Shown in pieces: positions 1 to 64,000 of a DNA stretch of 64,000 nt. The stretch lies in the NCBI GenBank assembly GCA_015179125.1, contig WHVA01000063.1, forward strand, positions 62,001-126,000, in the 5' to 3' direction. Under the pieces are notes generated by a model. It was not told where the DNA came from and made no database searches. It saw only the letters and a program-made list of their open reading frames with translations. Position 1 is the first letter of the stretch. Each line of letters starts with the position of its first letter. The position numbers and the translations under genes are program-made. This DNA comes from Gautieria morchelliformis. Taxonomy: Eukaryota; Basidiomycota; Agaricomycetes; Gomphales; Gomphaceae.

Positions 1-119
1 TATGAGTTGACTAGAGGAATGTTTGAAAAGCCTTTCCCCAGTTATATTAACAGCATACAGATACTGTTAATTCCTCAAATGTGTTTTTACATGTTGTCAA
101 GACAAAAAGAAAAGACTAG

Positions 120-460
120 GGCTGGTTGAGCAGCCTTCCTTGGCTGGTTGAACAGCCGTTCCCCTACAGCGCACGTTGCGCTATCGTCCGGGTGGACGAT
201 GGCGAGGCGTCCTCCCATCCCACGATCATCCAGTGCTCCTGGTCTATCGGAGCACGGAGAATGTCAGCGGCCCCTTGTCTCGGGGCCGTTGTTCGCGTTG
301 TGGACGTTGACGGGTCAACGTCCATCCCATCTTTGGGGGGCATCATCTTCGTGGGTAGATGATGGTGGTGGTTGCTTCCAAGAAGCGATGCGCCCTCGGA
401 AAGATCCGAGGTGAAAATTTAACCGCGCCGTGGCCGGCGCCTCACGTGGTCTGCACGTGA
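120..460. repeat. Train of twelve short hairpins in the non-coding end of the Gypsy element
   Basis: Successive perfect stems with short loops: 120-135, 142-157, 169-181, 183-200 (7-bp stem), 204-214, 233-255 (7 bp), 269-287 (6 bp), 302-323 (10-bp stem, 2-nt loop), 341-364 (8 bp), 374-386, 394-411 (7 bp) and 442-460 (7 bp). They follow one another with almost no spacer. This is the 3' untranslated/LTR side of the element. Confidence 0.8.
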
Positions 461-469
461 CAGACACGT

Positions 470-988
470 CTAGCGGCATCTGGGGAGGTCACGTGGCTTG
501 CCCACCCCCCGAAGCTCTAGGTAGCTATCCAGGGCTTCAAGGTCCTTGCAGGACGACATAGGTTCCCATGTCACGTCGCCTAGGGTCCAACAGACCTGGA
601 ATTCCAGGTCCGTCGAGTTTATCCATCGATGTGCGATAATCTCGTCGACGAGCCACTCCTCGTCGTCATTTGCTCCGAAGTCATAAAATGACTTGGCCTC
701 ACGACGAGGGAAACAATTCGTCGTTGTTAGCCTCGTATCGCCGTACGAGGCTGGAATGGAAGATGGTGAAATGCGACGGCTTTTCAGTTCGTCGGGAAGA
801 TCGAGGGTCACCGTCGAGGCGTCGTTGTGAGCCTCGAGGACACGGTATGGTCCGATGTACCGCGGGACTAGCTTTCTGGCTCTTCCTTTCGGGAGAGTTA
901 GGTTTTGTGGTGAAAGGTAGACGTGGTCGTTGGCCGCGTACCTGTCGCTCGCCATACGTTTCTTATTTGCGTGAAACGTTTGCGTCAC
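470..988 (-). CDS. Integrase C-terminus with chromodomain (fossil)
   Basis: The first part carries the GPY/F-type module (LVPRYIGPYRVLEAHND). The last about 60 residues form a chromodomain: EEWLVDEIIAHRWINSTDLE, then FQVCWTLGDVTWEP with the aromatic cage positions, and an LDSYLE-like helix. In chromoviruses this domain is thought to steer integration to marked chromatin. The stop lies at 470, followed by the hairpin-rich non-coding end at 120-460. Confidence 0.8.
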   Translation of the reverse strand: MTQTFHANKKRMASDRYAANDHVYLSPQNLTLPKGRARKLVPRYIGPYRVLEAHNDASTVTLDLPDELKSRRISPSSIPASYGDTRLTTTNCFPRREAKSFYDFGANDDEEWLVDEIIAHRWINSTDLEFQVCWTLGDVTWEPMSSCKDLEALDSYLELRGVGKPRDLPRCR

Positions 989-1924
989 TCAATGCTCTAT
1001 GATTGCATCGTGTGCCGCCATCAGGTTCCATTTTGCCTGATGTGCGAATCGGGCCACCCCCTTGAACGGGGTGTCCGCGGATATGGGGAGGTCTATCCGC
1101 GGCATATAGCCATGGTTCAGCTCGAAAGGTGCGAATCCTGTGGTCGCGCTGATGTTGCTGTTGAGGGCGACCTCAACCATTGGGCATTTCACTGCCCAAT
1201 CCTTCTGATCGTCTCTGATGACCGTGCGCAATATCTGGCCGATCGAGCGGTTTGCCCGCTCGGTGGCTCCATCCGTTTGTGGATGGAACATGAGGAGCTT
1301 AGTCCCCATGAGTTGCTGGAGTTCACGCCAGAAGATCGACGTGAACTTTGAGTCTCTGTCCGAGACGATGGAGTCGGGAACTCCATGCAGTCGGATGACC
1401 TCTTTCAGAAACAGCCAGGCTACTCCCTTGGCTGACACGCTCGTCGTGGTTGGTACGAGGTGTACGAGCAAAGTTAGTCAGTCGATGACTACCATCAGGT
1501 AGTCACAGTCGTTGGATTTGGGCAGGGGCCCCATGAAGTCGATGCCGATCGACTGCCATGGCCTATCCGGAATGGGTAGGCTGTGTAGTAGGCCTTTGGG
1601 CCGTTGTGGCCTGGTTTTCGTCATCTGACACCTCGCGCACGATGTGCAGAATGCTTCTATGTCTGGGTTCATGCCCGGCCACCAATATGCTCTTCGAACG
1701 TAGTTCGAAGTCTTCAGATGGCCGTAGTGGCCGACTATCTGATGTGCCCGATCAATGATAATTTCGATCAGCCTCCTTCCCCCTTGAAGAACAGAGCGGG
1801 GGATGGCAATGACGTCTCTCTTGAGCTGATTCTTAGTCCAGATCAGGCCGTCCCAGATCCCGAATCTCGGGTGCGCATCCGGGTGCACCATGATCTTTGT
1901 GAACATGGTGTCCCTATGGTACAC
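989..1924 (-). CDS. Integrase region of the Ty3/Gypsy element (fossil)
   Basis: The HHCC zinc-binding domain is visible as AHQIVGHYGHLKTSNYVRRA followed by CTSCARCQ. The catalytic core follows with IDFMGPLPKS, SDRDSKFTS and the block TDGATERANRSIGQILR, which hold the D,D-35-E style residues. The family enzyme inserts the cDNA. Downstream the frame is continued by the GPY/F and chromodomain region at 470-988. Confidence 0.8.
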
Positions 1925-1947
1925 GTCTCGTAGGACCTTAGACAGGT

Positions 1948-3792
1948 CTACGCCTTGCTCGACGATCTGGCGCAGGGGTGCGCCATCATTCCCTGTGGCG
2001 ATGGCTCTGATGTCATCGTCATCGTCGCGGCGACGTTTGCGGGCTCTGGTGAGCCCTCGTTTAATGCGGCGGCTTCCATTACTCTCGCCTCTGTCTTCTC
2101 AGCGAGGCGTTTAGAGTGTCTTGTCGCCGCTGTTCGCAGCTCGACATACCGGTCGGTGGGCAATAACTCACCGTCTGGGTCTAAATGCGCATCCGCGTTC
2201 ATGAAGACGTGGTCCGGGTGATTGTCATCACTTGTGTCGCTCTCGTAGTAGCGCGACAGGCAGTCCGCTACCTTGTTCTCTACACCATCTACATGAACGG
2301 TGTTGAAATTGAACCGGGATAGAAACTCCCACCATCTGACCTGTCGGTCAGATAGGCTCTTTTGGGTCTCGAAGTACTCGAGCCCCTTGTGGTCTGTGAC
2401 GAGGGTGAACCTTCGCCCCAGCAGTTTGTCCTCCCATTTCATGAGAGCCTCGAGCACTGCGATCATCTCGTGCTCGTGAGTCCGGTAGTGTTGCTGAGCA
2501 ACGCTGAACTTCTTTGACAAGAAGCCGGCTGGTCGACCAGTTTTCCAGTCAGGACCTTGGCCGTAGACCACACCGACGCCGGCTTTTGATCCGTCGGTGA
2601 TCACCCAGATCGGCTCTGGGCATCTTGCGTCTACTGGATGCAGGATCGGGGCCTTACAGGCCAACACCTTAATGCTTTGCCAGCATTTGTCGAGCAGTGG
2701 TGTCCATTCGAATGGACAGTTATTACGCGCACAGCCCGATAGCGGGGTGGTATATGCGCTAACATCCGGCATGTAGTGTGCCAGATACTGTACGAGCCCA
2801 AGGAAACACTGGATGTCGTTGAACGTCCGTGGCCTGCGCCACTCGCGGATGCGTTGCATCTTATCCTCGTCGGCATGTACCCCTCGGCCATCGATCATAT
2901 GGCTGAGGCACTCCATTCGGATGGAGTAGAGGTCCACCTTTTTCTTGCTCAGAAAGAGGTGGTTCTTCCTCAGTCTGTCAAAGACGATGTAGAGGTGTTC
3001 TTCATGCTCTTGTATTGAGAGCGAGAATATGAAGATGTCGTCCATGTATACATGGACGAAGCGGCCTATGCAGTCACGGAAAATGGCTGTCATCAGCCGT
3101 TGGAATGTTGATGGGGCGTTACAGTCCCCCATCTGTATCACCTGGCTCCTGAAGGTGCCGAGGATCGTGGCAAAGGCTGTCTTTGCTACGTGATCTGGAT
3201 GGATCCGGATCTGCTCGTATGCTTCTGACATATCGAGTTTAGTTCGATATTGGCAGCGAGCCATGTCGCTGCGTATGATATCCTGATCCGGGAAGGGCGT
3301 GACGTCCTTCACCGTGTTTTCGTTCTGCTGGCGCAGATCGAACACGGTTCTCAACGTACCGTTCTTCTTCGGCACACACAGCATGGGCACTGCCTGCTGC
3401 GCTACTGCCGGAATCCACCACTTTGCAGTGGTGTATCGTTCTATCTTTGCCGACAGTTCCTCTCGGAAGTGTTCGGGGCATTTTGGTAGTCGATACCGCA
3501 TGTGCTTGTTGGGATCGATGAGGTTGATCTCATGGTTGATCTCCCGCAGTGGCGAGAGTTCTAATGGAATTCCACTGACTAGGTCAGTGATTCTTTCCAT
3601 CCATTCCTCGCGGAGGTGAGGAAGGTCATCATCCGTGGTAGTGGTTGGCTTAGAAGCCATTAGGCGCTGTTGGCGTCTATTAGGTCCCGTGGCGCACGGG
3701 CCCGCTTTCCTCTTTCCCATCGCTTTCACCGTTAGGTGAGAGCGTCTCTCCCTACGGCTGTAGGGTGAGTTCGAGGAGGAGTCGTCCTGCAA
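1948..3792 (-). CDS. Reverse transcriptase-RNase H region of the Ty3/Gypsy element (fossil)
   Basis: A long reading frame with the Ty3-type RT blocks in order: VPKKNGTLRTVFDLRQQN, the palm motif YMDDIFIFS, and FLGLVQYLAHYMPDVS of the thumb/connection. The RNase H domain follows, with ITDGSKAGVGVVYGQ, EHEMIAVLEALMKWE and TDHKGLEYF. In the family this enzyme copies the element RNA into DNA inside particles. The YMDD codons sit inside a perfect 22-bp palindrome at 3038-3059. The frame is the longest open stretch of this element. Confidence 0.85.
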   Translation of the reverse strand: MQDDSSSNSPYSRRERRSHLTVKAMGKRKAGPCATGPNRRQQRLMASKPTTTTDDDLPHLREEWMERITDLVSGIPLELSPLREINHEINLIDPNKHMRYRLPKCPEHFREELSAKIERYTTAKWWIPAVAQQAVPMLCVPKKNGTLRTVFDLRQQNENTVKDVTPFPDQDIIRSDMARCQYRTKLDMSEAYEQIRIHPDHVAKTAFATILGTFRSQVIQMGDCNAPSTFQRLMTAIFRDCIGRFVHVYMDDIFIFSLSIQEHEEHLYIVFDRLRKNHLFLSKKKVDLYSIRMECLSHMIDGRGVHADEDKMQRIREWRRPRTFNDIQCFLGLVQYLAHYMPDVSAYTTPLSGCARNNCPFEWTPLLDKCWQSIKVLACKAPILHPVDARCPEPIWVITDGSKAGVGVVYGQGPDWKTGRPAGFLSKKFSVAQQHYRTHEHEMIAVLEALMKWEDKLLGRRFTLVTDHKGLEYFETQKSLSDRQVRWWEFLSRFNFNTVHVDGVENKVADCLSRYYESDTSDDNHPDHVFMNADAHLDPDGELLPTDRYVELRTAATRHSKRLAEKTEARVMEAAALNEGSPEPANVAATMTMTSEPSPQGMMAHPCARSSSKA

Positions 3793-3848
3793 CTCGTCCT
3801 CCTGGCTTCAATGAGTCAGGTTCGGCTTCGGCGCTTGGGTGATCCTGC

Positions 3849-4154
3849 TCACCCGTGGCCCTTTGTCCTCGTTCTTGATTCGTCGTCGTCGAATGAGACC
3901 TTGCCCGTGGGGATCACCTCGTTTCCCTTGCGGATCGTCCCTGGGCTCGAGAAGTCCAGGGTTATGCCGAATCTCCTTAGGAACGGTGTCCCTAAGATCG
4001 CGTCGTAATATTCGATGTTTGTTACATCGAAGTATTCGTCGTATGTCTCACGACCAAACTTGATGGTCGTGTTCGTTCCATAGTTGATCGTGGAACGGCT
4101 GCCTATGCAGGCCAGCTGCAGCGCGATTGGTTGCTCCAGGGAGAACGTGTTCAT
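3849..4154 (-). CDS. Aspartic protease region of the Ty3/Gypsy element (fossil)
   Basis: A short region between gag and reverse transcriptase with the run YYDAILGTPFLRRFGITLDF, which is the C-terminal signature of retropepsin-like proteases (ILGxPFL). The family enzyme matures the Gag-Pol polyprotein. The position between Gag and RT fits the Ty3/Gypsy order. The N-terminal active-site part probably lies in the neighbouring frame near 4150-4300, where a weak DTG-like context was looked for but not seen clearly. Confidence 0.6.
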   Translation of the reverse strand: MNTFSLEQPIALQLACIGSRSTINYGTNTTIKFGRETYDEYFDVTNIEYYDAILGTPFLRRFGITLDFSSPGTIRKGNEVIPTGKVSFDDDESRTRTKGHG

Positions 4155-4233
4155 TCCTGTAGCTCGCGTGAATTCAGGGGACAGCAGTACCCCTTCGCTG
4201 CCGCTACTAGCAGGCAGTGGGCCTTTACGCCGT

Positions 4234-6939
4234 TTATTTCCCAGTACCCCGATAGGGTACGGTTCTCACTACGCAGACGCGTTGGCCGCATTCTGTGTTT
4301 GCTTCGGTGGTGATACACCGGCTCGGCTGCCTTGTCTGGCGTGACCGATGTGCGTGCCGCCATGACTTTCGTGGCGGTTTCGTCTTCCAGCGCGAATCTA
4401 ATCGCGCTGGACCTGTAGGTGGTGTCCTCCACCTCTTCGTCCCATTCATAGTATTGGGACGGCTCAGGGTCCCACTCTTCAGCGGGCGTGTCTCCGTTAT
4501 CCGGAGTGTCGTTGGGTTGGGGATCACCCTCCCCTCTTCATCAATCTGTTGAAGAGAGTTTTGATCGGGATCCGTCTCCGGATCCTCAGCTTCACCGTCG
4601 TGCCTCACGGCCGCTGTCCTTATACCGGACCTAAGCCGGGGGCATTCTGCCTTCTTGTGGCCAGGTTGGCCGCATTCAAAGCATGTGGCGTTGCCTTGGC
4701 TGCCGCTGGGCCTGTTGTTGGGCCGGCCCGACGTTTTCGTCGGTGGGGCAGGTCGCGGGGACGACCCTGACGCTTGAGGCTGTTTAGCTTCAGGCGGGCG
4801 TCCAGCTTGTGCTGGGCGTGAGGGCGGTAGCCGTTGACCTGTTCCGCTTCTTGTGAACAGGCTGGGCCTGGTCAGGCCCGTTTGTGTCAACGGCTTGCTC
4901 CCTGTGAGCCGGGTGGCGCTCGCCGTTGCTGCTGCGCTTTCTGCGCGGCGCATCCCCATGTTGTATCGGGATGCCTTCTCGATCATCCGGGCCGTCTCGA
5001 AGAGTTGCTCTATGGAGCTGCTCTCGGCATTATAGCCCTTTTTGAGGACCTCGTTCGCAGCATTTCGCGTAGCGCCGATACGAACCGTCTCCGGAACGTG
5101 TACTCGTCTGGTGGCTGTATCATACGTGCCGCGTACTTCGTGAGCTCGTTCAGCATCTCCTGAACGGTTTTCATGCCTTGCGTGACCGCGTCGAATTTAT
5201 TTGATGCGTGATGGGTGATGGTACGTCAGTGTGTGCAGGAACCTCTTTTGAAGGCCTTGCATCACAGATTCCAGCGTCCAGCTGCGGACCTGGCAATCGA
5301 AGCGTTCAACGTTTCGAAGGAACCATTCCTGGGCTTCGCCGGTGAGGCGAGTGCCCACATAGCCAACCTGCGTGTCAATGCTGGTGGGCCCTAGGAGGCA
5401 GTTCATTTTTAGCCATCGTAGGATGGCTGCCACGAAGATTTCAAACTCTTCGAGGTCCGATCCCCCTGCATATGGCTCGGGGTGGGCCAACTTTACGCCG
5501 GCCTTCGCTAGCACAGACTTCTCTGGGTCTGTGTCCGCGGCGCCTGCTAACGCCACGTGGATCATCCATGTGATCCCGTCGTACGGCTCTATTGGTACAA
5601 CGTCGGCCTGGTCAGGGATTCCCTGGCCTTCCGTTGGGGCCATGGATCGCTCGCGCGGTTGTGACGCCGTGTGGGGCAGGCTGTTATATGCCCTGATGGG
5701 CCCCGGGCCTGGATCGGGCTCGGGATCGGGAGCATTTTGTGCTCTCGGTTCCGGGGGCGTTTTGTGCCTGGTGTCCCCGGTCAGTCCCACGTTGCGGATC
5801 CGTAACCTGCTGTTGTAGGCAGCGCGCGCTTGCCGTGCGTCCTGTACGGCTTGCGTGAGCTGCTCATCGGGCAGCTGAGCGGGTGGCTGTGGGCCACCGT
5901 CTCTTCGGCGTTCTTTGCTAGTAGCTCAAGTGCCCGTGTGTGGCGGCGCGCGGCTGCGGCTTCTTTACGCTGCCAGTGTGCGACTTCGAGTTCTAAGCTC
6001 TCGGTCGTCATTTCAGAGTCAGGCTCTGAGGCGACCTGATCCCTAACGATCTGTTGGATCGTTTTACAGCTGTCCGTTGGGGCAGCCGGTTGCTCCTGAG
6101 GTTCGTTCCCGAACCTTACGTCCTGTTCGACCGGGACGGCTGGCGGCGGCATTCGCTGTTTGTCTCGCTCCTTTCGGCGCGCGTCGCGACTGCGTTCGTT
6201 AGCTGCGGACTGTCGCGAGCTCGGACGAGTTGCGTCGCGTTCCCCGTGTGGGCGGAGTGCTTTCTGGATGTCCTCCAGCGTGGCTGCGTCTTGCAGCCTG
6301 ACCTCCTCTGCCTGGTGGAGTTCCTTGCCGATTGCCATTAGGGCGGCGGTGGCGTTGTCAAGCTACGATGCCAGCTGATCGTGCTTGTGGCGCGTCAGCG
6401 TACTTCGGTGCAGCGCAGCCTGCACCTGTTTGTTCAGGGCCTCTGCCATCTCGTGGTCGATGGCGTGAGCCCTCGAGCTCTTGCGACTAGAGCTTGAGTA
6501 TTCCGAGTCCTGACCATCGTCTGGGGCTCGTCTCTTCTGCCGTCGTCCTCCTTCAGGGACGATCATTGTCGCTCTACTTCGTGAGCGTCGGTTTGAGTCG
6601 TGGCTTTGTGCCCGTCTCGACGTTGTTGCTCTACCGTCTGACGATGGCGAGACTTCTCTGCCCTTTCCTTTGTCCTTGGGCAGAGGGAGATGGGGGGGGC
6701 GGTGCCGGCTCATTGCTCGGCGTCGTCTCTTCTTTGGCCACGCTCGACGAGACGTGGTCAGGGTTTTCCTCGTCCTCTACTGAGGGGACGAGGGCGGTGA
6801 GATCTACGATCTCTCCTTCTTCTATCGTCCTGTTCTCTTGGTCCAGGATAGCGTCAGCCATCGTGTCACTGGGCTGCGCCTGGGGTGTGGACCTCGAGAT
6901 CGTCGCTCGTGTCCGTCTTTGACTGCGTGGAATCATCAT
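4234..6939 (-). CDS. Gag region of the Ty3/Gypsy element (fossil)
   Basis: Capsid and nucleocapsid part of the chromovirus at 120-7250, spread over several frames. The distal part holds a CCHC zinc knuckle of the form CFECGQPGHKKAEC near 4660-4690, preceded by a proline- and serine-rich linker. The middle part (about 5200-5790) resembles the capsid-like retrotransposon gag domain, with the run EAQEWFLRNVERF. The N-terminal part is charged and low in complexity. In the family this protein forms the virus-like particle and binds the element RNA. It is treated here as a relic. Confidence 0.7.
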
Positions 6940-7283
6940 GCTCGCAGCCGACAGTAGAAGGTCTACTGGAGGGTCTCAACGATGTTTAGTCGTCGACGCA
7001 GCGATCTTTTTCAAGATTGCTTCGAATCCACTATCGGTTGGTCGCGTGGCGATCAACCGCAGGATAGTTCAAAAAGGTGTAAAGATATCTATCTTAAGCC
7101 TCAGGTCACAAGAGCACGACAGAACTTGACCAATGTGTGGTATTCTGATGCTACGTAGTGACAGTGTAAGGGTAAGATGCGATGGGGGCCGCTGGCTGGT
7201 TCCCACGCATAAACTATACAGTGGGTCCCTAAGGGGCCCACTGGGATTATGTAATAACTAATGTACATGTAGATACACGGGTT

Positions 7284-8413
7284 ATTTACAGTTCGTCAGC
7301 AGGGTCATCTGCAAGGTAGGGCTCAAAATAATCCAGAGCCGTTCCCTTGAGGAAGGACAAAACGTAGTTCACTTTTGTAGAACCATCTCAGAATGCTTGG
7401 GGTTTGGCATGGAAGTTCAGCGTGCACTGGAGAAGAAATCCTTGGAGCTTTTTCTGGGTCCGAGCCATCAAACTGGTTGGGTTCCCGGAGTTTAGCCTTC
7501 AAGTCACTTCAGTCTCCACCACCACCAAGCCCATTGTCGGCGAGCCTTTCCAAAGCCATGAGCAATCGCCCAACCTGTTCCTCGCCATTTGCCCCTGCAT
7601 TCGGGTTGGGATTAGGTCTCGGGCCTGCTACTTCAGGATTGGAATTATGCTTGGAACCGGATTTGGAATTATCGGCACCTCCACCACCATCGCCAGGATC
7701 ACTCGGATCGGGGGGTTCAGCGCTCGGTTCTTTGGGAACTTCGCTGACATGCCCTCGGCCAGCACCAATTACTCGGCGCCGGGGTGTGGGTTGAACTGAC
7801 GGGGGGTTGGAATACCAGTGACGGAATGGGGGGTTTTCCAGGATGCTCGAAGCACCTCGTGCACACCTAGCTTCAATTGTCGGCGTTACGTGGCTGCCTT
7901 TGGCATGGGTGTAAGATCGGGTGATCGGCATTCTGAACAAAGAGTGTAGGGAGTTCAGATATACTGTTAAGGTTGTGTTTGTACTGCAGTTCGGCTATAC
8001 CAGGGAACTCAGGTCTCGGGTCGGAGGGCTTGGCTTCAACCTCTTGGGTTGCACCCACTCTATGTTCCGCCCTGATTTCGGGAGCGGTCTCGGCTATAAG
8101 CCGAGATACCGGTTTCGATATCAAGCAGAGGGTCTCAAGTATGATAAGCTAATTTGATATCTGAACTGAGGAGCTACTGTACATGGACTGGAGGTCTATA
8201 TAGTAAAGTAGCGTGCAGGGTCGCGAAGAGAACATGATTGGATCAACGGTCAGGGGAAACAAGGGTCAGGCAAACAGGGAACTAACGAGAAAAGGGAATC
8301 AGGGGTGATGGGAAGTGCGAAGGGAAACCCGAAGGAAGCCGAGAATAACCTGAGGTTCCCAAATGAGAGCCGAAGCCAAGCTTCGTTCTGGATTCGGGAT
8401 TGGGTCATAACAA
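7284..8413 (-). mobile_element. Second Ty3/Gypsy element, 5' fragment (LTR/leader and gag N-part)
   Basis: On the minus strand the region 7290-7940 encodes a Gag of the type common in basidiomycete Gypsy elements: an acidic, proline-rich linker (VPKEPSAEPPDPSDPGD), an Asn-Pro-rich run, and then a capsid-like block near 7290-7500 (NQFDGSDPEK, LKGTALDYFEPYLADDP). Upstream, 7940-8413 looks like leader plus LTR, beginning on the minus strand with TGTTATGACCC at 8413 and including a TATATAG box near 8195. Everything downstream of gag is missing from this copy. It is broken and incomplete, and probably old. Confidence 0.6.
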
Positions 8414-8848
8414 GCATGAGCAATGGCTTTCAAAGGGGTCTGGGGGTTGTCATTTGTGCAGACCGCACACATAAGGAGGCTACATAGATAACAATTAGGA
8501 AGAATGAGGATGCAAGAAAGAAAAAGCGAATGTACAGGAAGCTACCATTTCAGGAGAAATGGCATTCATAGGCATAAAGTAAGAGTGTGTTCAGCTTTCG
8601 TTGCTCTATGTCTACACCAAGCGGCGACGAAGAAGATAGGAGGAACTGAGTCCGCTTGCAGTTGTTTGTGCAGCTGTAATGAGTTACTCATATGCCTGCG
8701 TAAACAATAATTGTCAGCGCTGTGAAAAAGTTTGATTTTGTTTCGTGGGAGAAATGACAAATTACTCAGAGGAAAACGAAATTTTGGCAGAGGGCCTAAG
8801 ACAATTGTCACGTTTAAGACCCGCTTACCTAATGGTAGCGGGAATATA
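8414..8848. other. Unassigned stretch
   Basis: I see no gene or recognised element. Short ORFs on both strands show no family likeness. It separates the Gypsy fragment from the left piece of Helitron H0. Confidence 0.4.
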
Positions 8849-9067
8849 CAGACATAAATAAAATAGTAAAGGAAACCATATTTAAGCAGCTGCTGTCATT
8901 AATTTTAGCAAAGTCAGGATTATCTATTTTTCAAAAAAATGTCAAGAAAATGTCTAGTACATGTAATTTTAGCAAAGTTAGGATTAATCTATTTTTTGAA
9001 AAATGTCAAAAATGCACTGTACATTTATGTAAGCTGGAGCTGTCTCATAAAGTCAGGATAATTTATT

Positions 9068-9718
9068 CTGTGTTTAAATAGGTACATCTTTACACAGGGC
9101 AAACTCTGCCCCGGTCTGCCAGCTTAGTCGTCGCACCGACAGTTCCGCGCCTCTACGCTCTCGCACCTGCTCTTTCTCTCTTCTACAACCAGGGTACGCT
9201 TTACCCTCCGCCGCCGCTAATCCTCGTTCCGCTGAACGTCTTTTTTCCGCAGGCCTGAGTCCCGCTTCGGCACGGCTGGACCTGCATCATGTGGTTCATC
9301 ATCGTGTCTCAGCGGGAGGCTCACCCAGGCCCTTATTAGTTTTTGCGCCTGCATGCCTCATTCCTCGCTTGCTCGCATCGCACTCTTACCTTCGCACAGG
9401 TAATTACTCCATGGCCTGCTCGCCCCGCGCATACTAACTTCACAATCCAGCTTATTTGCACCTTTTTTGTCTCCCCTTCCCCCCTCTCTCTTCGTTCGCA
9501 TCCCTGTGCGGCACGACTGCTTTTTCCCCATGGGTTTTTTAATGCCTCGTGCCATCATCAGGTGCCCCATCGTCTTTCCCTTTCACTTTTGCATACTTGT
9601 ACTTTACCGCGTTCTGTATGGCGCTCGATAAAGTTTTTTCTCGCGCGGCGGCCTCACCCGGCGCCAACACCCCCTTTACTCACTGCTCTAAGCCTTTTGC
9701 TCCACTCAAGGAATTCGT
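9068..9718 (+). mobile_element. Solo Ngaro/DIRS-type terminal repeat
   Basis: A 651-bp insertion in H0, bounded by H0 sequence that is contiguous in sister Helitrons. It is an inverted, diverged copy of the terminal repeat of the Ngaro-like element next door (10011-10690). Shared stretches include GGCTTAGTC/GCTTAGTCGTCGCACCGACA, a GCACAGGTAA block, and the run CCATGGGTTTTTTAATGCC against CCACTGGGTTTTTTACTGCC. No coding sequence accompanies it, so it is the counterpart of a solo LTR. It looks old. Confidence 0.6.
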
Positions 9719-10010
9719 GATATCTATTTGCAAAAAAATGTCAAAAAAGTACAGTACATTGAAGCAGAAGCTGTTATTAATGCTCAGCCAAAGCCAGAGA
9801 AGCCCAGAGACTGACAGAGAAACCCAGAGCCCAGCCAAAGCCATAGTAAGCCAGCCACCAGTATAGCCAGAGAGGAGTGCCTGGTAAGCGGCTTTACAGT
9901 AAATAAAACAATAAGACAAACCACATTTAAAAGCAGAACCTATTGTCATTCATTTTAGAGGAAACTTATTGATATCTATTTTCGAAAAAAACCTGAAAAT
10001 TATAGATATC

Positions 10011-10690
10011 GAATCCTTGGGCCCGAGCCAGGTCAGCTTAGAGTGAGATATAGTGTGCTGGCGCCTAGCGAGGTCGCCACGGGAGAAAAGGTTTTGAGAG
10101 ACGTGTATGGTACAAGTATATAAGGAAAAAGGGGAAGGCGAGTGGTGCATGGGGTGGAGGGAGGGAGAAAAGACCTTATGGCGGCAGATGGCAGTAAAAA
10201 ACCCAGTGGGAAAAAGCCTAAGAGCCGTGCAGGGATACGAACAGGAGAGAGGGAGGGAGGGAGAGCCAAAAAAATGCAAACAGACTGTGTGGCGTTAGGG
10301 CGAGCGTGGTGAGCGAGCCAAAGGAAGGTGTTTTACCTGTGCGAGGCAGCGTGATGCGCATGTGGGCACCAAAAAACTGGGTGAGGCCGCTAAATAAGAT
10401 AGAATGGTCCCCCCACTGAGACACGTATGATGGCTCTCTGATGAGTGTCTGATGTGAGCGCGGACGCACTCAGCGGGATTCTATCACAAGTGTACGGCTA
10501 CGGTTCAGCGGCACTAGCGGCGCTGGGGAAGAGAGGTGATACATACCTTAATGTACAAGACAAGACAGGAATAAGAGAGGCAGGTTGAGGCTAAGAAACT
10601 GGGAGGCATAGGAGTGTCACGTGCGATGACTAAGCCATGAGCTCGGCAAGGGATTCGTCTGGTGTAAGTGCGTTCCTACTTAAACCCTGA
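10011..10690 (-). repeat. 3' terminal repeat (A2-B2) of the Ngaro-type element
   Basis: The outermost 94 bp (10011-10104) recur as a direct repeat at 10692-10785, just past the inner edge of this repeat. The whole 680-bp unit is related to the inverted solo copy at 9068-9718. It holds no coding sequence. Confidence 0.6.
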
Positions 10691-10691
10691 C

Positions 10692-10785
10692 GAATCCTTG
10701 GGCCCGAGCCAGGTCGGCTTAGAGTGAGATATAGTGTGCCAGCGCCTAGCGAGGTCACCACGGGAGAAAAGGTTTTGAGAGACGT
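10692..10785 (-). repeat. Inner direct repeat (B1) of the Ngaro-type element
   Basis: About 94 bp, nearly identical to 10011-10104, starting GAATCCTTGGGCCCGAGCC in both. Split direct repeats of this kind are how Ngaro elements close their circular intermediates without an integrase. Confidence 0.7.
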
Positions 10786-10833
10786 AAATGGTAGAATGAT
10801 GATGGGATGATGTAGGAGGAAGAAGAAAAAGTG

Positions 10834-11620
10834 TTAAAGCGGGGCGTTAACAGCAGGTTGGCCGTGAAGGAGGGCATGCAGAACGACAGGGTGCTTGCGA
10901 ATGTAAATGCAAAAGGCTTCGGATGACCAGAGTCCCATGCCTTGGATGACGCTGTCGGGGACGCCGGAGAGAGCTAAAGAAGTGGCACCGCCGGAACAAA
11001 GGGAGTGGCCGCCAACATCAGGGCCTAGGGTGTGGGTTAAGCGTGAAGTAAACCAGGTGGCAGTTGGGGTGACGCCGGCAGAGGTAAGCCAGAGTTCAGG
11101 GGTGATAGGATAAGAGAGAGTCGCGAGAGGAGATGTAGCGACGCATGAAGAAGAGGGGGTCAATGGGAGATTTGGGCTTGGCGAGGACTATGATTTTGCT
11201 GCCTTGATAGAAGCGATTGGCCTTATGGAAAGGTAAGTGGAAGGAAAATTGAGCATCAGAAAGGGAAAGGGTGTGGCGGGCAGTAATTTTTTTCAAGGAA
11301 CGCTTGGTGGGGGAGTTTGAAATGGTCATTTCGCCGAGGCGGAGTAGGGCAGAGAAGCCAGTGAAAAGCATAGCGAGAAAAAGGGAGTTGTCGTGGGAGG
11401 GGGTGTCGAAAGTAGAGCGCAGGGTGTGGGAATCATCAGTAATAAGAGTGCGTTTTTGAGAGGAGACAGAGGAACCTCGGCGCTTTCTGATGCCTGCTAA
11501 TGCACAGCATACAAGAGGGGAGGCGTGGACGGAGTGGACTTGAGGGTAATGAGGTTCGAGGGTGTTGCAAATGCCGGAAAGGTAGGCGAGTACTGAAGCG
11601 GGTTGAATATGATGAGACAT
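10834..11620 (-). CDS. Tyrosine recombinase region of the Ngaro-type element (fossil)
   Basis: The C-terminal block GGHSLCSGGATSLALSGVPD followed by IQGMGLWSSEAFCIYIRKHP is the tyrosine-recombinase signature: the H-x-x-R-like box, a GxWSS block, and a catalytic-type Tyr in the last helix. Upstream, FLAMLFTGFSALLRLGEMT matches the first arginine box (LRxGE). In the family this enzyme replaces the integrase and recombines a circular DNA into the target. Confidence 0.75.
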
Positions 11621-11835
11621 GAAGATGACAAATAGACTGAGAGTGTTGGGGGTGGGGTCAGTAGGGAAGCTATGAATTTTGCAAAAGGTGAGATAAGACT
11701 GAAGATGAGAATTGTAAGCGTGCGATGTGGAAAGCTCAATGGCATGGTCAAGTACGATGGCACGTTCATGCCAGAGCCGTTCGTGAGACCAGGTGACCCG
11801 GGGGGGTTGCCTGGCTCACGGGGAAATATGGAGCA

Positions 11836-12986
11836 TTAGAGCGCAGCCCCCATCGCATCCTGAGGGGGTTTAAATGGGTGCATGCACAAGCGAGGGTGCA
11901 CAGCGGTGGCTACGTGGAAAAGACCACGGGAGATAGTGTCTGCCACGGTGTTTTCTGAGCTGGGAATGTGAAAGACTCTAAGCGAAGTGGTTTGCGAGAG
12001 CAGCAAGCGGATAGCGAAGAGGAGAAGCCGGTTGTACTCATTGTAAGCTTTGAGTGAGTGAAACATGTCCACTGTATTCATAGAGTCAGAATAAATTAAA
12101 AGCCGGCGTGGAGGCGGCACGAGTCCGACAGAGAAAGCGAGGGTGGAGGCAACACTGAAGGCTTTGAAGAAGAAGATGTGAAAAAATGGAGGCTGTTGGG
12201 AGATGGGATGGAAGAACGCGGAGTCAAGAGATGGTATGTAGAAAGCAAGGCCTTCGAGAGATGTGTCGCAGTAGACAATGAGATCCGCATCTGCGCGACC
12301 CCAGACGATTGAATCAAGAAGGCAGAGACCGTCGGAAACAGTGCTGGTGTCGGCGAGCCAGCGCAAGTCTGAGATGACTGCCTGGTTCAGGTAGATGGAC
12401 ACTTTGAGGATGAGTTTGCTGGCGATTTTGGCATATGAGGACTGCAAAGCAGGGTGGAGCAATGGATAGACATTTAGTGACCAGTTAATCCATCCGATGA
12501 GTCTCTGCCATTGGAGGAGTGAATGGCGGTGAGTGTTTGATACATTGGTGAATTCTCGAATGGCGAAGACTAAGGCTTGCTTGCTGGCCGGAGGGAAAGT
12601 AATGGACATGGAGCGCGGGTCTACATCGAAGCCAATGATGCGCAGCGAAAAAGCGAATACTTGCTTGGGCTCTTCATGCGGGAGCGAAATCTCATCCCAG
12701 AGCAGTAATAAACGCACTTGTTTCGACGGGTAATATTTGTCATACGGTCGGTACAAATAGAGAGTCGGGTCCATTTCATGCGACCAGGCGTCGTCCATGT
12801 AATGCAGCAAATCACGGATGTCTTTGACATGGATGGCTATCCAGATGACAAGGCCCATGAAGGTGCACCAGATCCGTGCCACGCTGCGAGTTCCAAACTC
12901 CATGCAACGGTCGACGTGTCACTGACCGTCGATGGTGACTATTTGCTTAATCTGCCAGAATGGATGGACTGGCCAGCGGTGGTATG
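11836..12986 (-). CDS. Distal reverse transcriptase and RNase H of the Ngaro-type element (fossil)
   Basis: Starts after the insertion boundary with RT palm sequence (WQIKQIVTIDG, CTFMGLVIWIAIHVKDIRDL) and the YMDD active-site box (LLHYMDDAWSHE). The RNase H-like domain follows, with DLIVYCDTSLEGLAFY, YSDSMNTVDMFHSLKAYNEY and VFHIPSSENTVADTISRG. The last is the LPSxxNxxADxLSRG box typical of DIRS/Ngaro RNase H. The proximal RT half lies beyond the insertion, at 15480-15744. Confidence 0.75.
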
Positions 12987-15472
12987 TGTTGTGATAAACG
13001 CAACTATCCCATTTCAAATCATTTATATATAAAAGAAACTAATAAAGAAAGAAAAAAAAGAAAAATATCAAAAAAGAAACAGAAATGACATTTATGATAG
13101 ACGTCGGCGCAGATGACGATCACATGAATTTACGACATGCTATATTACCCATAGATTGGGTAATGTACAGGAGTTCGGGCATCGACCACGTGCGGTTGAT
13201 CAGGGACGGCGCGCCTATCGAGTGATGGCATCGGCCATGACATCGACAGGCGCCAGGCCATAGGCACCGAGGGGTGCGGGCACCAAACCCCGCAGAGGAC
13301 AATAGACTGCGCAGGAATATAGGGTGCTGTGGAGCGACCTGAGAATGTCATCCGCAGTACACATACTCAATTAGCTGCCCCACAGAAAGGGCACAGAGAC
13401 AGCGGCCCCATCTCCAAGTGTTTTGGAACCCTTCAAGACTTTGGTGTTATTGCTAACACTTCAATCTATCAGAACGTGTCGTTTACGAGACTCAAAGAAT
13501 ATTAAACAATGCTGCAGCACAACTCCGGAAATAATTTAATATTTGTACCTTGGTTGCAATCCGCGTAAAAACTTGTCCAAGTTAATATGGATGGAAGGCA
13601 ATGCGTTTCTTAGCAGCACTGAACAATAAACTAAAAGAATGTAGGTTCAAGGACACTATCGGGGTCCAAGCGTATTCCAAAATATAAAGGAATGTACTTA
13701 GCAGGCGAGTTTATAAATGGACTGCCCTGATAATCTACCAGCGCACAGCAATAAAACGAGGGATGAATGAGTTTTAGAAGTGACTTGTGAAAGTCTCTAA
13801 TCAGGAAAATCAACTGATCAGATCGTCTCGGGTATTGGAGTGCAAATGGCAAGACTATCAATTGACAGACTCACTCTGTAGAATTACACCCGGAGGATTA
13901 GTCTAGGTGGCTAAGCAGAAAAGTATCTACTTAACAAGGAATTAGACACTAAAGTAAGTGAATAACCCTAGCTGGGATTAGCAGCTTAGTAAGATGCAAG
14001 TCACATGAGGTCACGTGGATAAAGGATTGCTAGATTGATGATTCAAGGAGGTCAGAATGGCCTCCTTTTATATTGTAAAATACACAGGATTACATAAAAT
14101 GGGGTTCTTCTATCTATTAGGCGAGTGATGTCATAAGTAAATATTTGCACTGCTGAAACACACCCTCATAACTATTGCGGCGTGTTTGTGCAAAGAAATT
14201 GGAAATAGATAGCCAATCACCTTCCCTGGTTTGCACAGCCTTACACAGCCTTTCACAGCCTTGCACTGCCCTGCACAGCCCTACACAGCCGCTATGACAT
14301 CAAGGGGCCTATTTGGTGTCGTAGCGTTGCGTTTGGAGGATCCTTCATCCAATAGGCTTTATCAAACCTGCACCCTAGTTTTGGCTTTGTACATCTTTGT
14401 GTGACTTTGTACGCAGCCTTGCACAGCCACGGTTGCTATGATGCAAGTCATGTGCCAGCTGGGTTTGAATTGGACAGGCTTGTGTAAGCAGTAGAGGACA
14501 CATTCAGACTCAGTGGCTGAGTTTGAGTGAGCCAAGGTACCGGAGTTGTAGGTGCTTGAGTGCCTGCAACTCCGAGTTTACGGTTCGTGGGAAGCTCCGG
14601 TCGGAGTTTGAAACTGAACGGCTGTGGCAGAGTTGTGGACGTGCGTGGGTTCATAACTCTGCCTGACAGAATAAGGTGTTTTTGAGCCAGGGAAGCCAAG
14701 TTAAATGGCGAAAAAATAAGAGGAAATTCAAGGAATATTTGAATAGAGTTCTCCCAACAATAGCCACATGTATTAGCTACTATCAGCTGGGAAAACAGGG
14801 TTTTAAAGCGATTTTAATCCTTTTTTCGCGAGGCTTTTCATTAGCAACGGTTCCCACACAGGTAAACTCAGCTCCATTTTTCTATTTGAACCCCATGACA
14901 CGTCTGACTGATTACTATCTTAACATCATGTGGACAGGGGCTTTGTATACTAGGTACAGATCTCTATTCCAAAGCCCAGACAATCCTGACACCATCCCCA
15001 TCACCCCATGACTTTATGACTATAAAATAGTCACCCCTTAGCTACAAACAGCTCTTCAACCCATCTGTCTAATATCTTGAACACTAGTAGTTACTATCAA
15101 CATAGTATAAATAGCTAGTACAAATGTATGAACGAAATCATCCAGAATCGATTATTCTGCCTCCTGAAATTACTGTAGTCTTGTTTGATAGCTACAGAGC
15201 TCAGATCTTGATAGTTTATTCCAAATCTTCGTCGAGGGTCTACTATCACTGTTTACTCTATACTACTTTAAAAGCGAATGCTTTTGATTTGGTTATCCCT
15301 TGGATCGACACCGTTCTTCTGTCAACACGGTCATGTGACTCTCATTTATCAGTGCTGGACGCGCCTCGAAAGGCTTAGTCAGCACACAGACGAGGGGCGA
15401 ACACAGTGGTTCCATCCACTGAGCAATAGATTCTATTCGTTGAAAGGCACTAATTAACATCTTAATCCAAAA
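12987..15472. mobile_element. 2.5 kb insertion in the Ngaro RT, unclassified
   Basis: The RT coding sequence is contiguous in sense on either side of this block, and GTATG stands on both edges (12982-12986 and 15473-15477), as expected for a 5-bp target duplication. Inside there is no long ORF. It is AT-rich, with an A-rich run near 13030-13085, a run of CACAGCC-like words at 14231-14292 and a possible solo LTR at 13877-14172. I cannot name the element. It may be several decayed insertions. Confidence 0.5.
13877..14172 (-). repeat. Possible solo LTR
   Basis: On the minus strand this begins TGAGGGTGTGTTTCAGCAG, carries a strong TATAAAAGG box near 14070-14080 and ends ...TTCTACA. The TG...CA ends and internal TATA box suggest an LTR. 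I could not find a matching target duplication, so the edges are uncertain. Confidence 0.3.
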
Positions 15473-15744
15473 GTATGCGCTTGAGACATCGTCCTTGAAA
15501 AGCCATGCGGGTGGATGCCCATGAAGCTTGCGAACGTTGCGCAAAATGGTGCCGAAGTCTTGAAGATTGTCAAAACGAATGGAATAATCGCAGTGAGCAA
15601 TCCAGGAATTAGGCGCGTGTGGACCCACACTGAGGTCGTTAATGAGGCAGAATTTGTCTGAATGGGGCTTAGGCACGACTCCAACCGGGGTGCTGTACAT
15701 GCCTGGGAGCAGATTAGTGCCAAAAGATGCTGAGTACCGCTCAC
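15473..15744 (-). CDS. Proximal reverse transcriptase of the Ngaro-type element (fossil)
   Basis: Holds the fingers/palm blocks VGVVPKPHSDKFCLINDLSV, GPHAPNSWIAHCDYSIRFDN and PPAWLFKDDVSSAY. The first catalytic Asp lies in the KDDVSSAY box. This is the DIRS/Ngaro-type RT. The frame is separated from the distal RT by the insertion at 12987-15472, which is flanked by GTATG on both sides. Confidence 0.75.
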
Positions 15745-17394
15745 AGTCTATCTCAATGTCTCGCTGTTCACGCAGGAAAGCGAGTCCTTCTGGACTAACG
15801 GCTCATTCCGAGAAGTCAAGCGTGGCAGGAGCGGACTCATCTGGGAAAGCAAATGGCCATACTCCTTCTCGCAGACTCCTGCACACCGACTCTACAAGAG
15901 GTCGGTTCGGATGAGTATCCAGCAAGCTCTCGAAGTGGTCGGTGTTTATTGGTGAAATGATGCGGAAAAGTGACGGGTTTTGTTGGATTGTGCTAGCAGC
16001 TGCAGTGTCTTGGAGGACCGACAGTGGTACGGATGGAAAAGGGTCGGCGAATTCGGTCGAAGTGGCAGAGGGCGAGCACGAAGTTGCGTCCTTTGACCAC
16101 AGAAAACCGCGGGTCCACCTGGGTCGCTCCCAGCGCTGCGAGAACTCACTGCTTCAATGCATCAGCTTTCTTTTGGCTCCCGCAGTCCTTGACGGGATGT
16201 CTCCCATAACAGCCGACACATTGGTGCCAGTATTTGCATGAGTAGCTTGTACATCTGCCTGCGTTGAATCTCCTGCATATGGGCTGGGCGGCCGAGGAGG
16301 ATTGCGTGCGCTGTGCTCTAGACGGGCTAGGCTCATCGCCGTAGGCGCTGAGATGGCGTGTGGAGAGGTCAGTGAATTCGGAGAGGGAAGTGAGAGTGAG
16401 CTGATTGTCTTTGGCAACGCGCACTCGGATTGCTTTGTCCAGATTGAGGACTCGGAAGTGGAGTGACGTGGGTCGAACTGCGGCGAATAGTCCAATGATG
16501 TATTCTTTGTACTTGGACAATTCTTTGGCTCGATGCGGGTAAACATAGAGGATGGCGTGCTTAGCGGCGGCAAAGGCGATTGTCCATTCTCCATGGGTCT
16601 CGATGGCCTTGGTAGGCTTGCTTGCTCCTCCGCCGGTGGACAAGGTGATGTCGACGTTGCCGACGGTTTTGGTAAGTTTATGCTCGGATTCAAGGGAATA
16701 GTACCCTGAGTAGACTTAGTCCAAGTCGATGAATCGGTTGGCAAGGACGTCGAGCCACAAACCATCAGGGAACTCGGGGCAGTCGAGTTGGGAAACAAGG
16801 TCATTCTTTGCGGCTTTGAGGTCGAGGAGATGATATGCCTTGATGGCCAGGGTCTTTCTCGCCACGGGGTCTGCCGGTGTGTGGTCTCTGCGGCATCGAT
16901 GCCATGTGTAGGCAGATTTTTTTGGGCTTTTTCTGCTTCACGATGCCGAATCTGAGCTCAAAGAACCTGAATGTCCTCGTTTAACCGGTTTAGACGAGTC
17001 TGAGCTATCTGAGTCTGATTGAGTTGGAGGTTCGTCTGAAGCAACATGCTCGGTCTCTTTTCCTTTGTGTGCCTTGTCTTCTGCCTCCGCAAATCGTGCC
17101 GTGTGGTGTCGACGACGCGGTCTGGTTTCTCCTTGCATTGTGGCAGCAGAGTGCTCGGCGTCGATTTCCGTGCAAAGTTAGATGTAACGCTTAAAAGCGG
17201 CTTGGCCACGTTCGTTGCTTGGCAAAGTTTTGCTAAGTTCAACAATGGCGTCGGCGGAGGAGAGTTCCCCGGAGCGCCAGCGCTTGACGAGACAAAGGCA
17301 CTTTTCGCCGACGACAGTAGCAATAGGTCTGTGCGCTGACTCATCGCTGGCCATAGGTTGAGATTAAGGTGTCGAAGATTGAAGTAGAGCGAAA
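15745..17394 (-). CDS. Gag region of the Ngaro-type element (fossil)
   Basis: The distal part (16146-16643) ends in a cysteine/histidine array: ICRRFNAGRCTSYSCKYWHQ, then CVGCYGRHPVKDC. This is a CCCH plus CCHC-like finger as found in DIRS/Ngaro ORF1 proteins. The start region on the minus strand near 17356 reads as an acidic-to-basic N-terminus (MASDESAHRPIATVVGEKC). A serine- and aspartate-rich linker lies near 16940-17020. The frame is not continuous. The region 15745-16146 links Gag to RT and shows no motif I can name. Confidence 0.6.
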
Positions 17395-18122
17395 AAATGG
17401 TTTTCAGCACAGTCTTGGGGCTTTATTTAAATCTATTTTCGAAAAAATTCACAAAAATATAAAGCACATATGTGACAATACAATATGATAAAAAAAAAAA
17501 AAGGAACCAATAAAATTACAAACACAAATAAAATAAAATACATGGCAATGCATTAAAAAAGAGATATTATCTACCAATAGAAAGCCAGCCAAGGCAGTAG
17601 ACCACCACCAGCCAAGCCAATAGATAGCCAGCCAGCCAGAGCAATAGACAGCCAGCCAGCTAAAGGGAGAGACAGCAGACAGAGCAGACAGCAGACAGCA
17701 GAGAGAGGAATTGCCAGTCAGACAGATTCCTGGCATTCCATCCTTACCGTTCTGCCTTTATACTGCGCGCGTGTGTCGTGCACGGACCACGCTCCCATAT
17801 TGTCACGAACAGGTCACGTGACTGCTGCGCAGTGCCGCTCACCAATTGGCCAGCTGACTAAGGCTGACCTAAACCCTGACATAAGCTTGACGCCCACAAC
17901 CCACTGAGCTGCTTTCATATAGACTAGGTGGATACCCGCGCGAAGCGCGGGGGTGCAAGTCAAACGCCTCGGTAAGGTCAAACGCACCAGCAAGGTCAAA
18001 CGCCTTGGGTAAATAAAACTTGGGATAAGTCAAACATATTCGGATAAGAAAACTTCTTTCAGATAAGTAAAACTCATCTTATTGATTGAAAGTAGCTCTA
18101 AGTAACACATCAAGGCAGGTAA

Positions 18123-18803
18123 TGTTATGACCATGCTGCTTGACCAACTCTGGTACCTCCATGCCTCCTCTGGCTCAATTCCGCAACGTCCACACTTTGA
18201 CCTTTTCATCCCCTTGTTCTTTACTATTCACATACTTCCCCTTTTGACTCTATTCACCATCCTTCCCTACTTGACCCTTAGCATAGCAAGTCCGGAGCAT
18301 CAGGAGATCCATTTGTTCCACTATCAATTAGACCCACATTCCCCTTGTTCTTTTGCCTATTGATTGTCCTTAGTTCTACCCGGCACCCCCTTGTAGTTCC
18401 TCTTGTTCCGTATTAGTTACTTTCTCCATTTATCCTAGTTACTTTTGCTTGCACTGGAATTGCTTACCTCTACCTTCTGACATGTTGTCTCAGCTCTTTG
18501 TATAAAACCCAGTCATGTGTGGCTCTGTTCAGCAATCAGATAATCGACTTTGATACGTGACTCCCTTTGCACTGTCTCCAGTTCTTAGACCTGCAAGGCC
18601 TCTGTCTCTCTGACCTCCGTCTTCCAACTTGATTTCTCCATATCCAACTTAACTCAATTCTTGAACCCTTACTACTTCAGTTACAATACTCAGCCTCTTC
18701 CAACTTCCAATCTCAGATCTCCAAAATACTTAGGATGATAGTTGGGGGTGCAACATATAAGTTGAAGCTGCAGTCCTTTTAGATCCAAACCTGATACATA
18801 ACA
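18123..18803 (+). repeat. Solo LTR (family 1) inside H1, GGTAA duplication
   Basis: 681 bp, starting TGTTATGACC and ending GATACATAACA, so the ends form a short inverted repeat TGTTATG/CATAACA. GGTAA stands on both sides (18118-18122 and 18804-18808). A TATAAAA box lies near 18502. The same site is empty, with one GGTAA, in H6 at 30066-30070. An LTR retrotransposon solo copy, whole as an LTR. Confidence 0.85.
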
Positions 18804-18829
18804 GGTAATGACTCTACACATTTCTCCCA

Positions 18830-19875
18830 TGTCTCATGTCCCCTACCTCACATGTAGCATGTCCTCACATGTAGTGTGTCCTTGCCTGTAGTGTGTACTC
18901 ACACTTTATCTGTCCTCACACGTATTGCATCCTCACATGTAGCATGTCCTCACATGTGGCATGTCCCCACATGTAGTGTGTCCCCAAGTATAGTGTGCAT
19001 AGTGTGTCTCCACATGTAGCATGTCTCCATATGTAGTGTGTCCCCACATGCAGTACAGTGTGCATGGCATGTCCCACATGCATAACATGTCCCTCAAGTA
19101 TTTTGTGTGTAGCATGTCCCGAAATTATAGCATGTGTGTCCCCCATGTGTAGCATGTCCACATGTGTAGCATGTCCCTACATATAGTGTGTGTAGCATCC
19201 CCCTCAAGTATAGTGTGCAAAGTGTGTCCCCAATGCATAACATGTCCCCCGAGTATAGTGTGCATAGCATGTCCTTTGTTTGTAGCGTGTCCCCCAAGTC
19301 TAGCATGGGTAGAATGTCCCTTGTTTGTAGTGTTTTCCCCTGTAGTGCGTCCCTTGTTCGTACCATGTCCCCCAAGCATAGTGTGTCCCCACATGCAGCA
19401 TGTCCCCAAGTACAGTGTGTGTGGCATGTCCCACATGCATAACATATCCCTCAAGTATTTTGTGTGTAGCGTGTCCCTGGTTTGTAGCATGTCCCCAAAC
19501 GTAGCATGTCCCTAAATTATAGCATGTGTGTCCCCCATGCATAGCATGTCCCTACATGTAGTGTGTGTAGCATCTGCCTCAAGTATAGTGTGCATAGCAT
19601 GTCCTTTGTTTGTAGCTTGTCCCCCAAGTATAGCATGTGTATAATGTCCCTTGTTTGTAGTGTTTTCCCCTGTAGTGTGTCCTTGTTCTTACCGTGTCCC
19701 CCAAGCATAGTGTGTCCCCACATATAGTGTGCACATCCCCATGCATAGCGTGTGTGTCCCCATGTCTCCATGCATAACGTGCGTGTCCCCATGCATAGTG
19801 TGCGTGTCCCCATGCATAGTGTGTGTAGCATGCCCCTCAAGTATAGCATGCATAGCATGTCCCAATGGCATGTGT
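18830..19875. repeat. Degenerate 17-21 bp satellite in H1
   Basis: Variants of a short word built on GTAGCATGTCCCCA-CATGTAGTGTG, with unit lengths that wander between about 15 and 21 bp. Because many units are near multiples of three, long but meaningless frames appear on both strands. Confidence 0.8.
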
Positions 19876-19919
19876 AGCATATCCCCAAGGGCTTCAAAGT
19901 GAAGCAAGCAGAGGCTGTT

Positions 19920-20525
19920 ACTTATCATTTACTTTTCACAAACTCAGGGACATGTATCAATATCTATTTTGTGACATATACAGACAAATAGTAAAGGAAG
20001 CCATATTTAAGCAGCTGCTGTCATTAATTTTAGCAATGTCAGGATTATCTATTTTTCAAAAAATGTCAAAATGAATGTCCAGTACATTTAAGCTGAAGTT
20101 GTTATTAATTTTAGCAGAGTCAAGATTATCTATTTTTGAAAAATGTCAAAAAAATGCACTGTACATTTAAGCTGACAATTTTCACAAAGTCAGGATAATT
20201 TATTGACATCTATCTGCGAAAAAATGTCAAAAAAGTACAGTACATTGAAGCAGAGGCTGTTATTAATCCCCAGCCAAAGGCAGAGAAGCCCTGAGCCTGA
20301 CAGAGAAACCCAGAGCCCAGCCAAAGCCATAGTAAGCCAGCCACCAGTATAGCCAGAGAGGAGTGGCTGGTAAGTGGCTTTACAGTAAATAAAACAATAA
20401 AACAAACCACATTTAAAAGCAGAATCTCATTAATTTTAGAGGGAACTTATTGATGTCTATTTTCGAAAAAAACCTGAAAAATATTGATATTAAAATACAT
20501 TTTTTTCAGCAGTCTTTAGATGTTA
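19920..20525 (-). repeat. TTTTCG-core repeats of H1
   Basis: About six diverged copies of an 80-95 bp unit holding TTTTAGCAAAGTCAGGAT, then CTATTTTTCAAAAAATGTCA and a GTACATTTAAGCTGAAG tail. A longer block with AGCCCAGAGCCCAGCCAAAG lies between copies. The same module recurs in H0, H2, H3, H4 and H6. Confidence 0.75.
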
Positions 20526-20882
20526 TTTAAATCTATTTTCGAAAAAAATCACCAAAATATAACGCACATGTGACAATACTATGATGAAAAAAAAGAACTA
20601 ATAAAATTACAAACACAAATAAAATAAAATACATCGCAATGCATTAAACAAAAGATATTACCTACCAATAGAAAGCCAGCCAAGCAATAGACAGGCAGCC
20701 AGCTAAAGGAGGAGACAGCAGACAGAGCAGACAGCAGACAGCACCCAGAGCACAGAGCAGACAGCTGACAGAGCACAGAGCACAGAGCAGACAGAGCACA
20801 TAGCAGACAGAGCACATAGCAGACAGCAGACAGAGGAATTGCCGGTTGGGCAGGTTCCTGGCGTTCCCTCCTTACCGTTCGG

Positions 20883-21115
20883 CCTTTATACCGCGCGTGC
20901 GTGTCGTGCACGGACCACGCTCGCGTATGCGCGCTCTGGTCGCGAACAGGTCACGTGACCGCTGCGCAGCGTTCTATGCTTGCGGCTGCGCCGCTCGCGG
21001 CTGACCTAATTTGGAACGCAAAGGGTCACGTGACCATGCTGCACAGCGTTCTTGGCTCGCGGCTGCGCCGCTCGCGTCCGATTGGCCAGCTGACTAAGGC
21101 TGACCTAAAACCTGA
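20883..21115 (-). promoter_or_regulatory. Promoter-like 5' region of H1
   Basis: Read on the minus strand: a GC-rich terminus, two perfect CACGTG palindromes (21024-21035 and 20949-20960), the inverted GAGCGGCGCAGCCGCGAGC-type words, then TATAAAGG at 20883-20890. The spacing between the palindromes and the TATA-like box is similar in H2, H4 and H6, which argues for a conserved Helitron promoter. No transcript evidence. Confidence 0.5.
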
Positions 21116-21289
21116 CATAAGCTCGACGCCCACAACCCACCGAGCTGTTTTCATATAGTGTAACTAGGTGGGTACCCGCGCTTCGCGCGGGGGTGTAGGT
21201 CAAGCGCCTTGGTAAGGTCAAATGCATCAGTAAGGTCAAGTGAATCAGTAAGGTCCAGTGCATTGGGGTAAATAGAATCATGCAAAATA

Positions 21290-21640
21290 TATCCCTGATC
21301 ATATAGTATCATGAATCATGTATGCACCCATGGAACAGCCAAACATGCAGAGCTCTCTCTCGACCTCTGGGATGGGCCTCCCAGCGACTCTAGACATGAA
21401 AGTGGTAATAGTCTTGACTGAATCATCAGAGATTATAAGATTGCGCCTATTGTCATAATCAACAGGTTTCAAAGCTTGTGCATTGTGAAATAGATCCAAT
21501 AGTGATCTTGGGGATCCTGAATGTTCACAATGTGGTTACATCAATATGCCAGCTGATCCTCCCGTGACACTCTCACAGAACCAGAAACAATACCAAAATC
21601 AGAAATGGGGGAAGACCCAAAGTGCAGTTGGATAGCATGT
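21290..21640 (-). pseudogene. Captured or accessory ORF fragment in H2
   Basis: The minus strand reads, in two frames, a sequence also present in H3 at 23830-24180. It includes FGSSPISDFGIVSGSMRVSP, QDPQDHYWIYFTMHNL, DYDNRRNLIISDDSVKTITT and GRPIPEVERELCMFGCSMGA. I do not recognise the family. It lies between the Helitron 3' end and the satellite, at the place where H1 and H4 carry their solo LTR. Helitrons often pick up host gene pieces, so a captured exon is the simplest reading. A decayed Helitron accessory gene is the alternative. Confidence 0.45.
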
Positions 21641-22125
21641 CCTCACACGTAATGTGTCCTCACAGGTAGCGTGTCCTCACAGGTAGCGTGTCCTCACAGG
21701 TAGCGTGTCCCCACACATAACGTGTCCTCACAGGTAGCGTGTCCCCAAACGTAGCGTGTCCCCACAGGTAGCGTGTCCTCACAGGTAGCGTGTCCTCACA
21801 GGTAGCGTGTCCTCACAGGTAGCATGTCCCCACACGTAATGTGTCCTCACAGGTAGTGTGTCCCCAAACGTAACGTGTCCTCACAGGTAGCGTGTCCCCA
21901 CATGTAACGTGTCCTCACAGGTAGCGTGTCCTCACAGGTAGCGTGTCCCCAAACGTAGCGTGTCCTCACAGGTAATGTGTCCCCACAGGTAGCGTGTCCT
22001 CACAGGTAGCGTGTCCTCACAGGTAGCGTGTCCCCACACGTAACATGTCCTCACAGGTAGTGTGTCCCCAAATGTAGCGTGTCCTCACAGGTAATGTGTC
22101 CCCACAGGTAGCGTGTCCTCACACA
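21640..22125. repeat. 17-bp satellite array in H2
   Basis: About 28 head-to-tail copies of a 17-bp unit, TCCTCACAGGTAGCGTG, with variants TCCCCACACGTAACGTG. Units are much more uniform than in H1, so this array was made or homogenised recently. Confidence 0.9.
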
Positions 22126-22284
22126 TATCAGGGACATGTATCAGTATCTATTTTGTGACATATATAAAATAGGAAAAGAAACCACATTTAAGCAGCTGTT
22201 CTTATTAATTTTAGCAAAGTCAGGATAATTTATTGATATCTACCTTTTGAAAAAATGTCAAAAAATGTACAGTACATTTAACCT

Positions 22285-22600
22285 GAAGCATCCATGCATA
22301 GCATGCTTGTCCCCATGCATAACATGCATGTCTCCACGCATAACATGGGTGTCCCCAAGCATAGCGTGTGTGTCCCCATGGATAGCATGCTTGTCCCCAT
22401 GCATGACATGTGTGTCTCCACGCATAGCATGTGTGTCCCCATGCATAGCCTGTCTGTCCCCAAGGATAGTGTGTCCCCACATGTGGCATGCATGTCCCCA
22501 TGCATAGCAGGTGTGTCCCCACGCATAACATGCGTGTCCCCATGCATAGTGTGTGTAGCATGACCCTCAAGTATAGCATGCGTAGCATATCCCCAAGGGC
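22285..22600. repeat. 21-bp satellite array in H2
   Basis: About 14 copies of a 21-bp unit, GCATAGCATGCTTGTCCCCAT. It shares the TAGCGTG-TCCCCA core with the 17-bp array but with four more bases in the middle. A unit length divisible by three keeps several frames open. Confidence 0.85.
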
Positions 22601-23829
22601 CTCAAAGTGAAGCAAGCAGAGGCTGTTACTACTTATTAACTCTTAGCAAACTCAGGGACATGTATCACTATCTATTTTGTGAAATATACAGACATAAATA
22701 AAATAGTCAAGGAAACCATATTTAAGCAGCTGCTGTCATTAATTTTTAGCAAAGTCAGGATTATCTATTTTGCGAAAAAATGCCAAGAAAATGTCCAGTA
22801 CATGTAAGCTGAAGCTGTTATTAATTTTAGCAAAGTTAGGATATCTATTTTTCGAAAAATGTCAAAAAAATGCACTGTACATTTAACCTGGAGCTGTTGT
22901 CAATCTTCACAAAGTCAGGATAATTTATTGATATCTATTTGCGGTCAAAAAAGTGCAGTACATTGAAGCAGAAGCTGTTATTAATGCCCAGCCAAATCCA
23001 GAGAACCCAGAGACTGACAGAGAAACCCAGAGCCCAGCCAAAGCCATAGTAAGCCAGCCACCAGTATAGCCAGAGAGGAGTGGCTGGTAAGCAGCTTTAC
23101 AGTAAATAAAACAATAAAACAAACCACATTTAAAAGCAGAATCTATTGTCATTAATTTTAGAGGAAACTTATTGATGTCTATTTGCGAAAAAAACCTGAA
23201 AAATATTGATATTAAAACATTTTTTTTCAGCAGTCTTTGGATGTTATTTAAATCTATTTTCGAAAAAAATCACAAAAATATAATGCACATGTGACAACTA
23301 TATGATGAAAACAAAAAGGAACCAATAAAATTGCCAACAGAAATATAATAAAATACATGGCAATGCATTAAAAAAAAGATATTACCTACCAATAGCCAGC
23401 CAGCTAAAGCAGCAGACAGCAGACAGCAGACAGAGCAGAGCAGACAGCAGAGAGAGGAATCGCCGGTTGGGCAGGTTCCTGGCGTTCCCTCCTTACCATT
23501 CGGCCTTTATACCCCGCGCGCGTGTCGTGCACGGACCACGCTCACATATGCGCGCTCTGGTCGCGAACAGGTCACGTGACCGCTGCGCAGCGTTCTATGC
23601 TCGCGGCTGCGCCGCTCGCGTCCGATTGGCCAGCTGACTAAGGCTGACCTAAAACCTGACATAAGCTCGACGCCCACAACCCACTGAGCGTGTTTAACTC
23701 TTAGATAGGTGGGTACCCGCGCTTCGCGCGGGGGTGCAGGTCAAGCGCCTTGGTAAGGTCAAATGCATCAGTAAGGTCAAGTGAATCAGTAAGGTCAAGT
23801 GCATTGGGGTAAATAGGATCATGCACAAT

Positions 23830-24180
23830 ATATCCCTGATCATATAGTATCATGAATCATGTATGCACCCATGGAATAGCTGAACATGCAGAACTCTCTC
23901 TCGACCTCTGGGATGGGCCTCCCAGCGACTCTAGACATGAAAGTGGTAATAGTCTTGACTGAATCATCAGAGATTATAAGATTGCGCCTATTGTCATAAT
24001 CCACAGGTTTCAAAGGTTGTGCATTGTGAAATAGATCCAATAGTGATCTTGGGGATCCTGAATTTTGACAATGTGGTTATATTGATATGCCAGCTGATCC
24101 TCCGGTGACACTCTCATAGAACCAGAAACAATACCAAAATCAGAAATGGGAGAAGACCCAAAGTGCAGTTGGATAGCAAT
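23830..24180 (-). pseudogene. Captured or accessory ORF fragment in H3
   Basis: Second copy of the fragment described in H2, with a few substitutions and the same frame change between its two halves. The N-terminal part includes FGSSPISDFGIVSGS, and the C-terminal part ends SMGAYMIHDTI and a stop. That both copies change frame at the same place suggests the fragment was already decayed, or contains an unrecognised intron edge, before H2 and H3 separated. Confidence 0.45.
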
Positions 24181-24495
24181 CCTCACACGTAACGTGTCCT
24201 CACAGGTAGCGTGTCCCCACACGTAACGTGTCCTCACAGGTAGCTTGTCCCCACAGGTAGCGTGTCCCCACAGGTAGCATGTCCCCACAGGTAGCGTGTC
24301 CTCACAGGTAGCATGTCCCCACACGTAACATGTCCCCACAGGTAGCGTGTCCCCACAGGTAGCATGTCCCCACACGTAACGTGTCCCCACCGGTAGCGTG
24401 TCCCCACACATAACATGTCCCACACGTAGCGTGTCCTCACACGTAACGTGTCCTCACATGTAATGTGTCCCCACAGGTAGCGTGTCCTCACACAT
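24178..24495. repeat. 17-bp satellite array in H3
   Basis: About 18 copies of the same 17-bp unit as in H2 (CACAGGTAGCGTGTCCC and variants). It begins directly after the captured ORF fragment, as in H2. Confidence 0.85.
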
Positions 24496-24779
24496 ATAAG
24501 GGACATGTATCAGTATCTATTTTGTGACATATATAGACATAAATAAAATAGCAAAAGAAACCACATTTAACCAGCCGTTGTTATTAATTTTAGCAAAGCC
24601 TGGATAATTTATTGATATCTACCTTTTCAAAAAATGTCAAAAAATGTACAGCACATGTACCCTGAAGCTGGTATTAATTTTAGCAAAGTCAGGATAATTC
24701 ATTGATATCTATACTTATTTTTCAACAAAAGATAAAAAAAAACACACTACATTAAAACAGAAGTTGTTATTAACTTGAG

Positions 24780-25125
24780 CAAAGAAGTTATTGATGTCTA
24801 TTTGCGAAAAAATATCAAAAAATGTACAGGATAGTGAGTTGGCTATTGTTGGTTATTGATATCCATTTGCGAAAAAATATCAAAAAATGTACAGGATAGT
24901 GAGTTGGCTATTGTTGGTTATTGATATCCATTTGCGAAAAAATGTCAAAAAAATTTACAGGATAGTTAAGGTGGCTGAGGTTAGGTTAGCCAGTTAGATT
25001 TATTGATGTCTATTTGCGAAAAAATATCGAAAAATGTACAGGATATATAAGTTGGCTATTGTTAAGGTTAGCAAGTTAGGTTTATTGATAGCTATTTGCG
25101 AAAAAATATTGAAAAAATATACAGG
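24780..25125 (-). repeat. Tandem TTTTCGC-core repeat in H3
   Basis: Five units, with GCGAAAA at 24804, 24869, 24934, 25016 and 25098. The period is 65 bp for the first three and 82 bp for the last two. On the minus strand the core reads ATTTTTTCGCAAATAG followed by ATATCAATAAC. Confidence 0.85.
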
Positions 25126-25653
25126 CCATTGAAGCAGAAGCTGGTGTCAATTCACAGCCAAAGGCAGAGAAGCCCAGAGAAGCCCAGAGACACACAGAGA
25201 CCCACAGAGCAAAGCCAAAGCAGTAGTAAGCCCGCCAGTACAGCCAGAACACAGAAAGACACCAGTGGGGAGTGCGGCTGCAACATCGCTCTCTTTATAC
25301 CAAGCGAAGGGTCGTGCACGGACCACCCTGGTAGCGCACGCGAACTGGTCACGTGACCTGGGACGCTGCTGCGCAGCGTCAATGGTCTGGCCTGGCCCAG
25401 CCCCTAGGGCTCGCGGCTGCGCCGCTCACGTCCGATTGGCCAGCTGACCAATGCTGACCTAAAACCTGACATAAGCACGACACCCACAACCCACTGAGCG
25501 CGTTTCACTCTTAGACTAGGTGGATACCCGCGCTTCGCGCGGGGGTGCAAGTCAAACGCCTCGGTAAGGTCAAACGCATCAGCAAGGTCAAACGCCTTGG
25601 GTAAATCAAACTTGGGATAAGTAAAACACATCTTATTGATTGAAGGTAGGTAA

Positions 25654-26722
25654 TGTTATGACCATGCTGCTCGACCAACTCTGGTACCTCCATGCCTCCT
25701 CTGGCTCTATTCCACAATGTCCACACTTTGACCTTTTGATCCCCTTGTTCTTTACTATTCACATACTTCCCCTTTTGACTCTATTCACCGGCCTTCCCTA
25801 CTTGACCCTTCGCATAGCAAGTCCAGAGCATCAGGAGATCCATTTGTTCCACTATCAATGTTACGACTGTTCCGCTCAACCATCTCCGCCATATCCGCAT
25901 ATCCTCCGCACCACCTCCGACTCTATTCCACAACATCCGCACCATCTGCAACCCTCTACCTCGACCCTTGTGATTTCAGTACCCCTGGCCACCTCCAGAT
26001 ACTGGCCCCCGTACTCGACCCTGAATACAGCAAGATACCATTTCCGTAATTCCGTTTCTTCCAAGGCCTATTGTACTTACTCGCCTTGTTCTTTGCCATT
26101 TTACTTACCCTACCCTGCACCCCCCTTGTCATCCCATTGTTCCGCATTAGTTACTTGCCCCGTATGTCTATCTGATTCCTGCACTCTCCAGAATTTGCTT
26201 AGTACCATACCATTACCTGTTGCTTCAGCTCTTTGTATAAACCCCCCTCATGTATGTCTCCGTTCCTGCAATCAGATAATCAACTTCGATATGTGATTCC
26301 CTTCGCACTGTCTCCTGTTCTTAGCACAGTGAGTTTTGCTAGTCTTGTCTCCTTCCGCTCTCAACCCTCTGTCCTCTGCCTCTTCCACCTCTTCCGACCT
26401 TTGTTCTCCAACCCTCAACCCTCGACTCTCAGTACTCTGTTCCTGACTTCTGCCTTCTCCGATATCTGCAAGTCAATCCCGAAATACTTAGGACGGTAGT
26501 TCATCAGGGGCGCAACACATAAGTTGAAGCCGTTGTCCTTTCCAGTTCCGACCTCTGGGAATTCCAATACGTAACAAACAATTAGACCCACATTCCCCTT
26601 GTTCTTTTGCCTATTGATTGTTCTTAGTTCTACCCGGCACCCCCTTGTAGTTCCTCTTGTTTGGTATTAGTTACTTACTCCATTTATCCTAGTTACTTTT
26701 GCTTGCACTGGAATTGCTTACC
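25654..26722 (+). repeat. Family 1 LTR in H4, truncated and interrupted
   Basis: The same LTR at the same GGTAA site (25649-25653) as in H1. It holds the inner LTR between ATCAA (25854-25858) and AACAA (26577-26581), and its right part is lost at the edge of the satellite near 26722. Confidence 0.75.
25859..26576 (+). repeat. Solo LTR (family 2) nested in H4
   Basis: 718 bp, TGTTACGACTG to ATACGTAACA. Its ends and the block AATACTTAGGACGGTAG are related to family 1. The target copy is ATCAA on the left and AACAA on the right, so one base has changed since insertion. The uninterrupted site is seen in H1 around 18330. Confidence 0.85.
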
Positions 26723-27150
26723 ACGCATAACATGTGTGTCCCCAAGCATAGCGTGTATGTCCCCATGGATAGCATGCTTGTCCCCACGCATAACATGCGT
26801 GTCTCCACGCATAGCATGTGTGTCCCCATGCATAGCCTGTCTGTCCCCAAGGATAGTGTGTCCCCACATGTGGCATGCATGTCCCCAAGCATAGGGTGCA
26901 TGTCCCCATGCATAAAATGTGTGTCTCCAAGCATAACATGTGTGTCACCATGCATAGCATGCATGTCCCCAAGCATAGCGTGTGTGTCCCCATGCATAAC
27001 ATGTGTCTCCACACATAGCATGCATGTCCCCAAGCATAGCGTGCATGTCTCCACACATAACATGCATGTCTCCATGCAGAACATGCGTGTCCCCATGCAT
27101 AGTGTGTGTAGCATGCCCCTCAAGTATAGCATGTGTAGCATATCCCCAAG
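26722..27150. repeat. 21-bp satellite array in H4
   Basis: About 20 copies of the 21-bp unit (GCATAGCATGTGTGTCCCCAT and variants), the closest relative of the array at 22285-22600 in H2. Confidence 0.85.
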
Positions 27151-28435
27151 GGCCTCAAAGTGAAGCAAGCAGAGGCTGTTACTACTTATTAACTTTTAGC
27201 AAACTCAGGGACATGTATCAATATCTATTTTGTGACATATACAGACATAAATAAAATAGTCAAGGAAACCATATTTAAGCAGCTGCTGTCATTAATTTTT
27301 AGCAAAGTCAGGATTATCTATTTTGTGAAAAAATGTCAAGAAAATGTCCAGTACATGTAAGCTGAAGCTGTTATTAATTTTAGCAAAGTTAGGACTATCT
27401 ATTTTTCGAAAAATGTCAAAAAAATGCACTGTACATTTACCCTGGAGCTGTTGTCAATCTTCACAAAGTCAGGATAATTTATTGATATCTATCTGCGAAA
27501 AAATGTCAAAAAAGTACAGTACATTGAAGCAGAAGCTGTGATTAATGCCCAGCCAAAGTGAGAAGCCCAGAGACTGACAGAGAAACCCAGAGCCCAGCCA
27601 AAGCCATAGTAAGCCAGCCACCAGTATAGCCAGAGAGGAGTGGCTGGTAAGCAGCTTTACAGTAAATAAAACAATAAAACAAACCACATTTAAATGTAGA
27701 ACATATTGTCATTAATTTTAGAGGAAACTTATTGATGTCTATTTTCGAAAAAAACCCAAAAATATTGATATTAAAACAATTTTTTTCAGCAGTCTTGGGA
27801 TGTTATCTAAATCTAATTTCGAAAAAAATCACAAAAATATAATGCACATGTGACAATACTATATGATGAAAAAAAAAAAGGAACCAATAAAATTACCAAC
27901 ACAAATAAAATAAAATACATGGCAATGCATTAACAAAAAGATATTACCTACCAATAGATAGCCAGCCAGCCAAAGCAATAGCCAGCCAGCCAGCTAGAGG
28001 AGGTGACAGCAGACAGAGCTGACAGCAGACAGCACCCAGAGCAGACAGAGCACAGAGCAGACAGCAGACAGAGCACAGAGCAGACAGAGCACATAGCAGA
28101 CAGCAGACAGAAGAATCGCCGGTTGGGCAGGTTCCTGGCGTTATGTCCTTACCGTTCGGCCTTTATACCGTGCGCGCGTGTCGTGCACGGACCACACTCG
28201 CGTATGCGCGCTCTGGTCGCGAACGGGTCACGTGACCGCTGCGCAGCATTCTATGCTCGCGGCTGCGCCGCTCGCCGCTGACCTAATTTGGAACGCAAAC
28301 GGTCACGTGACCATGCTGCGCAGCGTTCTTGGCTCGCGGCTGCGCCGCTCGCATGCCGCTGACAAATTGATGACCTAAAACCTGACATAAGCTCGACGCC
28401 CACAACCCACCGAGCTGGTTTCATATAGTGTAATA

Positions 28436-29943
28436 CTAGGTGGATACCCGCGCTTCATGCGGGGGTGCAAGTCAAACGCCTCGGTAAGGTCAAATGCATC
28501 AGCAAGGTCAAACGCCTTGGGTAAATCAAACTTGGGATAAGTCAAACACATTCGGATAAGAAATTTTCTTTCAGATAAGTAAAATGCATCTTATTGATTG
28601 ACAGTAGCTCTAAGTAACACATCAAGGTAGGTAATGTTATGACCATGCTGCTTGACCAACTCTGGTACCTCCATGCCTCCTCTGGCTCTATTCCGCAATG
28701 TCCACACTTTGACCTTTTGATCCCCTTGTTCTTTACTATTCACATACTTCCCCTTTTGACTCTATTCACCGGTGTTCCCTACTTGACCCTTAGCATAGCA
28801 AGTCCGGAGCATCAGGAGATCCATTTGTTCCACTATCAATGTTACGACTGTTCCCCTCAACCATCTCCGCCATCTCCGCATATCCTCCGCACCACCTCTG
28901 CACCGCCTCCGCACCACCTCTGACTCTATTCCACAACATCCGCACCATCCGCAACCCTCTACCTCGACCCTTGTGATTTCAGTACCCCTGGCCACCTCCA
29001 GATACCGGCCCCCGGACTCGACCCTGAACACAGCAAGATACCATTTCCGTAATTCTGTTTCTTCCGAGGCCTATTGTACTTACTTGCCTTGTTCTTTGCC
29101 ATTGTACTTACCCTACCCTGCACCCCCCTTGTCATCCCATTGTTCCGCATTAGTTACTTGCCCCGTATGTCTATCCGATTCCTGCACTCTCCAGAATTTG
29201 CTTAGTACCATACCATTACCTGTTGCTTCAGCTCTTTGTATAAAACCCCCTCATGTATGTCTCCGTTCCTGCAATCAGATAATCAACTTCGATACGTGAT
29301 TCCCTTCGCACTGTCTCCTGTTCTTAGCACAGCGAGTTTTGCTAGTCTTGTCTCCTTCCGCTCTTGACCCTCTGTCCTCCGCCTCTTCGGCGTCTTCCGA
29401 CCTTTGTTCTCCGACCCTCGAACCTCGACTCTCAGTACTCTGTTCCCAACTTCTGCCTTCTCCGATATCCGCAAGTCAATCCCGAAATACTTAGGATGGT
29501 AGTTTATCAGTGGCACAACACATAAGTTGAAGCCGTTGTCCTTTCCAGTTCCGACCTCTGGGAATTATTCCAATACGTAACAATCAATTAGACACACATT
29601 CCCCTTGTTCTTTTGCCTATTGATTGTTCTTAGTTCCACCCGGCAACCCCTTGTAGTTCCTCTTGTTCCGTATTAGTTACTTACTCCATTTATCCTAGTT
29701 ACTTTTGCTTGCACTGGAATTGCTTACCTCTACCTTCTGACATGTTGTCTCAGCTCTTTGTATAAAACCCAGTCATGTGTGCCTCTATTCTGCAATCAGA
29801 TAATTGACTTTGATATGTGACTCCCTTTGCACTGTTTCCTATTCTTACCACAGCAAGTACTTGCAAGGCCTCTGTCTCTCTGACCTCCGCCTTCCAACTC
29901 GATTTCTGATATCCAATTTAACTCAATTCTTGACCCCTTACCT
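28436..29943 (-). mobile_element. Helitron H5, 3' part only, carrying nested solo LTRs
   Basis: The 3' end lies at 28436, with a slightly altered hairpin (CCCGCATGAAGCGCGGG). It contains the family 1 LTR at the same GGTAA site (28630-28634, LTR from 28635) and the family 2 LTR at the same ATCAA site (28840-29582, duplication 29583-29587). The outer LTR runs to 29943, where the 3' end of H6 begins. No separate 5' end is seen for H5, so its 5' half was lost, or it ends with the terminus assigned to H6. Confidence 0.75.
28840..29582 (+). repeat. Solo LTR (family 2) nested in H5
   Basis: 743 bp with perfect ATCAA duplication (28835-28839 and 29583-29587). It occupies exactly the same position in the outer LTR as the copy in H4, so one insertion was later duplicated with its Helitron. 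Confidence 0.85.
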
Positions 29944-32487
29944 CTAGGTGGATACCCATGCTTCACACGGGGGTGTAGGTCAAACGCATTGGGTAAATCA
30001 AACTTGGGATAAGTAAAAAACATCTCATTGCAATTGAAAGTAGCTATAAGTAACACATCAAGATAGGTAATGTCTCTACGCATGTCTGCATGTGCCCAAG
30101 TATAGTGTGCATAGCCCTGAATATAGCATGCTTATTGTGTCCCTGGTTTGTAACATGCACACATAACATGTCCCCAAGTATAGTGTGCGTAGCATGTCCT
30201 CCATGCATAGTGTGTCTCCACATGTAGCATGTCACCAAGTACAGTGTGCATGGTGTGTCCCACATGCATAGCATGTCCCTGGTTTGTAGCATGTCCCCAA
30301 ACATAGTGTGTCCATAAATTATAGCATGTGTGTCCCCCATGCATAGCGTGTCCACATGTGTAGCATGTCCCTACATGTAGTGTGTGTAGCATCTCCCTCA
30401 AATATAGTGTGCAAAGTGTGTCCCCAATGCATAACATGTCCCCCAAGTATAGTGTGCATAGCATGTCCTTTGTTTGTAGCATGTCCCCCAAGTATAGCAT
30501 GTGTAGAATGTCCCTTGTTTGTAGTGTTTTCCCCTGTAGTGTGTCCCTTGTTCATACCGTGTCCCCCAAGCATAGTGTGTCCCCACATATAGTGTGCACA
30601 TCCCTATGCATAGTGTGCGTGTGCCCATGCATAGCCTGTGTGTCCCATCCCCCAAGCATAGTGTGTCCCCACATGCAGCATGTCACCAAGTACAGTGTGT
30701 GTGGCATGTCCCACATGCATAACATATCCCTCAAGTATTTTGTGTGTAGCATGTCCCTAAATTATAGCATGTGTGTCCCCCATGCATAGCATGTCCACAT
30801 GTGTAGCATCTCCCTACACATAGTGTGTGTAGCCTCTCCCTCAAGTATAGTGTGCACAGTGTGTCCCCCATGCATAACATGTCCCCCAAGGATAGCACGT
30901 ATAGAATGTCCCTTGTTTTTCCCCATGCATAGTGTGCGTAGTGTGTCTCTTGTTTGTACCGTGTCCCCCAATCATAGTGTGTCTGTCCCCAAGCATAGCA
31001 TGCTTGTCCCCATGCACAACACGCATGTCTCCACGCCTAACGTGCATGTCTCCACACCTAACATGCATGTCTCCACGCATAACATGCATGTCTTCACGCC
31101 TAACATACATGTCTCCATGCATAACATATGTGTCTCCATGCATAGCGTGTGTGTCCCCATGCATAGTGTGTGTAGCATGTCCCAATGGCATGTGTAGCAT
31201 ATCCCAAGGGCCTCAAAGTGAAGCAAGCAGAGGCTGTTACTTATCATTTACTTTTCGCAAACTCAGGGACATGTATCAATATCTATTTTGTGACATATAC
31301 AGACATAAATAAAATAGTAAAGGAAGCCATATTTAAGCAGCTGCTGTCATTAGTTTTAACAAAGTCAGGATTATCTCAAAACAAATGTCCAGTACGTTTA
31401 AGCTGAAGTTGTTATTAATTTTAGCAAAGTCAAGATTATGTATTTTTTGAAAAATGTCAAAAAAATGCACTGTACATTTAAGCTCCAACTGTTGTCAATT
31501 TTCATAAAGTCAGGATAATTTATTGACATCTATGTGCGAAAAAATGTCAACAAAGTACAGTACATTGAAGCAGAAGTTGTTATTAATGCCCAGCCAAAGC
31601 CAGAGAAGCCCAGAGACTGACAGAGAAACCCAGAGCCCAGCCAAAGCCATAGTAAGCCAGCCGCCAGTATAGCCAGAGAAGGAGTGCCTGGCAGCTTTAC
31701 AGTAAATAAAACAACAAAACAAACCACATTTAAAAGCAGAACATATTGCCATTAATTTTAGAAGAAACTTATTGATGCCTATTTTCGAAAAAAACCTGAA
31801 AAATATATATATCAAAATACATTTTTTTCAGCAGTCTTGGGATTTTATTTAAATCTATTTTCGAAAAAAATAACAAAAATATAAAGCAAATGTGAATACA
31901 ATATGATAAAAAAAAAGGAACCAATAAAATTACAAACACAAATCAAATAAAATACATTGGAATGCATTAAAAAAGAGATATTACTTACCAATAGATAGTC
32001 AGCCAACCAAAGCCATAGACAGCCAGCCAGCTAAAGGAGGAGACAGCAGACAGAGCAGACAGCAGACAGCACCCAGAGCAGACAGAGCACAGAGCAGACA
32101 GCGGACAGAGCACAGAGCAGACAGCACAGAGCACAGAGCAGACAGAGCACATAGCAGACAGCAGACAGAGGAATCGCCGGTTGGGCAGGTTCCTGGCGTT
32201 ATGTCCTTACCGTTCGGCCTTTATACCGTGCGCGCGTGTCGTGCACGGACCACACTCGCGTATGCGCGCTCTGGTCGCGAATGGGTCACGTGACCACTGC
32301 GCAGCGTTCTCTCGCGGCTGCGCCGCTCGCCGCTGACCTAATTTGGAACGCAAACGGTCACGTGACCATGCTGCGCAGCGTTCTTGGCTCGCGGCTGCGC
32401 CGCTCGCGCGCTCCGCTGACAAACTAATGACCAAGCATTGGTCAGCACGCCCACAACCTCCCACCTAGGCGCTTTCATATAGTGTAA
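29944..32487 (-). mobile_element. Helitron H6, non-autonomous, empty LTR site
   Basis: The 3' end lies at 29944 with a degenerate hairpin (CCCGTGTGAAGCATGGG) and ATCCACCTAG. The 5' end TTACACTATATGAAAGC lies at 32487. The GGTAA target of the family 1 LTR is present once and unoccupied (30066-30070). Inside are degenerate satellite (30075-31210), TTTTCG-core repeats (31250-31860), a long CAGACAG microsatellite (32040-32170), a TATA-like box (32217-32227) and two GGTCACGTGACC palindromes (32284-32295, 32356-32367). Confidence 0.8.
30075..31210. repeat. Degenerate satellite in H6
   Basis: The closest relative of the H1 array: same mixed unit lengths and same landmark words (AAGTATTTTGTGTGTAGC, TTTCCCCTGTAGTG). 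H1 and H6 therefore share a more recent parent than either does with H2 or H3. Confidence 0.8.
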
Positions 32488-32688
32488 CTAGGTGGGTACC
32501 TGCGCGAAGCGCGGGGGTGTAGGTCAAACGCCTCGGTAAGGTCAAACGCATCAGTAAGTCTAACACAACAGTAAGTCTAACATATCAGTAAGGTCAAGTA
32601 CATTGGGGAAAATCAAAGTAATCGATTTGCATCAAGTACAATGAAGTAACACACATAAATCATATCAAGAGAAGTGGATATAAAAAAA

Positions 32689-33366
32689 TCAAGGAGCTCT
32701 AAGTAATACATCTTTATATACAATGTTGGTTGTGTCCAAACCCTCCTCAAGCAAGACCTTCACTCTGTTCCAGTTGGTCCCTCTTGATACACCAACATAC
32801 AACTGACCATGTCCAAACACTGGATATCTCAGGTCCAGCCCAACCGTACCCAAAGACTGTCCCTGAGACTTGTTGATAGTCATTGCAAATGCCAAACGCA
32901 CTGGAAACTGCCTCCTTTGCAGCACAAATGGCAACTCTCCCTCTGATGGCTTAATGATGATCCTGGGGATGAAAGCAATATTGCCTGCACATGGACCTGA
33001 GATGATCCTGACCTCCAACACTCTAATGCTTATCCTCACCAACCGCAACCTTGTCCCATTGCATAGTCCTTGCTTCTGATCCAAATTGCGCAACAGCATC
33101 AGAGGCACTCCAGGCTTGACTTCCAAGCGAGCAGGAGGAAGACAGCCCATCTCTATGGAATTCAGATACTCCACAGGATACCGATCTGCATCGTCGGATT
33201 CTTCAATGGAATTTGCACAGTGCAAGACCTGAGCATCACCTGGAAACTCCCTAAACACCATGGAATTGATCTCATTGACCTCAGTGTTTCTGGCACAGAG
33301 GATGGCACGCTCCAGAAAGTAATTGTCCTGGACAGGGACTTGATTGCCAATGCCAGGGTATATTTC
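32689..33366 (-). CDS. Helitron helicase C-terminal part (H7)
   Basis: The last part of the helicase, downstream of the premature stop. It includes LNSIEMGCLPPARLEVKPGV, the motif V/VI region FAMTINKSQGQSLGTVGLDL and the HGQLYVGVSRGTNW box, and it ends NIVYKDVLLRAP at 32689. All helicase motifs expected here are present. The last codons and the following about 200 bp are what the short Helitrons keep of the parent's 3' end. Confidence 0.85.
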   Translation of the reverse strand, partial: EIYPGIGNQVPVQDNYFLERAILCARNTEVNEINSMVFREFPGDAQVLHCANSIEESDDADRYPVEYLNSIEMGCLPPARLEVKPGVPLMLLRNLDQKQGLCNGTRLRLVRISIRVLEVRIISGPCAGNIAFIPRIIIKPSEGELPFVLQRRQFPVRLAFAMTINKSQGQSLGTVGLDLRYPVFGHGQLYVGVSRGTNWNRVKVLLEEGLDTTNIVYKDVLLRAP

Positions 33367-36300
33367 CTAGATCAGATCTTCAATTCCAGGGCCACAAACC
33401 ATGTGAGGAGGGAGTGAGCACATATGATCTAGTGGGAGATCCTTTCCCTGGCCCACATTCTGCAGCCATTCTGCAAACCTGGCTCTGTCAGGGTCATTTC
33501 TCACCCGCATGTTCTCTGTCAGATGGAGGACCTTGATCTTTGGCCACAGATATGACTTCTGAAGGGTAGCTCCCACAATATCCTCCTTGGAGCCTTTAGG
33601 GACAATTGGGAGAGTCTGCTGAAAGTCACCTCCAAAGGCGACTGTGATGCCACCAAAGGGTCTGTCAGGCTGGTCAAGGAAATCCCTCAGTGTCCTGTCA
33701 ATGGCCTCTATGGCATGGCGATGCTGCATTGCAGCCTCATCCCAGATGAGGAGACTGGCCTGTCTCAGCATGTCAGCCTTGTCAGAGTTCTTTTTGATGG
33801 AGGAGAAAGAGCACTCATGGACAGGAATGGGAATTCCAAGCATGCTATGAGAGGTTGTACCCTTAGTGAGGATAAGTGCAGCCATTGCAGATGAGGCTAC
33901 TGCAATCACAATGAGGCTCTCCGCTCTACAGGAGTGGATTAGAGTGTTCCATGTGAATGATTTCCCAGCGCCACCTGAGCCAGTGACAAAAAACATTTGT
34001 CCATCAGGTTTCCCATGAGCATCTCTGGTCAGTGCTGACCGTAATATCTGATCATGGGCAGACCTTTGCCCCTCATTCAGCTTAGGAACCTCCTCATCAG
34101 CCTTTTCCCTCTCTTCAACAGCATCATAGTCCCTTTGCTCAGCTATGAACCTGTTTCCAATGAGGGCCTCCCACTCGCCTGCCACCCGAGGCATATCATC
34201 AAAGCTGCTCAAGGACATTCCACCCTGCTGGAGGATTTTTTCCAAGAGAAAGAGGCCAAAATCATAAACCTGATTGTCCTGTGGATCCTGCATACCATGT
34301 CTGATTTGGAGCTGATGTCTGAGATCATCACATATGTGCTCCCTGAAGCCATCCCATAGTCTGCCGGGGCCTGATGGATTGCAATGGCCAAGGATGGTGG
34401 CAAAGAGATGTCTGAGCTGAGCACCTGTTTTCATGCCACTGGCTTCCTGGAGACACAACCTCAACTCCTGATCATCATCCAGAAGTCCCCTTGCACGACA
34501 GGCCTCCTTGTAAGTAGCATATTGTATGCCATCCACCGACCTAAGCTCCTCAAAGGATCTAGCCCCCTTGACCACTGTGAGGAGAGTGCGCACAAAAAAT
34601 CTCTCTCCTGATCTAGGGTTTGCAAAGTGAAGGCGACCGATGCTATAACCTCCTTGGCATGGTGTCCATACCTTTTCCTGTGAGTGCCAGGTAAAATGCT
34701 CAGGAAACTCCACATAGAGCAGATCACGTGCTTCAGGGTAGATATCATTGGCCTCAAAGTAAGCCATGAGCGGTGTCTTTTTCGCCTCAGCCCTTTCCAG
34801 GATGTTGTCCACATCCTGGTTGGGATCAAAGATGATTGTGTGATGGTCCTTTTCATGGACTGGCAGTGCCATGACTGCAGGCACCTGGGTGTGGATTTCC
34901 CGATCCAGCAACCTCCAACAGGCCTCATGAGCACTGACATAGCGAGCGTCCAGGTACTGCTTAATTTCATCCTGGGTGCGACCAAACTCCATGGTGGTCC
35001 GATCATGGCCCTTGTAGAGATACTTGTGGATATACTTGATACACCTCACATTGATGGTGAGTTCAGGGTTGATGTGACACCAGAATTTGAGCAAGAGCAG
35101 GGCAGAGTATGGCACAACCCATCTGTTGTCCAGCATGTCACCTCTGACATTGTGCAGCCTTCCATCATTGTGACGACGATATTTTGGATATCCATCCTCA
35201 TTCAGACTGGTTTCCTCACAGAATGGCTTTGGGAAGTTTTTCTTGCACTTGCCATTTTCCATGCAGGGTGCGTTTGGTTTCATTTGTCCACAGGGACCAT
35301 GTGTCATCAGCTCACAGACCAACCAGTAGAGGACAGGATGAGTCTCTGGATCAGGGAACTCTGCTGAAATCATTGAATCCACCTCATGTGGATGTCTGAT
35401 CTTGGAATCTCTTTCAAACCAGATAAGAATATGCATGTGTGGGAGTCCCCTTTTCTGGAATTCAATGGTGTGCACGCGAGCGACGGTTTCCCCAAAAACC
35501 TTTTCCTTGATGATCAAGTCAATGAGGTATTTCTTTTTGAGTTGAAACACCCGCGACACCAGGTCAGGCCTGTCCTGAGGAGTTTGTCCAGGCAACAATG
35601 CATCCAATACCTCCTGCCAGTTGGGATTGGCAGTCATGGTAATAAAGAGATCAGCCACACCATGCTTCCTTGAAATGGCCAGAGAGTTCTGCAGGTTTTC
35701 CTGCATGTCCCGTGTCCCCCCCTGAAATGTGGCAGGCAGAATGGATCTTGTGCCCAAGTTGTTTGGATCTCTGTCATTGTCATTGCGATGAAAGGCATCC
35801 ATCATCTGGTTATACATCTCAGCACCGAGAGTGTGTTGATTTGTCCTGATCCACCACAGCCTGCTTTGCTCTGCAGCGGCCCAAGAGTCTACAATGTACT
35901 GCTGGAATAATTTGCCAGCACGCAGGAGTGTTGTAGGTTCTTCTGTTCTCTGGAAGAGATGATAGGAATGGAACTGAATTTGGGTGACACACCCCCGTCG
36001 CTCACGCCCGCCTGGTAATTGGCGATAGCGAATACCAGGTTGCCACCCCAACTCTCCCCTGGGAAAGAGCAAGACATAGTGAAGAGAGGCATAGTTTGGA
36101 TTCATATCGGATACCCTTCGAAAGCGTCCACCTTTGAGCTGGACAATAACATCCCTAGGTTCAGGGTTGATGCCATCTCCAGGAAGAACCACCGCAATCT
36201 CATCCACAGTAGGGATATTATACCTCCTAGGATCCCTGTGTTCCCTGTATGTGAGCCTAGCCCGGATCTCACCATTCTGTCCCTGAGCTCTGAGCCTCTC

Positions 36301-36433
36301 AGCCGCTTGTCTATATATGGCAACATGAGGATTGCATAGGAGGAGCATTTCCTGCAAGTCTCCCATGATAGTTGGAGACAGACCTGGGTTACACGTGTTC
36401 CTCTGTGCCAAAGCCAATGCTGGATCATATATA
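33367..36433 (-). CDS. Helitron Rep and helicase domains (H7)
   Basis: Continues the protein directly after the nested Helitron (reading YDPALALAQRN). The Rep domain shows the HUH motif in GLPHMHILIW at about residue 325 and the paired tyrosines in KYIHKYLYKGHD at about residue 464, which cut and join DNA during rolling-circle transposition. The Pif1/RecD-type helicase follows, with Walker A GSGGAGKS near residue 815, Walker B LLIWDEAA, motif III GGDFQQTLPIV and ENMRVRNDP. A TAG at 33367-33369 stops the frame. The sister copy H8 has a sense codon there, so this is a single-base loss. It is on the minus strand and is the only nearly full Rep-helicase in the window. Confidence 0.9.
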
Positions 36434-36899
36434 TCTATAGTATAAAGTTCTAGGGGGGGCGGTTGTGGGCCTCCCTATATGAAAACAGCACGCTCCGCTG
36501 ACATAATCCTGACATAAGCCTGACATAATCCTGACTAAGACGCAAACAAACCACGCACTGTGGCGGAGTTTGAATGCGAGCGGCGCAGCCGTGACAGCGC
36601 TCCTGGTCACATGACCGGTTCGCGTCCAACGTTGCTGCGCGCGCGCACCCACCTTCCGCAGCAATGTTCCCTCAACCCTCCTGCTGCCATTTCCTCTGGT
36701 CCAACTGGCAACCTCTGGCTCTCCTGCCCACTGTCTCTGTGCCTGCTGGATCTGTCTGTCTGCTGCTGGCTCTCTGTCTATGCTGCTGGCTCTCTGTCTG
36801 TTGCTGGCTGTCTCTCTGTCTGGCTCTCTGTCTGGCTCTCTCTGTGTCTGCTACTGGCTTTCTCTGTGTGTGGCTCTTTCTGTGTCTCTTACTGGGGCT

Positions 36900-37760
36900 C
36901 TCTGTCTCTCTACAGTCCCCTCAGGTAAATATTGTTAATATTTTCGCTTTTTTATCCTCTTTTGACTTCTTTTCACCCTAGGCTGCTCCTCTCATTGCCT
37001 CCCACCTTTCTTGATGGTCATTACTGGCTCTGGTGTGTTTTTTTCCTGTAATATCTATCATTTCTTCCAATAATTTTCGCTTTTTTATCCTCTTTTTGTC
37101 TTCTTTTCTGCCACCTCTCTCAATGCCTCTCACCTTGCCTGTCTGATATTGGTACATCTGGTGTGTGTCTTGCTATCATGTTTTGATATTTATTAGAATC
37201 AGCTTCTCTCCATGGTATATATTGCTATTTCTTGCTATAATTTTCGCTTTTTTAATCTCTTTTTGACTTCTTTTCAGCTTAGGTTGCTCCTCCCATTGCC
37301 TCCACCTTTCTTAGGTCATCACTACTGCCCCTGTGTGTTCTTTCCTTATCATATCTGTCATTTCTTCCACTAATTTTCGCTTTTCTTATCCTCTTTTTGC
37401 CATATTTTCAGCCCAGGTTCCTCCTCTCAGTGCTCCCCACCTTTTCTGTCTGCCATTGCTCCATGGTATTTCTTCTAACATTTTCGCTTTTTTAACCACT
37501 TTTTGATTTCTTTTCAGCCTAAGCTGCTCCTCTTATTGCCTCCCACCTTTCTTGATCATTATCACTGCTTCTGGTCTGTGTTTTTTCTGTCATGTCTTGC
37601 AATAATTTTTCACTTTTTTATCCTCTTTTTTTTTTTTTTTTTTTTCTAGCGCAGGTTCAGAGCTCCCACCATTCCTGTGTGTCATGGCTGCAAGTGGTAT
37701 GTTTCTTGCTCTCATATCTGCTTCTTTTTTGATATTTATTAGGAACAGTTTCTCTTTTTT
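36900..37760 (+). repeat. Pseudo-intron tandem repeats of the nested Helitron leader
   Basis: Five to six diverged units of roughly 130-180 bp. Each has a TAATTTTCGCTTTTTTATCCTC core, a pyrimidine tract ending in TTTTCAGCCTAGG or similar, a short GCTCCTCTCATTGCCTCCCACC segment and then GTGTGT or GTATGT. They resemble repeated intron-exon-intron units, the same plan as the cleaner array in H7 (41061-41922). Confidence 0.65.
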
Positions 37761-37914
37761 CAATTGTTATGTATTTGTTTTATTTTATTTTTTTATGTAT
37801 ATATATACCGTATATTTGTCAAAATAGATATGAAAAATTTCTTTGACTTTGCTAAAAATTAACAACAACAGCCTCTGCTTGCAAAAGATAAGTCTACTGC
37901 TCTATTATCCATTG

Positions 37915-38235
37915 TAAACCTTATGCTACATATGGGGACATACTACAAACAAGGGACATGCTATGCACACTATACTTGGGTGACATGCTACACTCAGGGG
38001 ACATGCTACACATGGGGGACACACTACAAACAAGAAACATCCTACACATGATATACTTGGGGGACATGCTATGCATGGGGCATACGCTACACATGGGGAC
38101 ATGATACATATGATATACTTGGGAGACACACTACACATGGGGGACACTTTACACATGGGGAACACACTACACATGGGGAACACGCTACACTTGGGGAACA
38201 TGCAACACTTAGGGGACGTGCTATGCATGGTGACA
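37915..38235. repeat. Satellite of the nested Helitron
   Basis: Reverse complement of the H1/H6-type satellite (GGGGACATGCTACACATGG). Relative to its own Helitron the orientation is the same as in H1-H6, so the satellite is part of the Helitron body and not an independent array. Confidence 0.85.
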
Positions 38236-38238
38236 TGC

Positions 38239-38906
38239 TGTTACGTATCAAGATTTCCGCAAGTCAGAACTAGAAAGGACAATGGCTTCAACTCAAATGT
38301 TGCACCCCAATGAACTATCGTCCTAAGTATTTCGGATCATGAGTCGGAAGTCGGAACGTATCAAACTAAATAGAAGTCAGAACTTGAGTTGGAAACTGAG
38401 TTGGAAGGCAGACGGTGGGATGCGGAGAGACAGAGGTCTTGCAAAACTCACTGTGCTAAGAACAGGAGATAGAGCGAAGGAAATCATGTACTGAGGCGAT
38501 TATCTGATTGCAGAATAACAAGCATACATGAGGGGCTTTTATACAAAGAGCTGAGACAACATGTAATGGTGTAGTACTAAGCAAATTCTGGAGGGAGCGG
38601 AAGTCGGATAGACATACAGGATAATTAACTAATTGGGAACAAGGGGACTACAAGGGGGGTGCAGGGTAGGGTAGAACAATGGCAAAAGAACAAGGGGTCG
38701 GAAAGTATATCTGACATAAAGAAACAACGAGACTCCAAAGGGGCTGGACAGGTGGTCTTGCTGTGCTGTGAGGCCATTCCGGTGGGTCCGAGTAATAGAG
38801 TCGAAAGAACAAAGGAATAAAACAATGGGTGGAATGTTGGAATTATCGGAGGGTCAGAATGTGAGTGGAACTGAGTGTCGGAAGTCGGAAATGCATGGTC
38901 CTATCA
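38239..38906 (-). repeat. Solo LTR in the nested Helitron, CATGC duplication
   Basis: 668 bp, TGTTACGTATC to GGTCCTATCA, with CATGC on both sides (38234-38238 and 38907-38911). The sequence is related to LTR families 1 and 2 in reverse orientation (for example CCTAAGTATTTCGG). The insertion point is within the satellite, different from the sites in H1 and H4. Confidence 0.8.
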
Positions 38907-39204
38907 CATGCTATGCACACTATACTTGCAGGATGCACTACACTCCAGGAACACATGCCATACATAGGGACATGCTACCCATGAGGGGCACACAGACATG
39001 GGAGAAATGGGTGGAGACATTACCTACCCTGATGCATTACTTAGAGCTACTTTCAATTGTGATAAGATGTGTTTTACTTATCCCAAGTTTTATTTACCCA
39101 ATGTGTTTGACCTAACCATGGGCATCCACCCTAGCAGTGGTCCCAGTGCATTCACATCCAATGGGTCCCCGGCAGTCCCTACCCAGCGCTGTGCCACATC
39201 CTGG

Positions 39205-39364
39205 CGTGCAGCACAGGGCCACGCTAGGAATTGACTTGCGATATGCAGTATTTTCACATGGACAGTTTTATGTTGCACTAATTGTAACAGAGTCCATGTT
39301 CTTTAGGGAAGGGAACACAACATCTAATATTGTATACAAACAGGTGCTGCTAAAGCCTGATTAA
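39205..39364 (+). pseudogene. Helicase C-terminal remnant in the nested Helitron
   Basis: The plus strand reads ATLGIDLRYAVFSHGQFYVA, then NTTSNIVYKQVLLKP and a stop. This matches the end of the H7 helicase (LGTVGLDLRYPVFGHGQLYVG, TTNIVYKDVLLRAP). It shows that the nested non-autonomous element arose by internal deletion of an autonomous Helitron. The conserved SR of the arginine-finger box is lost. Confidence 0.8.
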
Positions 39365-39468
39365 ATATGTAGTTTCATTTCACCAAATAATTCTGTAATA
39401 CTATTGACCACCCCTGTGTGATGTTAACCTTACTTAACTAACCCGGTGCGAAGCACGGGTCTATTGGC

Positions 39469-40904
39469 TAGTAAAGTTGGGCATACTGTATCTGCCTCCC
39501 AGGGTTAGGGATGAGAGAGCCATGAATATGATACAGTTCGCCCTGCAGCTTGAGGACATATGGACCACGACCCTCCCAAAGCAAATCTAGATCAAAGTCG
39601 GCTCCCAAGGAAGTGAATGCAAATGCAGCATTGTACTGCCTGATGTTCTGGCGAAACTGTTTGGCCTCAGGGTCCTGGCCCTCTAAGAGCTGTCTCAATG
39701 GCTGAGGGAGCACTGGCAGCTCTGGAAGCTGCACCTTTCCTTCTAAACAGCAATCGCCAAATCTGGGCCGCCTATTTGAGTATTTCAGCAGGTGTTCTGC
39801 CATCCAGTGTAATGCTCCACAGTCTGGGCAGGGAATAACCATGGGACCCAGATCATGACGCTGCACATCTGCCTCAATTATTCTAGAGCGACCAAGTGGA
39901 ATAGGAGGAGGAGGTCGCTGAGGACGCTGCCAAGGTACAGGGAGTGGCTGAGGAGGCTGAGAAGGAGCAGGCAGTGGCTGAGGAGGCTGAGGAGGTGCAG
40001 GCAGTGGCTGAAGAGGCCGCAGAAGTGCAGGGAGTAGCCGAGGCATTGGTCTTACTGCATTAGCCTGAGCCCGCAATGCTGCAACCGCTGCAGAACCTAC
40101 TACAGGAGGTCTAGGAGCTGGTTGTAAAGGTGCCTGCCTGGGTCTTCCCAAGGGCTGTGCTGGGATAGGCTGTATACCAGCAGGGTGAGCATGCAAATCT
40201 GCCACCGCTGTAGAGCCTACTACCGAATGTCCAATTCCAGCCGCCTGAGCACGCAACTGAGCAATTGCTGCAGAACCTACTACAGGAGGTCTAGGAGCTG
40301 GTTGTAAAGGTGCCTGCCTGTGTCTTCCCAAGGGCTGTGCTGGGATAGGCTGTATACCAGCAGCATGAGCATGCAAGTCTGCCACCGCTGTAGAGCCTAC
40401 TACAGCTTGTCCAATTCCAGCCGCCTGAGCACGCAACTGAGCAATTGCTGCAGAACCTACTACAGGAGCTGGCTGTCCAGCGTCAGGCCTATTTCTTCTG
40501 AGGGGCTGTAATCGTGGGATAGCTGCTAACTGTGCACGAAGGGCTGCCACCTGCTCTCCAGGACTGGGCTCAGGTGGATATGATGGCCCCACAAGCGTAG
40601 GAGGGCACGATGATGGCCCTGCAGGCATAGGAGGACGTGATGATGGCCCTGCAGGCATTGGTGGACGTGATGGCCCTGCCACAGGTTGTTGAAAAGGATC
40701 GGCTGCACTGCTTCTAGAAGGAGGGTGAGGGATGGCAAAAGGCGGTGGTGGAGGGGGTGGCTGGTTCTGAGCTCCAATATGCGCTCTCCGACGCGCTCTC
40801 CGATTATTGGGTGGTGTCATTACCTCCTGCCCCTCCCTCGCACTTTGACACCGCCGCCGACGGTTGCTCTCTGGGGTAGATAGATCCCTGAGAAATGCAG
40901 GCAT
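39469..40904 (-). CDS. Helitron Rep-helicase, N-terminal part (H7)
   Basis: The N-terminal segment of the H7 transposase, before the nested Helitron. Residues 1-60 are basic. Residues 60-320 are proline- and alanine-rich and contain an exact 180-bp (60-residue) tandem repeat with the phrases VGSAAIAQLRAQAAGIG and VGSTAVADLHAHAAGI. From about residue 350 the conserved Helitron N-terminal region begins: CPDCGALHWMAEHL, FGDCCLEGKVQLP, NIRQYNAAFAFTSLGA and HIHGSLIPNPGRQIQYAQLY. The frame then runs into the CTAG end of the nested Helitron and stops. The start at 40904 is the first ATG of the frame, but a splice acceptor-like TTTCTCAG 15 bp downstream leaves the true start open. Role: part of the rolling-circle replication initiator. 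Confidence 0.85.
40081..40480 (-). repeat. 180-bp in-frame tandem repeat in the Rep-helicase N-terminus
   Basis: The blocks starting at 40081, 40261 and 40441 share GCTGCAGAACCTACTACAGG at an exact 180-bp spacing, giving two full copies and a partial third. Each encodes 60 residues made of two related half-repeats. Confidence 0.9.
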
Positions 40905-41060
40905 AAGAGTAGAGAGAGAATAAAGATATCAATATCAGACTTACATTGCAAGCAGACTAAGGCAAACTCAGGGAAAACAGGCTGTGCGGGTATCTCAGAC
41001 AGATTGCAAAGCCACTGATCCTAATATAAATACTGCAAATAGCAGATACAGTTACAAAAA

Positions 41061-41922
41061 CTTACCAGAAAGGGGATAATACCCAGGTAGGGTATGCAGT
41101 AGTGACAGGAAAAATGCACTTGAAAAGTGCCTACAAAATGCCAAAAAAGCAAAGTTATAGCAAATAACAACATAATAAGCATCAAGAAAAGGCAGATACA
41201 ATAGCATAACACTCACCAGAAACAGCCAGGTAGCAAGTGCAGCAGTGACAGGACAAATGTCTCTTGAAAAGTGCCTAAAAAATGCCAAAAAAGCGAAATT
41301 ATAGCAAATAAGAACATAATAAGCATCAAGAAAAGGCAGGTACAATGGCATAACACTCACCAGAAACACCCAGATACCCAGTGCAGTAGTGACAGGACAA
41401 ATATCACTTGAAAAGTGCCTAAAAAATGCCAAAAAAGCGAAATTATAGCAAATGACAACATAATAAGCATCAAGAAAAGGCAGGTACAATGGCATAACAC
41501 TCACCAGAAACACCCAGATACCCAGTGCAGTAGTGACAGGACAATATCACTTGGAAAGTGCCTAAAAAATGCCAAAAAAGCGAAATTATAGCAAATGACA
41601 ACATAATAAGCATCAAGAAAAGGCAGGTACAATAGCACAACACTCACCAAAAACACCCAGGTACCCAGTGCAACAGTGACAGGACAATATCACTTGGAAA
41701 GTGCCTAAAAAATGCCAAGAAAGCGAAATTATAGCAAATGACAACATAATAAGCATCAAGAAAAGGCAGGTACAATAGCACAACACTCACCAAAAACACC
41801 CAGGTACCCAGTGCAACAGTGACAGGACAAATATCACTTGAAAAGTGCCTAAAAAAAGCCAAAAAAGCGAAATTATAAATAACAAACATAAAAAAAGGCA
41901 GTTTCAGTAGCATCAAACTCAC
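41061..41922 (-). repeat. Tandem micro-exon/intron-like leader array of H7
   Basis: Seven splice-donor-like sites on the minus strand (TTTCTG or TTTTTG followed by GTGAGT or GTAAGT) lie at 41061, 41211, 41355, 41499, 41642, 41785 and 41917. The spacing is 150, 144, 144, 143, 143 and 132 bp. Each of six units also holds an acceptor-like TTTTTTAG or TTTTGTAG before a segment of 57-64 nt. None of these segments contains ATG, while the intron-like 86-nt parts do. This lies between the Helitron 5' end and the transposase start, so it looks like a 5' untranslated leader. It could also be a plain tandem repeat with chance splice signals. Confidence 0.7.
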
Positions 41923-42050
41923 CAGAAAGAACCTAGGTAGGATGTTAATGGAAATGAAGCAGGTGGTGGGAGGGATGGGATGGGATGGGATGATGGTAGA
42001 AGGAGGGCAGAGGGGACCGGCTGCGCAGCGTCTGCCAGGTCACCCAGCGC

Positions 42051-42106
42051 TGTACCGGCAAGCACCGACCGGTCTCTGGCGCTTGCCGGTACAGAGACCG
42101 GTCGGT
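42051..42106. other. Interlocked perfect inverted repeats near the H7 5' end
   Basis: Arm X is TGTACCGGCAAGC (42051-42063) and its exact complement lies at 42081-42093. Arm Y is ACCGACCGGTCTCT (42064-42077) and its exact complement lies at 42093-42106. The order X-Y-X'-Y' means both stems can form together only as a pseudoknot-like fold, or they can act as two competing hairpins. It lies about 145 bp inside the Helitron 5' end. Confidence 0.85.
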
Positions 42107-42249
42107 CTGGGCTGGGCCAGGCCTAGGGCTCGCGGCTGCGCCGCTCGCTCCGCTGACCTAATTTTTACATAATATTATTTGTAACATTAGTTGTCAGCGG
42201 GCCCACAACCACCCACCCCCCGCGTTTTACTCTTAGATAGAGGAGAGGA

Positions 42250-45200
42250 CTAGGTGGGTACCCATGCTTCACGCAGTGGTGTAGGTCACACGCCTTGGTA
42301 AGGTCAAACACATCAGTAAGTCTAATGCATTGGTAAGTCTAACATATCAGTAAGGTCAAGTTCATTGGGGAAAATCAAGGTAACCAATTTGCATCAAGTA
42401 AAATCAAGTAAAACACATAAACCATATCAAGAGAAGTGGATATAAAAAAATCAAGGAGCTCTAAATAATACATCTTTATATACAATGTTGGTTGTGTCCC
42501 AACCCTCCTCAATCAAGACCTTCACTTTGTTCCAGCTTGTTCCCCTTGACACACCAACATACAACTGACCATGTCCAAACACTGGATATCTTAGGTCCAG
42601 CCCAACCGTACCCAAAGACTGTCCCTGAGACTTGTTGATAGTCATTGCAAATGCCACACGCAATGGAAACTGCCTCCTCTGCAGCACAAATGGTAATTCT
42701 CCCTCTGATGGTGAAATAGTGATCCTGGGGATGAAAGCAGTATTTCCTGCACATGGACCTGAGATGATCCTGACCTCCAACACTCTATTCCTCATCCTCA
42801 CCAACTGCAACCTTGTCCCATTGCATAGTCCTTGCTTCTTATCCAAATTGTGCAACATCATCAGAGGCACTCCAGGCTTGACTTCCAAGTGAGCAGGAGG
42901 AAGACTGCCCATCTCTATGGAATTCAGATACTCCACAGGATACTGCTCTGCAAAGTCGGTTTCCTTGACAGAATCTGCACAGTGCATGACCTGAGCATCA
43001 CCTGGAAATGGCCTCAACACCATGGAATTGATCTCATTGACCTCAGTATTTCTGGGACAGAGGATGGCATGCTCCAAAAAATAATTGTCCTGGGCAGGGA
43101 CTGCATTGCCAATGCCAGGGTATATTTTCTGGATCAGATCTTCAATTCCAGGGCCACAAACCATGTGTTTAGGGAGTGAGAAGGTATGATATAGTGGGAG
43201 ATCCTTTCCCTGACCCACATTCTGCAGCAATTCTGCAAACCTAGCTCTGTCAGGGTCATTTCTCACCCGCATGTTCTCTGTCAGATGGAGGGCCTTGATC
43301 TTTGGCCACAGATATGACTTCTGAAGGGTAGCTCCCACAATATCCTCCTTGGAGCCTTTAGGGGCAATTGGGAGTCTGTTGAAAGTCACCTCCAAAGGCA
43401 ACCGTGATGCCACCAAAGGGTCGGTCAGGCTGGTCAAGGCAATCCCTCAATGCCCTGTCAATGGCATCTATGGCATGGCGATGCTGCATAAAAAAAAGAG
43501 AGCCCTCATGGACAGGAATTGGAATTCCAAGCATGCTGTGAGAGGTTGTACCATTAGTGAGGATAAGTGCAGCCATTGCAGATGAGGCTACAGCAAGCAC
43601 AATGAGATTCTCTGCTCTACAGGAGTGGATTAGGGTGTTCCATGTGAATGATTTCCCAGCGCCACCTAAGCCAGTGAGGAAAAACATTTGTCTGTTAGGT
43701 TTCTCCTGAGCATCTATGTCCAGTGCTGACCGTAATGTCTGATAATGCGCAGACCTTTATCCCTCATTCAGCTTGGGAACCTCCTCGTCAGCCTCCTGCC
43801 TCTCTGAACAGGGTCATAGTCCCTCTGCTCAGCTATGAACCTGTTTCCAATCAGGACCTCCCACTCACCTGCCACCCAAGGCATGTCTTTTAAAGCTGCT
43901 CAAGGACATTCCATTATGCTGAAGGATTTTATCCAATAGAAAGAGGCCAAAATCATAGACCTGATCATCCCGTGGCTCCTGGATATTGTGTCTGGTTTGG
44001 AGCTGATGTCTGAGATCATCACATATGTGCTCCTTGAAGCCATCCCATAGTCTGCCAGGTTGTGAGGGAATGCAATGGCCAAGGATGGTGGCAAAGAGAT
44101 GTCTGAGCTGAGCACCTGTTTTCATGCCACTGGCTTCCTGGAGACACAACCTCAACTCCTGATCATCCTCCAGAAGTTCCCTGGCAAGACAGGCCTCCTT
44201 GTAAGTAGCACATTGTATGCCATCCACTGACCTAAGCTCCTCAAAGGATGTGGCCCCCTTGACCACTGTGAGGAGAGTGCGCAAATAAAATCTCTCTCCT
44301 GATTTTGGGCTGCAAAGTGAAGGCATCCAATGGTATATCCCCTTTGACGTGGTGTCCATACCCTTTCCTCTTTTTTCCAGGTAAAATGCTCAGGAAAATC
44401 CACATAGAGCAGATCACATGCATGAGGGTAGGCAGCATTGGCCTCAAAGTAAGCCATGAGCGCTGTCTTTGACCTCTCAGCCCTGTTCATGATGGTGAGC
44501 GGATCAGTGTCAGGATTAAAGATGACTGAGTGCTGGTCTTTTCATGTACTGGCAGTGCCATGACTGCAGTCACCTGGGTGTGGATTTCTCGCTCCAGCAA
44601 TCTCCAACAGGCCTCATGAGCACTGACATAGCGAGCATCCAGGTACTTCTTTATCTCATCATGGTCAACACCAAACTCCATTGTGGTCCAATCATGAACC
44701 TTGTAGAGATACTTGTGGATATACTTGACGCACCTCACACTGAAGGTGAATTCAAGGTTGATGTGACACCAGAGTTTGAGCAAGAGCAGAGCAGAGTATG
44801 GCACAACCCATCTGTTGTGCAGCATGTCACCTCTGACATTGTGCAGCCTTCCATCATTGCGATGATGATACCTTGGATATCCATCTACATTCACAATGGT
44901 CTCCTCACAGAATGGCTTTGGGAGGTTTTTCTTGCACTTGCCCTCTTCCATGCAGGGTGCATTTCGATTCATCTGTCCACAGGGACCATGTGTCATCAGC
45001 TCACAGACCAACTGGTAGAGGACAGGATGTGTCTCTGGATCAGGGAACTCTGCTGAAACCATAGAATCCACCTCATGTGGATGTTTGACCTTGGAGTCCC
45101 TATCGAACCAGATAAGCAGGTGCATGTGTGGGAGCCCACTCTTCTGGAATTCAATAGTGTGAACGCGAGCGACAGTTTCTCCAAAGATTGTGTCCTTGAC

Positions 45201-45860
45201 GATCAAGTCAATGAGGTATTTCTTTTTGAGTTGAAACACCCGCGACACCAGGTCAGGTCTGTCCTGAGCAGTTTGTCCAGGGAGCAACTCGGCCAATATC
45301 TCATCCCACTTTGGATTGGCAGTCATGGTAACAAACAAATCAGGGGGACCCTTCTTTGTTGTAATGGCTAGGGAGTTCTGGCAGTTTTGATTCATGTCCC
45401 ATGTATTCCTTGAAATGTCGCAGGCAGAATGACTTTTATGCCCAAGCTGTTTGCATCTCCAATGTCATTGTCCAAGCCTCCAAATGAATCCACCATCTGG
45501 TTATACTGCTCAGCATGCAGAGTGTGTTGATTGTCTCTGATCCACCTCAGTCTGCTTTGCTCTGCAGCAGCCCAGGAGTCTACAATGTACTTCTGGAACA
45601 ATTTGCCACCACGCAGGAGTGTTGTGGGTTCTCTCTCTCTCTGGAACAGACGATACACATGGTACTGTATTTGGGTGACCTGCACCCATCTGTTTGGGTT
45701 GGCCTCCTGAGCACCCTCTGGCTCACAATAAGGAATACCTGGTTGCCATCCCAACTCTCCCTTGGGAAAGAGCAAGACATAGTGCAGAGAGGCATAGTTT
45801 GGATTGGTATCCAATACCCTTCTGAAAGGTCCACCTTTGAGCTGGACAATAATATCCCTA
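42250..45860 (-). mobile_element. Helitron H8, autonomous type, 5'-truncated
   Basis: The 3' end at 42250 is CCACCTAG preceded by a degenerate hairpin. It is collinear with H7 through the Rep-helicase, but it stops at about 45860 inside the coding region, where the 1.05 kb unclassified repeat follows after a short run. No 5' end, leader or N-terminal region is left. Confidence 0.85.
42451..45860 (-). pseudogene. Rep-helicase pseudogene of H8
   Basis: A close relative of the H7 transposase. The HUH box (GLPHMHLLIW) and KYIHKYLYKVHD tyrosines are kept. The frame shifts at about 45400, 44500 and 43860. Near 43490 about 70 bp are deleted compared with H7, which removes the Walker B segment (LLIWDEAA) from the helicase. 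Walker A is also altered (GLGGAGKS). The C-terminal third (43437-42451) is open and carries FAMTINKSQGQSLGTVGLDL. It cannot supply helicase activity. Confidence 0.85.
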
Positions 45861-45933
45861 GTAAAGGAGAGGATTTCTATACTTACGCCTTGTATTCGTG
45901 AAGCCCAGAGGGATCTTGAGGTGTGTTGTTTGC

Positions 45934-46431
45934 TGTAGAGGACAGGAATTATAGGCAGTAGGTATGGACTTGTTATTCAAAAGAATAGACTAGAAATCAA
46001 TTCACTCTCTCAGTGAATTTAGTGGTCACTGTAAATATATTATACACTACCTAGAAATCAATTCACTACAGAGCATTTCTAGGTCAATAAATGTAAAGAC
46101 TACTAGACTAATTTACTTGCCTCTCTCAGTGAATTTAGTGGTCACTGAGAGAGGGGGAAATGTGTTCCACTGCGCATGTACTACTACCCGGCCCTTTAGC
46201 GCCCAAGAGCTCGCGCGTCGAAGTCATTTCAGACTCCGCTGGGTGCAGCCGCTTGTGAAAGTAGGAATAACAAGATGAAATAGAGAGATAAGGAATGAGT
46301 GGAAAATTTCGAAAATAACCAGAGAAATGGATGCATAATACAAGAACAATGTGAGAAGAAATTGGAAGGCCACACAACAAATTGGATATATTATGCTTGA
46401 TTTTGGTGCAGGAGCATAAATGCACCCAACA
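45934..46431 (-). repeat. 3' LTR of the Copia element
   Basis: 498 bp, identical as read to 50694-51191. It contains a directly repeated CTCTCAGTGAATTTAGTGG word (near 46006 and 46123) and a CACTGAGAGAG palindromic context. Confidence 0.95.
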
Positions 46432-46444
46432 CGCCCCCTCAAGC

Positions 46445-49400
46445 TTAATATATTCCGATTTGCTCGTTGAGAATCTTCACTCTAGGACTAGGAAGTCCTT
46501 TAGTGAGGATATCTGCCAACATTTGTTCGGTTGGCAAATAAACGAGCTTGGCTTGTTGATTTTTGATTATATCTCGAAGGAAATATAATCGGATGTCGAA
46601 ATGCTTGGTTCTCGTGTGTTGTTGGGTGCCATACGTGATGGCAATGGCTGATTGATTGTCTGAATAAACTTGGATGGGTCTGTTCAGTGGTTGGAATATT
46701 TCAGAAATAAAATGGCGCATCCAAAGAGCCTCTTTGCCCGCATGGGTCAGGGCGACGAATTCGGCTTCAGTTGATGAGAGGGCTACTATCGACTGTTTCT
46801 GGCAACTCCATGAAACAGTGCCTCCATCAATCTGAAATAAGTATGCCGAATACGAACGCCTATGACTCTGTGAACCCCAATCCGCATCTGAATACCCCAT
46901 CAAGCCGTCTTGATTTCTTCCAAGTGTGAGCTTGTAATGCTTCGTGCCTTTCAAATATTTGAAGACACGTTTGACTGCATTCCAGTGTGTGCCACCTGGA
47001 TTTTCAAGGAATTGCGAGAGTAATGACACCGCAAATGCAATGTCAGGTCGAGTGGCTACAGCCGCCCACATCAGTGATCCTATAGCTTGCCTGTATGGAA
47101 ACTTCGACATGGCTTTCTTGCCTCTCTCTGTAGAAGGACATTGGTCTTTAGATAATTTTACGGCTGGATCAAGGGGCGTAGCATAAGTCTTTGCATCTTC
47201 GAGATTAAATTTTTTGATGATCTTCTCGATGTATGCAGGTTGTGAAATTGCAATGGTCTTCTTCTGCCAGTCTCTTTCGATTTTGAGATTCAATAGCCAA
47301 TGAATCTCGCCTAGATCTTTCATACTGAAGACCTGAGTAAGATCTCGTTTGACTTCGTCCAGGACTGACTGATTTTCAGCTGTGATGGTAAGGTCGTCCA
47401 CAGCTGTTGCAATGATCACATGCCCCTTTCCGCCACGTCTATAAAATACAGCCCCGTCTGTGGCTGACGTAGTGAACCCTAACTTGTGGAATTCACCACT
47501 TAGACGTTTGTACCATTCTCTTCCAGATTGCTTGAGGCCGTAGAGTGCTTTCTTCAAAAGTAGCACTTCGCCTTTGTCTCCTGACTCATATCCATACGGC
47601 TGCTTCATGTAAATAGGTTCGGGCAACTTAGCATTGAGGTATGCATAGTCCACGTCCATTTGATGAATAGGCCAGTCATTCCTAGCAGCAATGGCGCATA
47701 TGATCCGTAGGGAGGATAACCGAGCAACAGGTGAGTATGTCTCATCATAGTCGATTCCAAACTTCTGCGTGAAGCCTTGGGCGACCATTCTCGATTTAGG
47801 TACTATTGGTTTCCCTTCTGGATTACGCTTCCAAAGGTAGACCCATTTGTTGCCGACAATGTTGGCTCCAGGAGGTGGTTTGGTTCTTTCCCACACTCCC
47901 TTGTCGATTAGGGCCTCATACTCTTTGTCCATTGATTTCTTCCACATAGGATTATTCAGAGCTTCGTCTGCATTGCTAGGTTCAATTTGACTCAAATCCG
48001 GCGCCTTGTTATTGTTTTGACCGTCGGTTAGAAACGCACTGATGGCACACTCATAGTTACTGATGCCATCAATCTCGGAGGATAATTCTTGGTCGAATAA
48101 AACTTCTTTATGGTCCTCAACGTCCTCGTAAGCTAGCGTAGTCATATGTGCGCCAGTTTGTCTCTGAGTTTGAGATCTTGTCACGGGACCTGATGGGGCC
48201 GGCTGCACTTGTTGTTGACGGATCCTTTCGCTTCTCCTTATCGGTTCAGCTTCTCTAGGTCTGTCATCAACTCCCTGAATAGGTTGCAGCTTTTCAAGAT
48301 ATTCTTCCGGTGCACTTTCATCAATTTCTTCGATCTTTGCCTCTTCGCTGACTAAGCGACCGGGCACAGGCACTGATGCCGGAATGGCCTTCTTCTCTTC
48401 TTTAGACGTAGGTAGCTTGGATTCCTCAATAGAAATGATTGGGACCTTTCCCTTCTTCATTTCTGAATCAAAAACAACGTTCCGCTCGACAGAAACTTTG
48501 TGCGAGTCAGGCCAATAAACATAATGACCATGGCTCTGCGCAGAAATTCCTATCCACCGAGCTCTCTTGGCACGAGCTGCCAATTTATCTCCCTGAGTGA
48601 TTTTAACGTAAATTTCAGTTCCCCACGTGTGAATGTCTTTGAGATTCGGTTTTTCATGGTGAATCATCTCGTAGGGCGTTTTATCTGGTAGAGCTCTTGT
48701 ATGCGTCCTGTTCCTAAGATAATTGGCATGCTGTATCGCATAGCCCCATAATATCTTAGGAAGGCCTGATTCTAGCAGCATGGCACGAGTTCTCTCAGTG
48801 AGAGTTCGGTTCAGGCGTTCCGCAACACCATTGGACTCTGGTGTGTCGTGTACCGTCAACTGATGCTTCGTGCCTTGTTTGGCTAGATGCTGTTCGAATT
48901 CAGAGCTCGTATACTCGCCCCCTCGATCAGAAACAAGTGCCTTGATGTGCACATTTCTCTGTCGAAGCATTAAAGCCTCGTAGAGCTTGTACTTTGAGAA
49001 TGCTTCTGATTTGTTCGCCATGAGATAGATCACCGATTCTCTTGAGTAGTCATCGATAAAGGAGACATAATATGACTTCTTATCGATCGTGAGGTGTCTT
49101 GCAGGTCCCCAGACATCAGAATAAATTCTGTCACCGAATTTTGATGTTCGGTCTCTGGGTTCTCGAGGAAGAGGTTTGCGCGCAATCTTGGCCTGAATAC
49201 ACGCATCACAGACAATTCTATCGCCTGTGGAGCTCAGTTCAATGCCCAATATCATGCCATGATTTAATAGATGTTGTAGGGACTTCTGCGAGATGTGCCC
49301 CATCTTTTGATGAATTTCCATGGCAGATAAACACATATGGGCTTGAGCACTTGGTGACTGGAGGTCTAGTCGATATAAGCCATTGACTTTCGGTGCTTGC

Positions 49401-49534
49401 ATCAATACTTTTCCAGCAGCATTAGATATTGTGCATTTCTGGCCACCGAGTCGAATGTCGTAGCCAGCATCATCGCACCGACCGATCGAGACGAGGGTAG
49501 CAGCAATTTTAGGTGCATAGTATGTATCTTGCAA
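46445..49534 (-). CDS. Pol part of the Copia element (integrase, RT, RNase H)
   Basis: A 1029-residue frame. The GAG-preintegrase region has the HHCC zinc finger (HQKMGHISQKSLQHLLNHGM ... CDACIQAK). The integrase core has YVSFIDDYSRESVIYLM, SDRGGEYTS and DTPESNGVAERLNRTL. A copia-type C-terminal region is followed by RT with KWVYLWKRNPEGKP, QMDVDYAYLNAKL and the active box ATAVDDLTI (family form YVDD). RNase H has GYSDADWG, SSTEAEFVAL and YSDNQSAIAI. The order IN-RT-RH is diagnostic for Copia. All motifs are present. Confidence 0.9.
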   Translation of the reverse strand: MQDTYYAPKIAATLVSIGRCDDAGYDIRLGGQKCTISNAAGKVLMQAPKVNGLYRLDLQSPSAQAHMCLSAMEIHQKMGHISQKSLQHLLNHGMILGIELSSTGDRIVCDACIQAKIARKPLPREPRDRTSKFGDRIYSDVWGPARHLTIDKKSYYVSFIDDYSRESVIYLMANKSEAFSKYKLYEALMLRQRNVHIKALVSDRGGEYTSSEFEQHLAKQGTKHQLTVHDTPESNGVAERLNRTLTERTRAMLLESGLPKILWGYAIQHANYLRNRTHTRALPDKTPYEMIHHEKPNLKDIHTWGTEIYVKITQGDKLAARAKRARWIGISAQSHGHYVYWPDSHKVSVERNVVFDSEMKKGKVPIISIEESKLPTSKEEKKAIPASVPVPGRLVSEEAKIEEIDESAPEEYLEKLQPIQGVDDRPREAEPIRRSERIRQQQVQPAPSGPVTRSQTQRQTGAHMTTLAYEDVEDHKEVLFDQELSSEIDGISNYECAISAFLTDGQNNNKAPDLSQIEPSNADEALNNPMWKKSMDKEYEALIDKGVWERTKPPPGANIVGNKWVYLWKRNPEGKPIVPKSRMVAQGFTQKFGIDYDETYSPVARLSSLRIICAIAARNDWPIHQMDVDYAYLNAKLPEPIYMKQPYGYESGDKGEVLLLKKALYGLKQSGREWYKRLSGEFHKLGFTTSATDGAVFYRRGGKGHVIIATAVDDLTITAENQSVLDEVKRDLTQVFSMKDLGEIHWLLNLKIERDWQKKTIAISQPAYIEKIIKKFNLEDAKTYATPLDPAVKLSKDQCPSTERGKKAMSKFPYRQAIGSLMWAAVATRPDIAFAVSLLSQFLENPGGTHWNAVKRVFKYLKGTKHYKLTLGRNQDGLMGYSDADWGSQSHRRSYSAYLFQIDGGTVSWSCQKQSIVALSSTEAEFVALTHAGKEALWMRHFISEIFQPLNRPIQVYSDNQSAIAITYGTQQHTRTKHFDIRLYFLRDIIKNQQAKLVYLPTEQMLADILTKGLPSPRVKILNEQIGIY

Positions 49535-49542
49535 CGTGACTT

Positions 49543-50688
49543 CTACTGTTCTATCTCCAACCTTATTGGATAATACGAGCAGTCCTGAGCCAAGGCATCA
49601 AAGGTACCTTTGTTGGCTGCTCGGATAGTCCTCGGCTGTGAGAATTGACAGTAGTTCCTCAATAAATTTTTGTGAGGAGTCATATGCGATGTCGTTCCGG
49701 TGTCGAGTATGACTATAACTCCTGAGGATGTGCTCAAATTGAAATTAGAGCACTCGTCAAAATTGGTGAAGGCAAGATGCCCATCACCACTTTCCTCAGA
49801 AGTAGACTCTTCTTCGGCAACATTCGCTTTTGCTTTACCCTTCTTCTTCTTCTTGCCTTTGGCTTTCTTCTTCTGACGTGGTCCTTGACCTTCTTTACCA
49901 CCTCCTTTAGCCCAGCAATTTTCGATGGAATGTCCAGGCTTTTTGCAGTTGGTGCATACATGCGCCTTCTGCCCCTTCTGGTCCTTCTTAGTAGATGAAC
50001 CAATAAACACCTGCTCTTCTTGCGGGAGTGTTTTCTTCCTGTCATACTGAGCCTTTAGTACCCTAATAATATTATCAGGGACCAATGGCATCCCGCATTC
50101 TTCAAGCGAAGTTGTAAGGGCATTCATGACTGCCTCATAGGATGGTGGAAGTGACGCAAGGATTATGTCCATGAATTCTTCTTCAGAAACTCTAGCTCCC
50201 ATCTCATTAAGACGAGCATATAGGTCTTGGGCCTTGTCCAAATGATCTCTCAAGTCTCCATCCTCAGGACATCTCATACTACGGAGTTGTCGCTGCAGGC
50301 TGGTGAGGACCATCTTGGGCTTTTTGGTCATCTCATTGACCAATGCATCCCAAGTCTCTTTTGCTGTCTTCTGCTTCTGTAGCATCAGGGCTAATGACTC
50401 TGACACTGAGACGATGATTTGGGTCTTGGCTTGTCCTTCTCTAGCAAGGTATCTCTCCAGCTTCTCCTCGGCCTTATCCATCTGAGTTTCCTCAGCTTCT
50501 GTTAGAATATGGCCTGGGGGCATGACTGGAGGATCAGGAGGTCGAGTGACTCTCCCTTCTACATGCTTGAGCAAATTTTTGGACTCGAAATAGCTGATGA
50601 GAGTGGCTCGCCACAATGGCCAATTACTTCCATCAGTAGCAAGCTTCTCAACACCCAACAGCTTCTCAGAAGTGTCTCCGGGGCCCAT
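49543..50688 (-). CDS. Gag and protease part of the Copia element
   Basis: Starts MGPGDTSEKLLGVEKLATDG at the ATG overlapping the primer site. The capsid region has the UBN2/gag-polypeptide look (NWPLWRATLISYFESKNL, AKETWDALVNEM, LRDHLDKAQDLYARLNEMG). A CCHC knuckle CTNCKKPGHSIENC follows at about residue 245, then a lysine-rich run, and then the aspartic-protease start ILDTGTTSHMTPHKNLLRNY with the DTG active site. In the family this makes the particle shell and the maturing protease. Confidence 0.9.
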   Translation of the reverse strand: MGPGDTSEKLLGVEKLATDGSNWPLWRATLISYFESKNLLKHVEGRVTRPPDPPVMPPGHILTEAEETQMDKAEEKLERYLAREGQAKTQIIVSVSESLALMLQKQKTAKETWDALVNEMTKKPKMVLTSLQRQLRSMRCPEDGDLRDHLDKAQDLYARLNEMGARVSEEEFMDIILASLPPSYEAVMNALTTSLEECGMPLVPDNIIRVLKAQYDRKKTLPQEEQVFIGSSTKKDQKGQKAHVCTNCKKPGHSIENCWAKGGGKEGQGPRQKKKAKGKKKKKGKAKANVAEEESTSEESGDGHLAFTNFDECSNFNLSTSSGVIVILDTGTTSHMTPHKNLLRNYCQFSQPRTIRAANKGTFDALAQDCSYYPIRLEIEQ

Positions 50689-50693
50689 AACCC

Positions 50694-51191
50694 TGTAGAG
50701 GACAGGAATTATAGGCAGTAGGTATGGACTTGTTATTCAAAAGAATAGACTAGAAATCAATTCACTCTCTCAGTGAATTTAGTGGTCACTGTAAATATAT
50801 TATACACTACCTAGAAATCAATTCACTACAGAGCATTTCTAGGTCAATAAATGTAAAGACTACTAGACTAATTTACTTGCCTCTCTCAGTGAATTTAGTG
50901 GTCACTGAGAGAGGGGGAAATGTGTTCCACTGCGCATGTACTACTACCCGGCCCTTTAGCGCCCAAGAGCTCGCGCGTCGAAGTCATTTCAGACTCCGCT
51001 GGGTGCAGCCGCTTGTGAAAGTAGGAATAACAAGATGAAATAGAGAGATAAGGAATGAGTGGAAAATTTCGAAAATAACCAGAGAAATGGATGCATAATA
51101 CAAGAACAATGTGAGAAGAAATTGGAAGGCCACACAACAAATTGGATATATTATGCTTGATTTTGGTGCAGGAGCATAAATGCACCCAACA
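50694..51191 (-). repeat. 5' LTR of the Copia element
   Basis: 498 bp, identical as read to the other LTR. It is followed on the coding side by the primer-binding word GGTTATGGGCCC at about 50684-50695. Confidence 0.95.
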
Positions 51192-52510
51192 TTTGCTTGA
51201 GCTGCCGGTACTTTCCATTCATAGTGGGAGAACCATAAGGATTGATGATTGATCAGATAAGATCTCACGACAAAAATCTTAGTTTAAGTACGTGGTATGT
51301 TATGACAAGAGCAGGGGCTCAATTTCCTTCAGATCACGAGGTCAGTTTGCTCCAACTGTTGGAGAAAGTAACAAACGCCAGCGTTGTTGAAATATCTTAT
51401 CCAGGTTACAGTTTATGTCTGAATTTAACACATCTATGGCTCAATAAGTACATCCATCCTTCTTAAACCCGGTATCATAACCGGAGGGTCTATTACCCAC
51501 GTTCTGTGAGGTATTTTCTGGAACCCCTCATCATGCTTGCACCCTTTTCAAAAACTGCATGCATCTGACCCTCAAAGGCATCACTCCTATTCCGACGAGT
51601 CAGATCTCCATCACTGACTGTTTGCTTTCTTGATGCTCCAATGAGCAACAGACTTGGATGGATTTGAGGGCAGTGTTTGTGGTCTCTGGATTGAAGAGAT
51701 AAATATACGTTGGTCTTGAAGCGAGTAAGTTCAACAAGTACCGCGGTCATACCGGAGGATACTTGGTTTTCTCGTCAAGTTAATGGCTGCAACAATTCCG
51801 AGACCTTATGTCACTGGCCTCAAGTATACGTCTTCACGATGAAGTTTTGGACGCCTGGACCAACCGGAGAGCCAAACCAGCCCTTAAAGCTACATCCATA
51901 GATGGGAAAGAATGGGGAGGATAGTGACCAATCACACCATCACCTATCAGTCTTATCGAGCTAACAGGTGTAAGGGTAAAAACTACTAGTTTTACGCTTA
52001 CGCCTGGTTCTCCTCTTCCCTCACACAATCTTTGCCTACTTGAGCTCCGAGACTCTGTCCACACGAGGGCCCTCTGATCTGCGCAAGGGTATACCCAGTT
52101 GGAGCACGCAAGAGGCATGGAGATCATGCATGAAGGTCGCTGGGATCGATCCTCGCATGCCGTATGCATCATATCAATCTCGGAGAATATATATATATAT
52201 ATATATCTAAGAACGAAGTGGAATACGAGAGTGGGATCCCAGAGGCGAGGCTTCCTCGGGTTGTTAAAAAGGTGTGTACTAGATGGCGAGATGTGTTCTC
52301 TCGTTTACTCACGACGCATGCTGGGCAGATGGGCACAGTCATCGATAGTGATGGGCACGGCTCGGCCCAGGCCATCTGCCGAGCCGGGCCAAACCAGGCC
52401 CAAGCCGTCTGCACATCCGGCTCCAGGGCCTGGCTCAGGATTTGACAGGCCAGAGCCGAGCCAGGAAGCCAGGGCCTGCGGGCGCTTAGATCCAGGCCTT
52501 GGGTCGCCGA

Positions 52511-52590
52511 AAGGACATGTGTGCCCTGATAAGGACATGTGTGCTCTGATAAGGACATGTGTGCTCTGATAAGGACATGTGTGCTCTGAA
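52511..52590. repeat. Four 20-bp tandem repeats in the hAT 5' region
   Basis: AAGGACATGTGTGCTCTGAT repeated four times at 52511, 52531, 52551 and 52571. It lies between the left subterminal zone and the transposase start, where promoter elements would be expected. Confidence 0.9.
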
Positions 52591-52672
52591 TACATAAAAA
52601 GTTTTTAATGATATGTAGTGTAGTTACAGTGGTCTTAAACCTTATTCTCTACCCACTTGCCATCCACTTGCC

Positions 52673-55600
52673 ATGCGTCGTCGTCGTATCGATGATTCTG
52701 ACAATTCTTCTGATCATGATCATCAATTAGAAGTAGGTACAGCGCAAACAATCACAAGCACTGGACGCGTGGTGAAACCCAGTGCAGCGTTACGCGATCC
52801 CCTAAATGTGGCCCGGCAACCCACCAAGACTTCCCTTGCGGCGAAGACAGGTGCAGGAGACAAAACGGCGGCTCAGAATGAACAGGCTGGTTCGGCAAGT
52901 GAGGCGGATGCTCATAGAGACAAGAGACCAAAGGCGGCACCTGAACAAGTAAAGGCCGGGGCAGGTCAACAGAAGAATATTTCAAAAGCAAGTCAACAAG
53001 AGAAAGAGATACCTGGTAAGCTCTCCTGGTTCATAACCTGGCCACTTTTTTTGTTTCAATGTCTGATTTACTGATTTACCTAGCAGTAGCAAGAGCCGCT
53101 GAAGCGCAGCCGGTCCTAGACCATGATGCTGCCCACCCGGATGGATGGCTGGTAGATCTAGATGGGATAGATGATGCACCAGCAACGAAATCCAGAAACC
53201 CAAAGGATCGCACATTAGATACTCAATTCTTTTTTGCTAACGCACGGTTGGACCTGGAAGCCGGAAGAAAAATAATTGATTGCATGCTGTGTCGGTACGT
53301 TACACCATGGCCTTTGAACTCTACTGATTTACTTATTTATGAATCAGTAAAGTATACATTTATGACGTATCTACACTCCGCAGGCATATGCAAGCGTTCC
53401 ACGAGGTAATAGTATATACATCACGGTTATTATGTAAACTTACTAATCTATTCTGTTCAGGGAAAGTACAACGAGTGGTGTAAGAAAACAGGATTCATAA
53501 GCAAATTGCCTCAGGCTCGCAAGGACGCCAAGGCGGCAGCTAGCAGTAAGCTGCTTACCGAGCACTTTCACAAGGCTGCACCCGGAGAAACCCGTGAGCC
53601 ACAGCCACCATACTCAGATGACATGTTCAGGCGGGTGGTACTAGAGTGGCTGATATCATCTGACCAGGTGAGTCTCTGTGTGCAACCAAAATGGTTTACT
53701 CTAACTAAGGGTCACATAGCCTATAGCCACCCTTGAACACCCTCGATTCCGTGAAATGATCGCGGTTGCGTCGCGCGGCAAAGGGAGTGTGAAGATTCCC
53801 GGGCGCAAGGTTGCCCGTGCAGAAATCTTGAAAATGTTCCATAGTCACATCCAGCATCTCAAGAAACTCCTCAATGTAAGTGTTTCTTTGATAACTCGCA
53901 GTTGTCTCATTAGTGCATGCAGAGCGACTCAGTGAAAGGCCGCATATCCACGACATGTGACGCATGGCAAGCCTCGAACGTTGACGGGTATTTTGCAGTG
54001 ACGGGGCACTGGATTGAGGCCAGGAAGGAGGGGTTGACCCTGCAGAGCACACTGTTAGGGTTTGTGTGCATGAATAATGCCCACTCAGGGAGATGACTAG
54101 GGCAGGCACTGTTCAAGATTCTCGATCGTGTGGGAATCGTACACAAAGTATGTAGTTATTGTTATATTCTCACTAATCTCATGCAGCTCAGGTTGGATGG
54201 GTCACTTGCGACAATGCAAGTAACAATACGACCATGATGGACGAACTTGCAGTGCGCATCCAGGAATGTACCGGCCAAGAGTACGATCCACAACAACAAC
54301 GCATTCGGTGAGTCTCAGTTCCCTTGAACTACATGTACTAAATGCCGATTATGCTATAAGCTGCCTGGCTCATGTCATCAATCTTGCTACCCAGGCATTC
54401 CTATCTGCGCACTCAAAGACGCCCCATTACAACCCTCAACACCCTGACCGACACGTCCCAGACACCGATGCTCTCAATCGAGATGTTGTTGGTCTTATTA
54501 GAGCCATTTGTGTCAAAGTAAGTCTATTATGGATCTCTCAGTGATCCCACGCTCACACGGGATGGCACCTTGGCCTAGGAACGATCCTCGGCTAAGCGCA
54601 AGCAAATATATCACGCCCTCCAGGTTCGGCACAAAGTTGAACACCCCACAACGCTGTTGCTAGATATGCCAGTGAGATGGTCCTCTACGTATATTATGCT
54701 GGATCGTGCATATCGAAACCGAGAGGTATGTATTTGTACCTTCGTCTGTTTTTTCATATAGTTCACATGCCTGCAGCATGTCAACCGGTTTGTCCTCGAA
54801 ATAGCTCAACTAGAACCAGATCGTACCAAGTCAGGTCGGCTCCTGAGCCTTGGACCAACTCAAGAGGAGTGGGGATCCATCAAAGTATTCCTACAGCTTC
54901 TGCGTGTGAGTCTGCCCCCTTCGTGCATTCAAGAGAAATATAATGACATATATATTCAGCTTGCAGACGAAGCCCAGCACGAGTTTTCTGCAGAGAAATA
55001 CTCTACCTTGCACCTCGCCATCCCCGCTTTGGAAGGTTTGCATGCTGATTGGACAGAACGTTTAGCAGCGCGCACCGGCTATGAAGAGTTTCAAGGGCCA
55101 CTGCGAGCTGGTCTGTCCAAGCTCGCAGAATACTATGACAAGACTGAGGACACCCATGCTTACATTATGGCTATCGGTACGTGCAACTGCCTCCTTGTGT
55201 TTGGTCCCTGAGTTTATTGTGTTAGTGCTTCACCCTGCGCACAAGCTACATTATTTCACCACCAATTGGGGTGAAGAGCTCAGTGACAAGGTTAGAATGA
55301 CAGTTGAGCATATTGTAAGTGGACAGCATCTTATGTTACCCTAGTCACTCACAATAATATATGAAGTATAAGGCACGCTGGGAGACTTTGAAAGCGGCAG
55401 GGGCACTTGACACATCTGCGATCTCCGTTCCTAAGAAGCGGCATGCCCAGACGCTTATAGAGGAACTGAGTGGAGACGAGGAAAGTGTTGCAGCTAACCC
55501 AGCGTCGAGCCCCTCCAGTCCAACCCTAAATGTCGATGAGGGTTAGAAGGATGACTTCAACATCTTCCTTCGGTCACCTGACCGTATATCGCAAGGAATG

Positions 55601-56019
55601 ACATTGATGCAGTGGTGGGGGGTAAGTCCTACGGCCTTTGAACACAGGATACACATGAGCTAACTACAAAAAAGGCCAACGGGTGGCGATACCTCATTTG
55701 GGAATCATTGGCCTTCGACTACCTGGCTATAATGGCGTCATCTGTATCCTCCGAACGCACATTTTCTAGCTCGGGAATCACCATTACAAAACGCCGTAAC
55801 CGCTTGAGAGGCGATGTGGTGGAGGCACTTCAAGTAGTCAAATGCGCCCTGCGCAATGACATTCTAGTACGCGAAGCTAGCCCGAGTTCGAAGGTAGAGA
55901 TAGAGCTGTTACGTGAAGAGGAGGGCATGGAGGGATCAACCAGCGAGGGCAAGCCTGACTCAGGCTTCGAGTTGGATAGTGATTGCGATGACATGATCGA
56001 CGATGAGGAAGAATCTTAA
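52673..56019 (+). pseudogene. hAT transposase with many introns, decayed
   Basis: Exon-like blocks on the plus strand: a charged N-terminal region (52673-53015, donor GTAAGC), a zinc-finger-like block ending RKIIDCMLCR (about 53087-53295), KLPQARKDAKAAASSKLLTE (about 53465-53668), FREMIAVASRGKGSVKIPGR, TTCDAWQASNVDGYFAVTGH with the first catalytic Asp (about 53920-54146), VGWVTCDNASNNTTMMDELA with the second Asp, CLAHVINLATQAFL, LLLDMPVRWSSTYIMLDRAY (the hAT RW box), and the C-terminal dimerisation domain ANGWRYLIWESLAFDYLAIM, SVSSERTFSSSGITITKRRN (about 55680-56019). In-frame stops at 54094-54096 and 55544-55546 argue against function. Confidence 0.85.
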
Positions 56020-56245
56020 GGAAGAATTTTAATGTCTTTTGCGCTACATACATAAAAATGATATCTGTTGTCTTCAATCCATTCCCCCACCAACAGGCCC
56101 TGGCCCAAGCCAAGGCCAAGCTGGAACCGAGCCAGGCCAAGTGCCCACGGCCTGGCTCAGGATTTTGCAGGCCAAAGCCAGCGCTAACCAGGCCAAAGCC
56201 ACGGCTTTCAGGCCAAGCCAGGCCATGCCCATCACTAGTCATCGA

Positions 56246-56691
56246 TAAAGCGTTTTAATCTATTTTGGATTTATCCCGTACTATTGCTGGCATGTAATGA
56301 TCATGGAGTCAGCTGGACCGCAAATCGTTTCTCTAATCAGCGATACTTCTCAACTTAGGGAAGCAGGACCGAACATGTTTTCGATGGGCTGAATGTCTAT
56401 TCGGACTCGTAATTTCGCGGATCCAACCGTAATTTCGCGGATCCAACCCTATCGAAATCACAAGGACACAACCCGGTGATTCCTCGCCCCACGAAAAATC
56501 GGAATAAGAGATCTACACCGTGAATTGATACAAATGCTGATACAGATATACATGACATTCCAAACAAGCTTTCCCTTCCAGCATACCCTAAAGTCCAATC
56601 GCAAGTGTCCTCTACACCAGAAACGCGAACCTGCAAGATCCCTGCGAGCTTGAACTATATGCCGACTCAGGGGTGGCCACGTATAAATACG
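56246..56691. other. Intergenic stretch with a short duplication
   Basis: No gene seen. A 21-bp tandem duplication of CGTAATTTCGCGGATCCAAC lies at about 56408-56449. Confidence 0.5.
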
Positions 56692-57408
56692 TTACCACTG
56701 CTTTGAAATCCTCCATCTGGGAACCACGGTGTCGTCTGGCAGCTCCTCGAAGGTGTGCTCGACCAGAAAGAGCAGTCTTGTCCCACGCTCTGCGCCCATT
56801 TCTCCTCCGTCACTGCTAGCTCCTCTCCTCTGAGCTCCTCTCGGCCATCGGCCGTCCCTTGCAAAGGACGGCGGCGTGCTCCTGGACCTCGCGCCCAAAC
56901 CGGGCTGCGTGTCCACGGAGATATAACGTTGTTTGCTCTTGCGAGGGCGGCTGCCCCCGCGAGATAAATGGCTGGTGGCCTCTTCGCTTTTCAGCCTTGC
57001 CATTGCTTTGGCCTTTCGGCGACGGTCGCGGTCGCCTCGAGAAGCGAATGGTGCAGGCGATGCTGCGTTGTCTACTGCCGATGAGAGCGCGGGGATGGGG
57101 AGCGGCCGCGCCAGCGGTTGGAATGCGGGGAGAGGGTGTGGGGGCAACCTGGGGTAGGGCTGTGGCTCGAGCGGCGGGTGTAGAAGTGGTGCGGGTGGTG
57201 CCAGGAAACCCGGGGTCCCCACCCCTAGAGGGCGGAGGTGTATTGGTTGCATAAAGAGACGACGATCATCCTCCAGAGTCATGAGCTCCCGGTGGAGTAA
57301 GCCAAGGCTGTGCAAAAAGGGCAGCTGGTTTTCCATGGTGCAGCAGTGATGGCAAAGATGGCGGTTTGAGAGTACAAGAGAGACACAGGTCTTTATGTAG
57401 GATTTCAA
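56692..57408 (-). CDS. Hypothetical protein, possible host gene
   Basis: A 238-residue frame. An inner start at about 57336 (MENQLPFLHSLGLLHREL) gives about 214 residues and may be the real one, since the first 24 residues are Cys- and Leu-rich without clear purpose. The middle is proline-rich (PLLHPPLEPQPYPRLPPHPL). It is followed by a basic stretch (RGDRDRRRKAKAMARLKSEE) that could be a nuclear signal, then a serine/arginine-rich tail and the end DDTVVPRWRISKQW. No domain recognised, no membrane segment. It could equally be a chance GC-rich frame. It lies between the hAT element and repeat copy 2. Confidence 0.35.
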   Translation of the reverse strand: MKSYIKTCVSLVLSNRHLCHHCCTMENQLPFLHSLGLLHRELMTLEDDRRLFMQPIHLRPLGVGTPGFLAPPAPLLHPPLEPQPYPRLPPHPLPAFQPLARPLPIPALSSAVDNAASPAPFASRGDRDRRRKAKAMARLKSEEATSHLSRGGSRPRKSKQRYISVDTQPGLGARSRSTPPSFARDGRWPRGAQRRGASSDGGEMGAERGTRLLFLVEHTFEELPDDTVVPRWRISKQW

Positions 57409-57577
57409 TCGTCGCTTCCCTTTGAGCGGACAATGAAATCAGTCACCGGTTCAATTCAATGTTCCTTCTCGAGAACACATGGACCAATGACATTCATCAA
57501 ATCCCACGTCAATAGCTAAAGTGGTAAAACCTTTCTCGCACGGACCATGGGGTTACTGCCGACAGCGCGGTAGTAAT

Positions 57578-58630
57578 ATTTCTATACTTACGCCTTGGTT
57601 TTGCGAAGCCCAGAGGGATCTCGAGGTGTGTTGTTTGCTTGAGCTGCCGCCTGGTACTTTCCATTCATAGCGGGAGAACCGTAAGGATTGATCAGATAAG
57701 ATCCCACGAAAAAAATCTTAGTTTAAGTACGTGGTATGTTATGACAAGAGCAGGGGCACAAATTCCTTCAGATCACGAGGTCAGTTTGCTCCAACTGTTG
57801 GAGAAAGTAGCAAACGCCAGCGTTGTTGAAATATCTTATACAGGTTACAGTTTATGTCTGAATTTAACACCTCTATGGCTCAATAAGTACATCCATCCTT
57901 CTTAAACCCGGTATCATAACCGGAGGGTCTATTACCCACGTTCTGTGAGGTATTTTCTGGAACCCCATCATGCTTGCACCCTTTTCGTAAACTGCATGCA
58001 TCTAACCCTCCAAGGCATCGCTACTATTCCGACGAGTCGGACCTCCATCACTGACTGTTTGCTTTCTTGATGCTCCAATGAGCAACAGACTTGGATGGAT
58101 TTGAGGTCAGTGTGTTTGGTCTCTGGATTGAAAAAACAAATATACGATGGTCTTGAAGCGAGTAAGTTCAACAAGCACCGAGGTCATACTCCAGGAACGC
58201 CTGGACCAACCGGAGGGCCAGACCAGCCTTTGAATCTGCGTGCATAGACAGGAAAGAATGGTGAGGATAGTGACCAATCACACTATCACCTGTCTTATCG
58301 AGCTACCAGGCCTAAGGGTAAAAACTACTAGTTTTACACTTACGCCTGGTTCTCCTCTTCCCTCACACAATCTTTGCCTACTTGAGCTCCGAGACTCTGT
58401 CCGCGAAGGGCCGTCTGATCTGCGCAAGGGTATAGCCAGTTGGAGCACGCAAGAGGGATGGAGATCATGCATGAAGGTCGCTGGGATCGATCCCAAGTCG
58501 CGTGCTGACCACGTTAAGCCGCACGCATCTTATCATCTCGGAGAAAATAAAAATATAAGAACGAAGTGGAATACGAGAGTGGGATTCCAGAGGCGGAGGC
58601 TTCCTCGGGTTGTTAAAAAAGTGTGTACTG
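57578..58630. repeat. Unclassified 1.05 kb repeat, copy 2, uninterrupted
   Basis: Matches copy 1 (45873-45933 plus 51192-52280) along its length with scattered substitutions and small indels. At the place where copy 1 holds the Copia element, this copy reads GTTGTTTGCTTGAGC with a single TTTGC, the pre-insertion state. Confidence 0.85.
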
Positions 58631-58689
58631 GGTGGTGAGCAGACATATTATCAGAGGGTTATTATACTGCATGAACGATAGTTATAGTC

Positions 58690-61080
58690 ATTTTATACCG
58701 GTAATGGAACACAGGAATGTCCTTGAAACCGTCTGGCAGTGAAATTGCAATGGCAGCAGGAGATGTTCCCGGGAAACTCATGCGGCCACTCGGCACTGTG
58801 TCCGCAATCACGATCTTCCATGCTCAAGCCGGCTGTGATGAAGCTTTGTAGGTTCGCCGGCCGCCACAAACCCACTACTTGGGACCAGGTGGTACCCCGA
58901 ATAAAAGTTCTGAGGACGAGTTGGGTAACCAGCCATTTTCTAGCCGTGAACCATTTCGAAACCCAGTCCCTGAATTCAAAGGATATCAGCAAATTTCGCC
59001 ATGTTCAGACAAATATCTTGACCTGCGAATGGGCACGAACCCATGGCGGCATCAGATCCCGAGACGATGCGCTTGCCGTCCTGCGAGAACACCACCGACG
59101 AGACGTAGGCGGTGCGGCCCTCGAATGGTCTTAGCTGGAATGACCTTACCGCTGTCTGCGTGCATAGAAGAAGATTTGACAAAGTCGGATTGTGCACTAA
59201 TATCACATCTACGTTTTGTTCACCAGCACACAAAAGTTAAAGCACAAAACACCATAGTGTACATTGTTTCCGCTCCCAGAGACCACGACTCGGAGGACAG
59301 AGGACGTGACATTCGACAGTTAGATGGAGTTGGCAAGCCGTCGGGCACTATATGCACCTTACATGCTGCAGTCAACTCTCGCCTGGCTTGATCCCGACTA
59401 GATGCTCGTGCGGCACGAAGATCAGCTTCGGCGATGGGCACCTTGCATTGCACCCAGCGGCCATACGTGTTAGGCAGGCAAAAATAGTTGCCTGTTTCTG
59501 CAACATCAATTTCATTGATTCTGAATGAGCGTGTGACGCAAGGGGGGTCATTAGGACATTCGGCTACAACGAGAAAAGAGGTTTCACGTACTTGCACCTC
59601 ATCTTTTTACCCATACATCAGGCCATATATTTTGTTACCTGCAGGAGCCCCACTTATTTACGAGCTCGTAAGAGGTTAGTAGCTAGGGTCTGAGCCTGGG
59701 ATGATATCCAAACAAAAGATTGAAATGATCCAGTGTAAGTCGACGACCGCTTGGCAATAACGTGGAAGACAAACCGTATCACGAGTTCTTGATATTTCTG
59801 CAATGCGTTCTTCAGCAGCTATTACATGTGCCGGGCCTGCGAGCGTCGCAGGTCAGGCCATACTTGATAATGTATAGTATCCTCGCTATATGCGTCTGAG
59901 CTTGCGAAGGACGCCTCCAGTAATTCAAAAACTTCGTCCACCTCACTAGCTAAATCCCATATTGTTCTGACCTGTCAGAACTTTCAGCATCAAACCCAGC
60001 TCGGCAGATTTATAGCTTTCGCGAGCTGACCTGTGTATTGAGACAGCTAACCCACGGATCGTCTTGTTATTAAATCCCGAGACGATGCGCTCGCCGTCTG
60101 GCGAGAATGTCACCGACTTGGTTCAGTCGGCGTGGCCTTCGAATGGTCCTGAAAATGGCCTGACCGGTATCTGCATTCCACACGCAGATCGTCGTGTCAT
60201 CCGCGAACTGAGACGAAGGAACGTGAAAACACGGGCCAGATTCGAGAGTTGGGTGTATCCGACCTTCCGAAGAAGCCATGTGGTATACTGATGCTCGACA
60301 CCACTAGGCCATTTTCGCCTACATTGTGGGCAAAACTCGGCAAGAATCCTCTGGCGTGTTGGTTCATGCGCCCAGTAGGCAAACACTCTCTATTGTCCTC
60401 GTCGATGGCGCCAGGATTCGATCGTACGTCGGGTAAGCGTCGTTGGGAGATGCAAGTGCTTTCTCGAGCGCCGCAGGAGTTCCGCATTTCCGTAGTGACC
60501 AAAAAAGAAATATATTTCGAGAAGAAACAAGACGTAACGCATCCAGTTGACAGACGACCTTTCGAAAACTTGCCGTTCAACCAGAGAACATTCACATGCA
60601 GGTAAATGACCACTCACATGCGCTTGGCGTCCTGCGATAATGGCCACGAAGTGTGGCCTTCGAATGGTCCTGAAATGACCGCATGTGGACGTTAAAGGCA
60701 ATGTTGGGGCGCTGAGTGGGGGCCCAAATAATGTCGATTTGGGTAATCGCAAGCATGTCTTTGAACGGGGGGATGGCATGGTTGCCGACAGGAGCAGCAC
60801 CGGCACCTTGAATCCAAACAGCTCCTTCAGTAGCCATACGGGGTCGCGGTATGAAGCAGTGGATAGCACCGCTGCCTGCACCTGAGACAATGCGGCTGCC
60901 TGGGTCGGGCGAGAATGCCACACCAGTGGGTGTGGCCTTCGAATGGTCCTGAAATGACCTTACCGGTGTCTGCATCGCACACAAGGATCGTCCTGTCACT
61001 AGAACCCGAGACGATGTGCTTGTAGGGAGAAGATGGGTGCGACGAGACATGGGCGGTGTGACCTCGATTGAAGACGTTTT
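58690..61080 (-). pseudogene. WD40-repeat protein relic (NLR-like)
   Basis: Disconnected minus-strand pieces read as WD40 blades: PFEGRTAYVSSVVFSQDGKR and IVSGSD (about 59050-59140), DDTTICVWNADTGQ with a SIRRPRRLNQVG-type out-of-frame continuation (60070-60240), and VAFSPDPGSRIVSGAGSGAI plus VRSFQDHSKATPTG (60880-60990). The consensus GHTxxVxSVAFSPDGxRIVS and WDAxTG are those of the WD40 arrays of fungal NACHT-WD40 proteins. No NACHT domain is visible and there are many stops and frameshifts. The segment 59220-59600 between blades encodes nothing I recognise. Confidence 0.6.
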
Positions 61081-61639
61081 AAATCAGTACACGGGCCAGG
61101 GGATAAAAGGCCTTTCTGAGACAACTTGAAAGGGGCGATTCAAGTGCTAATGTTTCGCCGTTAGGCACTCCACGTGATGCTGCTAGCGGTAAGAGGTATG
61201 AAATGCCCGCCAAAAAGATCTGCAAGTATAAAAAGTACAGATCGAGTCGTAAGCATAGAGTCGTATAGTGCAATGTTCATTCTGTATATGTACTCACCAG
61301 AGTCCTAATGGTGTTCTAAGTAACAAGTCTACGTAGGTAACTGGTAAGTACTGTGGATCTAGACCGAACCCAGTTACACGATCGAAGATAGTCGTTCGAG
61401 TGTCTCCTTGAGTTTCAGCTCAGCGTAGATCCCGTATATAGTCTCTGACATCCGACATCGAGTGGCACTGACACGAAGGCACCTACAGGGTTCTACTATA
61501 CTAGGCTCGGCCATTACGCCAGAGACCGCGTCGGTTGTGCTTTCGGGACCGCGAGGCGGGTATCGCGTTTTGAGATACTGGGTTTCTCCGCAATACTCCA
61601 AGCACCGCCCCCTCCAAATCTGAACATCCAAGTGTCGAC
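61081..61639. other. Intergenic region upstream of the cystathionine gamma-synthase gene
   Basis: No gene seen. It contains one CACGTG at 61171-61176, about 465 bp before the ATG. In yeasts sulfur-amino-acid genes are controlled through CACGTG by Cbf1-Met4. Whether this one acts is unknown. Confidence 0.3.
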
Positions 61640-63717
61640 ATGTCGAGCTCTACCATTGTGGTCAGCAATGTTATTTGCCCTCCCTTGGGCGATTCCATAC
61701 CTTCCGCCCTTCCTCATGCGATCTCCGTTTCTTTACCAACCTGGAGAGACAACCTAGGGTACGAAGAGGGCGAAAAGAGAGTCCTCGACGTTATGTGCAC
61801 CGGTTACCCACGATTTTTCATCCATAAAAGTATACAGAAAGTGTGTGCTTTACTATCTTGTTGTCTAATCGTGCATCTTCGACCCTTTCCCGTGTCAGCT
61901 CGCTGTAATTTGTGAACGCAAGTTTGGCTTGCAAAATGAGCAATGCATTCTTGTCCCACATGCATCCATCGCCAATCATTGCCGTGAATTTCTAGGTGCA
62001 CGCTGCTCGGAGCAAGATGTTCCGCCCGTTCGCCTTGTGCAATTTCTCATACATTCCGACTCGGTGTCCTCCCCTTCTAGTACCGCAGGCGACATTGCTC
62101 TACACATTGTGCTTTTTCCCGCCGAGGTTTTCCCCGTTGCCAAACAATTCTGGCAGCATTCCGGACTTGGTATCTCAAGTCGCATGGCTGACCGGTGTCT
62201 AGCGTCACTGGAAAATAATATGACATACACTTCAAGAGATGTTGTAAACCAGCCGCCGACATCCCCCACTAGGATCCTGTCCCCATCCCGGAATAAGCAT
62301 TATTCTTCCCAAGGTAGCTCCGCGAGGGGTGCTTTTGTGTCTTCCTCAAACGGGGCGCCACAACGAGACCCCGATGTCCTCTGTGGAGACCAAACGACCT
62401 ACATGGAAGAACGGTACGGGCGCAATATGCCTTTGACTGCTGCTTGGGTCGCGAAACGGACACTACGACGGCGTATCGCCGGTGTTCTAGCCCGCGAAGA
62501 TGAGTCGTCTCCCACGGGAGACGATGAACTTCAACCAAGCACACGTGGAGTGGAAGGCGTGACAGAGGACGATGTGTATCTTTTCCCAACTGGCATGGCC
62601 GCTATATGGAATGCACATCAACTGTGTCTCAACACCTTCCCTCCAGCAACAAGTGTATGCTTTGGGTATGTTATAACGCGCAACTTTCCCGTCACCCAGT
62701 CTCATTTGCTAGTTTGATGTTCCTCTAGCTTTCCTTATACCGATACATTGAAGATCCTGCAGAAATGGGGTCCAGGCTGTCACTTCTTTGGTAATGGCGA
62801 CGAAGCCGACGTTGATCGTCTCGAGTCGCTTCTGTCCTCTCCGGAGGCTCCTAGGATTCTTGCCCTATTCTGCGAATTTCCCTCAAATCCGCTGTTGCGG
62901 TCTGCAAATCTCGTTCGATTGAGAGAACTTGCCAATCGTTATGAATTTGCGATCGTGATAGATGAGACAATTGGCAACTTTGCCAACGTAGAATTGTTGC
63001 CCTATGCCGACATACTGGTCAGTAGCCTGACAAAAGTGTTCAGCGGTGAAACGAATGTCATGGGTGGAAGGTACGTGGTCACTTTCGAGACAGTTAAAGA
63101 ACTGCTTAATGCGTCCTCTTTTACTTTCAAGTTTGATACTCAACCCAAGATCTTCGTACTTTTCGGAGCTCAAGAGGACTCTCGGCCAGAGATATGAAGA
63201 TGTGTATTGGGATGAGGACGCCATTTACATGGAACGAAACTCGCGGGATTTCGCCAAACGTGTCCGTATCATCAATCGGAACGCCGAGGCTGTGTGCGAT
63301 TTACTTCATTCTCGCATGACTATGGCAAATTCCATCGTGAAAAGGGTTTACTATCCAAAGTATGAGACGCGATCAAACTACAATGCATGTCGGATCACCC
63401 CTCCAGTTGGTCTCGATGGGCAAGAAGAGGGAAATTTCGGCGGATTATTTTCCGTGACGTTTACATCTAAAACGGCTGCGGAGGCTTTCTTCGACGCTTT
63501 GCCCTGTGCCAAAGGTCCGAGCTTAGGGTCCAACTTCACGCTAGCCTCTCCATACACCCTTCTTGCCCACTTTGCTGAACTAGAATGGGCAGCGACTTTC
63601 GGCGTAGAGGAAGGTCTCGTCCGCGTCAGTGTGGGATTAGAGGACCAGCAACTGCTGATCTCCTGGATCTCGCACTCGCTTCGTCAGGCAGAAGAGGCAG
63701 TTTCGAGGTCTAAGTAG
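61640..63717 (+). CDS. STR2: Cystathionine gamma-synthase (PLP enzyme, STR2/met-7 type)
   Basis: Joins O-acyl-homoserine and cysteine to cystathionine in fungal transsulfuration, in the cytosol. Four exons: 61640-61840, 61899-62665, 62729-63070 and 63132-63717. Introns of 58, 63 and 61 bp have GTGTGT, GTATGT and GTACGT donors and CAG, TAG and AAG acceptors, giving 631 residues, close to yeast Str2 (639). The N-terminus shows the family signature [17 protein letters not shown] and [20 protein letters not shown]. The PLP region has [13 protein letters not shown] and IDETIGNF, with the Schiff-base lysine in [16 protein letters not shown] at about residue 425. The C-terminus [11 protein letters not shown] is typical of Cys/Met-metabolism PLP enzymes. 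An acidic insert (about residues 160-260) is longer than in bacterial enzymes. The start is the first ATG in frame. No lesions seen, so it is the one healthy host gene here. Confidence 0.92.
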
Positions 63718-64000
63718 CTCGCCACAGATTGTATTTATTATGGGCGGCTTCAGATAATGAGATCTATCACAGACTAGACATACAGGGACAATACAAAGTG
63801 GGATGTTTCAAACCTTGGCGGAAGCGTGACAGAGTATGGTACAACTATGATATAAACACCTTTCTCAGGACAGAAAAATCACAGGTATCCCCAGTTCTTG
63901 GGCAGGTTACCTGACCGCCACGTTTGGCTGCCATGTCCTCTAGGGCCTAGACAGCAAAATACGTAAAACAAGGTTGTACGTTGCACCCGACATGCATACC
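63718..64000. other. 3' flank of the cystathionine gamma-synthase gene
   Basis: AT-rich start with TATTTATTATG about 20 bp after the stop, a plausible 3'-end signal. No further gene recognised before the window ends. Confidence 0.35.

Follow-up and report, generated by a model that had tools for sequence, protein, structure and literature searches.

Described systems and the element under study

Chromoviruses, the Ty3/Gypsy elements with a chromodomain, are the commonest Gypsy elements of fungi, as stated in PMC3248453. In the Ty3 genome RNA, SHAPE-MaP probing found that about 20% of the sequence forms a well-folded core (PMC11381356). GORS-type structured genomes carry sequential, mostly unbranched stem-loops along the coding sequence, with short duplexes and a high MFED. 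The template-switch mechanism has been described in RNA genes (PMC8794818) and in the coding genes of yeast (PMC8604942). Searches of the open-licence literature yielded no LTR retrotransposon saturated with hairpins over its whole genome, in line with the preliminary description of this locus, which knew of no Gypsy family with such hairpins.

The window, the whole stretch of 64,000 nucleotides of Gautieria morchelliformis contig WHVA01000063.1 that was analysed, holds a degraded element whose sense strand is the minus strand. It was assigned to Ty3/Gypsy by its protein domains, a single copy being known.

120-7250, minus strand: Ty3/Gypsy element, chromovirus-like, degraded copy, hairpin-dense (stem counts, Pfam; ends approximate)
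120-469, minus strand: 3' non-coding part (3' UTR or possible LTR), densest in hairpins (7 stems of at least 7 bp in 350 nt)
470-988, minus strand: integrase C-terminal part, Tf2-1-like SH3 domain (PF24626, 3.1e-9) and weak chromodomain match (PF00385, below cut-off)
989-1477, minus strand: integrase core part (weak rve match, 0.024)
1478-2098, minus strand: integrase zinc-binding part, Integrase_H2C2 (PF17921, 9e-17)
1948-3807, minus strand: reverse transcriptase and RNase H, open reading frame (PF00078, 1e-22; PF17917, 1.7e-26; Ty3 Gag-Pol chain 7q5b, 3.7e-65)
3849-4265, minus strand: likely protease stretch (by position only; no Pfam match)
4234-5196, minus strand: nucleocapsid part, CCHC zinc knuckle (PF00098, 3.7e-5)
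5197-5925, minus strand: capsid part, weak Ty3 capsid match (PF19259, 0.002, below cut-off)

The reverse transcriptase and RNase H are Ty3-like by all three matches listed, and the integrase lies downstream of RNase H, which is the Ty3/Gypsy gene order. An in-frame stop on either side parts the integrase core from its neighbours, and the chromodomain match is weak (E 0.008, 16.5 bits against a cut-off of 25.1). The element thus shares with chromoviruses the RT-RNaseH, the H2C2 integrase, SH3_Tf2-1, the CCHC knuckle and weak chromodomain and Ty3 capsid matches; unlike the best-scoring relatives found (L061 and L062), it is saturated with short perfect hairpins. No direct repeat links the two ends of this degraded copy, which lies 120 bases from the window edge, and the ends may be lost. 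An Rfam search of 1-8400 gave sub-threshold matches only, and no tRNA was found in the window.

Hairpin density and codon choice

Perfect stems of at least 7 bp with loops of at most 10 nt were counted against 30 dinucleotide shuffles. The element (120-7250) has 51 such stems compared with 3.7 ± 1.7 in the shuffles (z 28.6), and 470-7250 has 44 compared with 3.3 (z 22.4). The unusual hairpin density claimed in the preliminary description is therefore more than ten times chance and outside the shuffled range, and its chance rate of well under one stem per 300 bp agrees with the roughly 0.15 obtained here. The 13 stems that it quoted are all present at the positions it gave; their size of 7-11 bp holds for 12 of them, the stem at 3686-3700 having 6 bp, and the 12-nt loop at 1320-1347 slightly exceeds the loop limit of 10. 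The following stems are a selection, the element having further 7-bp stems.

301-324: 11-bp stem, 2-nt loop
593-610: 18-bp palindrome
729-752: 9-bp stem, loop 6
1019-1042: 7-bp stem, loop 10
1075-1102: 9-bp stem, loop 10
1160-1177: 7-bp stem, loop 4
1179-1200: 8-bp stem, loop 6
1268-1287: 7-bp stem, loop 6
1320-1347: 8-bp stem, loop 12
1486-1505: 8-bp stem, loop 4
1692-1710: 8-bp stem, loop 3
2334-2353: 8-bp stem, loop 4
2701-2718: 18-bp palindrome
3038-3059: 22-bp palindrome across the YMDD codons of reverse transcriptase
3573-3589: 7-bp stem, loop 3
3686-3700: 6-bp stem, loop 3
4011-4031: 8-bp stem, loop 5
4049-4071: 8-bp stem, loop 7
4386-4411: 10-bp stem, loop 6
6768-6793: 8-bp stem, loop 10

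Most of the excess comes from stems with loops of 3-12 nt, and by stem length it is highest at exactly 7 bp (39 stems at these loops, about 2.2 expected); loops of 21-60 show none. It is greatest in the 3' non-coding part and the integrase, and least in the capsid part and the 5' end. Complementarity at fixed distances of 4-26 nt was hardly above expectation (mean z 0.62), so the signal sits in perfect runs. With one-mismatch stems included, hairpins may recur about every 60 nt in the coding as well as the non-coding parts. Like Ty3, the element would have a structured genome RNA; the Ty3 core of about 20% comes from probing, whereas the 42% covered here by hairpins of at least 5 bp, chance ones counted in, is predicted from sequence alone. 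Neighbouring stems rarely overlap at at least 7 bp (0 among 51, 7.1 expected) or at least 6 bp (4 among 86, 17.2 expected), and overlap is present among those of at least 5 bp (32 of 170).

Elsewhere in the window the Helitron reading frame (33367-36417) is at chance level (3 stems, 2.7 expected), as the preliminary description had it for both Helitron and Copia, but the Copia element (46445-50688) is slightly raised (7 compared with 2.4, z 2.6). Counts were 2 compared with 3.7 in 39468-45395, which holds a Pif1 helicase fragment, and 8 compared with 7.3 in 8000-20000. Two raised stretches, 20000-33000 (19 compared with 7.8, z 5.1, many being repeated motifs) and 51000-64000 (26 compared with 6.9, z 8.4, 7 of the 26 from one AT microsatellite), are far below the Ty3/Gypsy element in excess.

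Protein scans of viral contigs with the reverse transcriptase and two Ty3 alignments found no relatives, and a family-like reverse transcriptase motif had no match in viral or genome contigs. Relaxing the motif brought up 2 viral and 56 genome loci, of which the 34 with a Gypsy reverse transcriptase by tblastn were kept as controls and the other 24 left out; two of the controls (L003 and L017) look like one element. Re-searching host genomes (2, then 26) added L059-L060 and L061-L090, many on contigs already found. Across L061-L090 the z ranged from -1.8 to 3.7 for stems of at least 7 bp and, for those of at least 6 bp, reached 6.1 in L074. The two best-scoring relatives (35-37% identity) have 2 and 3 stems of at least 7 bp compared with 1.1 and 1.5, and the best (37%) shows no hairpin excess. 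L025/L059/L091 and L008 looked mildly hairpin-rich and were rejected: they lack the loop asymmetry and, taken over longer stretches, hold about 2 stems of 7 bp or more per kb.

Other Gypsy loci being mildly raised, a small part of the excess is generic, and this is what speaks for chance, base composition or coding bias as the cause. Such an origin is practically out of the question for the whole, since the element reaches z 18.3 (at least 6 bp) and 25.1 (at least 7 bp) against maxima of 7.2 and 6.1 in the 34 control loci, and the dinucleotide and synonymous-codon controls rule it out. The idea of an assembly artefact was also dropped, the reverse transcriptase frame being open across its stems.

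The hairpins are written into the genes mostly through synonymous codon choice. Ten partly overlapping reading-frame segments were compared with 100 synonymous-codon shuffles each (stems of at least 7 bp, loops of at most 12). All ten exceed the shuffle mean and six (reverse transcriptase, three integrase pieces, the CCHC piece and the protease piece) exceed every shuffle, which the four remaining gag-side segments do not. Synonymous shuffling, a check proposed with the preliminary description, brings stem counts down to about chance and so removes most of the excess. The stems have no visible amino-acid cost in pol: protein divergence in their arms does not exceed that elsewhere in pol, and positions at which the encoded protein leaves room for a 7-bp stem number 0.455 per codon in the reverse transcriptase compared with 0.450 in 43 relatives, and 0.401 in the integrase compared with 0.415 in 24 relatives.

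Folding, strand and the possible causes

Folding z in 150-nt windows averages -2.9 on the sense and -2.7 on the antisense strand of the element (70 windows); the rest gives -0.3/-0.5 (112 windows), so the sliding-window check suggested earlier also sets the element apart. The folding excess over shuffles peaks at pairing spans of 25-30 nt (z about -30 sense). The MFED, raised over dinucleotide shuffles as in GORS-type genomes, is 21.3% on the sense strand (39 fragments of 350 nt) compared with a mean of 6.0% in 20 control loci; published values are 15% for SARS-CoV-2 and 7.5-10.7% for HCV, and the recorded maximum is 23.4%. The pairing energy is nevertheless strand-symmetric. Among one-mismatch stems, G-U occurs 12 times (3.3-3.6 expected) and A.C 36 times (6.6-6.9 expected), so that G-U is not favoured over A.C, and the adaptation of structure to the RNA strand through G-U use, which we had set as a mark of GORS-type genomes, was not found. 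For this reason the element works like a GORS-type genome rather than being one; it differs also as an LTR-type retrotransposon and in a folding excess largest within 30-nt spans.

The loops point to folding of the sense strand. Among 170 stems of at least 5 bp, closure by 5'G..A3' on the sense strand was found 36 times (16.7 expected) and by A..G 8 times (16.0 expected), whereas the antisense equivalent was at expectation (11 and 10.9). Outer mismatches showed no such bias, and the 34 control loci sum to 183 GA and 183 AG. On the sense strand, loops of stems of at least 6 bp exceed shuffled loops in stability (p 0.001); antisense loops do not. The minus strand of the control stretch 8200-33000 gave GA 41 and AG 13. 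Satellite arrays in this stretch may be the source, and the bias was set aside on their account, but it still cautions about the GA statistic.

The explanation we prefer, at an even chance of being the cause, is that the genome RNA was selected to form a series of small hairpins. Mainly through synonymous codons, the sense strand of the now-degraded element would have become a row of small hairpins independent of one another, with a surplus peak at 7 bp and loops of 3-12 nt; the likely benefit would be either protection against RNA silencing or nucleases, or a large number of scattered contacts with Gag. Structured genome RNA, one of the causes proposed in the preliminary description, is supported by the dependence on synonymous codons at no visible amino-acid cost, by the sense-only G..A closure and stable loops, and by the non-overlapping tiling of stems of at least 6 bp. 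Against it stands the symmetric pairing without G-U preference, which a plain RNA-stability model fails to reproduce: sequences simulated under sense-RNA selection had a sense-minus-antisense energy between -59 and +15 kcal/mol in each of 12 runs, compared with +62 in the element. Three energy-selection models, run 36 times in all, never gave more than 16 stems of exactly 7 bp in pol, where the element has 20, and its 18 loop G..A closures there compare with about 5-9 on average under energy selection; both surpluses also count against genome-RNA selection. Further points counted against it were the GA bias in 8200-33000, the overlap among stems of at least 5 bp and the Copia MFED of 11.1%.

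Selection on both strands was another candidate, for example if sense and antisense transcripts fold on themselves and so avoid long silencing-triggering double-stranded RNA. In simulation it gave a strand difference of 86 ± 19 compared with 62 (12 runs) and a low overlap of stems of at least 6 bp (9% in 8 runs, 3 of 42 in the element). It did not produce the sense-only closure (GA 7.0 ± 3.0 compared with 18) and made too few 7-bp stems (17.3 ± 2.9 compared with 27; 12 runs); no antisense transcript is known, and we consider this explanation improbable.

The other cause proposed earlier, a copying process that perfects hairpins, we regard as rather unlikely. Here the nascent sense strand would fold back during plus-strand DNA synthesis and copy its own arm; near-palindromes would become perfect, and purifying selection on the proteins would retain the silent events, which accrue over many cycles. 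The hairpins share with those of PMC8794818 their perfect short stems and the link with stable loops; those are single events in RNA genes, whereas dozens occur here in the protein genes of one mobile element. Template switching agrees with the strand symmetry, with pairing that is Watson-Crick without G-U preference and with exact 7-bp stems being more numerous than energy-selection models give, and the sense-only stable loops match plus-strand fold-back. Copying simulations gave a strand difference of 66-74 compared with 62, their stem count of 27 being the stopping rule and hence no test. The arms give no clear sign of one-way copying, but this is a weak test: in pol, the 5' arms have an A:T count of 50:37, which fits simulated 5'-to-3' copying (47:28) as well as two-way copying (50:40). 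Two-way simulation (4 runs) nevertheless reached only -841 kcal/mol compared with -1082, and fell short of 5-6-bp and one-mismatch stems (n5 47 compared with 83, A.C 2 with 15, other 14 with 30); one-way copying, 4 runs each way, halted on average at 22-24 stems, with energies of -813 to -816. A richer ancestor that decayed later could narrow this shortfall. No arm is acceptor-like in amino acids or codon use, the antisense loop closure predicted by minus-strand fold-back is not seen, and an effect of such size is absent from other Gypsy elements. Codon phases at protein-permitted sites were dropped as evidence of copying, energy-selection simulations having given comparable phases.

Significance for Gypsy elements

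We tentatively propose, at somewhat less than even confidence, that the whole genome strand of this lineage consists of about 100 standard hairpins, each a 7-bp stem with a G..A-closed loop, which would be either dispersed binding or packaging signals and a silencing shield, or the accumulated product of a reverse transcriptase rewriting near-palindromes into perfect ones. If mutational, they would be a natural record of hairpin perfection by reverse-transcriptase template switching in coding sequence. If selected, they would make retrotransposons part of the discussion of why certain RNA genomes have structure throughout, as an unusually local and uniform case.

Hairpin content of the Ty3/Gypsy element

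The protein domains encoded at 120-7250 (minus strand, sense) are those of a Ty3/Gypsy element: a CCHC knuckle, a reverse transcriptase (RT) with RNase H, an H2C2 integrase (IN) and a Tf2-1-like SH3 domain, together with a weak chromodomain match. The copy is degraded, with two in-frame stops breaking the integrase and a gag side spread over several frames. An LTR pair was looked for and none was found. The stretches discussed are the following.

120-7250, minus strand: Ty3/Gypsy element
3038-3059: 22-bp palindrome on the RT codons for YMDD, methionine codon included (Ty3 has YLDD there)
7262-8160: reading frames beside the element resembling, by eye, another retroelement gag (no Pfam match for 7509-7994)
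18840-19880: arrays of imperfect short repeats, unit GTAGCATGTCC-like, with similar motifs near 22300, 26800 and 31000
33367-36417: Helitron ORF
46445-50688: Copia genes
45999-46154 and 50759-50914: one set of hairpins repeated on either side of the Copia genes, each copy with a 13-bp perfect stem and a 9-nt loop; probably the Copia LTRs
52187-52206: AT microsatellite, inflating the number of stems counted at 51-64 kb

The hairpin saturation reported in the preliminary description was confirmed: 51 perfect stems of at least 7 bp with loops of at most 10 nt were counted in the element, against 3.7 ± 1.7 in dinucleotide shuffles (z 28.6). All 13 quoted stems are exact at their sites, that at 3686-3700 having only 6 bp. 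The same description judged the Copia and Helitron genes, by eye, to be without the effect, which is true of the Helitron ORF (3 stems against 2.7) and not quite of the Copia genes, which are slightly raised (7 against 2.4). The gag-like frames have almost no excess, and 8000-20000 is at chance (8 against 7.3 expected). Counts in 20000-33000 (19 against 7.8) and 51000-64000 (26 against 6.9) are raised two- to fourfold, partly because of satellite-like motifs and the AT microsatellite.

With loops of 3-12 nt, the element has 84, 35, 39, 9, 2 and 1 stems of exactly 5 to 10 bp, where about 39, 10, 2.2 and 0.6 are expected for 5 to 8 bp. A handful of long palindromes whose loops measure 0-2 nt come on top of this, and loops of 21-60 nt show no excess. 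Stems broken by a single internal mismatch are overrepresented as well (100 against 31). Stems of at least 7 bp are densest in the 3' non-coding part, at 20 per kb, and thin out to 2.7-4.8 per kb across the capsid, gag N and 5' parts.

As controls, 34 Gypsy loci were recovered from contaminated prokaryote assemblies. The element reached z 18.3 for stems of at least 6 bp and 25.1 for at least 7 bp, against at most 7.2 and 6.1 in these loci. L061 (37% identity) and L062 (35%), the relatives ranked best on E-value, carry 2 and 3 stems of at least 7 bp against 1.1 and 1.5, and L088 (37%) carries 0 against 2.2 expected. Close copies or close relatives were not found in the sequence collections searched, nor was any hairpin-saturated LTR retrotransposon in the literature searched, subscription papers being mostly outside its cover.

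Folding energy and strand

In 350-nt fragments, the mean folding excess over shuffles was 21.3% in the sense and 18.1% in the antisense strand (39 fragments each). Twenty control loci (17 of the 34, plus L059, L061 and L088) averaged 6.0% (range -8.3 to 19.4), the maximum being L059 with 5 fragments only. Within the window, the Copia genes gave 11.1%, the Helitron ORF 0.7% and 8200-33000 4.3%. PMC7642675 gives 15% for SARS-CoV-2, 7.5-10.7% for HCV and 23.4% as its highest value, at equal fragment size but with another shuffling program and step. With 30 nt as the pairing span, the excess of the sense strand reached its maximum, about 818 kcal/mol; with 150 nt it came to about 534.

Pairing is strand-symmetric, and the energy gain of the two strands was similar at all eight spans tested (difference z -0.8 to 1.9). 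Among one-mismatch stems, A.C (36 against 6.6) is at least as frequent as G-U (12 against 3.3). The sense strand is T-poor (16%) and A.C is enriched among the mismatches in stems, which suggests that once-perfect stems decayed by G-to-A or T-to-C.

The loops, in contrast, distinguish the strands. Of 170 stems, 36 carry 5'G..A3' at the loop-closing position where 16.7 are expected, and 8 carry A..G where 16.0 are; the antisense equivalent of G..A is at expectation, and no such bias was found among outer-end mismatches. Sense loops are more stable than in their own shuffles and antisense loops are not, with RNA and DNA parameters alike. Control loci total 183 G..A to 183 A..G, and one satellite-bearing control stretch has 41 to 13. 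A milder hairpin excess without loop asymmetry was seen in other Gypsy elements of the contaminated assemblies (L008, L025/L059/L091). The longer stems also keep clear of one another: overlapping neighbours number 0 among the 51 stems of at least 7 bp (7.1 expected) and 4 among 86 of at least 6 bp (17.2 expected); at 5 bp or more, where many stems arise by chance, 32 of 170 overlap.

Protein cost and possible causes

Under codon-preserving shuffling, 6 of 10 segments exceeded all 100 synonymous-codon shuffles, while four gag-side segments did not. RT has 11 stems against 2.0, and three integrase pieces have 5, 8 and 7 against 0.5, 1.0 and 0.8. In pol, to which the protein-cost comparison is confined, codons in arms match the consensus of the relatives about as well as those elsewhere do (46 RT and 36 IN loci; p 0.09 for at least 6 bp, 0.32 for at least 7), the average leaning to more conserved. 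Because arms are not more divergent, protein-permitted places for a 7-bp stem are no more numerous than in relatives, and codon usage is equal inside and outside arms, the pol stems were written largely by silent changes.

In simulations, pol was evolved by synonymous changes with the folding energy of the real element as the target (12 runs per model). Against the strand difference of +62 kcal/mol in the element, sense-RNA selection gave -26 ± 24, antisense 205 ± 25, both strands 86 ± 19 and sense without G-U 51 ± 20. The fit is therefore limited to models that are strand-symmetric or use Watson-Crick pairs alone. No energy model sufficed for stems of at least 7 bp (average 11-17, at most 22, against 27) and G..A loops averaged 5-8 against 18. 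The surplus sits in exactly-7-bp stems (20, where none of 36 runs exceeded 16); the simulated energy reward was linear, and a saturating benefit might itself yield such a length peak.

The preliminary description had also offered a copying process, and perfection of hairpins in the plus strand by template switching is a serious rival, which we nevertheless consider rather unlikely. Simulated arm copying (silent outcomes, three directions, 4 runs each) reproduced the strand difference (66-74), but its energy was too weak (-841 against -1082 kcal/mol), short and imperfect stems were too few, and both one-way versions stopped below 27 stems. If the ancestor was richer in hairpins and has since decayed, that could account for part of this gap.

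The lack of a preference for G-U does weigh against simple selection for RNA stability. A chain of short sense-strand hairpins under selection fits the evidence better than any other single cause, and we would give this reading about an even chance. Selection would have shaped the sense strand into such a chain, and the family may once have carried some one hairpin per 60 nt, a rough figure as perfect and one-mismatch counts partly overlap.
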